From a virus, in the IMG/VR virus record IMGVR_UViG_3300047320_000035, positions 1-50,727 of that record: 50,727 nucleotides of DNA; one strand, given 5' to 3'. The notes below the pieces were generated by a model. That model saw only the letters and a list, made by a program, of their open reading frames with translations, was not told the origin of the DNA and did no database searches. Below are positions 1 to 50,727 of the stretch, one piece after another. Each line of letters starts with the position of its first letter. The stretch's first letter is position 1. The position numbers and the translations under genes were made by a program.

Positions 1-24
1 ACCGGCCAAGATTGCGCCACGGTT

Positions 25-219
25 TCAGGGTCGATCTGAGGGGTTGATCCGCAGGGTGCCGGCGATGGCCTGACGGACGTGGCCGGCCTCCAGCACAGTG
101 CCAGGGTGGGCAGCGGCGAAGAGACGCAGCCGGCCGAGCGGGGAGTCGGGGGCCGGGGGCTTGTCGGCCAGCTCGGCGCCAGCGATCTGGAGGGCGAAGG
201 TCAGGTCGTCGTCGTTCAT
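25..219 (-). CDS. Small hypothetical protein at left end
   Basis: A 64-residue reading frame starting with MNDDDLTFALQIAG, the only plausible gene in the first 600 bases and directed toward the left end. It is acidic at the N-terminus with an Ala/Leu-rich helical middle (LGRLRLFAAAHPG). No family is recognised. A longer start at 255 is open, but neither start has a convincing ribosome-binding site, so the start and even the reality of the gene are uncertain. Confidence 0.35.
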   Translation of the reverse strand: MNDDDLTFALQIAGAELADKPPAPDSPLGRLRLFAAAHPGTVLEAGHVRQAIAGTLRINPSDRP

Positions 220-657
220 GGCGCCAGCGTAAGACGTAGGACTGACAGCCGGCACTGGATTACCGGGGCGCTCCCGCGCCCCCAGGTCGTAAGTGGCTCT
301 GCTCCGTGGCGCCCTCCAGGGCGCCCCTGCGGCTTCGCTGCCTGCAGCCCCTTCGCCGTCGCCTCCAGCTCAGGTGGCCGCCGCCAGGCGGCCCAGCCTC
401 GAAGCCTCACTGTGTAAGTGTGACCACCGTCACGCAAAGACGTCCTTCTGAAGACCAAGATCATTTGGCTCTTTGTAAGTGTAAGTGAGTAAGACGTAAG
501 GCGAAGTAGCAGGCTGGAGGCCCTGTCGGGCCTCGCTTACCAGAGCTCCTTACTACTTACTGCTTGCCTCCAAGACTCCCTCGGGTTGACAGCTCATGGC
601 AGCCGCCTGTTCAGGCGGGACGTCACCGAGGGCTCAACTTCCACGTCGGGGGTGACG
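220..657. other. Non-coding left-end region with hairpins and GTAAG repeats
   Basis: No credible gene lies in this stretch. It holds three strong hairpins: GGGGCG/CGCCCC at 265-282, GGCGCCCT/AGGGCGCC at 308-325 and GGCCGCC/GGCGGCC at 376-393. A dense set of GTAAG words follows on both strands between 411 and 560, including copies of the genome-wide GTGTAAGTG motif at 412-420 and about 474-487. A TTGACA box occurs at 588-593 but has no good -10. Position next to HNH and terminase genes suggests packaging-site or late-control functions; this is inference. Confidence 0.5.
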
Positions 658-972
658 ATGCCGAACTGGGAAGGGTCGGACAGGCGCTCACGCCTGCCGG
701 CCGACTGGCCCAAGATCCGGCTCCGTGTGCTGCGGCGAGACGGAGGGCAGTGCACCGCGCTGACTGAAGCGGGTGGACGCTGCGACTCGCTCGCATCCGA
801 CGTGGACCACATCCGACCAGGCGACGACCACAGCATGGAGAACCTTCGATCGCTGTGCTCCTGGCATCACCGCCAGAAGTCCTCCCGCGAGGGAGCTGAG
901 GCCGCGCACGCCAGACGTCGCGCGATCCAGAAACGCTTCAAGCGGGACGAGGCCCACCCCGGCCTCCTGTAA
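658..972 (+). CDS. HNH endonuclease
   Basis: A 104-residue HNH nuclease of the kind found beside terminase genes, where HNH proteins assist terminase cleavage during packaging in several long-tailed phages. It shows the zinc-knuckle cysteines C32 and C42, the DH pair at D50-H51 (VDHIRPG), N62 and a final CSWHH containing C67 and H70-H71. I chose ATG 658 because GGGGGTGA lies just upstream; the frame is open to 586 without a better site. It begins the rightward late cluster. Confidence 0.85.
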   Translation: MPNWEGSDRRSRLPADWPKIRLRVLRRDGGQCTALTEAGGRCDSLASDVDHIRPGDDHSMENLRSLCSWHHRQKSSREGAEAAHARRRAIQKRFKRDEAHPGLL

Positions 973-1104
973 GACCCGCGCTCCAGGCTCCTCCCCCGCC
1001 TGTTGAGCGCGAGCGCCCCCGAGTCCTCCTCTCGCTCGGGTGAGGCGCCGCCCCCTGGCCAACCACCAGGGGGCCGAGACTTCCATCCCCCCAGGAGGTG
1101 ACCG

Positions 1105-1356
1105 GTGACCGGTTTCGAGATCGCATGGGCCGCCTGGGCGGGGGCCTTCGTGGTGATCGAGGGCATCGCCCTCTACCGCAAGCAGCCGGGCGACACGCTC
1201 TCCGAGCAGGTCTGGCGGATCTTCGGGACTCGGCGCGACGTCGAGTACACCAAGCCGGGCCGGCAGCCCACTGGGCTGCTCCGACTGCGGCGCTTCGCGC
1301 TGGTCGCGTTCCTCGCGTGGATGTCCATCCACTTCCTGACGGGCGGGCTCGTCTGA
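1105..1356 (+). CDS. Small membrane protein
   Basis: An 83-residue protein with two hydrophobic segments, about residues 6-24 (IAWAAWAGAFVVIEGIAL) and 65-80 (FALVAFLAWMSIHFLTGG), separated by a basic loop, so probably an integral membrane protein. GTG start with GGAGGTGA upstream. Its stop overlaps the ATG of the nuclease-like gene (TGATG), indicating translational coupling. No family is recognised and its role between the HNH gene and terminase is unknown. Confidence 0.7.
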   Translation: MTGFEIAWAAWAGAFVVIEGIALYRKQPGDTLSEQVWRIFGTRRDVEYTKPGRQPTGLLRLRRFALVAFLAWMSIHFLTGGLV

Positions 1357-1739
1357 TGTGGGACCGCAGAGCCAAGGTGCTCAAGGTCAAGGACGGCGAC
1401 ACCCTCCTGATCGAGATCGACCAGGGCTTCGGCGACAGCAAGAAGCTGAGCCTGCGCCTGCTCGACGTGTTCGCCCCCGAGAAGGACGAGCCGGGCGGGC
1501 CTGAGACCCGCGAGTTCGTCGAGACCTGGCTGAACGAGCACGACCCGGACGGCGACGAATGGCCGTTCGTGGTGAAGTTCGAGCGCAACCGCTCCGACAC
1601 GGGCGAGGTCATCACCTTCAACCGGTACGTCGGGACGCTGACCGCGTTCGACGGGTTCTCCAGCCTCGGCGAGGACATCAACGCCTTCGTGGCAAGCAAG
1701 GGCTACGGCCACGGGATCGGCTTCGAGGAGGCTGCGTGA
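1356..1739 (+). CDS. Staphylococcal-nuclease-like (TNase) protein
   Basis: A 127-residue OB-fold protein resembling thermonuclease domains. KVLKVKDGDTLLIEI carries the DGD metal site (D13, D15); RLLDVFAPE supplies R34 and E42, equivalent to catalytic Arg35/Glu43 of SNase; GPETREFVETWL matches the following helix; RYVGTL (R90) is in the place of Arg87. The key residues look intact, so activity is plausible. It has no signal peptide. Start at the ATG that overlaps the previous stop. Being upstream of terminase it may act in host DNA degradation or genome processing, which is inference. Confidence 0.7.
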   Translation: MWDRRAKVLKVKDGDTLLIEIDQGFGDSKKLSLRLLDVFAPEKDEPGGPETREFVETWLNEHDPDGDEWPFVVKFERNRSDTGEVITFNRYVGTLTAFDGFSSLGEDINAFVASKGYGHGIGFEEAA

Positions 1740-1996
1740 CCAAGGCCCTGTACTTCACCTCGCCGATGTGCCGGCCGTGCCGCGGTTTCGGGCCCATCCT
1801 CCTGGCCGAGCTCGCCGAGCTCGGGGTCGAGGTGGAGAAGATCGACGTAAGTACCGGCGCCGGCCTGGACAAGGCCGACTCCCACGACGTGGTGACCGTT
1901 CCCACTGTCGTGATCGAACGGGATGGCGAGGAGATCAGCCGCTTCGGCGCACTCCTCGGGGACTCACTGAAGGACGCCCTCGGCGTCCTCCGATGA
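1736..1996 (+). CDS. Thioredoxin/glutaredoxin-like protein
   Basis: An 86-residue minimal thioredoxin fold: strand ALYFTSP, active site CRPC (C12, C15), helix, strand VEVEKIDVS, and the cis-proline loop TVPTVV. GTG start overlaps the upstream stop as GTGA. It is shorter than cellular thioredoxin, as phage glutaredoxin-like proteins are. It could reduce the ribonucleotide reductase encoded near 34 kb, although the two genes are far apart. Confidence 0.75.
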   Translation: MTKALYFTSPMCRPCRGFGPILLAELAELGVEVEKIDVSTGAGLDKADSHDVVTVPTVVIERDGEEISRFGALLGDSLKDALGVLR

Positions 1997-2009
1997 AGGG
2001 AGGTGACCG

Positions 2010-2441
2010 GTGGGCGCTCGCGGCCCCATTCCCAACCGTGAGTCCGACCTCGCGCGCCCCCGGTCGCGCAAAGGTACGGACGAGCAGGAGACGAAGAAGG
2101 GCATGATGCGGCCGGTGCGGATTCCCCGCGCCGACCCCGACTGGCACCCCGCTGCCAAGCAGCTCTACGAGTCCCTGAAGAAGTCCGGCCAGTCCGACTT
2201 CTACCAGCAATCCGACTGGGCCTACGCCTGGGCGCTGATGGACGACTTCTCGCACTACAAGAAGTCCTCCAAGCGCAGCGCGCAGATGGCCCAGACCCTG
2301 TACTCCGCGCTCGGCAACCTGCTGGTGACCGAGGGAGATCGGCGCCGTGTGCGCATCGAGCTCCAGGAGCCCGAGCCGGAGACCACTCCGGCCTCTGTCC
2401 TTGCCATCGCCGACTACAAGAGGGACCTCGGGGTGGAGTAA
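2010..2441 (+). CDS. terS: Terminase small subunit
   Basis: A 143-residue protein with a basic N-terminus MGARGPIPNRE, a hallmark of P27-type small terminases, followed by helices containing ADPDWHPAAKQLYESLKKSGQ. It recognises the phage DNA packaging site and recruits the large subunit. GTG start preceded by GGGAGGTGA. It lies directly upstream of the large subunit with a 19-base gap. Confidence 0.85.
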   Translation: MGARGPIPNRESDLARPRSRKGTDEQETKKGMMRPVRIPRADPDWHPAAKQLYESLKKSGQSDFYQQSDWAYAWALMDDFSHYKKSSKRSAQMAQTLYSALGNLLVTEGDRRRVRIELQEPEPETTPASVLAIADYKRDLGVE

Positions 2442-2460
2442 CGACCCTGGGAGGTGACCC

Positions 2461-4107
2461 TTGGCGAAGCAAGCTGTCCTGACGCCCGAGGAGATCGACC
2501 TCCTGGAGCCGTCGTTCATCGGCCCCACCTGGCAGAAGGACGCCTTCGGGCGTTGGGTCCTGCCGGGCAAGACGCTGGGCTGGCAGATCGCCGGCTGGTG
2601 TTCGGAGTACCTGCTCGCCGAGGACGGCGGGCCCTGGAAGTTCACGCGCGAGCAGCTTCGGTTCGTCCTCCACTGGTACGCCGTGGACGACGACGGGCGG
2701 TTCATCAACCGCAAGGGCGTACTCCAGCGCATGAAGGGCTGGGGCAAGGACCCGCTGCTCGCGGTGCTCTGCCTCGTCGAGCTGGTCGGCCCGTCGCGCT
2801 TCTCCCACTGGGACGAGGCCGGCGACCCGGTCGGCATCCCTCACCCGCGTGCGTGGGTTCAGGTCACCGCGGTGAACCAGTCGCAGACGACGAACACCAT
2901 GTCGCTGATCCCGTCGCTGATGTCGGACAACTTCAAGGCGAAGTACGGCGTCAAGGACGGCGCGGTCCTGATCCGCGCGATGGGCGGCAAAGCCCGCCTC
3001 GAAGCCGTGACGTCGTCGTACCGCGCCCTCGAAGGTAAGCGGACGACGTTCACCCTGCTCAACGAGACCCATCACTGGGTGAGCGGGAACAACGGCCACA
3101 AGATGTACGAGACGATCGACGGTAACGCGACCAAGCAGGACAGCCGTTACCTGGCGATCACCAACGCTTACCTGCCCGGCGAGGACTCAGTCGCCGAGCG
3201 GATGCGTGAGTCCTTCGAGAAGATCCGCGAGGGGCGCGCGGTCGACGTCGGCTTCATGTACGACTCGATCGAGGCGCACCCGGAGACTCCGCTCACGCCC
3301 GAGGCCCTGCACATCGTCATCCCGAAGATCCGCGGTGACGCGGTCTGGCTGGTGCCGGCCACGATCATCCAGTCCATCCTGGACACGACCATCTCTGCCT
3401 CGCGCTCTCGGCGTATGTGGCTGAACCAGGTCGTGGCCGAGGAGGACGCGATCTACGGGCCGGCCGAGTGGGACCCGCTGCTCGACGAGGGCAAGAGCCT
3501 GAAGCCGGGCGACGAGATCGTCCTCGGGTTCGACGGCGGCAAGAGCTCGGACTCAACCGCCCTGGTGGCGCTGAGGGTTCGGGACATGCACGCTGTGCTG
3601 CTGAACATCTGGGAGCACCCGGAGGGTGAGGCAGCCAAGGACTGGACGGTCCCGCGCGGCGAGGTCGACTCGGCCGTGCACGAGGCGTTCCGCATGTTCG
3701 ACGTGAAGGCGTTCTTCGCTGACGTCGCGCTGTGGGAGTCGTACATCGCCGACTGGTCGGAGACGTACGGCGAGCGCCTGGGCGTGAAGTCGCCGACCGG
3801 CAAGGACGCGATCGGCTGGGACATGCGTGGCTCGCAGAAGACAGTGACGCTCGCGCACGAGCGCCTGATGCGCTCGATCTTCGACAAGAAGGTCTCCCAC
3901 GACGGGGACCTGACGCTGCGCCGGCATGTGCTCTCAGCTCGCCGTCGCACGAACAACTACGGCATCTCCTTCGGCAAGGAGTCGAAGGACTCGCCGCGCA
4001 AGATCGACGCCTACGCGGCGCTGATGCTCGCGCACGAGGCGCTGTACGAGCTGCGTACGCGCGGCAAGAAGGTCCGGAAGCGTTCCGGGCGCGGCTACTT
4101 CCTGTAA
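2461..4107 (+). CDS. terL: Terminase large subunit
   Basis: A 548-residue packaging ATPase/nuclease. The ATPase half shows a divergent Walker A (RMKGWGKD, residues 90-97) and Walker B followed by acidic residues (TFTLLNETHHW, 196-206). The RNase-H-like nuclease half starts with IVLGFDGGKSSDSTAL, where D358 is the likely first metal ligand. TTG start with GGGAGGTGA upstream. A copy of the GTGTAAGTGTGAC motif follows the stop at 4112. Confidence 0.95.
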   Translation: MAKQAVLTPEEIDLLEPSFIGPTWQKDAFGRWVLPGKTLGWQIAGWCSEYLLAEDGGPWKFTREQLRFVLHWYAVDDDGRFINRKGVLQRMKGWGKDPLLAVLCLVELVGPSRFSHWDEAGDPVGIPHPRAWVQVTAVNQSQTTNTMSLIPSLMSDNFKAKYGVKDGAVLIRAMGGKARLEAVTSSYRALEGKRTTFTLLNETHHWVSGNNGHKMYETIDGNATKQDSRYLAITNAYLPGEDSVAERMRESFEKIREGRAVDVGFMYDSIEAHPETPLTPEALHIVIPKIRGDAVWLVPATIIQSILDTTISASRSRRMWLNQVVAEEDAIYGPAEWDPLLDEGKSLKPGDEIVLGFDGGKSSDSTALVALRVRDMHAVLLNIWEHPEGEAAKDWTVPRGEVDSAVHEAFRMFDVKAFFADVALWESYIADWSETYGERLGVKSPTGKDAIGWDMRGSQKTVTLAHERLMRSIFDKKVSHDGDLTLRRHVLSARRRTNNYGISFGKESKDSPRKIDAYAALMLAHEALYELRTRGKKVRKRSGRGYFL

Positions 4108-4141
4108 GGACGTGTAAGTGTGACACAGAAGGTGGTGAGGC

Positions 4142-5623
4142 ATGGCTGACACCAGCCCAGTGACGCTGGCGAAGGAACTCCTCGCCATCCTCGATCGCGA
4201 CGAGCACCGTCTCCAGCGGATCGACAACTTCATCCGCGGCCGGCACGACGACCCGTACATGCCGCCCCAGGCGGACGACGAGTACAAGCTGCTGGCCAAG
4301 CGTGCGGTGTCCAACTGGATGCCCCTGCTGATCGGGACGCCGGCCCAGGCCCTGTACGTGGACGGCTTCCGGCCGGGCACGTCCAGCTCGGGCCTGCCCC
4401 AGGCGTCGTCCTCGACGAGCCCGGCCTGGTCGCACTGGCAGCGTTCGCGCATGGATGCGCGGCAGGCCGCGGTCTACCGGGGCGCCCTCGGCTTCGGTCA
4501 CTCCTTCGTGCTGACGGAGAAGACGAAGAAGGGCGTGGTCTCCAAGGGTCTGTCGGCGAAGAAGACCGCGGCCCTGTACGAGGACCCCGCGAACGACGAC
4601 GACCCGTACGCCGCGCTGACGATCACCGTGTTCCCGAAGGGCGACAAGCCGGGCAAGGCCCGGATGTTCGACGCCCGCTACGAGTACGCGGTGTCGTTCG
4701 CTTCGATCTCCGACCTCGACTCGGTCAGGGTCGGCGGCCGGAAGCTGCACGGCTCGACCGAGTGCCCGGTCACCCGGTTCGCGGCCCAGGTCGACCTCGA
4801 AGGCCGCACGGTCGGCGTGGTCGAGCCGATGATCCCGCTTCAGAACCGGATCAACCAGACGATCTTCGACCTCCTGGTCGCGCAGACGTACACCTCGCAC
4901 GAGGTGCGGTACGCGACCGGCATGGCGCCGCCCCTCCAGATGGAATTGCTGGACGAGGCCGGCCAGGTCACCACCGATCCGGCGCTCGCGGTCGACACCC
5001 GGCCCAAGCTGGACGCGGCCGGCAACCCGATGCCGGCTCCGGTCAACCACAATGCGCGCCGGTTCCTCTTCGCCGAGGACCCCGACGTGAAGTTCGGCAG
5101 CCTGCCGGCCGGGCCGATCACTCCGCTGATCGAGTCGGTCGACATGAGCATCCGGCACCTGGCCGCGATCAGCCAGACCCCGCCACACCACCTGCTGGGT
5201 CAGATCGCCAACCTGTCCGCCGAGGCCCTGCTCGCCGCCGAGACGGCGCTGAGCCGGAAGATCACCGAGTTCCAGTCTCTCTTCGGAGAGGCGTGGGAGC
5301 GGGTGTTCCGGATCGCCGCGGAGATGGAAGGCGACACGGCCGGCAACGAGGACTACGCGGGCGAGGTCCAGTGGCGTGACATGGAGTCGCGCTCCCTGGC
5401 GCAGGCCGCTGACGCGCTCGGCAAGCTCGCCGACCAGCTCGGTATCCCCAAGCGTGGTCTGTGGAAGCGGGTGCCCGGTGTGACGCAGACCGAGTACGAG
5501 GACTGGGAGCAGATGGCCGAGGAGGACGACTCCGTTGGCCAGCTCGCTACCGCGTTGACGCGGGCCACCCCGTCCACCGACACGATCCCCGCTTCACCTG
5601 ATGGCGGGGTGGTCGCCGCGTGA
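4142..5623 (+). CDS. Portal protein
   Basis: A 493-residue SPP1 gp6-like portal, the dodecameric ring through which DNA enters the capsid. Recognised from the N-terminal IDNFIRGRHDDPYMPPQADDEYKLLAKRA-type region (shown only in part), the conserved PLIGTPAQALYVDGF, the central PLQNRINQTIFDLLV and the C-terminal SQTPPHHLLGQ/LSAEALLAAETAL helices. It starts at ATG after AAGGTGGTGAGG. Its stop overlaps the next gene. Confidence 0.92.
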   Translation: MADTSPVTLAKELLAILDRDEHRLQRIDNFIRGRHDDPYMPPQADDEYKLLAKRAVSNWMPLLIGTPAQALYVDGFRPGTSSSGLPQASSSTSPAWSHWQRSRMDARQAAVYRGALGFGHSFVLTEKTKKGVVSKGLSAKKTAALYEDPANDDDPYAALTITVFPKGDKPGKARMFDARYEYAVSFASISDLDSVRVGGRKLHGSTECPVTRFAAQVDLEGRTVGVVEPMIPLQNRINQTIFDLLVAQTYTSHEVRYATGMAPPLQMELLDEAGQVTTDPALAVDTRPKLDAAGNPMPAPVNHNARRFLFAEDPDVKFGSLPAGPITPLIESVDMSIRHLAAISQTPPHHLLGQIANLSAEALLAAETALSRKITEFQSLFGEAWERVFRIAAEMEGDTAGNEDYAGEVQWRDMESRSLAQAADALGKLADQLGIPKRGLWKRVPGVTQTEYEDWEQMAEEDDSVGQLATALTRATPSTDTIPASPDGGVVAA

Positions 5624-6726
5624 CCAGCACAGCCCGACAGGCTGAGGCTGATCGCGCTGCCATCGCGTTCCAGACGGCGCTCACCGAGATTGGTGCGGCG
5701 ACCGTCGCGGACGCGATGAAGCTGTGGGACGACGTCCCGGTCACAAGCCGGGCGTCGACCGCCACTTCGTGGCTGAGGCGTGCCATCACGCTGGTGATGG
5801 GCCGGCGCCGACAGAGCCGCGACCTGGCCCGCGCCTACTACCGCCTGGTCCGTGCACTGCGGACCGGGACCACGGTGGCGGACCCGTACCACCCCGAGCC
5901 GACGTACATCACGATCGACGTACTGCGGCGGGAGTTCGCCGAGCTGACCAAAACCCCTGAGCGCCCCCAGGAGGGGCCCGCAAGCGGGGACCAGGCCAGC
6001 ACCCCGGACACCTCCTCGTCGGCCGCGACCGGCCAAGCTGGGGAAGCCGACGAGGGGGCTACGCCCAACGGTGACCAGGCCCGCGAAGACGAGCTCGATC
6101 GCATCCTCGTCGAGGAGATCGAGCGGCTTCGTGAGGCGGAGGAGCAGATCGAGCGCGAGGCGGAGCAGGAGCTGCGCCTGGTCCTCGAAGCCCTTGGGAC
6201 CAACAACCTCCAGAAGAAGGTCGACGCGATCGACGGCGCCAGGAGCGCTGACGATGTCGACCAGGCTCGGGAGGAAGCGCACCAGCAGGCCGGCGCCCGT
6301 CAGGCGGCAGCCGCTGAGCGCGTGGCCCTGAACGGCGCCCGCTCCACGGTGTGGAACCACATGCAGCGCGACCGCCGAGTCATCGGCTACATCCGACTTT
6401 CGCGTACCGGCACCCCTTGCGGGTGGTGCGCGATGCTCATCTCTCGTGGTCCGGTCTACCGCTCGCAGAACTCGGCTGAGTACGCGGACGGCGACCGCTA
6501 CCACGACAACTGCCACTGCTACGCGGAGCCTGTGTTCTCGCGCGAGCAGTACAACAGCTCGTCTGCGTACGAGCTGAACCGCCGGTACGAGGAGCTGTGG
6601 CCCCAGGTCACACGCGGCCTGTCCGGTAAGGCGGCTGTCGCCGCCTGGCGCCGGTTCATCCGGCAGGAACAGAAGGCCGCAGCCCAGGAGGCTCGGCGAT
6701 CCACAACGAGCGTCCAGGAGGCGTAA
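5620..6726 (+). CDS. MuF-like minor head (capsid maturation) protein
   Basis: A 368-residue head morphogenesis protein. The N-terminal half is helical with an acidic, low-complexity middle (about 125-185) and a coiled coil rich in EEIERLREAEEQ. The C-terminal MuF-type domain has SRTGTPCGWCAML and YHDNCHCYAEPVF, a CxxC plus HxxCxC set typical of a metal site. MuF proteins bind the portal and are packaged into the procapsid. GTG start overlaps the portal stop. Confidence 0.85.
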   Translation: MTSTARQAEADRAAIAFQTALTEIGAATVADAMKLWDDVPVTSRASTATSWLRRAITLVMGRRRQSRDLARAYYRLVRALRTGTTVADPYHPEPTYITIDVLRREFAELTKTPERPQEGPASGDQASTPDTSSSAATGQAGEADEGATPNGDQAREDELDRILVEEIERLREAEEQIEREAEQELRLVLEALGTNNLQKKVDAIDGARSADDVDQAREEAHQQAGARQAAAAERVALNGARSTVWNHMQRDRRVIGYIRLSRTGTPCGWCAMLISRGPVYRSQNSAEYADGDRYHDNCHCYAEPVFSREQYNSSSAYELNRRYEELWPQVTRGLSGKAAVAAWRRFIRQEQKAAAQEARRSTTSVQEA

Positions 6727-6728
6727 CA

Positions 6729-7247
6729 GTGTCTGAGCAGGAAACCCCCAGCACCGAGACTCCGAACGAGGAGACCCCGCAGACGCCCCCGGAGGGCGAG
6801 ACCCCCAAGGGCGACGAGGCGGGATCGACCGAGGAGAAGCCGACCGAGGAGACCGTTCCGCCGGAGGTGCTTCGCAAGAAGCTGACCGACGCGAACGCCG
6901 AGGCGGCCAACTACCGCACCAAGCTCCGTGAGACCGAGGCCAAGCTCTCCAGCGCCAAGACGGTGGAGGAGTTCGAGGCTGCGACCTCCGAGCTGCGCGG
7001 GCAGATCGAGGCGCTGGAGCGGCAGATCCTGCTCAAGGACGTGGCAGCGAAGTACGAGCTGCCTGCCGCCCTGGCCAAGCGCCTGTCGGGCAGCACCCCC
7101 GAGGAGCTGGAGGCCGACGCGAAGGAGCTTCAGAAGCTCGTCGCTCCCTCGGCCCCCGAATCGCTCAGCGGCGGCCTCAACCCTGACGACGGGGAGGACT
7201 TCGACCCCGTCAAGGCCGCTCGGGCTGCGCGTAAGCGCAGCTACTGA
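6729..7247 (+). CDS. Capsid scaffolding protein
   Basis: A 172-residue acidic, Glu/Pro/Thr-rich N-terminus followed by a long predicted coiled coil (VLRKKLTDANAEAANYRTKL onward) and a short basic C-terminus ending ARAARKRSY, the classic layout of a phage scaffold whose basic tail binds the capsid protein. It sits immediately before the major capsid gene. GTG start after AGGAGG. Confidence 0.88.
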   Translation: MSEQETPSTETPNEETPQTPPEGETPKGDEAGSTEEKPTEETVPPEVLRKKLTDANAEAANYRTKLRETEAKLSSAKTVEEFEAATSELRGQIEALERQILLKDVAAKYELPAALAKRLSGSTPEELEADAKELQKLVAPSAPESLSGGLNPDDGEDFDPVKAARAARKRSY

Positions 7248-7256
7248 CCCATACCC

Positions 7257-7279
7257 CGGTGTGCAAGTTGCGCACACCG
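7257..7279 (+). promoter_or_regulatory. Hairpin enclosing the GTGCAAGTTG motif, before capsid gene
   Basis: CGGTGTGC at 7257-7264 pairs perfectly with GCACACCG at 7272-7279, leaving AAGTTGC in the loop. The genome-wide motif GTGCAAGTTG thus forms half the stem and the loop. It lies in the scaffold-capsid gap, 38 bases before the capsid start. It may stabilise or process the abundant capsid mRNA, or serve as an operator. Confidence 0.6.
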
Positions 7280-7317
7280 AGCCTCCCCGCATCCTCTACT
7301 GACAGGAGAACCACTCC

Positions 7318-8376
7318 GTGGCTTACACCCCGCACGATGTGATCAAGCCCGACAAGATCGCAGCGACCGCTGCGGTCGCGCTCGAAGAGTCCCTGGTCGT
7401 CCCGGCCGTCTTCCAGCGCGAGGGCATCGACCAGTTCAAGGGCGCCAAGAACGACGCGATCAACATCAAGGTCGAAGGCGTTCTGCCCTACCGCACCTAC
7501 GGGTGGCGGAACGACCGCACGACCGAGCTCCAGTTCGACACCTACGCCGAGAAGACCGTCCAGGTCACCTTCGGCGGGGACGTCTACTCGGCGCTCCAGC
7601 TCACCGACGAGCAGAACGACTTCGACCTCAACGGCTGGGCCAAGCTGATGGCCAAGCAGACCGAGGCGGTCGGCAAGGGCCTGGAGTACCAGGCGGTCGA
7701 CTACCTGATCGACGCCCCGTACGAGGTCACCCTCGGCGGCGCGGTCTCCGGCCGTTCCCTGCGCTCCACCCTGATCCGGGCGCGCGAGGTGCTGAACAAG
7801 TTCCGCGTCCCCAAGGAGGGCCGCACCCTCCTGGTCGGTTCCGGCTGGGAGAACGCGCTCCTGTCGGACCCGGACCTGAACCTCGCCTCCAACGTGGGTG
7901 AGTCCGAGGCGGTCTCCGCCCTGAAGGAGGCCACCCTCGGTCGCCGGTACGGCTTCAACATCGTCACCTCCGACGAGCTGCCGGCCGACTTCGCCGTGGC
8001 CATGGTCTCGTCCGCGTTCATCTTCGCGACCGGCGCCCCGAGCGTCCCGCAGTCCGTTCCGTTCGGCGCCTCCGCGTCGTACAACGGCGTGGCCCTGCGC
8101 TGGATTCGTGACTACGACTCGACCCGCCTGACGGACCGGTCGATCGTGAACACGTACAAGGGCTTCCGCACCGTGTCCGACTTCCTGATCGGCCGCGACA
8201 ACGCCAACCCGAGCCAGGGCTTCGTCTCCGAGTACGAGCACTTCGTGCGCGCGATCAAGCTCGACCTCGACCTCGGCAACGACGTGCTGCCCGACCCGGA
8301 CGGCCCGGACGCCAAGCAGAAGGAGCTGTTCGACATCACCGGCATCGGTGGAACGGCTGACGGCCCGACCGTCTGA
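7318..8376 (+). CDS. Major capsid protein, HK97 fold
   Basis: A 352-residue capsid subunit following the scaffold gene. Typical of actinophage HK97-fold proteins: an N-terminal region with VALEESLVVPAVF, an E-loop area with VEGVLPYRTYGWRND, and a C-terminal domain. GTG start with AGGAGAA upstream. It is flanked on both sides by hairpins containing the repeated motif, and its codon choice is very strongly GC-biased, as expected for a highly expressed gene. Confidence 0.92.
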   Translation: MAYTPHDVIKPDKIAATAAVALEESLVVPAVFQREGIDQFKGAKNDAINIKVEGVLPYRTYGWRNDRTTELQFDTYAEKTVQVTFGGDVYSALQLTDEQNDFDLNGWAKLMAKQTEAVGKGLEYQAVDYLIDAPYEVTLGGAVSGRSLRSTLIRAREVLNKFRVPKEGRTLLVGSGWENALLSDPDLNLASNVGESEAVSALKEATLGRRYGFNIVTSDELPADFAVAMVSSAFIFATGAPSVPQSVPFGASASYNGVALRWIRDYDSTRLTDRSIVNTYKGFRTVSDFLIGRDNANPSQGFVSEYEHFVRAIKLDLDLGNDVLPDPDGPDAKQKELFDITGIGGTADGPTV

Positions 8377-8391
8377 TCCGGCTGAGTGAGC

Positions 8392-8422
8392 GGGCGGGGT
8401 GTGCAAGTTGCGCATCCCGCCC
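8392..8422 (+). promoter_or_regulatory. Hairpin enclosing the GTGCAAGTTG motif, after capsid gene
   Basis: A 13-bp stem (GGGCGGGGTGTGC with GCGCATCCCGCCC, including G-T wobbles) closes an AAGTT loop. The motif GTGCAAGTTG at 8401-8410 forms the top. There is no T-run, so it is not a standard terminator. Together with the hairpin at 7257 it brackets the capsid gene, suggesting a role in capsid mRNA stability or in read-through control. Confidence 0.6.
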
Positions 8423-8448
8423 CTCCTCGTGAGTGAAGGAGAACCACC

Positions 8449-8925
8449 TTGGCGAACTTCGCCACACTCGAAGAGCTGAAGGCTCGCCTCGACTGGACGC
8501 TCGACGCTGACGAGGAGCGCATCGCGACCTCAGCCCTGGAGGACGCCTCCGACCTGGCCAGCTTCCATGCCGGCCGCGACTGGCCGGACGCCGCCTCCGC
8601 CCCTCGCCTCGTGCGGACACTGGTCCTCAAGGCGTGCAAGCGGTACATGACCAACCCCTCGGGCTACACCCAGTCCCGAGCAGGCGACGAGACCCTGGGC
8701 TGGAACGACACCCAGGGCGAGAACGCCGGCACCGTCTACTTCACCAGCGAGGAGCAGAAGCTCCTCCAGGAGATCGGCGGGCGCAAGCCCGGCCTGCTCT
8801 CCGCACAGGTCTCCGCCTGGGGCTCGGTACGCCGAGACGTGGCGGCCGGCCTGGTCCCGGTCGCGCAGCCGACCCCCGACTCCAAGCCGTTCCCCCTCTT
8901 CGCTGACGAGGTGGAGCCCTGGTGA
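8449..8925 (+). CDS. Head-tail connector (adaptor) protein
   Basis: A 158-residue protein in the usual position of the gp15/gp6-type head completion adaptor. The N-terminus FATLEELKARLDWTLDADEERIATSALE-type helices (quoted in part) match this family's helical bundle. TTG start after AAGGAGAA. It overlaps the next gene by four bases. The function is assigned by order and helix pattern. Confidence 0.7.
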   Translation: MANFATLEELKARLDWTLDADEERIATSALEDASDLASFHAGRDWPDAASAPRLVRTLVLKACKRYMTNPSGYTQSRAGDETLGWNDTQGENAGTVYFTSEEQKLLQEIGGRKPGLLSAQVSAWGSVRRDVAAGLVPVAQPTPDSKPFPLFADEVEPW

Positions 8926-9263
8926 GCTCGATGCAGCGAAGGCGCGGCGTGACCGCGACGATCTGGAAGAGCCGCAAGCACACCGACAACCGCGGCAACG
9001 AGATCCTTGTCGCCGACGCGGACGGCCCGCACACCGTCAGGTGCGCTGTGATCCCGCAGCGTTCGGCCCGAGCCGAGGTCCCCGGCCAGCAGCAGATCAA
9101 CATCACCCGCATGATCGTGGCCGCCGACCTCGAAGGCGTCGAGCTGTGGTCTCGCGTGGAGATGCTGGGCAAGCAGTGGGACATCGTGACCCCGCCGGCC
9201 TACCACCACGGCGACCGCAAGACGCGGCACTGGGCGATCGACATCCGCGAGAGGCCGAGCTGA
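8922..9263 (+). CDS. Head closure (stopper) protein
   Basis: A 113-residue beta-rich protein in the position of the head-tail stopper. The pattern GVELWSRVEMLGKQWDIVTPP followed by HWAIDIRERP resembles small beta-barrel stoppers of siphoviruses. GTG start overlaps the upstream stop and its own stop overlaps the next ATG (TGATG). Assignment rests mainly on gene order. Confidence 0.6.
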   Translation: MSSMQRRRGVTATIWKSRKHTDNRGNEILVADADGPHTVRCAVIPQRSARAEVPGQQQINITRMIVAADLEGVELWSRVEMLGKQWDIVTPPAYHHGDRKTRHWAIDIRERPS

Positions 9264-9733
9264 TGGCCTACATCTACAAGGGCCTGAACGGCAAGAAGAT
9301 GTCCGAGATCATCGCCTCCCTCCCCGAGGTGCAGGACGAGGTCGACGCGCGGGCGTTCGAGATCGGCGTACGCGCTGAAGAGCTCCTGCTCCAGCATCGC
9401 GCCGAGGGCATCGCACAGATCGACATCGCCAAGGGCGACATCGACACCTACGTGGTCCTCGAAGACACCAACGGCACCAACGCCAAGAGCAACGCCAACT
9501 CCGCGATGTCCATCGAGTTCGGCCGCTCCGCGTACGACGTGGAGGTCGTAGACCAGCAGGGCCAGTACGTCACCGAGTACACGGTCGGCGCGATGGAGGG
9601 TCTGCACATCCTCGAAACCGCATCCCACCTGCCGAAGAAGCACGGCCCCGCGGTCAAGGTCCACCGCCAGAAGATCCGGATCATCCGGCGCAAGAAGAAG
9701 AAGACCAAGAAGCGCGGGGGAGGTAGAGGCTGA
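9263..9733 (+). CDS. Head-tail joining protein, DUF5403-like
   Basis: A 156-residue protein with a C-terminus rich in Lys/Arg (IRRKKKKTKKRGGGRG). The core has AFEIGVRAEELLLQHRAEG and the conserved-looking SAMSIEFGRSAYDVEV, matching what I remember of DUF5403 proteins that sit between the stopper and tail terminator in actinophages (HK97 gp10-like position). ATG start overlaps the upstream stop. Confidence 0.6.
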   Translation: MAYIYKGLNGKKMSEIIASLPEVQDEVDARAFEIGVRAEELLLQHRAEGIAQIDIAKGDIDTYVVLEDTNGTNAKSNANSAMSIEFGRSAYDVEVVDQQGQYVTEYTVGAMEGLHILETASHLPKKHGPAVKVHRQKIRIIRRKKKKTKKRGGGRG

Positions 9734-10230
9734 TGGCTGGACTCCCTCCGGAGATCAAGGCGCTCGCCGAACTCTCCCCCGTGGAGGATCTGATGCTCGC
9801 CATCCTCCGGGATGGTTTGCCCGGTATCGCGGTCAAGTCCCTGATCGCCAAGGACCAGACGTTCCCGCTCGTTCTCGTACGCCGCGACCCGTCCTTCGGG
9901 AACTGGACGGGCGACACCCGATTCCTCGACGCAGCCCGCGTCGCGGTGCACGTCTTCTGTCAGGACCCTGACGGTGACGAAGACGCTGCGATCCTCTCCG
10001 AGGCAGTGCGCGTCGTGATCCGCGACGCCTGGCTCGGACAGAAGGTCGTGCCTGGACGCGGCCACATCACACGGGCCGACCTGTCCGGCGCCCCTCGCCG
10101 AGTGAGCGACTGGGCCACCGCGACAGGCCCGGTCCAGTACGCGGACCTCCCGACCGGTGTCTGGCGCTACGAGGCGACCTACGACATCGAGATCCGCAAG
10201 CCGCGCAACCGCCCGTACCCCATCCCGTAA
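9733..10230 (+). CDS. Tail terminator protein
   Basis: A 165-residue protein located just before the major tail protein, where siphoviruses encode the terminator that caps the tail tube. It contains FPLVLVRRDPSFGNWTGDTR and ARVAVHVFCQDPDGDEDAAIL, similar to tail terminators of actinophages. ATG start overlaps the preceding stop. Confidence 0.7.
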   Translation: MAGLPPEIKALAELSPVEDLMLAILRDGLPGIAVKSLIAKDQTFPLVLVRRDPSFGNWTGDTRFLDAARVAVHVFCQDPDGDEDAAILSEAVRVVIRDAWLGQKVVPGRGHITRADLSGAPRRVSDWATATGPVQYADLPTGVWRYEATYDIEIRKPRNRPYPIP

Positions 10231-10242
10231 GGAGAACCCTTC

Positions 10243-10983
10243 GTGGCACTGAACGACAACGCCACCCTCGTCATCGGCTCCGGCAACTACCTGACCGCCC
10301 CGGTCGGTACCGACATCCCTGCCGACCTGCTCGTCCCGACGTCCCCCTGGGAGGCCGTGGGTCACACCAGCCTGGAGGACATCTTCTCGATCTCCTCCGA
10401 GGGTGGCGAGGCCACCGTCATCGGCTCGCTCCAGAACAAGTCGCTGCGCACCAAGTACAGCGCGCGGACCGAGACCATGACGTTCACGCTCCAGCAGTTC
10501 GACGTCCCCGGCCTGAAGCTGTACTACGGCTCCAACGCTCCCGTCCTGCCGGACGGTTCGGTCGGCGTCCCCTCCGACCCGACCCCGACCACGGCCGCGT
10601 TCCTCGCGGTGTTCGTGGACGGCGACAACCACTTCGCCTTCTACGCCCCGAAGGCCGAAATCTACCGAGCGGACGACGTGTCCTTCGGTGACACCGAGTC
10701 CCTGGCCGGCCTGCCGATCGGCGTGAAGCCGATGGCGTACGGCAACAACTCCTGGACGTACTCGATCACGCCGCTTGGTGCAAGTGTCGCGACCGGTGCG
10801 ACCGCCGGCTCGCCGGGCTCCTTCACCCCGGACGGCTCCATCGCGCCGGCCAACCTGGCTGCGATGGCCAACGTCATCGCGACGCCGACCACGGCCTGGA
10901 CCAGCGGCCAGTACGTCACCCTGGGCGACGCCTCCAAGGCGTACTGGGACGGCGACTCCTGGGCGGCCGGCCAGGCTCCCTGA
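10243..10983 (+). CDS. Major tail tube protein
   Basis: A 246-residue tube subunit. The core (about 1-180) has a tail-tube-like pattern with LEDIFSISSEGGEATVIGSL and TETMTFTLQQFD. A Gly/Ala/Thr-rich linker precedes a short C-terminal segment with TTAWTSGQYVTLGDASKAYW, like small carbohydrate-binding or Ig-like decorations. GTG start after AAGGAGAA. A motif copy (GTGCAAGTGTCGC) lies inside the gene at 10778-10786. Confidence 0.88.
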   Translation: MALNDNATLVIGSGNYLTAPVGTDIPADLLVPTSPWEAVGHTSLEDIFSISSEGGEATVIGSLQNKSLRTKYSARTETMTFTLQQFDVPGLKLYYGSNAPVLPDGSVGVPSDPTPTTAAFLAVFVDGDNHFAFYAPKAEIYRADDVSFGDTESLAGLPIGVKPMAYGNNSWTYSITPLGASVATGATAGSPGSFTPDGSIAPANLAAMANVIATPTTAWTSGQYVTLGDASKAYWDGDSWAAGQAP

Positions 10984-11003
10984 TCCGACCTCGGTCTGAT
11001 CTT

Positions 11004-11044
11004 CCCCGGTGTGTAAGTGGTGCGGACCTCCTTGCACACCGGGG
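11004..11044 (+). promoter_or_regulatory. Hairpin enclosing the GTGTAAGTG motif, after tail tube gene
   Basis: CCCCGGTGTG (11004-11013) pairs perfectly with CACACCGGGG (11035-11044) around a 21-base loop starting with TAAGTGG. The motif GTGTAAGTG at 11011-11019 straddles the stem-loop junction. It is the third such motif hairpin in the structural operon and again borders a gene for a very abundant protein. No T-run follows. Confidence 0.55.
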
Positions 11045-11113
11045 GCCCTTCGGGGCTTCTCGTTCGACGGTCCGCGCTCTGTTCCCCCCTACAACTTGGA
11101 GGTCCGCAACCCC

Positions 11114-11455
11114 ATGGCCACGTTCTCTCTCGACTCCATCCGTGCCGCTGCCGAAGCGAAGTACGGCTCGACCGACATCGACCTCGGCGACGGCTTCACC
11201 TGCCGGCTGCTCAACCCGCTGCGCCTGCCGAAGGAGAAGCGCGCCGAGCTGCTGAAGATCCAGGACAAGCTCGACGGCGAGGACGCCGACCAGGAGCTGG
11301 TGCTCGCGGACGCGATCCGCCTGATCGCCGAGAACGAGAAGGCCGGCGAGGCCCTGCTCGCCGCGGTTGGCTCCGACCTCGCGCTGCTCGCGCAGATTTT
11401 CGCCACGTACAGCGAGGGCACGTCGGTGGGGGAAGCCTCGGCCTCGCAGAGCTGA
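11114..11455 (+). CDS. Tail assembly chaperone, short form
   Basis: A 113-residue upstream tail assembly chaperone located between the tail tube and tape measure genes. It contains FTCRLLNPLRLPKEKRAELL and a Leu/Ala-rich helical C-terminus. ATG start at 11114. Near its end it carries GTG GGG GAA GCC, with the heptamer GGGGGAA at 11428-11434, which allows -1 slippage into the downstream frame to make the longer chaperone. Confidence 0.85.
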   Translation: MATFSLDSIRAAAEAKYGSTDIDLGDGFTCRLLNPLRLPKEKRAELLKIQDKLDGEDADQELVLADAIRLIAENEKAGEALLAAVGSDLALLAQIFATYSEGTSVGEASASQS

Positions 11456-11844
11456 TCGACAAGTACGGCGAGGGTATCTACCCCGACCTGCTCTTCCACT
11501 ACGGAGTGGACCTCACAGAGGTGATCGCAGGTCGGGGGCCCTCCCCCGCGCTCGTCCTCGCGCTCGTGCAGAGGCTTCCCGACACCTCGCTCACCATGGC
11601 CCTCGCGTCGGGCGGCCGTGAGCACTTCGGCTGGGGGCTCGACCGCCACATCGCAGCCGACATCTTCGACGCGATCAACCAGAACACCAGGGCCACCGGC
11701 CAGTGGGGCAAGGGCAAGGCGCCCAAGATCCCGCTGTGGCCCCGCCCGAAGGTCTCCAAGAAGAAGGAGACGAAGAAGGACAGCCCGGCTCGCCGCGTCT
11801 CCGTGGCGGATCTCTACAAGAAGTTCACCACCAAGCGGAGGTAA
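11114..11844 (+). CDS. Tail assembly chaperone, -1 frameshift product
   Basis: Long form made by programmed -1 frameshifting at GGGGGAA (11428-11434). The frame continues SLGLAELIDKYGEGIYPDLL and ends in a basic tail (VSVADLYKKFTTKRR). The downstream frame has no start and ribosome site of its own, as expected for gpG/gpGT-type pairs. Such chaperones bind the tape measure protein during tail assembly. The exact slip point is inferred from the frames. Confidence 0.8.
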
Positions 11845-11847
11845 GCG

Positions 11848-14800
11848 ATGCCACAGGGTCAGGTCATCGGGCGCGTCAGCGTCCGCGTCCTGCCGGACAC
11901 CGACGAGTTCCGCCGGAAGGCCGAGAACCAGCTCAGCAAGATCGAGAAGCAGCTCAAGGTCGACGTCCAGGTCATCCCCAACATGGCCGGCTTCGAGCGC
12001 CAGTTGCTCACTGAGGTCGGCAAGATCAGCCAGCGCAACCGCCAGTCGGACGCGCGCAAGGTCAAGCTCTACACCCGGATCGACACGTCGACCATGACGG
12101 GGGAGCTGGCCAAGGCCATCCGGCAGTACAACGCGAAGGCGCAGTCGGGCAGCAAGGTCCAGCTCCAGACGGAGCTCGACGCTGGCGACGTCCATCTGAA
12201 GATCAGCGACGAGTCGCTGCGCAAGATGAGCGACCAGCTCAAGGACTGGCGCGACCGCAACTCCCCGCTGAAGATCAAGATCGAGCCGGACGTCGCGGCC
12301 TCCTCCTCGCTGGCGACCTCCGCCCGGCTCGGCGTACTGACCCGGCCCCGCACGGTGTCGATCATCCCGAAGCTGAACGAGGCCGCGGTCGCCAAGGTGG
12401 GCACGGCCCTGGCCATGCTGTCCGGCGCCCGCGTGCTGAAGAAGCTCTTCGGTGAGATCGGCGAGACCCTGATGAACCTGGACCGCAGCGTCCCGGTCAT
12501 CGGCTCCATCGCCGCAGCCATCGCTGGCGTCGCCGGCTTCGCGCTGTCGGCCGCGAGCAACCTCTTCTCCCTGTCGGCGTCGCTGGCGCAGATCGGACCA
12601 ACGGTCGCCCTGCTGCCCGGACTCATGGGCGGCTTCGCGGTCGGCATCGGCGTCACCATCGCCGCGCTGAAGGACTTCAACAAGGTCGTCCCCGAGGTCA
12701 AGCAGACCCTCTCCGGCCTCCAGAACGTCATCAGCAAGAACTTCTGGGCCAAGGCCGCGGAGCCGATCCGCAGCATGGTCGACTCCCTGCTCCCCGCCTT
12801 CCGTAAGGGAGTCGCGGACACGGCCACCCAACTCGGCGGCTTCTTCGGGTCGTTCGCCAAGAACCTCGGCACCTCCCTCTCGCCGGCCATGGGCCAGATG
12901 TTCGACGACCTCTCGAAGTCGATCAACATCGCGACCACCGGCACGGGCGCTTTCGCCGACATCATCGCGACCCTCGGCAAGGTCGGCACGTCCTACCTGC
13001 CGCAGCTCTCGCAGTGGTTCGTCAACCTGTCCAAGCAGTTCGCCGACTTCCTCAAGCGGAAGGGCGAGAACGGGATCAAGGCCGAGATCGACGAGGGCAT
13101 CCAGGCCCTGAAGGATCTGGGCGGCATCCTCTACAACGTCTACGGCATCCTGTCCGGCGTCGCGAGGGCGGCGACCGAGGCGGGCGGTTCGTCGCTGGCG
13201 TCGCTGAACAACGCGCTGGCGAACATCCACAAGACGGTCGACTCCCCCGGCTTCCAGTCCGGCCTGGTCGCCGTCTTCCAGGCCGCGCACCAGGCGATGG
13301 ACACCATCGCCACCAAGTCCGGGCCGGCAGTCGAGAACCTGTTCAAGCAGCTCGGCCAGCTCCTGACGACGGTCCTGCCGCAGGCCGGCGTGATCATCGG
13401 TACGGCGCTCGGTGCGGTCGCTGACGCGCTCGCGCAGCCCGCGGTGACCCAGGGCATCACCATGCTGTTCAACGGGCTTGAGGGCGCCGTGACGAAGCTC
13501 GCCCCCGCGCTGGCTCCCGTTGGTAAGGCGCTCGGCGCGATCTTCCAGGTCGTCGGTCAGGCCCTGCCGATCTTCGCCGAGCTCGTCTCGACGGCGATCA
13601 CCCCGCTGGCGAACGCCTTCGCGCAGCTCCTTCCGCAGCTCTCGCCGATCATCACCCTGCTCGGCGGCGCACTGACGCAGGCATTCGCCGCACTGGCCCC
13701 GGTCATCCAGCAGATGGTCCCGATGGTCGGCGACATGCTCGGCCAGGCGTTCTCGTTCCTCGCGACGATCCTGCCCCCGATCGCGGCGATCTTCCAGCAG
13801 ATCCTTGAGGCGGCGATGCCGCTGGCGCAGGCGTTCATGGACGCCCTCGCCCCGATCCTGCCGGTCCTCGCCGACGCGCTCGGCGCCGTGGCCACCGCGC
13901 TCCAGCCGCTCATCGAGAAGGCGCTCCAGATCATCTCCGCGGTCATCGAGCCGCTTCTGCCGATGCTCTCGGAGGTCATCCAGTCGGTTCTCCCGCCGCT
14001 GGCTGACGCGGTCATGCGAGTGGCCGAGGCGCTTCAGCCGTTCATGGACGCGCTGCTCGCGGTCGTGAACTTCCTGATGCCGATCCTCGTACCGGTCATC
14101 CAGTTCATCGTCGAGCTGCTGGCCGGCGCCCTGGTCGCTGCGATCAACGGTGTGGGCCTGGTCCTCGAAGGACTCAAGGAGTACTTCGTCGGCATGTGGG
14201 AGTACGTCTCCAGTTGGTTCCAGCTCTTCTACGACCTGTTCACCGGGAACTGGAGCAAGCTCGGCGACGACCTGAAGGGAATCTGGGACGGCATCCTCGG
14301 GATGCTGAAGGGCGTCTGGGACATCATCCTCGGCGCGCTGGAGTTCTTCTTCAACGTCGGCATCCTCGGCACCGCAGGCAAGGCCCTCAAGGGCTTGGGT
14401 GCCCTGTTCAAGGCTGGCTGGAAGGCCGTCACCGACCTGTGCACGGGAGCCTTCGCGGCGATCCGTGGATACCTCGGCCTGTTCTTCACCGGGGCCAAGG
14501 GCCTGGCGCTGGACGGAATGAAGGCGATCGGGAAGTTCTTCTCGGACGGCTGGAAGTCCATCACCGGCTACGTCCGGTTGTTCTTCACGGGCGCCAAGCA
14601 GATCGTCCTCGACGGCCTGTCGTCCATGAAGCAGTTCTTCGTGGACGGCTGGAACTCGATCCGCACGACCGCAGTGTCCAAGTTCAACGCACTGGTCTCG
14701 ACGGTCTCCGAGTGGATCGGCAAGGCAGTCGCCAAGGTCAAGGAGCTGCCGGGCAAGGCGAAGTCCGCACTCGGGTCGCTGGGCTCGACGCTGATCGAGG

Positions 14801-15930
14801 CCGGCAAGGCACTGATCAAGGGTCTGATCTCCGGCATCACCTCGATGTTCGGCGCGGTCAAGTCCAAGCTCGGTGACCTCACCAGCAAGCTGACGGACTG
14901 GAAGGGCCCGCTCCCCAAGGACAAGGTCCTTCTCTACAACGCCGGTGTCGTGATCATCAAGGGTCTGATCAAGGGCCTTGAGTCCCAGTACGACAACGTC
15001 AAGAAGTCGCTCGAAGGACTCACCTCGCTGATCGGCAAGGCGAAGCTGAGCAAGGGCCTGACGGCCAAGCTGAAGGGCGACCAGGCGCAGCTCAACTCGC
15101 TGCTGAAGTCCTGGGACAAGCTGAACGACAAGCTCGACGACGCGAAGAAGAACCTGGCCGACCTCAAGAAGGCCAAGGCCGACTACGCAGCGAGCATCGC
15201 GCAGAAGATCATCGACGACGCCAACGTCACGCAGATGGAAGGCGGCTTCACCGGGATCATCGAGCAGCTTACGCAGGCTCGTGATCAGGCCAAGCACTTC
15301 GCTGACGTGCTCGGCAAGCTGAAGAAGCTGGGCCTGAACCAGGAGATGTTCGACCAGCTCGCGCAGGCCGGCCCCCAGGCTGGCATGGCTGCGGCTGAGG
15401 CGATCCTCGGTGCGGGCCAGGCGGGCGTCGACCAGGTCAACAAGCTCGAAGACCAGATCAAGACCGCGGCCGACAAGGTCGGGGCGACCGCCAGCCAGGT
15501 GATGTACGACAACGGCATCCACATGGCTGAGGGACTGGTCAAGGGCCTGGAGTCGCAGGCCGACAAGATCGAGAAGCAGATGCTGAAGATCGCTGACGCG
15601 ATGGTGAAGGCCATCAAGAAGGCGCTCGGCATCCACTCCCCCTCGCGCGTCGCGAAGAAGCTCGGCTCGTACTTCGGGCAGGGCTTCTCCATCGGCGTGG
15701 CCGGCGAGAAGTCCAACATCGCGCAGGCGGTCGAGGACTCCCTGCTCGTCGGCACGACGTCGAGCGGCACGGCCCGGAACATCGCCTCCGCGGTGGGCTC
15801 CGCGCTGGGCGGCAACGACACGACGTCGAGCCCGACCAAGGTTCTCAACTACTACGCGGCACCCGGCTCCTCACTCGGCTCCGAGGAGGATCTGTTCGCC
15901 GCCGCCAACCGAGCCAGGATGGGATGGTGA
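11848..15930 (+). CDS. Tape measure protein
   Basis: A 1360-residue tape measure protein, the largest gene in the window. An N-terminal helical region is followed by long hydrophobic Ala/Leu/Ile-rich stretches (about residues 190-760), amphipathic tandem segments (IRGYLGLFFTGAKGL and ITGYVRLFFTGAKQI) and a Lys/Asp-rich coiled coil near 1050-1110. Near the C-terminus IHSPSRVAKKLGSYFGQGF is a motif common in tape measures. At roughly 1.5 angstrom per residue it predicts a tail near 200 nm. Confidence 0.95.
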   Translation: MPQGQVIGRVSVRVLPDTDEFRRKAENQLSKIEKQLKVDVQVIPNMAGFERQLLTEVGKISQRNRQSDARKVKLYTRIDTSTMTGELAKAIRQYNAKAQSGSKVQLQTELDAGDVHLKISDESLRKMSDQLKDWRDRNSPLKIKIEPDVAASSSLATSARLGVLTRPRTVSIIPKLNEAAVAKVGTALAMLSGARVLKKLFGEIGETLMNLDRSVPVIGSIAAAIAGVAGFALSAASNLFSLSASLAQIGPTVALLPGLMGGFAVGIGVTIAALKDFNKVVPEVKQTLSGLQNVISKNFWAKAAEPIRSMVDSLLPAFRKGVADTATQLGGFFGSFAKNLGTSLSPAMGQMFDDLSKSINIATTGTGAFADIIATLGKVGTSYLPQLSQWFVNLSKQFADFLKRKGENGIKAEIDEGIQALKDLGGILYNVYGILSGVARAATEAGGSSLASLNNALANIHKTVDSPGFQSGLVAVFQAAHQAMDTIATKSGPAVENLFKQLGQLLTTVLPQAGVIIGTALGAVADALAQPAVTQGITMLFNGLEGAVTKLAPALAPVGKALGAIFQVVGQALPIFAELVSTAITPLANAFAQLLPQLSPIITLLGGALTQAFAALAPVIQQMVPMVGDMLGQAFSFLATILPPIAAIFQQILEAAMPLAQAFMDALAPILPVLADALGAVATALQPLIEKALQIISAVIEPLLPMLSEVIQSVLPPLADAVMRVAEALQPFMDALLAVVNFLMPILVPVIQFIVELLAGALVAAINGVGLVLEGLKEYFVGMWEYVSSWFQLFYDLFTGNWSKLGDDLKGIWDGILGMLKGVWDIILGALEFFFNVGILGTAGKALKGLGALFKAGWKAVTDLCTGAFAAIRGYLGLFFTGAKGLALDGMKAIGKFFSDGWKSITGYVRLFFTGAKQIVLDGLSSMKQFFVDGWNSIRTTAVSKFNALVSTVSEWIGKAVAKVKELPGKAKSALGSLGSTLIEAGKALIKGLISGITSMFGAVKSKLGDLTSKLTDWKGPLPKDKVLLYNAGVVIIKGLIKGLESQYDNVKKSLEGLTSLIGKAKLSKGLTAKLKGDQAQLNSLLKSWDKLNDKLDDAKKNLADLKKAKADYAASIAQKIIDDANVTQMEGGFTGIIEQLTQARDQAKHFADVLGKLKKLGLNQEMFDQLAQAGPQAGMAAAEAILGAGQAGVDQVNKLEDQIKTAADKVGATASQVMYDNGIHMAEGLVKGLESQADKIEKQMLKIADAMVKAIKKALGIHSPSRVAKKLGSYFGQGFSIGVAGEKSNIAQAVEDSLLVGTTSSGTARNIASAVGSALGGNDTTSSPTKVLNYYAAPGSSLGSEEDLFAAANRARMGW

Positions 15931-15935
15931 AGTAA

Positions 15936-16793
15936 GTGCCGAAGCTCCTGCTGGTGAGCGGTGCAGACACGATCGACCTCAACGAGATCGACGAGAAGGG
16001 GGTGGGGTTCCAGGCCAAGTCCGGTGTGACTGGCCTGGGCCTGCCCCCTGTGTCGGTCCAGTGGCTGGAAGGCGCCGGGGACGGCGCCGTCTACCGCAAC
16101 ACCCGCGTGCAGACCAGGGACATCGACATCCCCATCGAGATCCTGGCGAGCGGTCGGAGCGACCTCCAGGCGAAGCTCTCCCGGCTGGCCCTTGTGCTGG
16201 CCGGGGGGTGCTCCCTGGTCCTGGTCGACGACGACGGCTCGACCTGGTCGACCGAGGTTCACCGCGTCGGGGGTGGCGAGTACACCTACGGCGGCGACAC
16301 AGTCGGCAAGCGCGAGTTCCAGACGGTCATCACCTTCCGTGCCGGCGACCCCTACTTCACCTCCTCGGTGCAGCAGGTACGCACGATCTCCGGAGCGACG
16401 TCGGCCGGCTCCTTCCTGTCCAGCCTGACGACGCTGACCGTGGCGCCCTCGCAGGCGATCGGTTCGATCGACCTCTACAACTCCGGTGACGCTCCGGCGT
16501 ATCCGGTGTGGGAGGTGCGCGGGCCGGGTGACCACTTCGTGGCGACCTCGCCGACCGGCGAGACGCTGAAGTGGAACGGCACCCTCACGTCCACGCAGAA
16601 GCTCATCATCGACACCCGCAAGGGCACGGTGGTGGACGAGACCGGCGCCAACCGGTACGACCTGTTGGACACCGCGCCCCGGTTCTGGACCGTCCGGCCG
16701 GGCAACTCCACCGCGACGGCGTCCCTGTTGAACACCACCAGCGCCTCGCAGATCACCTGCTCCTGGTATCCCCGGAAGTGGATGGTGATCTGA
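15936..16793 (+). CDS. Distal tail protein (Dit-like)
   Basis: A 285-residue protein immediately after the tape measure, the usual place of Dit, the hub that links tube and baseplate. It has VQTRDIDIPIEILASGRSDL and a beta-rich C-terminal half containing YPVWEVRGPGDHF and a final CSWYPRKWMVI. GTG start at 15936, whose upstream bases AAGTAAGTG are a degenerate copy of the repeated motif. Confidence 0.8.
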   Translation: MPKLLLVSGADTIDLNEIDEKGVGFQAKSGVTGLGLPPVSVQWLEGAGDGAVYRNTRVQTRDIDIPIEILASGRSDLQAKLSRLALVLAGGCSLVLVDDDGSTWSTEVHRVGGGEYTYGGDTVGKREFQTVITFRAGDPYFTSSVQQVRTISGATSAGSFLSSLTTLTVAPSQAIGSIDLYNSGDAPAYPVWEVRGPGDHFVATSPTGETLKWNGTLTSTQKLIIDTRKGTVVDETGANRYDLLDTAPRFWTVRPGNSTATASLLNTTSASQITCSWYPRKWMVI

Positions 16794-18008
16794 GTGCGAC
16801 TGCAAGACATCACCGTCGAGGTGCGCGACAAGGCACTGACGCGGCGGGGCATCATCCGCCCCGAAGAGCTCCAGCTCGAACTCACCGACAACTTCAACAA
16901 CGTCGGCTCCTGGAAGTTGACCCTGGCGTCGGAGCATCCGCTGTGTGACACGCTGCGGACGCCCGGCTCCGGGGTCATCGTCACCGGTCCCGACGACGTG
17001 CTGATGTCCGGGCCCATGGTGAAGTCGGAGTTCGCTTCGACCCCCGAGGACCCGGACGGCACGGTCTCCTTCGAGGGCGTGTCAGACACCGTGTGCCTGG
17101 CGGACGCCCTCGCCTTCCCCGAGCCGTCCAACCCGGACGGCGCCAGTCAGACGCAGGCGCATGACGTCCACTCCGGCAAGGCCGAGACCGTCATGCACGC
17201 CTTCGTGAAGTACAACATCGGGCCCCTCGCGCCGGCCGCTCGACGCAAGACGGGGCTCATCATGGGCACGGACGGAGGCCGCGGGCCGGACATCGTCCAG
17301 TCCGCTCGCTTCCCCGTGCTCGGCAACCTGCTCACCGACATCGCCCTGCTCGGCAACCTCGGCTTCCGTGTCGTGCAGCGGGGATCGAACCTGGTCTTCG
17401 AGACCTACGCGATCACCGACCGCACGGCGTTCGTCCGGCTCGACGTCCGCAACGGGACGCTGTCCGGGCAGCGGGTCGCCATCTCTCCGCCCGGCACGAC
17501 CCGAGCGATCGTCGCCGGCCAGGGCGAGCAGGAGGACCGACAGTTCCTTCAGGTCGACACCCCCGAGTCCATCGCCGCTGAAGCGGACTGGGGCCGGCGG
17601 ATCGAGAAGTTCGTCGACCAGCGCAACACGAACGACTGGACCGAGCTCCAGCAGGCCGGCGACGAGGTCATGGCCGACGAGGGCTTCACCGCCATCAACG
17701 TCCAGGTCGTACCGATGGAAGACAGCCCCGCCCGCTTCGGCAAGGAGTGGGGCCTCGGGGACAACCTCGTCGTCATCGTGGACGACCAGGAGCTGAAGTC
17801 GACCGTGACCGGCTACGTGCTGAAGGTCGACCGGGACGGCTTCAAGCTCGGCGCCCTCCTCGGTGACGCCACCGGCTTCGATGCCGGCGCCGCACTGAGC
17901 AAGCGGGTGGCCAACACCGAGACCCGCCTCTCCTCACTGGAGGCCAACACTGCCGCGTCCGCGAGCGTGGCCAACGAACAGATCCTTCACATCATGGGGG
18001 TGTGGTAA
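16794..18008 (+). CDS. Baseplate/tail protein, ReqiPepy6 gp37-like
   Basis: A 404-residue baseplate protein in the Tal position. It matches the siphovirus ReqiPepy6 Gp37-like family as remembered: ELQLELTDNFNNVGSWKLTL near the start, DADF-type beta segments, then GYVLKVDRDGFKLGALLGDATGF and a short coiled coil (ANTETRLSSLEA). Such proteins form the tip complex that contacts the host and holds the fibres. GTG start abuts the previous stop. Confidence 0.75.
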   Translation: MRLQDITVEVRDKALTRRGIIRPEELQLELTDNFNNVGSWKLTLASEHPLCDTLRTPGSGVIVTGPDDVLMSGPMVKSEFASTPEDPDGTVSFEGVSDTVCLADALAFPEPSNPDGASQTQAHDVHSGKAETVMHAFVKYNIGPLAPAARRKTGLIMGTDGGRGPDIVQSARFPVLGNLLTDIALLGNLGFRVVQRGSNLVFETYAITDRTAFVRLDVRNGTLSGQRVAISPPGTTRAIVAGQGEQEDRQFLQVDTPESIAAEADWGRRIEKFVDQRNTNDWTELQQAGDEVMADEGFTAINVQVVPMEDSPARFGKEWGLGDNLVVIVDDQELKSTVTGYVLKVDRDGFKLGALLGDATGFDAGAALSKRVANTETRLSSLEANTAASASVANEQILHIMGVW

Positions 18009-18011
18009 CCG

Positions 18012-18317
18012 ATGGCGAACACGCCCAAGCGACTGTCCAGGGGTAGCACCTCGACGACCCTGACGAGCGTCTACACCGTGCCGACGAGCACGACGACGAT
18101 CGTGACGAACCTCGTGGTGACCAACTCGGGCACCAGCGCGGCGACGGTCCTCATCCAGCTCGCTGGTCTGTCGATCATCCCGAACACCTCGATCCCCGCG
18201 AACGGCATCTTCACCCTCGACATCTCCCAGGTGATGGACGCGGGCGACACGATCAAGGTCCAGGGCAGCACGACGACGTGCGCGTACTTCATCAGCGGAG
18301 TGGAGGTGACCGCCTGA
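18012..18317 (+). CDS. Small beta-rich tail-tip protein
   Basis: A 101-residue Ser/Thr-rich protein with alternating beta pattern (LTSVYTVPTSTTTIVTNLVV). It resembles small accessory proteins found before tail fibres in actinophages, which often trimerise on the baseplate. ATG start; its stop overlaps the ATG of the fibre gene (TGATG). No precise family is assigned. Confidence 0.6.
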   Translation: MANTPKRLSRGSTSTTLTSVYTVPTSTTTIVTNLVVTNSGTSAATVLIQLAGLSIIPNTSIPANGIFTLDISQVMDAGDTIKVQGSTTTCAYFISGVEVTA

Positions 18318-20437
18318 TGGGCTTCTCCGTGATCCCGGCCCCGGCCATCTCCGGATTCACCGGCCCGCAGGGTCCGGCTGGCACGATCCCGTCCGACCCG
18401 GTGTTCACCGGCTCTGTCGCGGTGAACGACACCAGCGGCGACCCGAACATCGACCTCAAGAAGAACGGCTCGCTGCGCTGGAAGTGGCGCTCGGCCGGCA
18501 CTGAGTCCGGCTCGAACAACGGCTCCGACCTGTGGCTGGAGGCGTTCGACGACACGGGCGCCAAGCTGAACGACGTCCTGTGGGCATCGCGCGTCACGGG
18601 CCAGGTCGTGGTCGGCCAGGCCGACAGCTCGCAGGGCGGCGTGAAGCTCAGCGTCAACGGCGCCATCGGCACCCGCGACATCGCGGCCGACCCGGCGACG
18701 ACGACCATGGGCGCCCAGCTCTACTCGAAGGCCGGCAAGCTGTGGGTGCAGACCGCGTCCGGCGCGGAGAAGTTCCAGGTCGTCGAGTCGCTGCCGAGCA
18801 AGGCCAACGCAACGCTCAGCGCGACCTACATGAACATCGACAAGGCGGCCGGCAACTACCGCGCCTACCGCTGGCTGACCGCTGGTGTCAGCCGCTGGGA
18901 GGCCCAGGTCGACGACGTCGCCGAGTCCGGCTCGGCTGTAGGCTCCGACTTCCGCCTGTCCGCCCGCAACGACGACGGCTCCTTCAACAAGACCGTCATC
19001 CACGCCAAGCGGTCGGACGGCACCATCACCTTCGGCACGACCGTGCACCACGGCACCGCCCAGGTCACCTCCGCTGGCGCGGTCGGCCTGCGGGACATCA
19101 CCGCGGACCCGGCGGCCACCACGGGCGGCGTGTTCCTGTACTCCAAGAGCGGGCTGCCCTACATCCAGCAGGGGGACGGCACGGTCTTCCAGGTGGGGGC
19201 CGGCGGCGTGGCCTCTGTCAACGGCAAGACCGGAGCGGTCAGCCTGGCGGCGTCCGACGTCGGGGCCGTCCCCACTTCGGGCGGCACCGTCTACTCGCTC
19301 AGCATGGACGGCGGCGCCGGCACCTACAGGGCCCTGAGCTGGAAGTCCGGCGGTGCGCTGCGGTGGGCCACGCAGGTCAACGACACCGCGGAGTCCGGCT
19401 CCCACACCGGCTCGAACTTCGAGCTCACCGCATGGGGTGACGACGGCACCTACAAGGGCACCGCGCTCTTCGCCGAACGGGCCACGGCCCGCGTCGGCAT
19501 CGGCACCGGCAGCACGCTGGAGCCGGGAGCCACCCTCACGGTCGGCGGCGCAACCAAGATCAACGGCAAGCTGACGATGGTGGGCGACGGGACGAACAAC
19601 ACCGTCGAGTGGAAGAACTCCTCCGGCTCGATCATCGCCCGAGTCGGCGCGAACGGGAACCTCGTGGCCGAGGGCGCGCTGTACGCCAAGGGCGGCGTCC
19701 AGGTGGGCTCGACGTCCACCAACTTCGGTGGCGGCGCTGGCGCCATGCTGGGCTTCAACGACGCCTCGACGATCCCGAGCTCGAACCCGACCGCCGGCCT
19801 GGTCGCCTACTCGCAGGGCGGCCAGCTCAAGGTGCGCCAGTCGGACGGCACGGTCGTCGCTGTCCAGAACGCGCCGAGCTCGTTCACGCCCGAGTCGCTG
19901 GGCGTCCTCGCGTGGGCCGGTGACCCCGGCACGGTTGCGTCGGGCGCCGACTACTCCGGTGTCGGACAGGGCCGCATGACGGCCGTCTACGTCAACCGGT
20001 CCATCACGGTCTCGAAGATCGTCTGGCACATGCAGGGCTACGCGGGCGGCCTGCTCACTGGCTCCTGGGCCGGCATCTACGACACGGCCGGCACCCTGAA
20101 GGGGGCGACCGGCGACATGAGCACGGCGGCCTACGAGCCCGCCACGCAGTCCGGCGCGGCTGGCGGCTGGTCGTCCTCTCCGCTGACGGCTTCGGTCACC
20201 CTGTCGCCCGGCGTCTACTACGTGTGCTGGCGCTTCAACTACACCGCCTCCCCTGTCGACGGACCGGCCCTGACGCGCTGGGACAGTGTCGGCACGACGA
20301 ACGGCCAGATGGGTTTGGGCACGGCGGTCTGGCGCTTCGCGAAGTTCACCAGCTCGGCCACGTCTGCGCCATCGACCATCACCCCCTCGACCCTGTTCTC
20401 GGCCAACGGCATCCAGTTCTGGGTCGCCCTCGCGTAA
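18317..20437 (+). CDS. Tail fibre with collagen-like start and internal repeats
   Basis: A 706-residue fibre. A short collagen-like stretch GFTGPQGPAGT follows the N-terminus. Three related blocks of about 60 residues (around RWKWRSAGTESGSNNGSDLW, RWEAQVDDVAESGSAVGSDF and RWATQVNDTAESGSHTGSNF) alternate with VGLRDITADPAATTGG-type units. VASVNGKTGAVSLAASDVGA is a known fibre signature. The C-terminal 170 residues form a separate beta-sandwich-like head (YYVCWRFNYTASPVDGPAL) that may bind receptor. Confidence 0.8.
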   Translation: MGFSVIPAPAISGFTGPQGPAGTIPSDPVFTGSVAVNDTSGDPNIDLKKNGSLRWKWRSAGTESGSNNGSDLWLEAFDDTGAKLNDVLWASRVTGQVVVGQADSSQGGVKLSVNGAIGTRDIAADPATTTMGAQLYSKAGKLWVQTASGAEKFQVVESLPSKANATLSATYMNIDKAAGNYRAYRWLTAGVSRWEAQVDDVAESGSAVGSDFRLSARNDDGSFNKTVIHAKRSDGTITFGTTVHHGTAQVTSAGAVGLRDITADPAATTGGVFLYSKSGLPYIQQGDGTVFQVGAGGVASVNGKTGAVSLAASDVGAVPTSGGTVYSLSMDGGAGTYRALSWKSGGALRWATQVNDTAESGSHTGSNFELTAWGDDGTYKGTALFAERATARVGIGTGSTLEPGATLTVGGATKINGKLTMVGDGTNNTVEWKNSSGSIIARVGANGNLVAEGALYAKGGVQVGSTSTNFGGGAGAMLGFNDASTIPSSNPTAGLVAYSQGGQLKVRQSDGTVVAVQNAPSSFTPESLGVLAWAGDPGTVASGADYSGVGQGRMTAVYVNRSITVSKIVWHMQGYAGGLLTGSWAGIYDTAGTLKGATGDMSTAAYEPATQSGAAGGWSSSPLTASVTLSPGVYYVCWRFNYTASPVDGPALTRWDSVGTTNGQMGLGTAVWRFAKFTSSATSAPSTITPSTLFSANGIQFWVALA

Positions 20438-20449
20438 GGAGGTATGCAA

Positions 20450-20953
20450 GTGGGCGCATCCCTGTATCCGCCGCCCGTGTCGACGCAGCTCGCCAAGGGC
20501 CTGGTCGCGCTCCAGGCGTGCGGGACGAGTGCGTACGTCGGCAACACCGAGACGATGATCTACACACAGCAGTTCACGGCCGAGGCGAACCGCACGTACA
20601 AGGTCGTCTTCCGTATGCCCTCCGTGGACACGGACAGCACGGGCGACAACACCAGCGCCACGATCCGGTACGCCAAGCAGACCGGCGTAACGCAGTGCCG
20701 GTGGGCGTCCGGGACGTCGGTGTCGACGACGAGCACGAACGCCGGCAGCCTCTACACGACCACGTTCGACGACGACTCGCAGACGTCGACCGGCGCTCAG
20801 GCCGAGTGGTACATCCAGAACCCACCCGCAGGCACCGTCACCGTGGGGATCAGCCTGTACGCCATCCGGTCCCCGTCGTCCACATACGGCCAGGTTCGCT
20901 ACCTGCCCTCCACTGGCTCCCAGCTCGCGATCGAAGACGTCGGTCCCGCGTAA
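20450..20953 (+). CDS. Minor tail protein
   Basis: A 167-residue beta-sandwich-like protein (ETMIYTQQFTAEANRTYKVV) that follows the fibre and is probably an adhesion or decoration protein. I prefer GTG 20450 because AAGGAGGT at 20436-20443 is six bases upstream; the ATG at 20444 is one base from it. The start overlaps a copy of the repeated motif (TGCAAGTG). No exact family is recognised. Confidence 0.6.
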   Translation: MGASLYPPPVSTQLAKGLVALQACGTSAYVGNTETMIYTQQFTAEANRTYKVVFRMPSVDTDSTGDNTSATIRYAKQTGVTQCRWASGTSVSTTSTNAGSLYTTTFDDDSQTSTGAQAEWYIQNPPAGTVTVGISLYAIRSPSSTYGQVRYLPSTGSQLAIEDVGPA

Positions 20954-20970
20954 CCCCACACAGACCTTGC

Positions 20971-21000
20971 AGCCCTCGCGTGATCGCGGGGGCTTTCTTC
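20971..21000 (+). terminator. Rho-independent terminator
   Basis: AGCCCTCGCG (20971-20980) pairs with CGCGGGGGCT (20985-20994) around a TGAT tetraloop, followed by TTCTTC. It closes the transcription block that ends with the minor tail gene, 18 bases after that stop. The next fibre gene has its own strong ribosome-binding site. Confidence 0.75.
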
Positions 21001-21022
21001 ATGCCCCAAGGAGGCCCCCCAA

Positions 21023-22297
21023 GTGGCGATCACGTCCTACCCCTTCGACTCCCAGTCGATCACCGAGACTGACTACTCCCGCCTGTTCCGCGAGTTCAAG
21101 GAGAACGGCGTCGCTGACGGTGTCGGCGGCTCCGCGTTCTCCGCCTACGCGGACGGCACCGGCATGACCGTCAAGGTCAGCCCCGGCTTCGCGATCGTGC
21201 GCGGCCACGCCATCTACTCGACGGCGACCGAGGTGCTGACGATCGCGGCGTCCAACACCTCGGCCCGCGTGGACCGCGTGGTGCTCAAGCTGGACCCGGC
21301 AGCCAACTCCATCACTCTCGTCGTGAAGACCGGCACGGCCGGCTCGTCGACCCCGCCCGCCCTGACCCAGACCGACACGGGCATCTGGGAGTTCCCGCTG
21401 GCCACCGTCTCGGTCGGCGCCAACGTCACCTCGATCGCGGCCAGCGCGGTGCAGGGCGAGCGGAAGTTCCTCGGTAACTCGGTGGGCGGCTGGACCACCA
21501 ACACCCGCCCCGACTCTCCCCGCGTCGGGCGCCTGGGCTTCAACCAGTCGACCAACACCTGGGAGTTCTGGAACGGCACCGCTTGGGGCCCGCTCTCGCA
21601 GGCCGCGGACTGGAACACGCTGACCAACAAGCCGTCCACCTTCGCGCCGAGCACGCACGCGCACGCCTGGGCCGACATCACCGACAAGCCCACGACGTTC
21701 CCGCCGGCCGCGCACACCACCGACTGGTCGACCATCGTCAACGAGCCGGCCACGTACCCTCCGTCGTCGCACTCGCACTCGTGGACCTCGATCACCTCCA
21801 AGCCGTCCACGTTCCCGCCCAGCTCGCACAGCCACGACTCGTACCTGACGTCCGGCGACACGATCTCCTGGGCCAACGGCTCGAAGAAGCCGTACTCCAA
21901 CACCGCGACGGACGGCACCTGGTACGCGGTGTGGGTCGAGGGCTCGGGCACGTTCTGCCGGAACACCTCGGCGCGGAAGTTCAAGGAGAACATCCAGGAC
22001 TTCGAGATCGACCCCGAGACCGTGCTGAAGATGCGGCCGGTCATCTACGACCGCAAGGACAAGGTCGACGAGGAGACCGGCGAGCTGAAGCCGGGCCGCA
22101 AGGGCGAGGTCGGCCTGATCGCTGACGAGGTCGACGAGCTCGGCCTGAAGTGGCTGGTGCAGTACATGGACGGCGAGGTCGACGCGCTGCGCTACGACCT
22201 GCTCGGCGTCGCCCTGCTCCCCGTGGTCCAGCGTCAGGCCAAGCAGATCGAAGACCTCGAAGGCCGGCTGGCCCGCCTGGAGGCCAAGCTGTCGTGA
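21023..22297 (+). CDS. Tail fibre/spike with S74 intramolecular chaperone
   Basis: A 424-residue protein. The N-terminal 150 residues form a beta-rich attachment part. Residues 195-272 hold four tandem units of the type W..IT.KP.TFPP..H.H, as in phage tail-repeat domains. The C-terminus from about 313 is a peptidase S74 auto-processing chaperone: NTSARKFKENI with the expected Ser-Lys dyad (S316 and K321), GEVGLIADEV and a terminal coiled coil. The chaperone should trimerise the fibre and then cut itself off. GTG start after AAGGAGG. Confidence 0.85.
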   Translation: MAITSYPFDSQSITETDYSRLFREFKENGVADGVGGSAFSAYADGTGMTVKVSPGFAIVRGHAIYSTATEVLTIAASNTSARVDRVVLKLDPAANSITLVVKTGTAGSSTPPALTQTDTGIWEFPLATVSVGANVTSIAASAVQGERKFLGNSVGGWTTNTRPDSPRVGRLGFNQSTNTWEFWNGTAWGPLSQAADWNTLTNKPSTFAPSTHAHAWADITDKPTTFPPAAHTTDWSTIVNEPATYPPSSHSHSWTSITSKPSTFPPSSHSHDSYLTSGDTISWANGSKKPYSNTATDGTWYAVWVEGSGTFCRNTSARKFKENIQDFEIDPETVLKMRPVIYDRKDKVDEETGELKPGRKGEVGLIADEVDELGLKWLVQYMDGEVDALRYDLLGVALLPVVQRQAKQIEDLEGRLARLEAKLS

Positions 22298-22647
22298 CCG
22301 CCCTGGCCCTGGACACCAATGTGCAAGTGGCGCTGGTGACCGCGAGCAGCACGGTGGGTGTCGCCCTGGTGGGCGTGCTCGTCGAGCTGCTGAGGCGCCA
22401 GAACAACGCGCTCACTGAAGTACGCGAGAACGTGCAAGTGGCGCGCGACCACGTCGCGAACACGCACACCACGAACCTGCGCGACGACATCGACTCCCTG
22501 ATGTACCGGCTCGACCGCGTCATGGACTCGCAGGAGTCGCACAGCCGCGAGCTGGCCGCGCTGCGCCAGGACATCACCCACGAACGCCGCGAGCGCCTTG
22601 CCGTTGCCGAACGGCTCGACGACCACATGGCCGCGAACGCGGCCTGA
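22294..22647 (+). CDS. Membrane-anchored lysis-module protein, DUF2746-like
   Basis: A 117-residue protein with one N-terminal transmembrane helix (VGVALVGVLVELL) and a long charged coiled coil (TTNLRDDIDSLMYRLDRVMD). This resembles DUF2746 proteins that lie beside endolysin genes in actinophages and may modulate lysis. GTG start overlaps the fibre stop. Two copies of the repeated motif (22321 and 22432) fall within the reading frame, coding for NVQVA both times. Confidence 0.7.
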   Translation: MTALALDTNVQVALVTASSTVGVALVGVLVELLRRQNNALTEVRENVQVARDHVANTHTTNLRDDIDSLMYRLDRVMDSQESHSRELAALRQDITHERRERLAVAERLDDHMAANAA

Positions 22648-22667
22648 CAGAGAAGGAGACACCCCGC

Positions 22668-23567
22668 GTGACCGACCACATCTACCCCAAGGCCAACGCC
22701 ACCGTGCAGTGGTTCGGCAAGGCGTACCCCGGCGACGCCATGCCGCACCCGAACGTGATCGTCCTGCACACCACCGAGGGCAACTCGTTCCCCTCGTATG
22801 GGGGTGGCGGGATGGCCCCGACCTTCACCATCAAGGGCGGCGAGGTGCACCAGCACTTCTACGCCAACCACTCCGCCCGCGCCCTGATGAACAAGGCCGG
22901 CGGCGTCGAGACCAACACCCTGAACGCCGTGCAGATCGAGCTCGTCGGCACCTGCTCCAAGGGCGGGCCGGGCCTGTACTGGCCGGACGCCTCGGACGCC
23001 GACCTCGCGGCCCTGGTCGACCTGGTCGACTGGCTGACCGACACCTACCCGATCCCGCTGGTCTCCACCTCCAAGCCGTGGCTGAGCTACCCCAGCTCCT
23101 ACGGCTCGAAGAACGGCCAGCGCATGAGCTTCGATGAGTGGGAGGGATTCTCCGGGCTCTGCGGTCATCAGCACGTCCCCGAGAATGACCACGGCGACCC
23201 CGGCAACTTCCCGATCAAGCGGCTGATCGAGCTGGTCAAGGCGAAGAAGGGCAAGAGCCAGCCGGCCCCGTCCAAGCCCGCCCCGAAGCCGGCGCCCAAG
23301 CCGGCCTCGAAGATCCAGGCCCTGGACCCGCACGTCAAGCCCGGCGCCCGGCACGCGCAGGTGAAGGATCTCCAGCACTTCCTGGTCAAGGCCGGCTACG
23401 GCCCGATCCCCGGCGCGTACTCCACCTACTACGGCCCGGAGACCCAGAAGGCGGTCGCCCGGTTCCACAACAAGAACCCGCACCTGAAGTCGGCCGGCAA
23501 GTCCTACGACCCGGTCATCGGCAAGTCCGGCTTCAAGGAGCTCCAGAAGGAGGCCGGTATCAAGTGA
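22668..23567 (+). CDS. Endolysin: amidase plus peptidoglycan-binding domain
   Basis: A 299-residue lysin that cleaves the amide bond between N-acetylmuramate and L-alanine. The N-terminal Amidase_2 domain (about 1-190) shows VIVLHTTEG with zinc ligand H34, and GHQHVPENDHGDPG, giving H169 and D177 with the family's eight-residue spacing. A PAPSKPAPKPAPKPA linker leads to a C-terminal PG_binding_1 domain (about 222-297; VKDLQHFLVKAGYG, YYGPETQKAVARF). GTG start after GAAGGAGA. It overlaps the holin start. Confidence 0.92.
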   Translation: MTDHIYPKANATVQWFGKAYPGDAMPHPNVIVLHTTEGNSFPSYGGGGMAPTFTIKGGEVHQHFYANHSARALMNKAGGVETNTLNAVQIELVGTCSKGGPGLYWPDASDADLAALVDLVDWLTDTYPIPLVSTSKPWLSYPSSYGSKNGQRMSFDEWEGFSGLCGHQHVPENDHGDPGNFPIKRLIELVKAKKGKSQPAPSKPAPKPAPKPASKIQALDPHVKPGARHAQVKDLQHFLVKAGYGPIPGAYSTYYGPETQKAVARFHNKNPHLKSAGKSYDPVIGKSGFKELQKEAGIK

Positions 23568-23776
23568 GCCCCAAGCATGCACGGGTGAGCGGTAAGGGCC
23601 TGGGCCTGGTGGTCCGGGCCCTGCCCACGAAGTACAAGAGCAAGACCGGACTGGTCGCGGCCGTGCTCGGCCTGGTCCTGTCCGTCGCCGTCTACTTCCA
23701 GACCGACTACCCGCAGATCGCCCTCGCGATCCAGGCGCTGACCGCGTTCGGGTTCGTCGAGCAGACCGAGGAATGA
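23564..23776 (+). CDS. Holin-like membrane protein
   Basis: A 70-residue protein with a basic N-terminus, a transmembrane helix (LVAAVLGLVLSVAVYFQT) and a second weakly hydrophobic segment (IALAIQALTAFGFV). Size, charge and location directly after the endolysin support a holin that permeabilises the cell membrane at lysis. GTG start overlaps the endolysin stop by four bases. Confidence 0.75.
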   Translation: MSPKHARVSGKGLGLVVRALPTKYKSKTGLVAAVLGLVLSVAVYFQTDYPQIALAIQALTAFGFVEQTEE

Positions 23777-23780
23777 GAGA

Positions 23781-23811
23781 AGCCCCCGCCGGCCCAGTGC
23801 TGGCGGGGGCT
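23781..23811. terminator. Bidirectional terminator after lysis cassette
   Basis: AGCCCCCGCC (23781-23790) pairs with GGCGGGGGCT (23802-23811) around an 11-base loop. The rightward lysis operon and the leftward gene ending at 23823 converge here, so the hairpin can serve both strands. Confidence 0.75.
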
Positions 23812-23822
23812 CTCTCGTCGTC

Positions 23823-24149
23823 TCAGCCCTGCTTCTGGGCTTCGATCTCCTCCAGGCTCACGATCTTCGGGCGCCGCCTGGAGGGCGTCGCCTTCTTGGC
23901 GGGCTCCGCCTTCTTCGCGGTGCGCCTCTTCGGTACCTCGGGGGCCGGCTCGCGCTGCTCGACGATCCGGTGGGCGTGCTCGTCCTCGTCGGGCGCGTAC
24001 TCGTCAGCCTCTTCCAGCCACTCCTCGAACGGCTCAGCGTGCTCGGCGCACAGATCCTTGGAGATGCTGCGGCCATCGCTCGCCGTGATGGTGTACGTCT
24101 TCGCCGGGAACTTCTTGTCAATGTCGCAGGCGGTGACTTCGAGCTTCAC
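23823..24149 (-). CDS. Small protein with Cys/His core and Lys-rich tail
   Basis: A 108-residue protein, alone on this strand within the rightward half. The N-terminal fold VKLEVTACDIDK...TYTITASDGRS...DLCAEHAEPFEEWL has a beta-beta-alpha pattern with two cysteines and a histidine, distantly reminiscent of the Lsr2 N-terminal domain. The C-terminal third is Lys/Arg/Pro-rich (RRTAKKAEPAKKATPSRRR), so nucleic-acid binding is possible. I chose GTG 24149 because GGGGGCAG precedes it. It diverges from the candidate repressor gene and shares its control region. Confidence 0.6.
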   Translation of the reverse strand: MKLEVTACDIDKKFPAKTYTITASDGRSISKDLCAEHAEPFEEWLEEADEYAPDEDEHAHRIVEQREPAPEVPKRRTAKKAEPAKKATPSRRRPKIVSLEEIEAQKQG

Positions 24150-24197
24150 TGTGCTGCCCCCTGGGTGTGCATCTTGGTGTGACCTCCAAGATACCGT

Positions 24198-24232
24198 GTG
24201 TAAGTTGACTTCCACGCGCGTAGTGTGGAAGT
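24198..24232. promoter_or_regulatory. Divergent control region: motif plus 8-bp inverted repeat
   Basis: Between the divergent genes starting at 24149 (-) and 24270 (+) lies the repeated motif GTGTAAGTTG (24198-24207), overlapping a TTGACT box at 24205-24210, and a perfect inverted repeat ACTTCCAC (24208-24215) / GTGGAAGT (24225-24232) separated by nine bases. A dimeric DNA-binding protein, possibly the product of the downstream gene, could bind here. No convincing -10 is paired with TTGACT. Confidence 0.55.
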
Positions 24233-24269
24233 GTTACTGACGCTCAAGATCATTGAGGACAGGAGGCTC

Positions 24270-24725
24270 ATGGCCAAGCGCAAGATCCAGGATGAACAGG
24301 AGGTCATCCGCTGGTTCGAGGAGGGCAAGACGTACCAGTGGATGATCGACGAGTACAAACGCAAATACAACATCGACACGGTCGCCTCGATGTGGGGGAA
24401 CTTCCGGCGTCGCCGCGGCCTCGATCGTCGCATCGTGCGGGATGACGAGCTGATCCCATGGTTCGTCAAGGAGGAGCACCGCTGGGCCTACCCCCTCGCG
24501 ATGCTGCGGGCCGAGGCTCGGCGCCGGGCCGGCAAGGAGCTGACCGAGACAGATCAGTCACGGCTGGCGTCCTGGCACGAGATGCTGAAGGAGACCGATG
24601 CGGTCGTCCACTACGACCCGGACACGGAGGAGGGCTTCTTCTACGTGCCCCGGCAGCCGGGTGACGACGATCTCATCCACCGCCCCAAGCAGAAGACCAC
24701 CCCGCGTCCGAACGCGGACAAGTAG
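24270..24725 (+). CDS. Putative HTH DNA-binding protein, candidate immunity repressor
   Basis: A 151-residue protein whose N-terminus has an HTH-like pattern: DEQEVIRWFEEGKTYQWMIDEY followed by a second helix and the basic FRRRRGLDRRI. The middle (ELIPWFVKEEHRWAYPLAML) is helical and the C-terminus is basic. ATG 24270 is chosen because AGGAGG precedes it. It has its own control region with an inverted repeat and is followed by a strong terminator, so it is transcribed alone, as expected of a prophage repressor. The role is inferred; the GntR-like gene at 35.9 kb is the alternative. Confidence 0.5.
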   Translation: MAKRKIQDEQEVIRWFEEGKTYQWMIDEYKRKYNIDTVASMWGNFRRRRGLDRRIVRDDELIPWFVKEEHRWAYPLAMLRAEARRRAGKELTETDQSRLASWHEMLKETDAVVHYDPDTEEGFFYVPRQPGDDDLIHRPKQKTTPRPNADK

Positions 24726-24743
24726 GACAGTACGTAGCAAGTG

Positions 24744-24778
24744 AGGGACCCCCGCACGGGCATTGCGGGGGTCTCTCA
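24744..24778 (+). terminator. Rho-independent terminator after candidate repressor
   Basis: A 14-bp stem: GAGGGACCCCCGCA (24744-24757) with TGCGGGGGTCTCTC (24765-24778), one G-T pair, CGGGCAT loop. It isolates the single-gene unit from the next operon. Confidence 0.75.
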
Positions 24779-24918
24779 CTGTCTGGAGCTTACGTCCGTT
24801 TTGGTGAAGTTTCAAATGGTGGCCTTTACACTCGGAAAAAAACATGGGCCAGGCATGCAACCTTCCCAGGGCTTCCGGAGTCGTAGGTTCCAGTCATGAA
24901 GATTTTGTGATCACGAGC

Positions 24919-24948
24919 TTGACAGATCGTTTACGTCTCAAGCAGGAT
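24919..24948 (+). promoter_or_regulatory. Putative promoter for the 25-kb rightward operon
   Basis: TTGACA (24919-24924), an 18-base spacer and CAGGAT (24943-24948), close to the actinobacterial TAGRRT -10. It lies in a relatively AT-rich gap (24779-24989) that otherwise shows no gene. A reversed copy of the operator motif (ACTTACAC, 24965-24972) sits about 17 bases downstream of the -10, so a bound repressor would block the start. Confidence 0.6.
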
Positions 24949-24989
24949 GGATCACAACAGCGACACTTACACATGAGGAGGCTGGGTAG

Positions 24990-25796
24990 ATGGAAAACTG
25001 CTTGGGGCCGGACGGCTGGCAAGGCAGGGGTGAGTACGCCTCTCCCGATGGGCTGGTCTCCCTGAGCGTCGACTACGACGACGAGGACTTCCACATCGAC
25101 GCGAGGCCCGGCTACCCGGCTTCAAGCATGAGAAACGTCCTGGAGCAGGCCAAGGCGCGCGGCCTGGAAGTGATGGACGAGGACGAGTGCGAGCCCGAGA
25201 TCCTGGAGGACGGCACCGTCCGCCTCTACCTCGCCGTCGCCGCGCAGCCGGCCGTCCTGGAGCCGATCGCCCTGGAGGTCCAGGAGAAGAGGCGCGCGCG
25301 GGCCGCCAGGCGCTCGACGTACGCCTTCGCGCTCGCTGCCTCTGTGGCTGTGGCCCTGCTCATGCCGAGCCCGCTGCACCACAAGTACCCCGAAGCCGTG
25401 ACCCACGTCTTCGACTACGAGGAGGCCGACGCCTCTGACCCCATTCCCATGTCGTCGAACGAAGGAGAACTGAGTGGCCCTGATTCTCAAGGACATCCCG
25501 CAAGCCAAGCCCCTGCACCCCAACCTGTCGGTTCCACGGGATGGGTGGGGACGACCTCTCGTCGTTCCGCCTACCGGGGGGAAACCGCAGGGACACACCC
25601 GGACTACGACCTTCATCGACTGCATCGAGGACAAGTCGAACCTGATCGACTGGGGCAAGCGCATGGTGCTGGTGGGAGCAGCCCGACGCCCGGACCTGGT
25701 AAAGCAAGCCCGTCACCTGAACCCGGAGGACAAGCAGGACAAGGCGTCGTTGGACTCCTTGGCGGAACAGTTGACGGAATCCTCGGGCGCCAATGA
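24990..25796 (+). CDS. Membrane-anchored hypothetical protein with long 3' overlap
   Basis: A 268-residue frame. Residues 1-100 are acidic and mixed alpha/beta; residues 110-127 are a transmembrane helix after a basic patch (EKRRARAARRSTYAFALAAS). From about residue 162 the frame runs inside the nuclease gene in another frame for 323 bases, giving a Gly/Pro/Ser-rich tail. The tail may be real overprinting or only a missing stop. ATG 24990 has GAGGAGG upstream. Function unknown. Confidence 0.55.
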   Translation: MENCLGPDGWQGRGEYASPDGLVSLSVDYDDEDFHIDARPGYPASSMRNVLEQAKARGLEVMDEDECEPEILEDGTVRLYLAVAAQPAVLEPIALEVQEKRRARAARRSTYAFALAASVAVALLMPSPLHHKYPEAVTHVFDYEEADASDPIPMSSNEGELSGPDSQGHPASQAPAPQPVGSTGWVGTTSRRSAYRGETAGTHPDYDLHRLHRGQVEPDRLGQAHGAGGSSPTPGPGKASPSPEPGGQAGQGVVGLLGGTVDGILGRQ

Positions 25797-26415
25797 CAAG
25801 AGCCGGCGAGGTACATACCTGCACGACCTGACCGAGTACGTCGACCGCGGCGAGCCCCTGCCCAAGACCATCTCGGACCAGGATCTCGACGACATGGCCG
25901 CGTACATGATGGAGACCGCGGCGCTGAAGGTCATCGCTGTCGAGCAGTTCGTCATCGTGCCCGAGCTCAAGGTCGGCGGCACGTTCGACCGCCTGTCGTA
26001 CTACGAGGGGCCGGGCCCGGACGGCAAGCCGATCGCCGGCAACTTCATCACGGACACCAAGACCGGCTCGGTCGAGTACGGCAAGCTGAAGATGGCATCG
26101 CAGCTCGCGGTGTACTCGCGCGGCATGCTGTACGACCACACCAAGTTCCCGGTGAACCCTTCGGACAAGAAGGAGTTCGCCGCATGGAAGAAGACTGAGT
26201 TCACTGCCGAGGAGGCCGCCTCGGCGTACTCGCCGCTGCCCCCCGTGAACAAGGACTGGGGCATCATCGTCCACTTGCCACAGGGCGAGGGAGTGTGTAA
26301 GTTGTACTGGGCCGACCTGAGAATCGGGTGGGCGGCGGCACAGCTCGCACTCACCATCAGGCAGACCCGGTCCACGAAGGGTGCGCTCAAGCCCTTCGTG
26401 ACGCAGGCCACATGA
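25474..26415 (+). CDS. RecB/Cas4-type PD-(D/E)XK exonuclease
   Basis: A 313-residue nuclease of the RecB/Cas4 superfamily. It shows the leading histidine (RRGTYLHDL, H117), GGTFDRL (D172), the catalytic ITDTKTG (D194 and K196) and the following QLAVY helix (Q210). No CxxC cluster typical of iron-sulfur Cas4 is evident. It probably resects DNA ends for replication or recombination. GTG 25474 has GAAGGAGAA upstream. It is the first gene of the DNA metabolism block. A motif copy lies in its 3' part (26295). Confidence 0.8.
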   Translation: MALILKDIPQAKPLHPNLSVPRDGWGRPLVVPPTGGKPQGHTRTTTFIDCIEDKSNLIDWGKRMVLVGAARRPDLVKQARHLNPEDKQDKASLDSLAEQLTESSGANDKSRRGTYLHDLTEYVDRGEPLPKTISDQDLDDMAAYMMETAALKVIAVEQFVIVPELKVGGTFDRLSYYEGPGPDGKPIAGNFITDTKTGSVEYGKLKMASQLAVYSRGMLYDHTKFPVNPSDKKEFAAWKKTEFTAEEAASAYSPLPPVNKDWGIIVHLPQGEGVCKLYWADLRIGWAAAQLALTIRQTRSTKGALKPFVTQAT

Positions 26416-26422
26416 ACTGAGG

Positions 26423-26451
26423 TTGACACACTTACACTGAATGTGTAAGTT
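26423..26451 (+). promoter_or_regulatory. Promoter with palindromic operator
   Basis: TTGACA (26423-26428), 17-base spacer, TAAGTT (26446-26451). ACTTACAC (26430-26437) and GTGTAAGT (26443-26450) form a perfect inverted pair of the genome-wide motif, filling the spacer and covering the -10. It is the only place where two motif copies face each other so closely, and it is the best single candidate for a repressor-controlled early promoter of the replication genes. Confidence 0.7.
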
Positions 26452-26487
26452 GGACAACGTCACCGCGAGAGAGGAGCACAACACCGC

Positions 26488-26973
26488 GTGAAGGTCACGA
26501 TCAAGTACGGCAAGGGCTACGACGACTCCTGGGTGGTCTTCGAGGGAACGACCCCCGAGGTCCGGGCCGAGATCCTGGACTACTTCGGGATGGACCCCGA
26601 GTCCCAGCGAGGACTGAGCCTGAGCTCGATCGTCGTGAACGCGACGAACATCGCGCACGGCAAGGGCCTGGTCGCCACGCAGCTCGGCGCCACGGTGGTG
26701 GAGGAGACGAACACCGCGCCGGCCAAGCCGACCGAGGACCCGTGGGCGGCTGCGGCCAACGTGCAGTCCGGACCCTGGCCCGGAAGTGCAAGTGTAGCGA
26801 GTGAGCAGCCGAAGGCCGAGGACCCCAACGCCTACATCCTCGGGGAGATCGAGAAGCAGACCACGGTCGACGGCCTGAAGAAGCTGTGGGCCGCGAACCA
26901 GCCCTTCTTCAAGGACCCGGCCGTCATGGCGGCCTGGAAGGCGAAGGGCAAGTCGCTCCAGGGCGCTGCGTGA
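26488..26973 (+). CDS. Hypothetical protein of the replication block
   Basis: A 161-residue protein. The N-terminal 70 residues are mixed alpha/beta (MKVTIKYGKGYDDSWVVFEG), followed by a Pro/Ala-rich linker and a C-terminal helical region (DGLKKLWAANQPFFKDPAVM). It is the first gene after the palindromic promoter and lies beside the nuclease, so a DNA-recombination accessory role is plausible. No family is recognised. GTG start after AGAGAGGAG. A motif copy lies in the linker (26786). Confidence 0.6.
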   Translation: MKVTIKYGKGYDDSWVVFEGTTPEVRAEILDYFGMDPESQRGLSLSSIVVNATNIAHGKGLVATQLGATVVEETNTAPAKPTEDPWAAAANVQSGPWPGSASVASEQPKAEDPNAYILGEIEKQTTVDGLKKLWAANQPFFKDPAVMAAWKAKGKSLQGAA

Positions 26974-27113
26974 AGCCCGGCGACTGGGGCTACATCCTCG
27001 CGGTGATCGCCATGCTCGCCGCGAGCATCTGGACTTGGACGTCCGCCCCTTGCGGGCTGTGGACGTTCTCGAAGGTCGGCGACATGCCGTCCCGCTGCAT
27101 CACCCAGCAGTAA
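26970..27113 (+). CDS. Small membrane protein
   Basis: A 47-residue frame with one transmembrane helix (WGYILAVIAMLAASIWTW) and two cysteines in the remaining segment. GTG start overlaps the preceding stop as GTGA, so it depends on translational coupling. It is easy to miss by length but codon use fits the neighbours. Confidence 0.55.
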   Translation: MKPGDWGYILAVIAMLAASIWTWTSAPCGLWTFSKVGDMPSRCITQQ

Positions 27114-27165
27114 CGCATCACACCGTAATCGCTCGACAGAGCACGAACGAAGGAGATCAGACACA

Positions 27166-27603
27166 GTGGCTCTCAACCTCATCGACATCCCGGTCCAGGG
27201 CGGCGGCTGGTTCAAGCCGAAGGACAACGTCAACGCGGTGGCCATCCTCCTGGAGGTCCACCAGTACGAGCGTCAGCGTCCCACCCCGAACGGCCCGAAG
27301 GACTCCGTCCTCGCGGACGTGACCGTCTTCCAGGACGCGGCCTCCCTCGCGGCCGGCACCCCGCAGGTCACCAAGGGCCAGAGGATCGAGCAGACCATCC
27401 TCGCCCGCGACCTGGAGACCATCGTCGGCGGCGCCACCATCGTGGTCCTGGACCAGGTGCCCCCGAAGAAGCCCGGCGCGCACCCGGCGTGGGTGTGGCG
27501 TCCGCTCACCGACGCGGCCGTGCGCAACGCCGTGATCGAGTACGCGAACAAGCGCGAGGCCGAGGCGGAGGCCGCCCTCGCGGACGCGCCCGACTTCGAC
27601 TGA
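27166..27603 (+). CDS. Possible single-stranded DNA-binding-like protein
   Basis: A 145-residue protein with a beta-rich N-terminal half (AILLEVHQYERQRPTPNGPK, SVLADVTVF) and a C-terminal helix ending in an acidic, hydrophobic tip (ALADAPDFD) similar to the SSB tail that recruits replication proteins. It sits between the nuclease and helicase genes. An OB-fold SSB analogue is a reasonable guess but not shown by a motif. GTG start after GAAGGAGAT. Confidence 0.45.
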   Translation: MALNLIDIPVQGGGWFKPKDNVNAVAILLEVHQYERQRPTPNGPKDSVLADVTVFQDAASLAAGTPQVTKGQRIEQTILARDLETIVGGATIVVLDQVPPKKPGAHPAWVWRPLTDAAVRNAVIEYANKREAEAEAALADAPDFD

Positions 27604-27683
27604 CCCTGATGTGTAAGTGACGCAACCGGAGCGAGAGAGAGGAGGGGGATGAGCGGGCGCCAGCCCGCAGGGAGGAGGTCTCA

Positions 27684-28142
27684 GTGAGACCGAGCTGGGA
27701 CGAGTGGGCTGCGGAGATCGCCCACACGGTGTCCACGCGCGCTGACTGTTCGAGGTCCCAGGTGGGGGCCGTGCTGCTCAGCCGGACCAAACGTGTTCTC
27801 GCCGTTGGCTACAACGGCCTGCCGGCCGGCATCCCCGGCTGTGCGTCCGCGGGTAACTGCCCGCGAGGGAAGCTGTCGACCGACGAGTGCGAGCGGGACA
27901 GCGACTACTCCAACTGCCCGGCCATTCACGCCGAGGCGAACGCCATCTACCACGCAGACCCGTACGAGCTGCCGGGCGCCACGTTGTACGTGACCCGCAA
28001 GCCGTGCCCGGCCTGCACCACCTTGATCGAGGCGGCCGGCATCGGCCGCATCGTTGTCGACGGAGAGGAGATCACTCAGTGCTCACCCCAGGACGCTCCC
28101 TGGCGCTCCATGCTGAATCGGGCCGTGAACTCCCGCGCGTAG
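27684..28142 (+). CDS. dCMP deaminase
   Basis: A 152-residue zinc deaminase that converts dCMP to dUMP, feeding thymidylate synthesis by ThyX (38.9 kb). Zinc site HAEANA (H82, E84) and PCPAC (C108, C111), with the extra Cys/His-containing insertion CASAGNCPRG characteristic of phage and cellular dCMP deaminases. GTG start after GGGAGGAGG. A motif copy GTGTAAGTGACGC precedes it at 27611. Its 3' end overlaps the helicase gene by 64 bases. Confidence 0.9.
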   Translation: MRPSWDEWAAEIAHTVSTRADCSRSQVGAVLLSRTKRVLAVGYNGLPAGIPGCASAGNCPRGKLSTDECERDSDYSNCPAIHAEANAIYHADPYELPGATLYVTRKPCPACTTLIEAAGIGRIVVDGEEITQCSPQDAPWRSMLNRAVNSRA

Positions 28143-28963
28143 AGGCGTTCGACGACCTGTACGCCATGGGTGTGAGGCCCAGGCACGGCGAGGTCGTGAT
28201 GATCGCCGGCCGCTCGGGCACGCAGAAGTCGGGCTTCGCCCTGTTCTGGGTTGCTCAGATGAACCTGCCGACGCTGTACTTCAGCGCGGACATGTCCGCC
28301 TTCACCGCGAGCTCGCGGCTGGCGTCGATGATGACGAAGGACACCTCGGCGATGGTCGAGGCCGGCATGGCGGAGGGCGGGAAGTACCGGCAGGCGTACA
28401 TCGACGCGCTGGCCGAGCTGAACATCACCTTCTCCTTCGGCTCCCCCATCACCTGGCGGGCGGTCGACGAGGAGTTGGAAGCCTTCGTCGAGCTGTGGGA
28501 CGAGTACCCGCAGGTGATCGTGTTCGACAACCTGATGGACTTCGAGAACGCCGAGTCGGACTACACCGAGCAGATGGCCGTCATGCAGGGCGCGACCGAG
28601 CTGGCCCGCCACACGGGCGCCACGGTCATCATCCTGCACCACGCGAGCGACAAGGCGTGGGAGGCGAAGACGTCGCCCTGGAACCCGCCGAGCCGTGACC
28701 AGGTCAAGGGTGGCCTGTCGGAGAAGCCCGAGCTGTCCCTGTCCGTGGCGCTCGACCCCACGTCGATGGCGTACCACGTCGCGTGCATCAAACAAAGAAT
28801 GGGGCCCTGCGATCCGACCGCGCAGCGCTACGCGACGATGATCTGTGAGCCGGAGTACACGCGCTTCCGCAAGGCGGAGGTCCGGCAGATCGTTCAGGCC
28901 GCCAAGGCGCAGCCGGCCGAGGAGTGGAGCCCGGTCAAGGTCGCGTTGACCATGGGTTCGTAG
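28079..28963 (+). CDS. RecA-fold DNA helicase (DnaB-like)
   Basis: A 294-residue ATPase with Walker A GRSGTQKS (residues 44-51), Walker B VIVFDNL (D150), and IILHHASD at the sensor position. This matches the RecA/DnaB-type replicative helicase domain without the N-terminal primase-binding part. It is followed by primase genes, so it probably unwinds the replication fork. GTG 28079 is chosen from GGAGAGGAG upstream; it overlaps the deaminase gene. Confidence 0.8.
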   Translation: MLTPGRSLALHAESGRELPRVEAFDDLYAMGVRPRHGEVVMIAGRSGTQKSGFALFWVAQMNLPTLYFSADMSAFTASSRLASMMTKDTSAMVEAGMAEGGKYRQAYIDALAELNITFSFGSPITWRAVDEELEAFVELWDEYPQVIVFDNLMDFENAESDYTEQMAVMQGATELARHTGATVIILHHASDKAWEAKTSPWNPPSRDQVKGGLSEKPELSLSVALDPTSMAYHVACIKQRMGPCDPTAQRYATMICEPEYTRFRKAEVRQIVQAAKAQPAEEWSPVKVALTMGS

Positions 28964-28974
28964 TGTGATACTGT
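28946..28974 (+). promoter_or_regulatory. Rightward promoter, TGTGATACTGT class
   Basis: TTGACC (28946-28951), 17-base spacer ending TGTGA, TACTGT (28969-28974) followed by CGC. The same extended -10 TGTGATACTGTCGC recurs in leftward promoters at 48.27 and 50.24 kb and, slightly changed, at 45.14 kb. The transcript would begin at about 28981, with a CCGGGC/GCCCGG hairpin at its 5' end and the operator motif at 29020. Confidence 0.65.
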
Positions 28975-29026
28975 CGCAAGACATTGCCGGGCACCAGCCC
29001 GGTCTTACTGGGAGGTGGTGTGCAAG

Positions 29027-29404
29027 TTGAGCAACAGTATCGCGGCGAGGAACCGGCGCAACAAGCGCAAGGGTGCTGACTGGGAGTCGGACCTGCGCGA
29101 GGGTCTGCGCGAGGAGGGCTTCGACGTCGAGTCCCTGCGCCTGGCCGGCAAGGAGGACGAGGGCGACCTGGTCATCCGCGAGGGCGACGGCAAGTACCTG
29201 GTCATCGAGGCCAAGAACGCCAAGTTCGAGCCCGGCGTGTTCCTCGGTGAGGCCATCGCCGAGCGGGAGAACTTCGCCAAGCACCGCGGCCTGGACCTGG
29301 AGAACGTCGAGTCCATCGTCGTGGTCAAGCGGCGCGGGAAGAACTGGCGCAAGGCGTTCGTCCTCACCACGGTCGAGGACTACCTCGGCCTGGACCCGCA
29401 GTGA
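29027..29404 (+). CDS. Holliday-junction-resolvase-like nuclease
   Basis: A 125-residue PD-(D/E)XK protein: KGADWESDLREGLREEGF gives the leading Glu; GKEDEGDLVI the metal-binding Asp; YLVIEAKN the E-x-K pair. This pattern is like archaeal Hjc-type or phage resolvases. TTG 29027 (LSNSIAARN) is preferred, with GGAGG at 29011; GTG codons at 29015 and 29018 are too close to that site. The GTGCAAGTTG motif (29020-29029) overlaps the start codon, so the motif could affect translation. Confidence 0.7.
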   Translation: MSNSIAARNRRNKRKGADWESDLREGLREEGFDVESLRLAGKEDEGDLVIREGDGKYLVIEAKNAKFEPGVFLGEAIAERENFAKHRGLDLENVESIVVVKRRGKNWRKAFVLTTVEDYLGLDPQ

Positions 29405-29553
29405 TCGGCTTCATGGGCTGGGACATGACCCAGGCCGAGCTCGACGCCCTGCACGACGAGACCGAGGCGTTCTTCGCCTACATCGAAGACCCCGACTCCG
29501 ACCTGGCCGTTGTCCTCGCCGTCGAGGAGGCCCTGGAGGTGACACACCCGTGA
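29401..29553 (+). CDS. Small acidic protein
   Basis: A 50-residue frame MIGFMGWDMTQAELDALHDE and on, strongly acidic and helical. GTG start overlaps the resolvase stop (GTGA) and its own stop overlaps the primase zinc-finger start. The coupled overlaps on both sides make it a likely real gene. No function known. Confidence 0.6.
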   Translation: MIGFMGWDMTQAELDALHDETEAFFAYIEDPDSDLAVVLAVEEALEVTHP

Positions 29554-29984
29554 GATTCCATCGCATCGACAACGACCGGAGCGGAGGTGCCGACAGCAAG
29601 CCCACGCTCGACGCGGTCATGCACCACTTCGACGTCGACTTCAACGACCAGCGCAACACCGGCATGGCCAAGTGCCCACTGCATGACGACAACACCCCGT
29701 CGATGTCCTACCGGCTCGACGAGGGCCTGTGGAACTGCCACTCCTGCGGCAACGGCGGAGACAGCTTCACCCTGATCGAGAAGTACCACGCCGAACAGCT
29801 CGGTAAGCAGATCGACTTCAAGCAGGCCAAGGCGTACGCCAAGGAACACGGCCTCGAAGAGGGCCAGGTCGCCGAGAAGAGCGACGGATACACCAGCCGG
29901 TACGGAGGCGGCCACCGAGCCGCCCAGAAGAAGCCGGGCAAGAAGACCGGGAGCGGCTACGTGCCGGCCTGGAAGCGCAAGTAA
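29550..29984 (+). CDS. Primase zinc-finger (CHC2-like) protein
   Basis: A 144-residue protein with the DnaG-type zinc-binding domain: KCPLHDDNTPSMSYRLDEGLW (quoted in part) followed by NCHSCGNGGDSFTLIEKY, giving C-x2-H...C-x2-C. The rest is a basic tail (AAQKKPGKKTGSGYVPAWKRK region). Together with the next gene it reconstitutes the zinc-finger and catalytic halves of a DnaG primase in two polypeptides. GTG start with TGGAGGTGA upstream. Confidence 0.85.
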   Translation: MRFHRIDNDRSGGADSKPTLDAVMHHFDVDFNDQRNTGMAKCPLHDDNTPSMSYRLDEGLWNCHSCGNGGDSFTLIEKYHAEQLGKQIDFKQAKAYAKEHGLEEGQVAEKSDGYTSRYGGGHRAAQKKPGKKTGSGYVPAWKRK

Positions 29985-29998
29985 GGAGGAGATCCAGC

Positions 29999-30661
29999 TT
30001 GGCCGAGCACGAACCGCTCACGCCGCTCTCGACGTCCCAGAAGGAGATGCTGGAGGAGGCGGTAGCCACCTACCAGGCGCACCTCACGGCCGAGACCGCG
30101 GCCTACCTCATGGCGCGAGGCATCGGGCGGGACGAGGCCCTGGCCTTCCGGCTCGGGATCGTCGCCGACCCGGCGCCGGGCCACGAGAAGTACCGGGGGA
30201 TGCTCGCGATCCCCTACCTCGGCCGCGACGGACAGCCGCTCACCGTGCGCTTCCGCTGCCTCGCCGAGCACAACCACCGCGACTACTTCCACGGCAAGTA
30301 CAACACCATCAAGGACGACATCCCCCGCATGTTCAACGTCGGGGCCGTCCACCGCGCAGACGACGAGATCCACGTCACCGAGGGCGAGCTCGACGCCGTC
30401 ATCCTGAACAAGATCGGCCTGCCGGCTGTCGCCATCCCCGGCGCCAACATGTGGTTCGGCCGGCACCGCAGGATGCTCGCCGGCTTCAACCGCGTGTGGA
30501 CCTGGGCCGACCCCGACGACGCGGGCGCCGAGCTCACCGGCAAGATCACCCGCGCCCTGCGCTCCGCCAAGGCGGTGCGACTGAAGGCCGACGTCACCGA
30601 CACGTACATGGCACACGGGGCCGAGCACCTGCTCTCCCTGGTGCAGAAGAAGGAGGACTGA
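29999..30661 (+). CDS. Primase catalytic (TOPRIM) protein
   Basis: A 220-residue protein with a helical N-terminus, the RNA-polymerase-basic-like region IPYLGRDGQPLTVRFRCL, and a TOPRIM fold: HVTEGELDAVILNKIGLPAV (catalytic Glu) and VWTWADPDDAGAEL (D-x-D). It should synthesise primers with the zinc-finger partner encoded just upstream. TTG start at 29999 after AAGGAGGAGAT. Confidence 0.85.
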   Translation: MAEHEPLTPLSTSQKEMLEEAVATYQAHLTAETAAYLMARGIGRDEALAFRLGIVADPAPGHEKYRGMLAIPYLGRDGQPLTVRFRCLAEHNHRDYFHGKYNTIKDDIPRMFNVGAVHRADDEIHVTEGELDAVILNKIGLPAVAIPGANMWFGRHRRMLAGFNRVWTWADPDDAGAELTGKITRALRSAKAVRLKADVTDTYMAHGAEHLLSLVQKKED

Positions 30662-30666
30662 CCGAA

Positions 30667-30999
30667 GTGGCAGAAGAGACCATCGAGAAGGCGCCGGCCC
30701 CGAAGAAGGCCGCCCGCAAGCCCGACCCGATGACGCAGCTCCTCAACGAGGTGCGCGCCGAGCTGAAGCAGGTGGGCGAGTGGACGACCACCGACGCCTA
30801 CGCCTTCAGGCGCCGCCAGCACGACGGCCGCGCAGCCGCCTGGGGCCGCGAGTACGCCAAGACGGGCGCCTTCGACGCCATGCTCCTGTCGCTCACCTTC
30901 GAGGCCCTGGCCTGCTACCCGCAGGAACAGCGGCACTCCCTCGTTCAGCTCGCCGCCGCCGCGCTGGCCGCCGCCGAGAAGCTGGAGGCCGGCAAGTGA
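30667..30999 (+). CDS. Hypothetical protein
   Basis: A 110-residue protein with a Lys/Ala/Pro-rich N-terminus (EKAPAPKKAARKPD) and helical remainder (DAYAFRRRQHDGRAAAWGRE). It follows the primase gene by five bases and overlaps the next start. No family recognised; possibly a replication accessory protein by position. Confidence 0.6.
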   Translation: MAEETIEKAPAPKKAARKPDPMTQLLNEVRAELKQVGEWTTTDAYAFRRRQHDGRAAAWGREYAKTGAFDAMLLSLTFEALACYPQEQRHSLVQLAAAALAAAEKLEAGK

Positions 31000-31208
31000 G
31001 CGCCGGGGAGGAGGGGTTCCCCGAGGAGTGGGAGGGTGCGGAGATCACGGCCGAGCCCGAGGTCGTCGACCACTTCTCCAACGTGACGCGGGCGGCGTCC
31101 ATCGTGGGCGACCTGCGGGCCTCCCTCCGTAAGGAGGGCTTCACCCGCGAGGAGACCTTCGAGCTGGTCCAGATGTACTGGGCCTCGGAGTTGGGAGCGT
31201 TCGACTGA
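30996..31208 (+). CDS. Small acidic hypothetical protein
   Basis: A 70-residue acidic protein (EEGFPEEWEGAEITAEPEVV) with a C-terminal helix-turn-helix-like stretch (LRKEGFTREETFELVQMYWAS). GTG start overlaps the previous stop. No function assigned. Confidence 0.6.
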   Translation: MSAGEEGFPEEWEGAEITAEPEVVDHFSNVTRAASIVGDLRASLRKEGFTREETFELVQMYWASELGAFD

Positions 31209-31420
31209 GCGCGCTACCCGGCAGGCCCGGCTACAAACTGGAGGCCATTTACGAGGCCATGAGCGAAGAGGAGCGCGAGGCGTTCCGGCCCGTCCTGCTC
31301 GGCCCGAGCCCGGCCGACTGGCTGGCAGACCTGCTCCGCACCAACGGGCACGACGTGTCCGCATCCACCATCCGCACGTACAGGCGCTCACTGCGCAGAG
31401 AGGGGGTGACCAGTGTCTGA
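31205..31420 (+). CDS. Small HTH-like protein, apparent CTG start
   Basis: A 71-residue frame (LSALPGRPGYKLEAIYEAMS onward) with a clear helix-turn-helix pattern PADWLADLLRTNGHDVSAST followed by a basic tail. There is no ATG, GTG or TTG near the expected start; the best fit is CTG 31205, overlapping the upstream stop as CTGA with GGGAG eight bases before. An internal ATG at 31259 would remove the first helix. Its stop overlaps the next gene's GTG. It is probably a small regulator. Confidence 0.6.
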   Translation: MSALPGRPGYKLEAIYEAMSEEEREAFRPVLLGPSPADWLADLLRTNGHDVSASTIRTYRRSLRREGVTSV

Positions 31421-32615
31421 ACTGACTGAAGCGCTGCTCGCCAAGCCGACCGCCCCTGCGGTCGCCGGCCGGAAGGTCGACCCCGAGAAGGACTTCACCC
31501 GCCAGATCGAGATCAAGGGCGACGAGGCCGACGTCACGGTCCGCGGTGAGACCTTCGAGGACAACGAGAGTGCGGCCACCGCCGTGCTCCAGGGCCAGGG
31601 CCTCGACCCGGCCGAGTGGACCGTCACCGGCCTGCGCTCCTCGGAGTGGACGATGGCGAACGGGGACACGGGCGTATCCACCCGCTTCACCTTCGCCCGA
31701 CGTGCAAGTGTGACTGAGGCGGGCCGGCCCCCGATCGACGAGCTGATCGCAGCCCTGGACGGCACGCCGGTCAACGTGATCCAGGTACTGCCCGACACGG
31801 ACGGCGAGGACCACACCTTCATCGTCGCCCTCGGCGACATGCAGTTCGGCAAGATCGACGGAGACGGCGTCGAGGGCACGCTCCAGCGCACGATCGACTG
31901 CCTCAACCGGGCCGCCGAGCTGCTGGTCGAGTACCGGATGCGCTTCAACATCCGCCACGTCCACATCGCCTGGCTCGGCGACCACGTCGAGGGCTTCGTC
32001 AGCCAGGGCGGCGCCAACACCTGGCGCACCCAGCTCACCCTCAACGAGCAGATCCGCCTGACCCGCCGAGTGATGCTCCACGCGCTCCTGCTCTTCGCCC
32101 CGGTGTGTGAGCGGCTGACCATGGCGGCCGTCCCTGGCAACCATGGCGAGGCGATCCGGATCAGCGGCAAGGGACTGACCCGCTACGACGACAGCCACGA
32201 CACCGAGTCCCTGATCGCCGTCAAGGACGCGGCCGACCTCAACCCCGACCGGTTCCGTCACGTCGAGTTCTACGTCCCCGACACTGACGAGCTGACGGTC
32301 GTCGTCGACTGCTCGGGCACCATCGTCGCCCACGCCCACGGCCACCAGTTCCGGCCCGGCAAGCACTTCGAGTGGTGGAAGGGCCAGGCGTTCGGGCGCA
32401 GCTCGGCCATGCACCAGGCCGACCTCCTGCTCGCCGGCCACCTGCACCACGAGTTCATCGAAGCGGACGGGCCCCGGACCTTCATCCAGGTGCCGTCGAT
32501 GGAGTCCGAGTCGACGTGGTTCCGCCACAGCAAGGGCGCCGAGGGCGCCCCCGGACTGATCGTCGCCGTCACCAGCAAGGGCCGCGTGCCCGTGAAGGAG
32601 GTAGTGAGCAAGTGA
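31413..32615 (+). CDS. Calcineurin-like metallophosphoesterase
   Basis: A 400-residue protein with the full metallophosphoesterase signature: LGDMQFGK (D142), WLGDHVEGF (G189-D190, H191), VPGNHGE (N243, H244), AHAHGHQF and AGHLHHEF. An N-terminal 120-residue extension is separate. The SbcD/Mre11 group of this superfamily are nucleases, fitting its place among replication genes, but an SbcC partner is absent. GTG start. A motif copy lies inside it (31702). Confidence 0.8.
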   Translation: MSELTEALLAKPTAPAVAGRKVDPEKDFTRQIEIKGDEADVTVRGETFEDNESAATAVLQGQGLDPAEWTVTGLRSSEWTMANGDTGVSTRFTFARRASVTEAGRPPIDELIAALDGTPVNVIQVLPDTDGEDHTFIVALGDMQFGKIDGDGVEGTLQRTIDCLNRAAELLVEYRMRFNIRHVHIAWLGDHVEGFVSQGGANTWRTQLTLNEQIRLTRRVMLHALLLFAPVCERLTMAAVPGNHGEAIRISGKGLTRYDDSHDTESLIAVKDAADLNPDRFRHVEFYVPDTDELTVVVDCSGTIVAHAHGHQFRPGKHFEWWKGQAFGRSSAMHQADLLLAGHLHHEFIEADGPRTFIQVPSMESESTWFRHSKGAEGAPGLIVAVTSKGRVPVKEVVSK

Positions 32616-32977
32616 GCCTGAACGTCATCGAGATCACGAACGCATACGAGACCGCTGAGCAGGCGAGCGTGGACTGGTCGGTCCTGGACGACGCGGAGAC
32701 CGTGAAAGTCGCCGAGCGGGCCGCCTACCGCCTCGCACAGGACTACGCGGACACCGGCACCATCGAGTACGACGACGCCTACCAGGAAGCGCTGATCATC
32801 CTGGCCTCCAGGCCCCGCATGGTGCGCGCGGTGCTCGCCGACCCCGCCCTCGGGTACGGCGTGCTCTACACCCGGCTGCACCAGGCGCTGGTGAAGGTCG
32901 TACGGACCGACGCCAAGCACCGCACGAGGCACACCTCCTACGAGGCCGCGCTCGACACCGCGGAGGTGGCGGCCTGA
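32612..32977 (+). CDS. Sigma-factor-like protein, region 2-like half
   Basis: A 121-residue helical protein. AERAAYRLAQDYADTGTIEYDDAYQEALIILASRP (quoted in parts) resembles the start of sigma-70 region 2, where a D(L/A)xQEA helix follows an N-terminal helix. The next gene looks like region 4. The two might act as a two-chain sigma or anti-sigma system redirecting host RNA polymerase. GTG start overlaps the phosphoesterase stop. The assignment is tentative. Confidence 0.45.
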   Translation: MSLNVIEITNAYETAEQASVDWSVLDDAETVKVAERAAYRLAQDYADTGTIEYDDAYQEALIILASRPRMVRAVLADPALGYGVLYTRLHQALVKVVRTDAKHRTRHTSYEAALDTAEVAA

Positions 32978-33360
32978 TGCCGGGCTACAACCGAGCGATC
33001 GTCGAGAAGATGCTGCCCGCCGTCTGGGACCAGGACGCGGCGTACGGCATGAAGAACGAGCAGAAGCCCGACCCGGACATGCCCAAGGGGCACGTCGACA
33101 AGAAGAAGGGCTCCGACTTCCTGGTCCACCTCGCCGACGTCCGCCTGGCCGTCGACAAGGGCCCCCTCACCTTCGAGGAGAAGCAGGCCCTGTTCATGCG
33201 GTACTACCTGGACGACCTCCAGGACCACATCGCCGCCCACCAGGGCGTGACGCAGCGAGCGGTCTCGTACCGGATCGAGCGGGGCGTGGGCAAGCTCGCC
33301 GCCCACCTGAACGGCGAGCAATACATCGACGGCTACGACCAGTTGGAGGTAGAGCAGTGA
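32977..33360 (+). CDS. Sigma-factor-like protein, region 4-like HTH
   Basis: A 127-residue protein whose second half matches sigma region 4: LTFEEKQALFMRYYLDDLQD, then IAAHQGVTQRAVSYRIERGV, then KLAAHLNG. A Lys-rich segment (KGHVDKKKGSD) precedes it. ATG start overlaps the previous stop (TGATG), tying it to the region 2-like partner. It probably recognises a promoter -35 element or acts as an HTH regulator. Confidence 0.55.
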   Translation: MPGYNRAIVEKMLPAVWDQDAAYGMKNEQKPDPDMPKGHVDKKKGSDFLVHLADVRLAVDKGPLTFEEKQALFMRYYLDDLQDHIAAHQGVTQRAVSYRIERGVGKLAAHLNGEQYIDGYDQLEVEQ

Positions 33361-33743
33361 GTGAGACGACCCCCGAGCCGATCGCTCCCCCGGCCGGCAT
33401 GACCGAGGCGCACGAGGAGTTCTGGGACGAGGAGCGCCAGTTGTACTTCTGGCGCAACCACGATGACGGACTGATCTACTCCCGCCCCTACAACGAGGCC
33501 GAGCTCGCCGGGATCGAGACGCGGCTCCAGCTCGACGCCCTGCACTCGCAGGCCGAGGGGGCGATCGGCTACCTCGACGAGCGGATCGACCTGAGCCTGG
33601 CCTACCTCGCCAACCCGGCACCCACGGCCGAGGAGATGGCGGCGCAGGTCAAGGTGCTCTCCGACCTCGCTGCGTACAGCGCGGGCACCCTGAAGCGGCT
33701 GATCGTGGTGATCGGCGAACTGATCGGGCGGCCTGTCCCGTAA
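33357..33743 (+). CDS. Hypothetical protein
   Basis: A 128-residue acidic protein: N-terminal Pro-rich segment, an aromatic patch (EERQLYFWRNHDDGLIYSRP) and a long C-terminal helical bundle (DERIDLSLAYLANPAPTAEE). GTG start overlaps the sigma-like gene. It is the last gene of the block before a terminator-like hairpin. No family recognised. Confidence 0.6.
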   Translation: MSETTPEPIAPPAGMTEAHEEFWDEERQLYFWRNHDDGLIYSRPYNEAELAGIETRLQLDALHSQAEGAIGYLDERIDLSLAYLANPAPTAEEMAAQVKVLSDLAAYSAGTLKRLIVVIGELIGRPVP

Positions 33744-33750
33744 CCCCAGG

Positions 33751-33789
33751 TGTGTAAGTGAAGCGGGGGCGTCCGAGCGGGGCGCCCCC
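33751..33789 (+). terminator. Motif followed by terminator-like hairpin
   Basis: The operator motif TGTGTAAGTGAAGC (33751-33764) is followed at once by GGGGGCG (33765-33771) pairing with CGCCCCC (33783-33789) and then TTC. Motif and hairpin together look like a stoperator-plus-terminator arrangement between the replication block and the reductase gene. Confidence 0.5.
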
Positions 33790-33829
33790 TTCAGGCAGTG
33801 CAACCACGACTTCAAGGAGGACTCACTCA

Positions 33830-35896
33830 GTGACGACCGACAACCAGGTTCCCTTCGGCCCGACCGGGCAGCTCGTCTACGAGCGCACCTACTCCCGCAC
33901 GCTGGCCGATGGCTCCAAGGAGACCTGGCCGGACACCGTCCGCCGCGTTGCTCGCGGCAACCTCGCCCTCGTCCACGGCCCCGACATGGAGAGCTGGCCG
34001 CAGGACGCCAAGGACGAGTACGACGAGCTCGTCAAGTTCATGGACGTGTTCGCCATCATCCCCGCCGGCCGCCACCTGTGGGCCACGGGCGTCAAGGGCC
34101 GCCAGTACCTCTTCAACTGCCACGTCGCCCCGTGGGGCGAACGCCTCAGCCGGCACTTCGAGTTCACCTTCATGCGCCTGATGGAGGGCGGCGGTGTCGG
34201 CGGCAACTACAGCTCCAAGTACCTCAAGCCGTACGGCGCACCGCGTCGCGAGCTGAAGGCGCACATCGTGTGCGACCCCATGCACCAGGACTACGCCGAG
34301 ATGAAGGCCGCGGGCCTGCTCTCCGACCAGTACGACTCCGACTGGGCCGGCGCCTTCGAGGTCGAGGACTCCCGTGAGGGCTGGTCCGCCGCACTGGTGG
34401 ACCTGATCGACACCTTCATGACCGACGACGAGGTCAAGCACGCCGACCGCGTGTACGACGTGAGCCGCGTGCGCTGCAAGGGCTCCCGACTGAAGACGTT
34501 CGGCGGCACCGCGAGCGGTCCGGGCCCCTTCGCCCGCATGATGATCGAGGTCGCCTCCATCCTGTCCGGCGCCAAGGCCGCGCACGTCACCCCGACCGAA
34601 GCGATGGAGATCGACCACGCCATCGCCGAGTGCGTGGTGTCCGGCGGTGTCCGCCGCTCGGCCCGCATGGCGATCTGCGCCTGGGACGACCCGTACATCG
34701 ACGACTTCCTGGCGTGCAAGGCGGACGGCTCCAAGCACTGGACCACCAACATCAGCGTCGAGATCGACGACCGCTTCATCCAGGCCCTCAACGAGGTGAC
34801 GGACGGCCGGCACGTCGAGGCGTCCGGGGTCCACGGCAAGGTCGTCCAGGGGATGCTCCTGAACGGTGAGCCCGGCTACTGGAACAGCTCGTACTCCAAT
34901 GAGGGCGAGGTCAACGAGGTCATCGCGACCAACCCCTGCGGCGAGATCGCGCTCCCCGAGACCGGCGCCTGCGTCCTCGGCCACGTCAACCTCGACTACT
35001 TCTCCCCCACCGAGAAGGACGGCGACTTCGACCTGGACGGGATGCTCCGCGCTCACCAGTTGATGACCCGCTTCCTGCTCCGGGCCACCTGGGGCGACAT
35101 GACGGACGACCAGCAGCGCGAGGTGATGCACAGCGAGCGGCGCATCGGCGTCGGACACCTCGGAGTGCAGGGCTTCTTCGCGAAGAACGGCATCCCCTAC
35201 TCGCAGGTCCCGTACAACGAGGCCGCCAGGCAGCTCCTGCGCCTGCTGCGCAAGACGGTGCGGACCGAGGCCCGCGAGTACGCCTTCGCCATGCGCGTGC
35301 CGGAGCCCGTGAAGGTCACGACCGTGGCGCCGACCGGCTCGATCGCGAAGCTGCCCGGCGTGAGTGAGGGAGTCCACCCGATCTACGCCCGACACTTCCT
35401 GCGTCGCGTCCGCTTCTCGATGACCGACCCGGCCCAGGCCGCGACGGTGCAGGAGGCGATGCTCGCCGGCCACCTGGTCGAGAAGTGCATCTACGACCAG
35501 TCCGGCAACACCATGGTCGTCGCCTACCCGACCAAGGAGAAGCTGGTCGCCGAGGTCGAGGCCCTGGGCTACAGCCCGGAGGTCGTGGAGTCTGCCGACG
35601 AGATCGACCTGAACGCGATGCTCGCCTTCCAGGCCATGTACCAGACCGACTACGCCGACAACGCGGTGAGCTTCACCGTGAACTTCCCCGAGGGCAAGTA
35701 CACCCTCGATGAGGCCGCCGAGATCATCGCCGGATGGCTGCCGGACCTGAAGGGCACGACCCTGATGCCGGACGGGACCCGCGAGCAGGCCCCTTACGAG
35801 CGACTGACCGCGGAGCAGTTCGCGCAGTACGAGGTGACGTCCGTCGAGGACTCCACCGACGAGGACTGCGCGACTGGCGCCTGCCCGGTGCGCTGA
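33830..35896 (+). CDS. Adenosylcobalamin-dependent ribonucleotide reductase (class II, monomeric)
   Basis: A 688-residue reductase converting ribonucleotides to deoxyribonucleotides. Cysteines line up with Lactobacillus RTPR: C97 (FNCHVAPWG) and C381 as the redox pair, C370 in NPCGE as the thiyl radical site (11 residues before C381, as in RTPR), and the C-terminal shuttle CATGAC (C680, C685). VAPTGSIAKLPGVSEGVHP is the finger-loop region. Size and the single chain match the monomeric class II type. GTG start after AAGGAGG. Confidence 0.9.
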   Translation: MTTDNQVPFGPTGQLVYERTYSRTLADGSKETWPDTVRRVARGNLALVHGPDMESWPQDAKDEYDELVKFMDVFAIIPAGRHLWATGVKGRQYLFNCHVAPWGERLSRHFEFTFMRLMEGGGVGGNYSSKYLKPYGAPRRELKAHIVCDPMHQDYAEMKAAGLLSDQYDSDWAGAFEVEDSREGWSAALVDLIDTFMTDDEVKHADRVYDVSRVRCKGSRLKTFGGTASGPGPFARMMIEVASILSGAKAAHVTPTEAMEIDHAIAECVVSGGVRRSARMAICAWDDPYIDDFLACKADGSKHWTTNISVEIDDRFIQALNEVTDGRHVEASGVHGKVVQGMLLNGEPGYWNSSYSNEGEVNEVIATNPCGEIALPETGACVLGHVNLDYFSPTEKDGDFDLDGMLRAHQLMTRFLLRATWGDMTDDQQREVMHSERRIGVGHLGVQGFFAKNGIPYSQVPYNEAARQLLRLLRKTVRTEAREYAFAMRVPEPVKVTTVAPTGSIAKLPGVSEGVHPIYARHFLRRVRFSMTDPAQAATVQEAMLAGHLVEKCIYDQSGNTMVVAYPTKEKLVAEVEALGYSPEVVESADEIDLNAMLAFQAMYQTDYADNAVSFTVNFPEGKYTLDEAAEIIAGWLPDLKGTTLMPDGTREQAPYERLTAEQFAQYEVTSVEDSTDEDCATGACPVR

Positions 35897-35907
35897 CGCA
35901 AGCCGAG

Positions 35908-35940
35908 AAGCCCCTCACCCTTCCTGGGTGGGGGGCTTTT
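35908..35940. terminator. Bidirectional terminator after reductase gene
   Basis: AAGCCCCTCACCC (35908-35920) pairs with GGGTGGGGGGCTT (35926-35938), TTCCT loop, then TT. The reductase gene and the leftward GntR-like gene converge on it; the GntR-like stop lies inside the stem. Confidence 0.8.
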
Positions 35941-36172
35941 CGGCGTCTCGGGCGTAGGTTCCCATCCCCGGCTCCGCCCACAGCGTGCCCTCCTCGATCA
36001 GCGAGACGAGGGCCTTGCGCATGGTGCTGGTGGACACCTCGAACTCGGCTGCGAGGTCCACAGTGGACGGGATCGCTTCACCGGCAGGGTACGTGCCGCT
36101 CTCCACCCGCTCACGGACGATGTGGGCGACCTGTGGCCACACCGAGCGGCGCCTGTCGATCTGGATCTCCAT
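35915..36172 (-). CDS. GntR-family winged-helix regulator, DNA-binding domain only
   Basis: An 85-residue protein that is just the GntR winged helix: WPQVAHIVRERVESGTYPAG, IPSTVDLAAEFEVSTSTMRK, then ALVSLIEEGTLWAEPGMGTY. It lacks any effector domain, as in many phage and plasmid regulators. It lies next to the integrase and is a candidate lysogeny regulator. ATG start. Repeated short sequences just upstream (36191-36260) could be its operator. Confidence 0.8.
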   Translation of the reverse strand: MEIQIDRRRSVWPQVAHIVRERVESGTYPAGEAIPSTVDLAAEFEVSTSTMRKALVSLIEEGTLWAEPGMGTYARDAEKPPTQEG

Positions 36173-36190
36173 GATCTCGGACCGTACGAC

Positions 36191-36262
36191 GGTGCACCAT
36201 GCTCCGCGACCGGGGAATTGCGCGCTACGGGTCGCTACGGCGCACCATGGCGCGCTACGCTC
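36191..36262. promoter_or_regulatory. Divergent intergenic region with short direct repeats
   Basis: Between the GntR-like gene (-) and the Cys-rich gene (+), the words GTGCACCATG (36192-36201) and GCGCACCATG (36240-36249), and CGCGCTACGG (36221-36230) and CGCGCTACGC (36251-36260), are repeated, with a further CGCTACGG at 36233-36240. They may be operator half-sites. No standard promoter was identified. Confidence 0.4.
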
Positions 36263-36267
36263 AGCGC

Positions 36268-36420
36268 ATGGAGCAACCGTGTGACTACTGCCTGAAGGTG
36301 AAGCCTGATCTGACCATCGTGGCCTGCCACGAGCGCATCTCGGGGCCGCCGGCCGTCCTGAAGGCGTGCGGCGAGTGCATGATCCTCAACGGATTCACGG
36401 CATGGCAGCCCCGCCAGTAA
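36268..36420 (+). CDS. Small Cys-rich protein
   Basis: A 50-residue protein MEQPCDYCLKVKPDLTIVAC and on, with CDYC and CGEC pairs forming a likely zinc knuckle. ATG 36268 is preferred; an earlier in-frame ATG lies among the repeats. It overlaps the next small gene by 19 bases. Function unknown; possibly a nucleic-acid or protein-binding zinc ribbon. Confidence 0.55.
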   Translation: MEQPCDYCLKVKPDLTIVACHERISGPPAVLKACGECMILNGFTAWQPRQ

Positions 36421-36596
36421 AGAAGGGGGTCGGGAAGGCGCCAGCGTGCGCCCTCGACCTCCACCACGTCTGCAACGGCAACGTCGACTGCGTGGTGCAG
36501 GGCGTGGTGTATGACCGGCATCGGTGTGGCTGCTCGTGCCATCCGAAGGGGGTGCGGCGCTCGGTCTGGCCGGGAACGCAGCGTCGTGCCTCGTGA
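36402..36596 (+). CDS. Small Cys/His-rich protein
   Basis: A 64-residue basic protein with LHHVCNGNVDCVVQGVVYD and RHRCGCSCH, giving several potential zinc ligands. ATG start within the end of the preceding gene. The pattern is familiar from small Streptomyces phage proteins but no function is known. A terminator follows at once. Confidence 0.55.
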   Translation: MAAPPVKKGVGKAPACALDLHHVCNGNVDCVVQGVVYDRHRCGCSCHPKGVRRSVWPGTQRRAS

Positions 36597-36603
36597 ATGC
36601 AGA

Positions 36604-36641
36604 AGGGCCCCCCGTCATCGCGACGAGGGGCCCTCTGTTTT
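36604..36641. terminator. Bidirectional terminator next to integrase
   Basis: AGGGCCCC...CGTC (36604-36616) pairs with GACG...GGGGCCCT (36622-36634) with one C-A mismatch, ATCGC loop, followed by CTGTTTT. It ends the short rightward unit and can also stop leftward integrase transcripts, whose gene ends at 36648. Confidence 0.8.
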
Positions 36642-36647
36642 GCCTGG

Positions 36648-38654
36648 TCAGGCGGTCTTGGCGGTGCCGATCTCGAACTCGAAACCTGAAGCGGTTCCGC
36701 GAATCCCCTTGGTGGAAGGAGTACGCCCACCCGCTTCAGCTTTCACTGCCTTCTCCGAGGTATTCACAACATCCTCCACCGAATCGTCGATGACACCGTA
36801 AATCTTCATGGGAGGCAGAGTGTAGCCATCAGGTGCCGGCACTCCCACGTACGGGGTCATCTCCTCCAGAGCGGCGGCGTACATCCCGTCCGCGAACCAG
36901 CGCCGACCGAGCCGGTAGAGGAAGCCCCAGCCCTTCCCGCCCATGCGCTCGTCGCGGTCGTAGTCATGCCAGCCCTTCTTCTCCCGCAGCTTCTCCAGCA
37001 GCATCTCGAAGCACGGCCGGTCCTCCCGCTTCGGCTTACGTCCTCCTGCCAGGATGCCCTCGACGCGGGCCCACTGCTCGTCGGAGACCGCGAGCGGAAT
37101 CTCGACCCCCTTCTCGCGGTGCCACTCCAGCATCGGGTCCTTGGTCCCACCCTTCTGCCCGGACACGCTGTCGCCGACGATGTCGACGCGGACACGCAGG
37201 AGCTCCAGCACCCCCTTCTTGTCGGCCTTGCTCAGGCCCTGCACGTTGGTGCCGACGCGGTCGATGACCGAGCGGAGGTTGTCGGCACGCTCCTCCTTGT
37301 GCTCGGCCTCCTCCAGCCACTCAGCGATGCGCTCCTGCTCCTCGCGGAGCTCCTTCTCCTTGCTCGCGATCTCCTCCTTCAGCTCGACGATCAGCTTCTG
37401 GTCCTCCTCGTCGTCCTCGTCGAGGGAGGCGACCAGCATGGCGATCTTCTTGCGTCGGGTGTTGCGCAGGCGGTGCAGCTTGTCGTCGATCTCCTTCATG
37501 CGGGCCCGGTAGGACTCGGCGCGGTCGGGAATACTGCCCAGCCACTCGTCGATGAGCCCCTTGATCGCGTCGGGGTCGGTGAGCAGCTTCTCGACCTCGC
37601 CCCAGACGATCGCCTCGGTCGCCTCGCCGTCGATCTGCTTGCAGGTGTGCCCCTCGGCTGCCGTGGCCTGGTTGGAGCACCGGTAGACGAAGTCGTTCTG
37701 TCCGGAGCGGCTGACGCCGTACCGGGAAGAGCCGCAGAGGCTGAACAGGTGGCCGGAAAGGAGGTGACTGGAGTAGGAGGTCCGGGGAGTGCCCTTCATG
37801 TCCTTCAGGGCCTCCTCCAGGGCCTCGCGGCGGGCCTCGTCCTCGAAGAGGGGCGGCAGTTCGACGCGGTAGGAGGTGGTGATCTCCTCGCCGTCCTCGT
37901 TCATGCCCGAGAAGCTGAAGTCGACGTATCCGCGCACTGCCAGGCGCAGGCGGAGGACGAGGTTGTTGCCCTCCCACAGCTTGCCGGTCCGGGTGCGGTA
38001 GCCGGCCTCGTTCAGCTCGGCTGCGGCCTGTCCGCGGCTCAGGCGCTTGTCGACCAGGAGCTCGGCGGCCTTGAGGATCACCTCCAGCTCGTTGGGGTTG
38101 ACGACAGGCTCGCCGTCCTCGTCGAGCGTGTAGCCGTAGGGCGGGGTGCCGGAGGCCCAGCCTCCCCCGGCGATCTTCTGGATGCGTCCGCCCATCGTCC
38201 GCTCCAGGATCAGCGCGTGCTCGACCTCGGCCATGTACGCCAGGAGGGAGAGCTGGATGCCGAACATCTGGTCGTCGGAGTCGATGCGGCCGTCAGCGGT
38301 GGCGATGCGGACGCCGTAGTCGGTGACGTCGTAGACCCAGCGGTGAATGTTGCGCATCGTGCGGCCGATGCGGTCGAGCTTGGCGAAGACGACGACGTCG
38401 ATCAGTCCGGCCTCGATGTCGGCGGTGAGGCGGTCGAGGTCTTCGCGGTGGGCCAGCTTGCCCGACACTCCCCCGTCGCAGTACACGTCCACGATGGTGT
38501 GCGGTGTGCCCTTGAGCTGGTAGTCGACCCATGCTCGGCATCGCGCGTCTTGCACATCGAGGCCGTAGCCGTCGAGCTGCTTGGATGTGGAGACGCGCAG
38601 GTAGATGGCCACCCGCAGCGTCTTGGTCTTGCGCGGCAGAGTCTTGGTACGCAT
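36648..38654 (-). CDS. int: Large serine integrase with unusual C-terminal extension
   Basis: A 668-residue serine recombinase that inserts the phage into a host att site. The N-terminal resolvase domain has YLRVSTSKQ with nucleophile S22 and LDRIGR; a recombinase domain follows; then a zinc-ribbon region with only C307, C326 and C338 visible (four Cys is usual); then a coiled coil (about 378-460). Residues 523-600 (SDEQWARVEGILAGGRKPKR, GWGFLYRLGRRWFADGMY) resemble the DUF4096-type N-terminus of IS5-like transposases. ATG start with AGGAGG upstream. Confidence 0.93.
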   Translation of the reverse strand: MRTKTLPRKTKTLRVAIYLRVSTSKQLDGYGLDVQDARCRAWVDYQLKGTPHTIVDVYCDGGVSGKLAHREDLDRLTADIEAGLIDVVVFAKLDRIGRTMRNIHRWVYDVTDYGVRIATADGRIDSDDQMFGIQLSLLAYMAEVEHALILERTMGGRIQKIAGGGWASGTPPYGYTLDEDGEPVVNPNELEVILKAAELLVDKRLSRGQAAAELNEAGYRTRTGKLWEGNNLVLRLRLAVRGYVDFSFSGMNEDGEEITTSYRVELPPLFEDEARREALEEALKDMKGTPRTSYSSHLLSGHLFSLCGSSRYGVSRSGQNDFVYRCSNQATAAEGHTCKQIDGEATEAIVWGEVEKLLTDPDAIKGLIDEWLGSIPDRAESYRARMKEIDDKLHRLRNTRRKKIAMLVASLDEDDEEDQKLIVELKEEIASKEKELREEQERIAEWLEEAEHKEERADNLRSVIDRVGTNVQGLSKADKKGVLELLRVRVDIVGDSVSGQKGGTKDPMLEWHREKGVEIPLAVSDEQWARVEGILAGGRKPKREDRPCFEMLLEKLREKKGWHDYDRDERMGGKGWGFLYRLGRRWFADGMYAAALEEMTPYVGVPAPDGYTLPPMKIYGVIDDSVEDVVNTSEKAVKAEAGGRTPSTKGIRGTASGFEFEIGTAKTA

Positions 38655-38743
38655 GGTCCCCCTCCTGGGTTGTGCGGTAACGCACGAAGCCCCCCAAGTC
38701 AGTGACCTGGGGGGCGCGGGCGCCGTGTGAAAGTGTACCTACG
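38655..38743. other. Intergenic region upstream of integrase, candidate attP
   Basis: This 89-base gap holds a GTGCG/CGCAC hairpin (about 38672-38685), a longer hairpin at 38689-38715 and a degenerate motif copy (GTGAAAGTG, 38727-38735). For many large serine integrases attP lies next to the integrase gene, so this and the 36597-36647 gap are where I would look; no att core can be identified from the sequence alone. Confidence 0.35.
38689..38715 (-). terminator. Terminator-like hairpin between early operon and integrase
   Basis: GCCCCCCAAGTC (38689-38700) pairs with GACCTGGGGGGC (38704-38715) with one mismatch and an AGT loop. It separates the long leftward operon from the integrase gene and probably limits read-through into int. 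The T-run on the leftward transcript is poor (CTTCGT). Confidence 0.55.
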
Positions 38744-38854
38744 TCAGTCCTTCTTGGCCACCGGCCCGAGAAGGAGGCGGGCCAGCCGTTCGCGTTCGGC
38801 CGGCGTCCAGCGAGTCTTGCGCCACTCGACGGTGACGATGGGGTTCTGGCTCAC
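38744..38854 (-). CDS. Very small basic protein
   Basis: A 36-residue frame MSQNPIVTVEWRKTRWTPAE and on, with RERLARLLLGP. GTG start overlaps the ThyX stop. The amphipathic, basic helix and coupling suggest a real micro-gene, the last of the leftward operon before the hairpin at 38.7 kb. No function known. Confidence 0.5.
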   Translation of the reverse strand: MSQNPIVTVEWRKTRWTPAERERLARLLLGPVAKKD

Positions 38855-39564
38855 GGGGCGACCCTCCCGTTCGCGTTGAACGCGCCGTACGTCAGGGGCA
38901 TCTGCTCGGCGAGGTGATCTTCCATCAGCTCGGCGACCATCTCGATCTCACGCTGCGGGAAGGAGGGGAAGGTGGCCGCCTCGCTCTTGGTGCGCAGTCC
39001 GAGGAAGTGCATCAGGCTGCGGGCGTTGCAGGTGGCGTAGTACGAGGTGAAGATGCCCACCGGCAGGACCATGCGGGCCACCTCGCGAGCTACCCCCGAA
39101 CTCAGCAGGGCGTAGTACGCCTGGAAGGCTTCGACGTAGGCGTCTTCCATCGTCGAGCGGGTGTAGAGACCCAGGATCGGGGCGCCGGGCTCGAAGGTGT
39201 AGGCGCCGGGCTTGCCCACCTGGATCAGGGGGCGGTCCTTGCCGGGGACGTAGAAGACGGGGGCCAATTCCTTGTAGCGTCCCGACTCTTCGTTGTACGA
39301 CCAGCCGGCGCGGTGACGGAAGTGCTCGCGCGCCACGAACAGCGGGGCCTCGACGTAGAAGGTGAACGAGGTGTGCTCGAAGGGGCTGCCGTGCCGGTCC
39401 CGCATCAGGAAGTTGATCAGGCCGGCGTCCTTCTCCAGGTCGACGACCTCGTCGTGCGAGCCGCCCTTGGTGGAGACTCGGGCCGCGGTGGCGACGTCGG
39501 AGTCAGTGGCGCTGGCCTTGACGAGCTCGACGGTGACGTCCGAGCGGGTGGTGAAGTCGGTCAC
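38851..39564 (-). CDS. thyX: Flavin-dependent thymidylate synthase ThyX
   Basis: A 237-residue FAD enzyme making dTMP from dUMP with methylenetetrahydrofolate and NADPH. It has the diagnostic motif RHRAGWSYNEESGRY (residues 83-97), SPFEHTSFTF at the N-terminal side and the C-terminal TSYYATCNARSLMHFLGLR. With the dCMP deaminase, class II reductase and dNMP kinase it completes a phage dTTP supply route. GTG start overlaps the upstream small gene. Confidence 0.95.
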   Translation of the reverse strand: MTDFTTRSDVTVELVKASATDSDVATAARVSTKGGSHDEVVDLEKDAGLINFLMRDRHGSPFEHTSFTFYVEAPLFVAREHFRHRAGWSYNEESGRYKELAPVFYVPGKDRPLIQVGKPGAYTFEPGAPILGLYTRSTMEDAYVEAFQAYYALLSSGVAREVARMVLPVGIFTSYYATCNARSLMHFLGLRTKSEAATFPSFPQREIEMVAELMEDHLAEQMPLTYGAFNANGRVAP

Positions 39565-39698
39565 GGGGTGTGCTCCTCCTGGGCGTAGTGGGTGCTGGCC
39601 TTCCAGGCGTGGTCGGTGATGAGGGCGCCGCTCAGCAGGCCGAGGACGAAGACGGCGACCACGAACGTCACGATTACGGGGGTGTTGTCACGCCGCAC
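39561..39698 (-). CDS. Small membrane protein
   Basis: A 45-residue frame beginning MRRDNTPVIVTFVVAVFVLG with one transmembrane helix and a short His/Glu-containing tail (HYAQEEHTP). GTG start; its stop overlaps the ThyX start as GTGA. An AGGAGG near its 3' end is the ThyX ribosome-binding site. Confidence 0.6.
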   Translation of the reverse strand: MRRDNTPVIVTFVVAVFVLGLLSGALITDHAWKASTHYAQEEHTP

Positions 39699-39954
39699 TG
39701 GGCGCCTCCTCTCGAAGCTGTCGCTCGTGGACGATCTCGGCGCCGGTCGTCCAGGCCAGGTGCTCCAGCTCGGCGAGCATCCGCCAGGCGAGGGGGGACT
39801 TGCCGAGGCCGGTGCGGTAGATGACCGAGGGCCTTCGCCCTCTGAGTAGGTGGATCAGGCGGAAGGGGATGACGTTCTCGGGCTTGACGTCCGGGAACTG
39901 GCGGGCCTGGTGGTAGGCGTAGACGATGGCGATCGGCTCACGGTCCTGCGTCAC
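39688..39954 (-). CDS. Hypothetical protein
   Basis: An 88-residue protein (IAIVYAYHQARQFPDVKPEN, LRGRRPSVIYRTGLGKSPLA). Its GTG start at 39954 lies within the operator motif, and the upstream stop TAA is directly adjacent (TAAGTG), so the motif doubles as a stop-start junction. No family recognised. Confidence 0.6.
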   Translation of the reverse strand: MTQDREPIAIVYAYHQARQFPDVKPENVIPFRLIHLLRGRRPSVIYRTGLGKSPLAWRMLAELEHLAWTTGAEIVHERQLREEAPSAA

Positions 39955-40281
39955 TTACACAGCCTCCCCGAGGAGAGTCAGGGCCTCGCGGAGCGCGGCC
40001 TCCAGTCGCTTCACTCGGTCGCCCAGGCGGACCGCCGTGTACCCGGAGGTGCAGTGGCCGGCCCGGCAGATGTCGACCTCGTTCTTCAGGGCGTGCAGCT
40101 CCTCGACGAACCCGCCGACCTGCGGGGGCGGGGGCGCCTTGAACTCCAGCGTCTGGGTGTCGACCGGCCGCTCGAAGACGATCGAGCTGGCCTTGATGGC
40201 GGCGAGGTCGAGCTCTCCCCCGCGCCTGGTGTCCTCCGCGATGCGCTGACCCTCGTCGATCCAGCCGTATCCGTTCACCAC
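39955..40281 (-). CDS. Hypothetical protein
   Basis: A 108-residue protein with a Pro-rich centre (FKAPPPPQVGG), a Cys-containing segment (DICRAGHCTSGYTAV) and a C-terminal helix (VKRLEAALREALTLLG). I chose GTG 40281 because AAGGAGGTAG precedes it; the frame is open further upstream. The start overlaps the preceding gene's stop. Function unknown. Confidence 0.6.
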   Translation of the reverse strand: MVNGYGWIDEGQRIAEDTRRGGELDLAAIKASSIVFERPVDTQTLEFKAPPPPQVGGFVEELHALKNEVDICRAGHCTSGYTAVRLGDRVKRLEAALREALTLLGEAV

Positions 40282-40520
40282 CGCGCTACCTCCTTGGTCA
40301 TCCGGTTCTCGTACGACGCCCGCGACTCGGCCGTCAGATGCCAGCCACCCTCGGGGCACTGGTAGGCGCGGCTCTCCACCTTCAGGCCGCGCATGGTTCC
40401 TCGGGCTGCGCCCTGCCGGCTGCGCTTGGCCTGGGCCTTGCCCAGCGCCTTCTCTGCGTTGTGCCGGCTCATGAAGTCACGCTTGGCTCCGCAGTCGCAC
40501 GGCCTCCACTCGCATCCCAT
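40275..40520 (-). CDS. Zinc-ribbon-like basic protein
   Basis: An 81-residue basic protein: CEWRPCDCGAKRDFMSRHNA at the N-terminus and YQCPEGGWHLT near the C-terminus give Cys/His groups likely to hold zinc, separated by KALGKAQAKRSRQGAARG. Probably binds nucleic acid. ATG start with GGAGGTAG upstream. Confidence 0.6.
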   Translation of the reverse strand: MGCEWRPCDCGAKRDFMSRHNAEKALGKAQAKRSRQGAARGTMRGLKVESRAYQCPEGGWHLTAESRASYENRMTKEVARW

Positions 40521-40531
40521 TCCGCTACCTC

Positions 40532-41035
40532 CTACAGTTCGTTGATCGCCTTGGCCGAGCCCTTGCGGGCCGCGGTCTTCTTCTTGGCCTTGATGCTCGG
40601 GTCGTCCTTGACGAACCTGTCACACTTGCACTCGACCCGGTGGCACTTGCCTCGGCTCGATCCTTCGATGGCGTGGTCGTTGGGGCTGTGCCCGCACTCG
40701 GGGTTCCAGCAGTAGCCGGGCCAGCCGCCGGCCTTGCCCTGCGCGTTGGCGAGGATGACTCCGGAGGACGTCAGCGGCACGATCTTGCCGGTGCCTCCGA
40801 TGCTCACCTTCTTCGCGAAGCTCTCCGCCTCGGCGACGGCGCCGAAGGGGCCGAAGTTCAGGCCCTTGTGTCCGCCGTCCCAGGTGTGGACGAGGGCGTA
40901 CAGGTCACGCATCTGGAGCATGTCCCCGACCTCCTTGATCACCGCCTTGGCCATCTGCTCGGGGCTGTCGAACGTCGGATCTTCGAGGATGTCGACGATC
41001 TTCTTGACCTCGTGCGACCTCGGCGTGATCCTCAC
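40532..41035 (-). CDS. Hypothetical protein with C-terminal zinc-binding region
   Basis: A 167-residue protein. The N-terminal half is alpha/beta (MLQMRDLYALVHTWDGGHKG). The C-terminal half has GYCWNPECGHSPNDHAIEGS and CHRVECKCDRF, a Cys/His cluster probably coordinating zinc, followed by a Lys-rich tail. GTG start after AGAGGAGG. It is the first gene downstream of hammerhead ribozyme A. A motif copy lies inside it (40623). Confidence 0.6.
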   Translation of the reverse strand: MRITPRSHEVKKIVDILEDPTFDSPEQMAKAVIKEVGDMLQMRDLYALVHTWDGGHKGLNFGPFGAVAEAESFAKKVSIGGTGKIVPLTSSGVILANAQGKAGGWPGYCWNPECGHSPNDHAIEGSSRGKCHRVECKCDRFVKDDPSIKAKKKTAARKGSAKAINEL

Positions 41036-41053
41036 GCGCTACCTCCTCTCGTC

Positions 41054-41115
41054 TGGCTGCCATCATCAGGACCGAGGCGCCACCCTCGGCCGACCTCCTT
41101 CCGGAGGTTTCGGCA
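41054..41115 (-). ncRNA. Type II hammerhead ribozyme A
   Basis: On the minus strand: helix II UGCC/GGCA; GAAA; helix III ACCUCC-GGAA-GGAGGU with a GNRA loop; cleavage triplet GUC with the cut between 41092 and 41091; helix I GGCCGAGG/CCUCGGUC closed by GUGGCG; core CUGAUGA (41063-41069) followed by one extra U. Loop UGGC can pair with GCCA at 41054-41057. It sits between the genes at 41129 and 41035, with the operator motif just 5' and the ribosome-binding site just 3'. Confidence 0.85.
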
Positions 41116-41128
41116 TGTCACACTTGCA

Positions 41129-41368
41129 CTACTCGGGCTGCTTCTCCTCTCGGGCGAGCGCGTCCTCCAGCTCCGCGAGCAGGCTCCCGAGGTCGCCGTG
41201 CGAGTCGTTCCAGGCGTCGTAGCTGTGCTCGTCGTACGCCTCGTAGGAGTTGCCCTCCTTCAGCTCCCCCTCGTCGTCGAGGAATTCCTGGATGCCGGCC
41301 TCGCGCTCGTCGTACGCCTCGCGGTAGCGGGCCAGGATCTCCTGCACGGTCTCGGGCTGCTCACTCAC
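41129..41368 (-). CDS. Acidic hypothetical protein
   Basis: A 79-residue, very acidic, helical protein (EAYDEREAGIQEFLDDEGEL, LAELEDALAREEKQPE). Charge resembles DNA-mimic or adaptor proteins of phage early regions, though no family is evident. GTG start overlaps the upstream stop. The operator motif overlaps its stop codon. Confidence 0.6.
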   Translation of the reverse strand: MSEQPETVQEILARYREAYDEREAGIQEFLDDEGELKEGNSYEAYDEHSYDAWNDSHGDLGSLLAELEDALAREEKQPE

Positions 41369-41577
41369 TGCTCAGTTCCTCTCTCGATGACGCGCGCTCC
41401 GTAGCGGCGGGTGTTGACGTAGGTGAAGACGTTCTGGGTGGCGGCCTTGTCCAGGCTCCGCCAGTCGCCGGCCTCCTTGTGGAGGCGGGTCTGTCGCTTG
41501 TCCAGGAGCTCGATCTCCGTACCGTCTGGCAGTTCGTCGAGCTCGCGGATCTTTCCGATGCGGTTCAACTTACACAC
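41365..41577 (-). CDS. Small hypothetical protein starting in the motif
   Basis: A 70-residue basic protein (LNRIGKIRELDELPDGTEIE, VFTYVNTRRYGARVIER). The GTG at 41577 follows the upstream TGA directly, and its first codons (GTG TGT AAG TTG) are the operator motif itself; TTG 41568 is an alternative. No ribosome-binding site is seen, so translation probably depends on coupling. Confidence 0.55.
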   Translation of the reverse strand: MCKLNRIGKIRELDELPDGTEIELLDKRQTRLHKEAGDWRSLDKAATQNVFTYVNTRRYGARVIERGTEQ

Positions 41578-42168
41578 TCACGCCGCGATGTGCAAGTGGG
41601 GCTCGACCAGGTTGGCGACGCCCTCCAGCTTGTCGTGCAGGTCGACCACCGATCCGTCGTTGATCAGGTGGTGGTCGAAGTCGTAGTCGTCGAGCGACGT
41701 CTCGCTGACGTGGGCTCGGCCGTACTTGTCCTTGGCCGGGCCGACGCCGGGACGGTCCACTCGGATCAGGATGCCGCCGCGGGCACGGATCGCGTCCGCC
41801 TCGTTGGGGAACCGGCAGTCGGTCACCACCAGGGCAGGCGCGTCAGCGTGCTGGTTCAGCAGGGCATCCACCCACACGTTCTGGCCGAGCACGTCGCGGC
41901 CGGCCTCCGTGCCAGCACGCTGGAGCAGGGCCCGCACCTCGGGGTACGTCACCTTCGCGTAGTCCCACCCGGTGCGGTCGATCAGGGTCCGCAGTCGCAG
42001 GTTCCCGGCGCCGTAGTGGCCGGGGATCAGGGGATTCAGGGCGTAGAGGAAGTCCTTCAGCTTGTCGGCGAAGGCCGCCTGCCTCCAGCCCCTGGTGACC
42101 AGCACGTTGGCCGCCTCGTTCTTACCGGACCTCGCGTAACCCGCGAGTCCGATGATCAGATCACTCAC
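41578..42168 (-). CDS. Deoxynucleoside monophosphate kinase
   Basis: A 196-residue P-loop kinase that phosphorylates dNMPs for phage DNA synthesis. Walker A is GLAGYARSGK (residues 7-16); later ALVVTDCRFPNEADAIRARG is the family's nucleotide-binding strand and helix, as in T4 gp1-like kinases. It fits with ThyX, dCMP deaminase and the reductase. GTG start overlaps the upstream gene. Confidence 0.85.
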   Translation of the reverse strand: MSDLIIGLAGYARSGKNEAANVLVTRGWRQAAFADKLKDFLYALNPLIPGHYGAGNLRLRTLIDRTGWDYAKVTYPEVRALLQRAGTEAGRDVLGQNVWVDALLNQHADAPALVVTDCRFPNEADAIRARGGILIRVDRPGVGPAKDKYGRAHVSETSLDDYDFDHHLINDGSVVDLHDKLEGVANLVEPHLHIAA

Positions 42169-42436
42169 TGTCGGTGTCCTTCGGGTAGTCAGGGAAGATC
42201 AGGTCGGCGTAGTCGTCAGCGTCCGGCCCACAGCAGCACGGCTTCCAGTAGGTCTCCCGGATCTCCTCGGCGGCGTCACGCTTGGCGGCGCGCACCAGGT
42301 CTTCGAGCTGGCGCTTGCGCTCCTCGTACTCCTCGCCATACACGCCGCCCAGGATGTTGGCCAGGGCCACCTCGACAGTCGGCGCCCAGCGCAAGCGCCC
42401 GTCCGCGTACTCCCAGCCGTCTTTGTCCCGCGCCAT
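42161..42436 (-). CDS. Hypothetical protein with CCC cluster
   Basis: A 91-residue acidic protein (DKDGWEYADGRLRWAPTVEV) with a YWKPCCCGPDADDYADLIF segment near the C-terminus. ATG start overlaps the upstream stop as TGATG. Three adjacent cysteines may hold a metal. No family known. Confidence 0.55.
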   Translation of the reverse strand: MARDKDGWEYADGRLRWAPTVEVALANILGGVYGEEYEERKRQLEDLVRAAKRDAAEEIRETYWKPCCCGPDADDYADLIFPDYPKDTDSE

Positions 42437-42771
42437 CAGGCGGCCACCGCCTCGAAGTAGAACTCCTGGTTGACCTCGCCGGCACGGACCAGCTCGCCCT
42501 CCAGGTGGGAGAACTCTCGGTCCACGGTCACCGCGGTCGACTGCACGCGGGCCCGGCCCTCGACGAAGGCGATGCCCAGGTCGGTGATGGACCACCTCTG
42601 CTCGGTCTCGCGCTGGGCCAGGCCGAACCAGGCCAGCTTGGCGAACACCGCGTACTCCGGGTTGGTCAGGTCCAGCTCGTCACGCTTCAGGGCCTGGCCT
42701 CCGTGCAGGTACAGCTTGCCCAGGCCGGCGACCTCGGACTTGCCCAGGCGGTAGCGCTTCTCGATGCTCAC
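42436..42771 (-). CDS. Hypothetical protein, possible winged helix
   Basis: A 111-residue protein. LTNPEYAVFAKLAWFGLAQR followed by RWSITDLGIAFVEGRA resembles a winged-helix domain where the ITDLG strand-helix is typical. The remainder is beta-rich. GTG start. It is the first gene downstream of hammerhead B. Confidence 0.5.
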   Translation of the reverse strand: MSIEKRYRLGKSEVAGLGKLYLHGGQALKRDELDLTNPEYAVFAKLAWFGLAQRETEQRWSITDLGIAFVEGRARVQSTAVTVDREFSHLEGELVRAGEVNQEFYFEAVAA

Positions 42772-42788
42772 TGTGTGGTCCTCTCGTC

Positions 42789-42852
42789 ATGGCTGCCATC
42801 GTCAGGAGGTGGGAGCCACCCCACCCCGACCTCCCTTCAGGAGGTTTCGGCA
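42789..42852 (-). ncRNA. Type II hammerhead ribozyme B
   Basis: Helix II UGCC/GGCA; GAAA; helix III ACCUCC/GGAGGU with UGAAG loop; GUC, cut between 42828 and 42827; helix I GGGGUGGG/CCCACCUC, changed at most positions from unit A yet still paired; loop GUGGCU; core CUGACGA (42799-42805) plus an extra U. Loop UGGCU pairs with AGCCA just after helix II. Located between genes at 42868 and 42771. Confidence 0.85.
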
Positions 42853-42867
42853 CACTTGCACACTGGG

Positions 42868-43599
42868 TCAGGCACTCAGGGCCTGACGACGTCCACCCAC
42901 CTGGGTCTGGCCGAGGTTGGCGCGCTCCCCCGCGGCCCGGCCGTCACGCCAGCCGGTGCCGGTCAGTCGGCGACGGGGCGCGGTCTTCAGCTTGGGGTGG
43001 GCCCGCTTGAAGAACTGCTCGACGGCCGCCTCACGCTTCACCAGGACCAGCTCGGCACCCACCGTGCCATGCTCGGCGGACTCACGCACCGCACTCTCCT
43101 CGGCCTGGTCCAGGCGGCGGCGCACCGAGCTGGAGAAGCCGGCCATCCAGCTCTTGCGGTAGGCGGTGGTCGACTCGCCGTACTGGGGGCGGCCCTTGGC
43201 CATGCCGTTCAGGGCCTGGAGCTGGAGCGAGCTGAACAGCATCTCGATGCGGTCGAGCGTGGACTCGTGGGCGTACACCCGCACCTTGCGGTACCGCTTG
43301 CCGGTCGCGTAGTCCGTCAGGCTCCAGTACACGTTCTGTGCACCGAGGGCGTGGGTGATGGAGAACAGCAGGGCCGCGCGGTCCGGGACGTACTTGCCCT
43401 TGATGTCGAAGCTGCGGGAGGTGATGTTGTCCGTCTCCGGGCGGGCCTCGGCCAGCATCGCCTGCTCGACGCCGTACTTGGACATCAGGGCGGCGGCCTT
43501 CGCGAAGTACGCCTCGGCCTCGTCGGGGTGAGCGGCCGGGTCCTCGGCCTTGGCGAGCAGCGCGCGGATCTTCGCGATCTTCGAGTTGGTCTCGGTCAT
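42868..43599 (-). CDS. DUF2786-domain protein
   Basis: A 243-residue protein with the DUF2786 signature at its start: KIRALLAKAEDPAAHPDEAE followed by AYFAKAAALMSKYGVEQ. The middle third (TLDRIEMLFSSLQLQALNGM) is a second conserved-looking domain and the C-terminus is basic (KTAPRRRLTGTGWRDGR). DUF2786 proteins are common in actinophages; function unknown. ATG start. Its 5' leader contains hammerhead C. Confidence 0.75.
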   Translation of the reverse strand: MTETNSKIAKIRALLAKAEDPAAHPDEAEAYFAKAAALMSKYGVEQAMLAEARPETDNITSRSFDIKGKYVPDRAALLFSITHALGAQNVYWSLTDYATGKRYRKVRVYAHESTLDRIEMLFSSLQLQALNGMAKGRPQYGESTTAYRKSWMAGFSSSVRRRLDQAEESAVRESAEHGTVGAELVLVKREAAVEQFFKRAHPKLKTAPRRRLTGTGWRDGRAAGERANLGQTQVGGRRQALSA

Positions 43600-43618
43600 C
43601 TCAGCACCTCATGTCGTC

Positions 43619-43682
43619 ATGGCTTGGCATCGTCAGGGCGTGGGCAGCCATCCCGCGCCGACCTCCTTCCGGAGGTTTCGCC
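43619..43682 (-). ncRNA. Type II hammerhead ribozyme C
   Basis: Helix II GGC/GCC; GAAA; helix III ACCUCC-GGAA-GGAGGU; GUC, cut between 43660 and 43659; helix I GGCGCGGG/CCCACGCC with one C-A mismatch; loop AUGGCUG; core CUGACGA (43630-43636) plus an extra U. Loop AUGGCU pairs with AGCCAU downstream (6 bp). It precedes the DUF2786 gene. Confidence 0.85.
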
Positions 43683-43698
43683 TTGCTTCACTTGCACA

Positions 43699-44133
43699 TC
43701 ACGACGTTTCGCGGAACCCGTCGAAGCAGTAGATGTAGGAGGTGTCGCCGACCTGGGCCCAGCACAGCCGGTGGCCCCAGACGGTGCCGTAGTAGTCGCG
43801 CTTGGCCTTCTTGTTGGCCGCCTCCCACGCCTTGCGCTTGGCCGGGTCGTTGAGCTTCGGGTTCAGGTAGACGACCTTGCCGGTGCGCTCGACGTAGTAC
43901 GAGTAGCCCTTGCCGTTCCCGCGCTTGGCCGCGTCCCAGTAGCAGTCGCGGTCGTCGAAGTCGTCAGCGCACGGTCGCGTCGGGATGTGGAACACGGGGA
44001 TGTACTGCTTCTGCACGATCGGCCGAGTCGGACGGGCCGGGCTGTCGGAGGCCGAGGCCGGCGAGTTCCAGGTCAGGGAGCCGAGCAGGGCCAGGGCCAG
44101 GAAGGTCAGCAGGTGCTTCGCGGTGGTCTTCAT
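43699..44133 (-). CDS. Secreted early protein
   Basis: A 144-residue protein with a clear signal peptide: KTTAKHLLTFLALALLGSLT and cleavage probably after ASA (residue 28). The mature part is basic with four cysteines (C55, C64, C124, C136), suggesting two disulfides outside the membrane. An exported phage protein expressed early or in lysogeny may alter the cell surface or exclude other phages; this is inference. ATG start with GAGGAGA upstream. It overlaps the gene ending at 43964. Confidence 0.7.
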   Translation of the reverse strand: MKTTAKHLLTFLALALLGSLTWNSPASASDSPARPTRPIVQKQYIPVFHIPTRPCADDFDDRDCYWDAAKRGNGKGYSYYVERTGKVVYLNPKLNDPAKRKAWEAANKKAKRDYYGTVWGHRLCWAQVGDTSYIYCFDGFRETS

Positions 44134-44398
44134 TGGTGGTCTCCTCGTCGTCGAACCAGGGCGGGCCCTGGTGGTTGGGGTCGTGGGGTGCGTAGATGTA
44201 GGACTTCAAGATGGGGGTCTCGCCGGGCGGCGCCTGGCGGTAGATCCACGCCTGCCGGTAGACGTCGGCCAGCAGGGCGACTCCCCACTTGACCATCTGG
44301 CTGTAGCTCAGACCGGCGATGCGCAGGGTCCTGATGTGGCGGACCAGCTCGGGGTCGACCCGTGCACTCAACTGGCGGGGGAAGCGGGGCAGACTCAC
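43964..44398 (-). CDS. Ribbon-helix-helix-like protein with run-on C-terminus
   Basis: A 144-residue frame. RQLSARVDPELVRHIRTLRI followed by LSYSQMVKWGVALLADVYRQ resembles a ribbon-helix-helix DNA-binding fold. The last 56 residues overlap the secreted-protein gene in another frame and are Pro/Ala-rich, so the biological C-terminus may simply be a run-on. GTG start overlaps the preceding stop. Confidence 0.55.
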   Translation of the reverse strand: MSLPRFPRQLSARVDPELVRHIRTLRIAGLSYSQMVKWGVALLADVYRQAWIYRQAPPGETPILKSYIYAPHDPNHQGPPWFDDEETTNEDHREAPADLPGPGPARLPDLELAGLGLRQPGPSDSADRAEAVHPRVPHPDATVR

Positions 44399-44628
44399 GC
44401 GGCGGCCAACTCCTCCAGCATCTCGGTACCCCAGTCGGTGACGTCGCCGTCCCTGGTCAGGTAGCCCGCGTGGATCAGCTCGTTGGCCGTGCGGCCGTAG
44501 GAACCCTGGAGGGTCCAGGCCATGCCGCTCTTGACGAGCAGGCCGAACAGGTCCAGCGTCTCGCTCGCGCTGAGCTCGCCCTGCTCGAAGCTGATGAGGT
44601 CGATCGCGATGTCCTTCATGCGTCCCAT
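44395..44628 (-). CDS. Small protein, DUF7417-like
   Basis: A 77-residue protein with GELSASETLDLFGLLVKSGM followed by AWTLQGSYGRTANELIHAGY, a pattern I associate with the DUF7417 family widespread in actinophage early regions (from memory). ATG start. Its stop overlaps the ribbon-helix-helix-like gene. Function unknown. Confidence 0.6.
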   Translation of the reverse strand: MGRMKDIAIDLISFEQGELSASETLDLFGLLVKSGMAWTLQGSYGRTANELIHAGYLTRDGDVTDWGTEMLEELAAA

Positions 44629-44631
44629 CGG

Positions 44632-45045
44632 TCAGCCCTTCTGGATCTCGGTGAGCAGGGCGGAGACCAGGCGGAAGGCGATCGTGAAGAGCGCCAGCTC
44701 GGCCCATCCTGCGAGGGTGTCGTTGTTGGGGGTGCCGTCCTTGCGGAGCTGCTCCAGCTCGCGGTATCCCCCGAGCTCGACGAACTCGCGCCACATCAGG
44801 TCCGGGTCGGAGTTCGGCGCGTTGTCGGCCACCGAGTCCTGGATGGACTCGCGGTGCTCCTCGGCCGCCTCGGCGAGGGTGATCTCGTACGCCTTCGCGC
44901 GGAGCTGGACGGCGTAGATCGTCTCGCGGGTGACCTTGTCGAGGAGCGCCGCTCCGTCTCCGTTCGGGTCGTCCGGGGCGTGCGCCCCAGCGAGCGTCGC
45001 CAGGTGGTACGAGTTGTACTTCCGGATGCCGTCGATCGTGGTCAT
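44632..45045 (-). CDS. Hypothetical protein
   Basis: A 137-residue protein with a charged helical middle (YEITLAEAAEEHRESIQDSV) and a hydrophobic C-terminal helix (WAELALFTIAFRLVSALLTE) that could touch a membrane. ATG start after GAAGGTGT. It is the first gene after hammerhead D and an upstream promoter. Confidence 0.6.
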   Translation of the reverse strand: MTTIDGIRKYNSYHLATLAGAHAPDDPNGDGAALLDKVTRETIYAVQLRAKAYEITLAEAAEEHRESIQDSVADNAPNSDPDLMWREFVELGGYRELEQLRKDGTPNNDTLAGWAELALFTIAFRLVSALLTEIQKG

Positions 45046-45063
45046 GTGCTACACCTTCACATC

Positions 45064-45122
45064 GGGTGTCATCGTCAGGACCGGGAACCCCTCCCGGCCG
45101 ACCCCCTTCCGGGGGTTTCGAC
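45064..45122 (-). ncRNA. Type II hammerhead ribozyme D
   Basis: Helix II GUC/GAC; GAAA; helix III ACCCCC-GGAA-GGGGGU; GUC, cut between 45100 and 45099; helix I GGCCGGGA/UCCCGGUC; loop GGGGU; core CUGACGA (45072-45078) plus an extra U. Loop GGGU pairs with ACCC at 45064-45067, while most other units use UGGC/GCCA, so both sides of the pseudoknot changed together. Only this unit has U-A as the middle pair of helix II. Confidence 0.85.
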
Positions 45123-45134
45123 TTCATGTGAGTC

Positions 45135-45163
45135 ACAGTATCACATCGGTCACACTTGCACAA
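45135..45163 (-). promoter_or_regulatory. Leftward promoter overlapped by operator motif
   Basis: On the minus strand: TTGTGC (45158-45163) as -35, 17-base spacer ending TGTGA, TACTGT (45135-45140). The motif GTGCAAGTG (45153-45161) covers the -35. Transcription would begin just before hammerhead D and the gene starting at 45045. Confidence 0.6.
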
Positions 45164-45167
45164 TCAG

Positions 45168-45575
45168 TCAGCCGTAGCGGACCTCGTCGAAGCAGGCGAT
45201 CTGGATGATGGCGTCCGCGGCGTCGGCGTCGATGTGCCCGGCCTCGATACCCTCGTCGGTCCTGTCGCGCCAGGCGTCCAGGATGTAGCCGTGGATCTCC
45301 CCGTTCACGTACTCCTGGCCGGGGTCGAGCAGCTTGGCGAAGGCCCGGCGGATGTCGTCCTTGCTCAGGTAGTTGACCGAGTCGACCTCCCGCCCACCAA
45401 AGGGGAAGTCGTCGACACCTTCGACGATGGTGTACTCCTTGTCGGTCGGCTTCCCCGCGAACTCCTCCTCGGTGGGCTGCGTGGCCCAGTACGTGATGCC
45501 TCCGTACGACGCGGTGTCGACGATGTCCTGGACGTTCTGGTCGGTGATCCGGTTCAGGATGGACTGCACGATCAC
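45168..45575 (-). CDS. Hypothetical protein
   Basis: A 135-residue acidic protein (QDIVDTASYGGITYWATQPT, YNGEIHGYILDAWRD-like centre, DADAADAIIQIACFDEVRYG). The GITYWA and DAD/DAIIQ pattern is frequent in actinophage early proteins of unknown function. GTG start with AGGAGACAG upstream. Confidence 0.6.
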   Translation of the reverse strand: MIVQSILNRITDQNVQDIVDTASYGGITYWATQPTEEEFAGKPTDKEYTIVEGVDDFPFGGREVDSVNYLSKDDIRRAFAKLLDPGQEYVNGEIHGYILDAWRDRTDEGIEAGHIDADAADAIIQIACFDEVRYG

Positions 45576-45600
45576 GGGACTGTCTCCTCGGGTGTGAGTG

Positions 45601-45741
45601 TCAGGCGTTGGCGGTGATACGGAGGACGGCCGGGGCCTCGTACTTCTTCTGGCGGATCTCCCGACGAGCCAGGGTGGTCGCCTTGTCCTTGCGGCGGGAG
45701 TCACGAACGTTGCTGTCGAGGTCGCGGAACTTGGGGGTCAC
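45601..45741 (-). CDS. Small basic protein
   Basis: A 46-residue, strongly basic frame (MTPKFRDLDSNVRDSRRKDK, LARREIRQKKYEAPAVLRIT). GTG start with AGAGGAGACAG upstream, the same leader type as its neighbours, and located directly downstream of hammerhead E. It could bind nucleic acid. Easily overlooked by length. Confidence 0.6.
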   Translation of the reverse strand: MTPKFRDLDSNVRDSRRKDKATTLARREIRQKKYEAPAVLRITANA

Positions 45742-45759
45742 TGTCTGTCTCCTCTGCGT

Positions 45760-45822
45760 ATGGCCTGGCTCATCAGGGCGGGGGCTGCCATCCCTCGCCG
45801 ACCCCCCGAAGGGGGTTTCGCC
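45760..45822 (-). ncRNA. Type II hammerhead ribozyme E
   Basis: Helix II GGC/GCC with G10.1 directly after the core (no extra U); GAAA; helix III ACCCCC-UUCG-GGGGGU, a UUCG tetraloop instead of GNRA; GUC, cut between 45800 and 45799; helix I GGCGAGGG/CCCCCGCC with one A-C mismatch; loop AUGGCAG; core CUGAUGA (45770-45776). Loop AUGGC pairs with GCCAU at 45760-45764. Confidence 0.85.
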
Positions 45823-46038
45823 TCAGTGCTTCAGTACCTCCTCGATCTCCCTGGTCAGGCCCTCGAAGCCGTCGTCGTCGCCGATCTCGGCGAGCTGGTC
45901 GTCCAGGTCTTCCCAGAGTTCGTCCTCGTCGAGCTCGGCCAGCTCCTCGACCGTCACGCCCTTGAGCTCGGCGAACTCCTCGTCTGTCAACTCCCGCTCG
46001 TGGGTGCTCACTTCGGTCCAGCGCAGGGTGTACGTCAC
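45823..46038 (-). CDS. Acidic hypothetical protein
   Basis: A 71-residue protein with a short beta start (MTYTLRWTEVSTHERELTDE) and a very acidic helical remainder (ELAELDEDELWEDLDDQLAE). It could be a DNA mimic or adaptor. GTG start after GAGGAGAC. Directly followed by hammerhead E. Confidence 0.55.
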   Translation of the reverse strand: MTYTLRWTEVSTHERELTDEEFAELKGVTVEELAELDEDELWEDLDDQLAEIGDDDGFEGLTREIEEVLKH

Positions 46039-46048
46039 GGGTGTCTCC

Positions 46049-46264
46049 TCACAGGCCGATCAGCTTGGACAGTTCGTCGATGGTCGGGACGGGCTGCAAC
46101 TCCCAGGGGAGGGCGGCCAGCAGGCCCTCGACCTGGTCGGCCAGCTCGCACAGCGTGTGCCACTCGGGGGTGCCGGGGTCCTGGTCCTCGCGCCACGCCT
46201 GCACCTCTGCGACCAGGTCACGCAGGCTGGTGGTGCGCTGCCGGATGTCCTTGCCGTTACTCAC
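46049..46264 (-). CDS. Hypothetical protein
   Basis: A 71-residue helical protein (TTSLRDLVAEVQAWREDQDP, WHTLCELADQVEGLLAALPW). GTG start overlaps the upstream stop. No family recognised. Confidence 0.55.
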   Translation of the reverse strand: MSNGKDIRQRTTSLRDLVAEVQAWREDQDPGTPEWHTLCELADQVEGLLAALPWELQPVPTIDELSKLIGL

Positions 46265-46608
46265 GCCGCCAGCCCCTCGACGTACTCGACCAGCTCGGCC
46301 TCGGTGAGCACGCGGCCCTCGTCCTCGGGGTCGCTCTCGTCGTACGTGAAGTGCAGGTCGTCGTCCTGGTCGCCGTGGGCGTGGCCAAGCAGCCAGCTCA
46401 CCGCGTCGTCCTTGTGTCCGGCCAGGGCCAGGGCGCGGGCGACCGCGTCCGCCTCCGAGCAGGTGAAGGCCGAACCGGTGTCGAAGGCGGCACCCCCGAG
46501 CGCGCTCGCCAGCTCAGCCAGGGCGTCGTTCAGGGCGTCGTGCTGGACCACCAGCGTCGGGGCCGGGGGCGTGGTCTTGCTCTTGCGGAACTTGCGGAAC
46601 AGGTTCAT
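46261..46608 (-). CDS. Hypothetical protein
   Basis: A 115-residue protein with a basic N-terminus (MNLFRKFRKSKTTPPAP), an Ala-rich helical middle (LNDALAELASALGGAAFDTG) and an acidic C-terminus. ATG start with GAAGGTGTAG upstream, the same leader as the gene at 45045. It follows hammerhead F. Function unknown. Confidence 0.6.
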   Translation of the reverse strand: MNLFRKFRKSKTTPPAPTLVVQHDALNDALAELASALGGAAFDTGSAFTCSEADAVARALALAGHKDDAVSWLLGHAHGDQDDDLHFTYDESDPEDEGRVLTEAELVEYVEGLAA

Positions 46609-46627
46609 CTGCTACACCTTCACACTG

Positions 46628-46689
46628 TGGCCTGCCATCATCAGGGCGTGGGCTGCCATCCCGCGCCAACCCCCGAGGGGGTTTCGGCT
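46628..46689 (-). ncRNA. Type II hammerhead ribozyme F
   Basis: Helix II GCC/GGC; GAAA; helix III ACCCC-CUCG-GGGGU; cleavage triplet GUU (H17 is U), cut between 46668 and 46667; helix I GGCGCGGG/CCCACGCC with one C-A mismatch; loop AUGGCAG; core CUGAUGA (46638-46644) plus an extra U. Loop UGGC pairs with GCCA at 46628-46631. It lies between genes at 46714 and 46608. Confidence 0.85.
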
Positions 46690-46713
46690 TGTCGTGTTGC
46701 GACACTTGCACAC

Positions 46714-47331
46714 TCAGACCTGCTTGTTGAACTCGGTTCCCCTCGTGGACGTCCCGACCAGGCGGTCACGCCACACCACCCAGGTCACCGACTGCACCAC
46801 CATGGGCAGTTCACCCAGCCGCTGGGCTGCCTCACGGAAGCAGTGGGCGATCAGGGCGTACCTGCCCTTGGCTCCGAGCCCGCGGTCCCGTGCCCCGTAC
46901 TCCTCGCCGACCGCGATGTCGTGGGCGTGCCGGTCGATGCACACCGCGTCCGCATCCGAGGGGTCGAGGATGCAGCGGTAGAAGTGGCCGGTCTTGCGGT
47001 CCATGGGCAGCACCTCCGCCGGGTCGGCACCAGCCAGGATCTTGGCTGCCTTGGCCAGCGCGTCGCCCAGGTGACCGGACGGCTTGCCCGTCTCGTACGC
47101 GCTCTTCGCGAGCTCGACGTTCAGGGGCCAGGCGGTCTGCGGGGACAGCGCGGCCAGCAGGCCGGCGCCTACGCGGACGTTGCCCTCGGTCATCATGTCG
47201 GCCACCTCGTGTGCCGTGCGGTACCACTGACGGCCGCGCATCTCCTGCCCACTGTCCGCCGCCTGCCACACGTCCAGGATGTTCTGGACGTACCGCTCGC
47301 GGGTCTTCGCGTCCGCCTTGATGTCGATCAT
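46714..47331 (-). CDS. Hypothetical protein, DUF7178-like
   Basis: A 205-residue protein. GLLAALSPQTAWPLNVELAK, KTGHFYRCILDPSDADAVCI and DRHAHDIAVGEEYG form a conserved-looking set that I associate with DUF7178 proteins of actinophages. The LSP..W..N and DRHA order recalls helix-hairpin-helix DNA glycosylases, but that is speculation. ATG start with GAGAGGCACC upstream. It follows hammerhead G. Confidence 0.55.
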   Translation of the reverse strand: MIDIKADAKTRERYVQNILDVWQAADSGQEMRGRQWYRTAHEVADMMTEGNVRVGAGLLAALSPQTAWPLNVELAKSAYETGKPSGHLGDALAKAAKILAGADPAEVLPMDRKTGHFYRCILDPSDADAVCIDRHAHDIAVGEEYGARDRGLGAKGRYALIAHCFREAAQRLGELPMVVQSVTWVVWRDRLVGTSTRGTEFNKQV

Positions 47332-47344
47332 GGTGCCTCTCCCC

Positions 47345-47425
47345 TGGCTGCATCATCAGGACCAGGCAGCCGCGCCTGGCCGACCAAGGGGGGCGAGTAG
47401 GGACTCACCTTCCCTCGGTTTCGCA
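47345..47425 (-). ncRNA. Type II hammerhead ribozyme G, extended helix III
   Basis: Helix II UGC/GCA; GAAA; helix III much longer: ACCGAGGG/CCCUUGGU (8 bp with one G-U), topped after a small bulge by GGUGAG/CUCGCC with UCCCUA loop; GUC, cut between 47382 and 47381; helix I GGCCAGGC/GCCUGGUC; loop GCGGCU; core CUGAUGA (47353-47359) plus an extra U. Loop GGCU pairs with AGCC downstream. Confidence 0.82.
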
Positions 47426-47485
47426 TGGAGGTCACACCGCCCCGACCGGACCCAAGCCGGCCGAGCGCGAGGTGTGGAGTGTGGA

Positions 47486-47587
47486 TCAGGCCCAGGCCAG
47501 CTCCCTGTAGAACCGGAACTCCTGGTCACTGCCCTCCCGGCGACGCCGGGCATCGAGCAAGACCTGATCTCCCCCAGTGATCTTCAT
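47486..47587 (-). CDS. Very small protein between two ribozymes
   Basis: A 33-residue frame MKITGGDQVLLDARRRREGS ending FRFYRELAWA. ATG start with GAGAGGACAAC upstream, matching the leaders of neighbours. It is the only coding sequence between hammerheads H and G, so it would lie alone on its processed RNA. The gap 47426-47485 shows nothing else. Confidence 0.55.
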   Translation of the reverse strand: MKITGGDQVLLDARRRREGSDQEFRFYRELAWA

Positions 47588-47629
47588 GTTGTCCTCTCGG
47601 ACTCTTGAGTTGTTGTTGTCCGACTCGCC

Positions 47630-47688
47630 TGGCTGGCTCATCAGGGACCGGGGACCACCCGGTCCGACCGGCTCTCGCCGGTTTCGCC
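47630..47688 (-). ncRNA. Type II hammerhead ribozyme H
   Basis: Helix II GGC/GCC, no extra U; GAAA; helix III ACCGGC-GAGA-GCCGGU with a GNRA loop; GUC, cut between 47666 and 47665; helix I GGACCGGG/CCCGGUCC, perfect 8 bp; loop UGGUC; core CUGAUGA (47638-47644). Loop UGGU pairs with GCCA downstream with one G-U. It is the cleanest single example of the family. Confidence 0.88.
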
Positions 47689-47689
47689 T

Positions 47690-47908
47690 TCAGTCCTTCC
47701 AGCCGTCCCACTTGTGGACGGCGACCGTGGTACCGGCCAGCCACACGGTCAGGGAGACCTCACCGTTGCCCCACTCCACCCGGCTGAACTCGTACTCCCT
47801 GGAGCCGATCTGGCGGTTGTGGTGGTGCACTCGGTCGCCCTTGTAGCGGGCCGAGCTGCGCATCCTGTACTCGTCGACGTCCGTACGCGGACCCATGGTG
47901 AAGCTCAT
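47690..47908 (-). CDS. Hypothetical protein
   Basis: A 72-residue basic, beta-rich protein (YRMRSSARYKGDRVHHHNRQ, EVSLTVWLAGTTVAVHKWDG). ATG start with AGAGAGGAAC upstream. The stop abuts hammerhead H. No family recognised. Confidence 0.55.
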   Translation of the reverse strand: MSFTMGPRTDVDEYRMRSSARYKGDRVHHHNRQIGSREYEFSRVEWGNGEVSLTVWLAGTTVAVHKWDGWKD

Positions 47909-47922
47909 GATCAGTTCCTCTC

Positions 47923-48162
47923 TCAGTTGGTGGCGTAGCCGCGCAGCTCGGCCAGGACGAACAGGCACTCGGTCACGGTGGTCAGGTCCGAGTAGTCGAT
48001 GTCCCACCCCTCGTCGTTCGAGATCCCCTGGAGCTGGGCCCGGAGGTCACCCACCGACGCGGGCAGGTACTCCGCGACGAGCTGGTCGAAGCGCTCGGCG
48101 GTGGTCTGGTACCAGCCGTGGCTGGTGATCCTCATCGCGATGTGACCGGACGGGGTCGGCAT
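47923..48162 (-). CDS. Hypothetical protein
   Basis: A 79-residue protein (MRITSHGWYQTTAERFDQLV, LTTVTECLFVLAELRGYATN). ATG start with CGAGAGGAACTG upstream. It is the first gene downstream of hammerhead I. Function unknown. Confidence 0.55.
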   Translation of the reverse strand: MPTPSGHIAMRITSHGWYQTTAERFDQLVAEYLPASVGDLRAQLQGISNDEGWDIDYSDLTTVTECLFVLAELRGYATN

Positions 48163-48188
48163 GGTCAGTTCCTCTCGGGGGGATTCGT

Positions 48189-48251
48189 GCGGCTGGCATC
48201 GTCAGGACCGGGGCACCACCCTCGGCCGACCGGCTTCCCGCCGGTTTCGCC
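48189..48251 (-). ncRNA. Type II hammerhead ribozyme I
   Basis: Helix II GGC/GCC; GAAA; helix III ACCGGC/GCCGGU with GGGAA loop; GUC, cut between 48228 and 48227; helix I GGCCGAGG/CCCCGGUC with one A-C mismatch; loop GUGGUG; core CUGACGA (48199-48205) plus an extra U. Loop GUGGU can pair with GCCGC downstream, using two G-U pairs. It lies just after a leftward promoter (48266-48294), near the 5' end of that transcript. Confidence 0.83.
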
Positions 48252-48265
48252 CTGCCGCTGATGCG

Positions 48266-48294
48266 ACAGTATCACACTGGCTACACTTACACAA
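48266..48294 (-). promoter_or_regulatory. Leftward promoter overlapped by operator motif
   Basis: On the minus strand: TTGTGT (48289-48294), 17-base spacer ending TGTGA, TACTGT (48266-48271), then CGC. The motif GTGTAAGTG (48284-48292) overlaps the -35. It would drive the genes from 48162 leftward, with hammerhead I in the leader. Confidence 0.65.
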
Positions 48295-48670
48295 CCAGGC
48301 TCATGAAGACCACGTCGGGCTCACCGGGCGTCCAGTTCGCGACCCGCTCCGTCTCCTGGAACCCGAACTGCTCGTAGTAGGCGGGCAGGAACCCGTCGAA
48401 GCAGTCCAGCTTCACCGCGTGCCGGTTGTTGATCGCGTCCCACACCATGTCCGTCCCGCGGCCCTTGACCGTGGAGAACAGACCGATCAGGGTGCCGTCG
48501 CTCGCCACACCGAACCCCGACTGGAAGTCGGCGGTCAGGTAGTACCGGGCGCCGCGCGGCATCTCCTCCGGCTTGCTGGTCGCGTCGGCGATCCTCTCCG
48601 AGCTCGACCTCGCCCAGTCCAGGGCGGCGGTGTACTCGGACCACGACGCGGGGTGCATGTAAACGGTCAC
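48287..48670 (-). CDS. GNAT-like acetyltransferase fold protein
   Basis: A 127-residue protein: SGFGVASDGTLIGLFSTVKG resembles the central GNAT strands, and KLDCFDGFLPAYYEQFGFQE the final GNAT motif that precedes a C-terminal strand. Similar proteins occur in phage early regions. The acetyl-CoA loop is weak, so activity is uncertain. GTG start after AAGGAGACTG. Its 3' end overlaps the promoter at 48.27 kb. Confidence 0.55.
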   Translation of the reverse strand: MTVYMHPASWSEYTAALDWARSSSERIADATSKPEEMPRGARYYLTADFQSGFGVASDGTLIGLFSTVKGRGTDMVWDAINNRHAVKLDCFDGFLPAYYEQFGFQETERVANWTPGEPDVVFMSLVV

Positions 48671-48693
48671 GGCAGTCTCCTTGAGACGTGAGC

Positions 48694-48752
48694 AGGCTGG
48701 CTCATCAGCGACCAGGTACCTCCTGGCCGGACGCCCCGCAGGGCGTTTCGCC
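48694..48752 (-). ncRNA. Type II hammerhead ribozyme J
   Basis: Helix II GGC/GCC, no extra U; GAAA; helix III ACGCCC-UGCG-GGGCGU; GUC, cut between 48730 and 48729; helix I CGGCCAGG/CCUGGUCG; loop AGGUA; core CUGAUGA (48702-48708). Loop AGGU pairs with GCCU downstream, an A-U pair replacing the U-A seen in other copies, which supports the pseudoknot. Confidence 0.86.
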
Positions 48753-48753
48753 T

Positions 48754-49059
48754 TCAGCTCCGGGGGGTTACGCGCTCCAGCACCTCCGGCTCGTACTTGG
48801 CGTGCCACTCCTCCCAGCACCCCTCCGAGCAGAAGTCCTCGTGCTTGCGGGTCGGGGTCCAGCACCCGTCGTTGTCGCACACGTCCGCCTCCAGGACGCT
48901 GCGCTGGTACTCGGCGTACCTCTTGGCCTCCACCTGGTGGGCCTGCTCGCCGAACTCCAGCCACAGGGCACGCAGGTTGTTCTGCCGGAGGCCGGCATTG
49001 ATCGAGGCACGGAGCCTGCCGTAGGCGATCGTTCCGCGGTCCTTGGTCAGCGACACCAT
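48754..49059 (-). CDS. Zinc-finger-like hypothetical protein
   Basis: A 101-residue protein with a helical N-terminal half (RASINAGLRQNNLRALWLEF) and a Cys cluster VCDNDGCWTPTRKHEDFCSE followed by GCWEEW, giving C-x4-C and C-x3-C. Probably zinc-binding. ATG 49059 is chosen after GAGAGGAAC; GTG 49062 is also possible. Hammerheads K and L lie in its leader and J just after its stop. Confidence 0.55.
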   Translation of the reverse strand: MVSLTKDRGTIAYGRLRASINAGLRQNNLRALWLEFGEQAHQVEAKRYAEYQRSVLEADVCDNDGCWTPTRKHEDFCSEGCWEEWHAKYEPEVLERVTPRS

Positions 49060-49083
49060 CACATGTTCCTCTCGGGTTTGAGC

Positions 49084-49144
49084 AGGCTGGCTCATCAGCG
49101 ACCGGGAACCACCCGGCCGGACCCTCCCTTCGGAGGGTTTCGCC
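49084..49144 (-). ncRNA. Type II hammerhead ribozyme K
   Basis: Helix II GGC/GCC, no extra U; GAAA; helix III ACCCUCC-GAAG-GGAGGGU (7 bp); GUC, cut between 49120 and 49119; helix I CGGCCGGG/CCCGGUCG; loop UGGUU; core CUGAUGA (49092-49098). Loop GGUU pairs with AGCC downstream with one G-U. It is the downstream member of a tandem pair; the pseudoknot strand of unit L ends four bases before unit K begins. Confidence 0.86.
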
Positions 49145-49148
49145 TTGT

Positions 49149-49212
49149 TGGGCAGGCTCATCAGCGCCGGGCTGCCCAGTCCCGACGAACCGCCCTTCCG
49201 GGCGGTTTCGCC
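49149..49212 (-). ncRNA. Type II hammerhead ribozyme L
   Basis: Helix II GGC/GCC, no extra U; GAAA; helix III ACCGCCC-GGAA-GGGCGGU; triplet GUU, cut between 49188 and 49187; helix I CGUCGGG/CCCGGCG with one U-G; loop containing UGGGCAG; core CUGAUGA (49158-49164). The loop is perfectly complementary over seven bases to CUGCCCA at 49149-49155, the longest pseudoknot in the family. First unit met by the leftward transcript. Confidence 0.86.
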
Positions 49213-49228
49213 TTGTCACACTTGCACA

Positions 49229-49615
49229 CTACACCAGCGGCAAGCAAGTCACACGGGTGACCTCGTAGGTGAAGCCGGCCTCCTCCGCGTAGTGAGCCCG
49301 GTAGGGCTCCCAGGCCGCGTCGGCGAGCAGGCCGTCCACGTCCGGGCAACCCAGGACGTCCAGCCACCACTCGGTGGAGGAGCCCTCCATCGGCCACACG
49401 TCGTTGGCCAGGTCGTCGCGGCCGTTACCGACCAGCGAAGCGACCAGGTAGCCGTACTCCGGACGCCACGGCTGGGGGTACTCGACCAGGTACTGCGGGT
49501 ACCCGAACCGGGTGGCGCAGCCGAAGCAGAGGTTCACCCGGTCACCGTCGCAGGCCCGGTAGTAGTGCGTCGCCTGGATGGCGGAGTGGTCGAGCTCGTA
49601 GGTGCAGAGTTCCAT
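49229..49615 (-). CDS. Hypothetical Cys-rich protein, first gene of leftward operon
   Basis: A 128-residue protein. The N-terminal part MELCTYELDHSAIQATHYYR and VNLCFGCATRFGYPQYL contains CxxC-type pairs; the rest is acidic and aromatic (WRPEYGYLVASLVGNGRDDL). ATG 49615 is chosen; a longer frame to GTG 49654 begins in the operator motif. It is the promoter-proximal gene of the long leftward operon, a position often used for host takeover factors. Confidence 0.55.
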   Translation of the reverse strand: MELCTYELDHSAIQATHYYRACDGDRVNLCFGCATRFGYPQYLVEYPQPWRPEYGYLVASLVGNGRDDLANDVWPMEGSSTEWWLDVLGCPDVDGLLADAAWEPYRAHYAEEAGFTYEVTRVTCLPLV

Positions 49616-49722
49616 CGTGCGCTCCGTTCTGGTGTGATTGCTACACTTGCACACTTGGTGCGAAGAGTCAAGCCGACCGCGTCGGCGACTCAGTGACCCC
49701 GATTGCTTCGATGCTACGGACC

Positions 49723-49791
49723 CGCCCTTACGGGCGTTCCGGGGGGCCTTTGCGGGCCCCCTTGCGGGGGCCCCCGGCCCTTACGGGCCGG
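49723..49791. repeat. Cluster of adjacent GC hairpins with TTAC/TTGC loops
   Basis: Adjacent inverted repeats share a similar design: a 5-8 bp G/C stem closed by TTAC or TTGC. Examples are 49723-49736, 49754-49773 and 49774-49791. In the leftward leader RNA they would form stacked hairpins just upstream of the first gene; on DNA they could be sites for terminase or replication proteins. Confidence 0.55.
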
Positions 49792-50240
49792 TTGGCGGCT
49801 GACTGGCAGTGCGCCGTTCCCTGCACTGTCGACCCCCCTCCCTTGCGTTCGTTGGGCCCGGTCCCCGTTGCCGGTTTCCGAACCCCCCGTTCGGGGGGCC
49901 GAACTGACCTCCACTGATGCGCCGATGGTCTGCCTGGTATCGCCTGCCAGCAAGGCTCACTTGCTGACAGTTCCACACCCCCTGGGGGGTGCTTCACCAG
50001 ACTCGCACCGGCCGTGAACGCCCCCACACTCACATGTGAGGTCCACCGCACCAGGGCTACCCAGTCCGTAAGAGGTTCGCGAATGGCCAGCCAGTGCGCT
50101 GCCAGGGACTGCGGAGGTGGCCCTCCCCTGGCCCGCTTCCCTTCGGGTCGCTGAGCTCCGATACCGGGTGGCGTGTAAGCCTGCCCGGCCACGAGATTGA
50201 AGTCTGTGTGCGCTTGGCCTCTCGACCTTGCGCTGAAGCG

Positions 50241-50270
50241 ACAGTATCACACTCGCTTCGGGTTGTGCAA
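50241..50270 (-). promoter_or_regulatory. Leftward promoter, TGTGATACTGT class
   Basis: On the minus strand: TTGCAC (50265-50270), 18-base spacer ending TGTGA, TACTGT (50241-50246), then CGC. A variant of the operator motif (GCGCAAGTTGCAC) covers the -35. Likely the main promoter of the leftward operon beginning with the gene at 49615. Confidence 0.6.
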
Positions 50271-50456
50271 CTTGCGCTTTGCTTGGCCGTTCTGCGGTCC
50301 GCCGTTACCCGACATCCCAGTTCGCTCGCAGGTGGTTCGTCGTCCCTGCTCACGTCCCGCTTTGGCCTTGCTGGGTCCGACCTTACAGGCTCGGCCCCGG
50401 TTGTGCAAGTGTCGCTTGCGCTTCGCTTGCGGCGTCCCGTTGTGGCGACAGACAGA

Positions 50457-50486
50457 ACCTTGCGCCACTTGCACGCCTCTTGTCAA
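50457..50486 (-). promoter_or_regulatory. Leftward promoter with operator in the spacer
   Basis: On the minus strand: TTGACA (50481-50486), 18-base spacer containing the motif GTGCAAGTGGCGC, CAAGGT (50457-50462), close to the actinobacterial -10 consensus. It is upstream of and in the same direction as the promoter at 50.24 kb. Confidence 0.5.
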
Positions 50487-50727
50487 GCCTCGCAGGTCAG
50501 AGGCGGTTTTCGCGGTCCCTCGCGGCTCTGTGCGCCGCTCCCAGCTCCCCTCAGAGGGTCGTTGGAAGGGTTGCCCGGAGGGGTCCTGAAACGCGCTCTG
50601 ACCTGCGGTTTTGGCCGTTCTCGCGGGCCCTTCAACGAACGATCGCGACGTGAGGCGCGCGACGGTAGCACACGCTCGGCTGACAGGTACCCCTGGGGGG
50701 TAACCCCTTCGGGGCCGGCTTCCTGAC

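Follow-up and report, generated by a model that had tools for sequence, protein, structure and literature searches.

What natural hammerhead ribozymes do in bacteria and phages has been an open question since 2011, and it is raised here by a Streptomyces phage genome in which self-cleaving motifs appear to recur between the genes of one region. The window analyzed here is the complete 50,727-nt viral record IMGVR_UViG_3300047320_000035, from a phage close to Streptomyces phage Issmi (Arquatrovirinae). A preliminary description, based on the sequence alone, reported 12 type II hammerhead cores on the transcribed strand, one in every intergenic gap of more than about 70 bases in the leftward operon between 41.0 and 49.3 kb, and proposed that the array cuts the operon into units in a previously undescribed mode of phage mRNA processing and stabilization. 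We asked whether these motifs are genuine, whether related phages share them, and what their distribution suggests about their role.

To evaluate the motifs, as the preliminary description had suggested, the window was searched with the Rfam covariance models. This yielded exactly 12 hits at or above the gathering score, all to full-length RF02276 (Hammerhead_II), all on the minus strand between 41051 and 49213, with scores of 38.2 to 57.9 bits against a cutoff of 37 and E values of 1.8e-9 to 2.8e-4 against all of Rfam (Table 1). No further hits were found elsewhere in the record. Independently, we applied a parser requiring the invariant core (C3-U-G-A-N-G-A9, G12-A13-A14, the A15.1-U16.1 pair, and H17) together with three stems. 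It recovered the same 12 elements, none on the plus strand, and none in 20 Markov-simulated 50.7-kb sequences (about 1 Mb), arguing against chance matches, and it placed every predicted scissile bond at the position given in the preliminary description. All copies have the type II order, II5-GAA-III-H17-I-CUGANGA-II3, with stems I and III closed by loops and stem II open. The cleavage site triplet is GUC in 10 copies and GUU in 2, while N7 is U in 8 and C in 4. The bare motif CUGANGA is only slightly more frequent than expected (50 versus 32), so the evidence rests on the whole structure rather than on that motif.

Table 1. Positions of the predicted RNA elements and associated sites in the 50,727-nt window.
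Position	Strand	Element	Scissile bond	RF02276 score (bits)	Remarks
41051..41115	-	Type II hammerhead HH1	41092/41091	57.9	
42787..42852	-	Type II hammerhead HH2	42828/42827	50.2	
43617..43683	-	Type II hammerhead HH3	43660/43659	38.2	6-bp loop I-tail pseudoknot
45060..45123	-	Type II hammerhead HH4	45100/45099	46.4	Pseudoknot GGGU/ACCC; same junction as a tRNA-like element in phage Asten
45759..45823	-	Type II hammerhead HH5	45800/45799	42.1	
46626..46689	-	Type II hammerhead HH6	46668/46667	38.8	GUU site
47342..47426	-	Type II hammerhead HH7	47382/47381	52.4	Long stem III
47627..47689	-	Type II hammerhead HH8	47666/47665	51.2	
48187..48252	-	Type II hammerhead HH9	48228/48227	47.5	
48691..48753	-	Type II hammerhead HH10	48730/48729	41.0	
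49081..49145	-	Type II hammerhead HH11	49120/49119	50.1	Downstream member of the tandem doublet
49147..49213	-	Type II hammerhead HH12	49188/49187	48.9	Upstream member of the tandem doublet; GUU site; 5-bp pseudoknot
49120..49187	-	68-nt RNA predicted to be released between the tandem cleavage sites			67- to 70-nt equivalents in 6 relatives
41120..41129	-	GTGCAAGTGT stoperator-like site			Just upstream of HH1; sites near other hammerheads start at 42852, 43688, 45152, 46702, 48283, and 49218

Covariation supported the helices. Among the 12 copies alone, 97.9% of cells were paired and 11 of 16 pairs showed changes on both sides, giving a covariation score of 0.594 against a shuffle maximum of 0.231. 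Across 94 distinct reduced sequences, the score was 0.623, compared with a shuffle maximum of 0.192 and at most 0.125 for slid alignments. The loop I-tail pseudoknot, a usual but not universal feature of type II hammerheads, matched its own partner better than swapped partners: 76 of 129 distinct copies had at least 4 bp, against a maximum of 65 in 1,000 swaps, although several copies have only weak Watson-Crick pseudoknots. As a further point against functional ribozymes, seven of the 12 window copies carry an extra U between A9 and stem II. Minimum free energy (MFE) folding without the pseudoknot did not give the hammerhead for HH12 and gave an alternative for HH1, and because z-scores ranged from -3.5 to +0.5, folding energy was not used as support. 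Open reading frames and a direct reading of the strand showed that the gene gaps longer than ~70 nt between 41.0 and 49.3 kb are the gaps that hold hammerheads, with two in the gap at 49060-49228. The preliminary observation is therefore confirmed.

We next examined related phages. Fifteen named relatives carry 8 to 13 hammerheads each, and the core was found in 157 copies in 16 genomes, with variation only at the free N7 and at H17. Arrays of 7 and 4 copies were also present in other viral contigs. In contrast, five relatives from sister genera carry no hammerhead. Searching these hammerhead-free relatives with Rfam gave nothing over the cutoff, only weak matches to mascRNA (RF01684; E values of 0.24 to 0.26), but these led us to a ~45-nt tRNA-like element that occupies nearly every large gap, at 6 to 10 copies per genome. 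The element consists of a 5-bp acceptor-like stem stacked on a T-arm, as in tRNA, with a 6-bp T-stem and an invariant TTCGAG T-loop that fits the TTCRA loop of tRNA, with a short linker in place of an anticodon arm and no CCA. Its pairs are 100% maintained, 9 of 13 are changed on both sides, and its covariation score is 0.592, against 0.133 for shuffled and at most 0.088 for slid alignments. ARAGORN called one tRNA-Arg overlapping an element in phage Sitrop, but the absence of an anticodon arm argues that the element is not a tRNA gene. RNase P accepts minihelices and pairs with 3' RCC (PMC11221534). G+1 was present in 38 of 38 copies, A at -1 in 35 of 38, and a 3' ACU in most, although 11 bp and ACU differ from 12 bp and RCCA. 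One copy matched 129 phage records by BLAST, and arrays occur in many viral contigs, making the element a strong candidate for a new RNA family, whereas a scan of genomic contigs with a tight tRNA-like pattern gave a single hit, in Jiangella anatolica.

On a dNMP kinase tree, the split between phages with hammerheads and those with tRNA-like elements is one branch with 99/99 support. Single-linkage clustering of flanking genes chained unrelated open reading frames, and junctions were therefore compared by direct pairwise hits. In the direct same-junction case, window positions 45068 to 45122 correspond to a tRNA-like element in phage Asten, the upstream genes being 66% and the downstream genes 36% identical. 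In total, 20 tRNA-like elements follow a gene whose homologue is followed by a hammerhead. Furthermore, mixed arrays exist on one strand in other viral contigs, for example, a hammerhead between two tRNA-like elements in the contig designated L255.

Taken together, these data lead us, with fairly high confidence, to propose that the 12 elements are functional type II hammerhead ribozymes, most with the loop I-tail pseudoknot, that cut leftward phage transcripts between genes during or soon after transcription. In this view, each cut would leave the upstream mRNA ending in the stem III hairpin with a 2',3'-cyclic phosphate and the downstream mRNA beginning with the stem I hairpin flush at a 5'-OH, shortly before the ribosome binding site and start codon of the next gene. 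Sister genera would do the equivalent with the tRNA-like element, most likely cut on its 5' side by host RNase P. The product shared by both devices would be a downstream mRNA whose 5' end is buried in a helix, so the shared role is probably to uncouple adjacent genes and set defined, protected 5' ends. The structures, their covariation, location, and strand, their conservation across the clade, the replacement at orthologous junctions, and the mixed arrays are demonstrated by our analysis, while self-cleavage in the cell, which no RNA data yet support for any copy, the involvement of RNase P, and mRNA stabilization are inferred. The interpretation of the preliminary description is partly supported: the covarying type II hammerheads on the coding strand, present once or twice per sizeable gap, and the predicted cut sites between genes with a hairpin on each side hold, and the processing interpretation is strengthened by the unrelated element at equivalent junctions, but the claim that the idea was undescribed is not supported, a single transcript spanning all the sites is not shown, with promoter-like and stoperator-like sites lying inside several gaps, and stabilization of the products is an inference.

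A broader possibility, which we consider somewhat more likely than not, is that Streptomyces phages punctuate one region with either of two unrelated, interchangeable RNA-cutting devices, hammerheads or a previously uncatalogued tRNA-like mini-element cut by the host's RNase P, and that lineages swap one for the other, in places junction by junction, because what is selected is a cut that leaves the downstream mRNA with a helix-capped 5' end. Literature searches for phage tRNA-like operon punctuation found no earlier description, although most subscription papers lay outside their reach and the result is not proof of novelty. The replacement of one element by a structurally unrelated one, in a large, culturable group that includes R4 (hammerheads) and phiHau3 and Hydra (tRNA-like), is a natural experiment that points to RNA cutting between genes as the selected function.

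An alternative explanation, possible but less likely, is that each gap has its own promoter and that the hammerhead or tRNA-like element trims only a short 5' leader, so that every mRNA starts with the same helix-capped end without a long polycistronic precursor. Extended -10 motifs (TGTGnTAnnnT) lie 10 to 14 nt before the element in several gaps in both clades, with none antisense, which means that some hammerheads may only trim their own leader rather than split a long transcript, and stoperator-like sites sit in many gaps. However, only 2 of the 12 window hammerheads have the motif nearby, a sigma-70 scan found none, and many genes inside units overlap or abut, consistent with read-through transcription.

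The remaining alternatives appear very unlikely. The ribozymes could mainly make small circular or excised RNAs, with adjacent hammerheads releasing a ~68-nt RNA whose 5'-OH and 2',3'-cyclic phosphate ends can be ligated into a circle containing a complete hammerhead, and the tandem doublet with a 67- to 70-nt unit is conserved in 7 of 16 genomes with nearly identical sequence. Yet the other sites in the window are 284 to 1,736 nt apart and flank genes, the tRNA-like replacement has no such chemistry, and Perreault et al. looked for spliced or circular products and did not detect them (PMC3088659). Even less probable is conservation mainly as recombination or mobility points for gene cassettes, with cleavage incidental: gene content between elements differs among relatives while the elements persist, but the helices covary instead of keeping sequence identity, the opposite of a recombination site, the elements are on the transcribed sense only, and an unrelated RNA fold takes equivalent places. 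Similarly, although stems I and III are GC-rich hairpins between genes, noncleaving terminators or RNase barriers are improbable, since the elements have no U tract, the region has no minus-strand intrinsic terminator, and a mere hairpin does not need the conserved catalytic core. Our parser requires most of that core, but the Rfam model, which does not require it, finds nearly the same set.

The closest precedent is the clustered phage and prophage hammerheads of Perreault et al. 2011 (PMC3088659), which are likewise type II with a loop I-tail pseudoknot, occur several per phage region, and flank genes. Processing of long phage RNAs was already proposed for them and partly tested, with cleavage in vitro and, for one set, in E. 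coli. Here, what differs is the 8 to 13 copies per genome, conserved across a group of Streptomyces phage genera and occupying every large gap of the region, with a tRNA-like element replacing them in sister genera. Relative to the RF02276 model, about half of the window copies carry one extra nucleotide between A9 and stem II, which falls in an insertion of the model. The arrangement in the sister phages recalls tRNA punctuation of mitochondrial transcripts, in that a tRNA-like structure lies between genes of one strand and could be cut by RNase P, although the phage element is not a tRNA gene. Truncated tRNA-like folds also occur in mascRNA, which is processed by RNase P, and in the tRNA-like domain of tmRNA, but these belong to unrelated organisms or genes, and the phage element has a 5-bp acceptor-like stem and multiple copies per operon. 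Finally, the GTGCAAGTGT repeats, of which the window holds 23 against 2.1 expected, lie in the same gaps, are mostly oriented with transcription, and resemble the R4-type repressor-stoperator system, whose stoperators are documented in intergenic regions of this phage group (PMC10276819); the stoperator is a DNA-level silencing site, separate from the RNA elements that it sits beside.

The preliminary description claimed twelve type II hammerhead ribozymes on the minus strand between 41.0 and 49.3 kb, one in every sizeable gap of a leftward operon. To evaluate this claim, the window was scanned with covariance models (cmscan) against all of Rfam. Exactly twelve hits above gathering score were returned, all to RF02276 and all on the minus strand, between 41051 and 49213; no other family passed, and a more permissive search added only one chance match. 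A separate parser, which is independent of Rfam and demands the whole catalytic core plus three stems, found the same twelve, none on the plus strand, and none in 20 simulated windows. It placed every predicted scissile bond at the position originally proposed. Ten of the sites are GUC and two are GUU, while N7 is U in eight copies and C in four. Reading of the strand and of the open reading frame list showed that each gene gap longer than about 70 nt between 41.0 and 49.3 kb contains a hammerhead, and one contains two. In most copies, a ribosome binding site and start codon follow within a few tens of bases. The observation of twelve hammerheads is therefore confirmed.

Coordinates of the gaps, RNA elements, and neighboring motifs discussed in the text
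Sequence	Coordinates	Feature
Window	41036-41128	Gene gap with one hammerhead
Window	42772-42867	Gene gap with one hammerhead
Window	43600-43698	Gene gap with one hammerhead
Window	45046-45167	Gene gap with one hammerhead
Window	45742-45822	Gene gap with one hammerhead
Window	46609-46713	Gene gap with one hammerhead
Window	47332-47484	Gene gap with one hammerhead
Window	47588-47689	Gene gap with one hammerhead
Window	48163-48286	Gene gap with one hammerhead
Window	48671-48753	Gene gap with one hammerhead
Window	49060-49228	Gene gap with two hammerheads
Window	45068-45122	Hammerhead junction shared with a tRNA-like element in Asten
Window	49120-49187	RNA predicted to be released by the tandem doublet
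Window	412-50474	Range of the GTGCAAGTGT-type repeats
Window	about 45130-45150	Extended -10-like motif
Window	about 48255-48275	Extended -10-like motif
L255 (viral contig)	856-902	tRNA-like element
L255 (viral contig)	1913-1959	tRNA-like element
L147 (phage Sitrop)	4494-4576	Annotated tRNA-Arg overlapping a tRNA-like element
L178 (viral contig)	10850-11200	Closely spaced tRNA-like elements
L185 (viral contig)	2600-3050	Closely spaced tRNA-like elements
L269 (Jiangella anatolica)	5295-5341	tRNA-like element

The twelve copies differ in sequence but keep pairing: 97.9% of stem cells pair, and 11 of 16 pairs have changes on both sides. Across 157 copies in 16 genomes (94 distinct reduced sequences), the covariation score was 0.623, against a maximum of 0.192 in shuffles and at most 0.125 when the partner strand was slid. 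Because one stem boundary in our parser is chosen by pairing, the slid control matters more than the percentage paired. MFE folding alone was a poor guide to these structures. The pseudoknot between loop I and the tail after stem II, previously shown to be needed for fast cleavage (PMC3088659), is also under selection, since copies matched their own tail better than swapped tails (76 of 129 with at least 4 Watson-Crick pairs, against a maximum of 65 in 1000 swaps). About half the copies carry an extra nucleotide, usually U, between A9 and stem II, and in these stem II still covaries (GGC/GCC, GCC/GGC, TGC/GCA, GTC/GAC). A tandem hammerhead doublet is conserved in 7 of 16 genomes (the window and 6 relatives) and would release a nearly invariant RNA of 67-70 nt, a possible small circular RNA.

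The window, an IMG/VR virus record of 50,727 bp, is closest to Streptomyces phage Issmi (92% identity over 83% of the region; Caelumvirus, Arquatrovirinae), and 91 related Streptomyces phage records were present in the phage collection. Searching whole records with RF02276 gave 8-13 hits in each of 15 relatives. These lie in Caelumvirus, Sentinelvirus, Salutenavirus, Omarvirus, and Arequatrovirus (one, Zainub, has no genus in its record) and include the classical phage R4, with 9 hits. The hammerheads are not annotated in the records that we inspected. Hammerhead arrays of 7, 4, and 4 copies were also found in L068, L023, and L195, viral contigs not recognized as relatives of this phage.

In contrast, five relatives from Hautrevirus (phiHau3), Likavirus (Hydra, Asten), and Camvirus (Provolone, Sitrop) have no hammerhead at all, yet they have gaps of the same size. 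Reading those gaps revealed a repeated element in most of them, with the consensus A-GGGUG-ACCGGCAGxCA-CCnGGG-UUCGAGy-CCCnGG-CACCC-ACU. It comprises a 5-bp acceptor-like stem, a linker with a conserved GG, and a 6-bp T-arm with an invariant UUCGAG loop, with no anticodon arm and no CCA. There are 5-10 copies per genome by regular expression and 6-10 by covariance model, all on the coding strand. In 38 copies, every one of 481 pair cells is a standard pair, and 9 of 13 pairs show double changes, including a tertiary pair between linker base x and the last T-loop base y, seen as A-U, G-C, C-G, U-A, and G-U. The covariation score was 0.592, against 0.133 in shuffles and at most 0.088 when slid. 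A second set of 150 copies from other viral contigs gave 0.603, although that alignment was fitted to the model. Rfam has no family that matches the element, the nearest matches being weak mascRNA hits. In phage Sitrop, an annotated tRNA-Arg overlaps one copy and is probably a miscall by tRNA finders.

The ∼45-nt element occurs in arrays of 5-15 in Streptomyces phages and many viral contigs (sequences L138, L145, L146, L147, L148, L154, and others), and one copy of it matches 129 phage records, including 11 Mycobacterium phages. A further copy lies in the Jiangella anatolica genome, possibly in a prophage. In L178 and L185, from viral contigs of 60-98 kb, tRNA-like elements are closely spaced by long runs of irregular GGCAN-type repeats, unlike the operon context.

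To determine whether the two elements exclude each other, each model was searched against genomes carrying the other element. The tRNA-like model found nothing in 11 whole hammerhead genomes or in any hammerhead-phage locus, and RF02276 found nothing above cut-off in 22 virus records chosen for carrying the tRNA-like element. On a dNMP kinase tree, which is unrooted and so does not settle which state came first, hammerhead and tRNA-like genomes are separated by one branch (99/99). At one hammerhead junction of the window, both neighboring genes have homologs flanking a tRNA-like element in Asten (66% and 36% identity), and 20 tRNA-like elements follow a gene whose homolog is followed by a hammerhead in another phage. 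The two devices also occur in one array on one strand in other viral contigs. L255 has a pseudoknotted hammerhead between two tRNA-like elements, L208 and L241 share one arrangement of one hammerhead and several tRNA-like elements, and L195 has four hammerheads and one tRNA-like element. The hammerheads in L208, L241, and L195 score below Rfam's cut-off (27-32 bits for those detected), and Rfam does not report the one in L255; these assignments rest on the full-core parser.

From established hammerhead chemistry, each copy should cut after H17, leaving stem III at the upstream RNA's 3' end with a 2',3'-cyclic phosphate and stem I flush at the downstream RNA's 5'-OH end. For the tRNA-like element, the natural candidate enzyme is RNase P, which binds stacked acceptor and T stems, accepts minihelices, and pairs with a 3' RCC (PMC11221534). 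The element has G at +1 in 38 of 38 copies, A at -1 in 35 of 38, and ACU following the stem in most. RNase P would leave the upstream RNA without a terminal hairpin but would give the downstream RNA a 5' end locked in a helix. That product would be common to both devices, and we infer from this that 5'-end definition and uncoupling of neighboring genes is the shared function, with 3' protection an extra in the hammerhead lineage. The structures, their covariation, and their distribution among genomes and junctions are established from sequence, while cleavage by either route, the identity of the second enzyme, and the fate of the RNA products are inferred.

The data do not show that one transcript spans the sites, and an alternative is that some elements may trim local leaders. 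Stoperator-like GTGCAAGTGT sites number 23 in the window against 2.1 expected, are mostly oriented with local transcription, and often lie 5-6 nt before a hammerhead; they are probably R4-type stoperators, which are already known in this group (PMC10276819). In addition, an extended -10-like motif, TGTGnTAnnnT, lies 10-14 nt before some elements in both clades. Sites of both kinds lie in some of the gaps.

We found no description of the tRNA-like element or of the replacement in the literature that we could search, which excluded most subscription journals. Clustered hammerheads in prophages, and the idea that they process phage mRNA, were published in 2011 (PMC3088659). The interpretation in the preliminary description is partly supported, but its proposal that the array is an undescribed way of processing phage mRNAs is not supported. 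Relative to those clusters, the array reported here is a new and apparently much larger instance, and it is the comparison with the tRNA-like relatives, more than the count of twelve, that makes the finding valuable.
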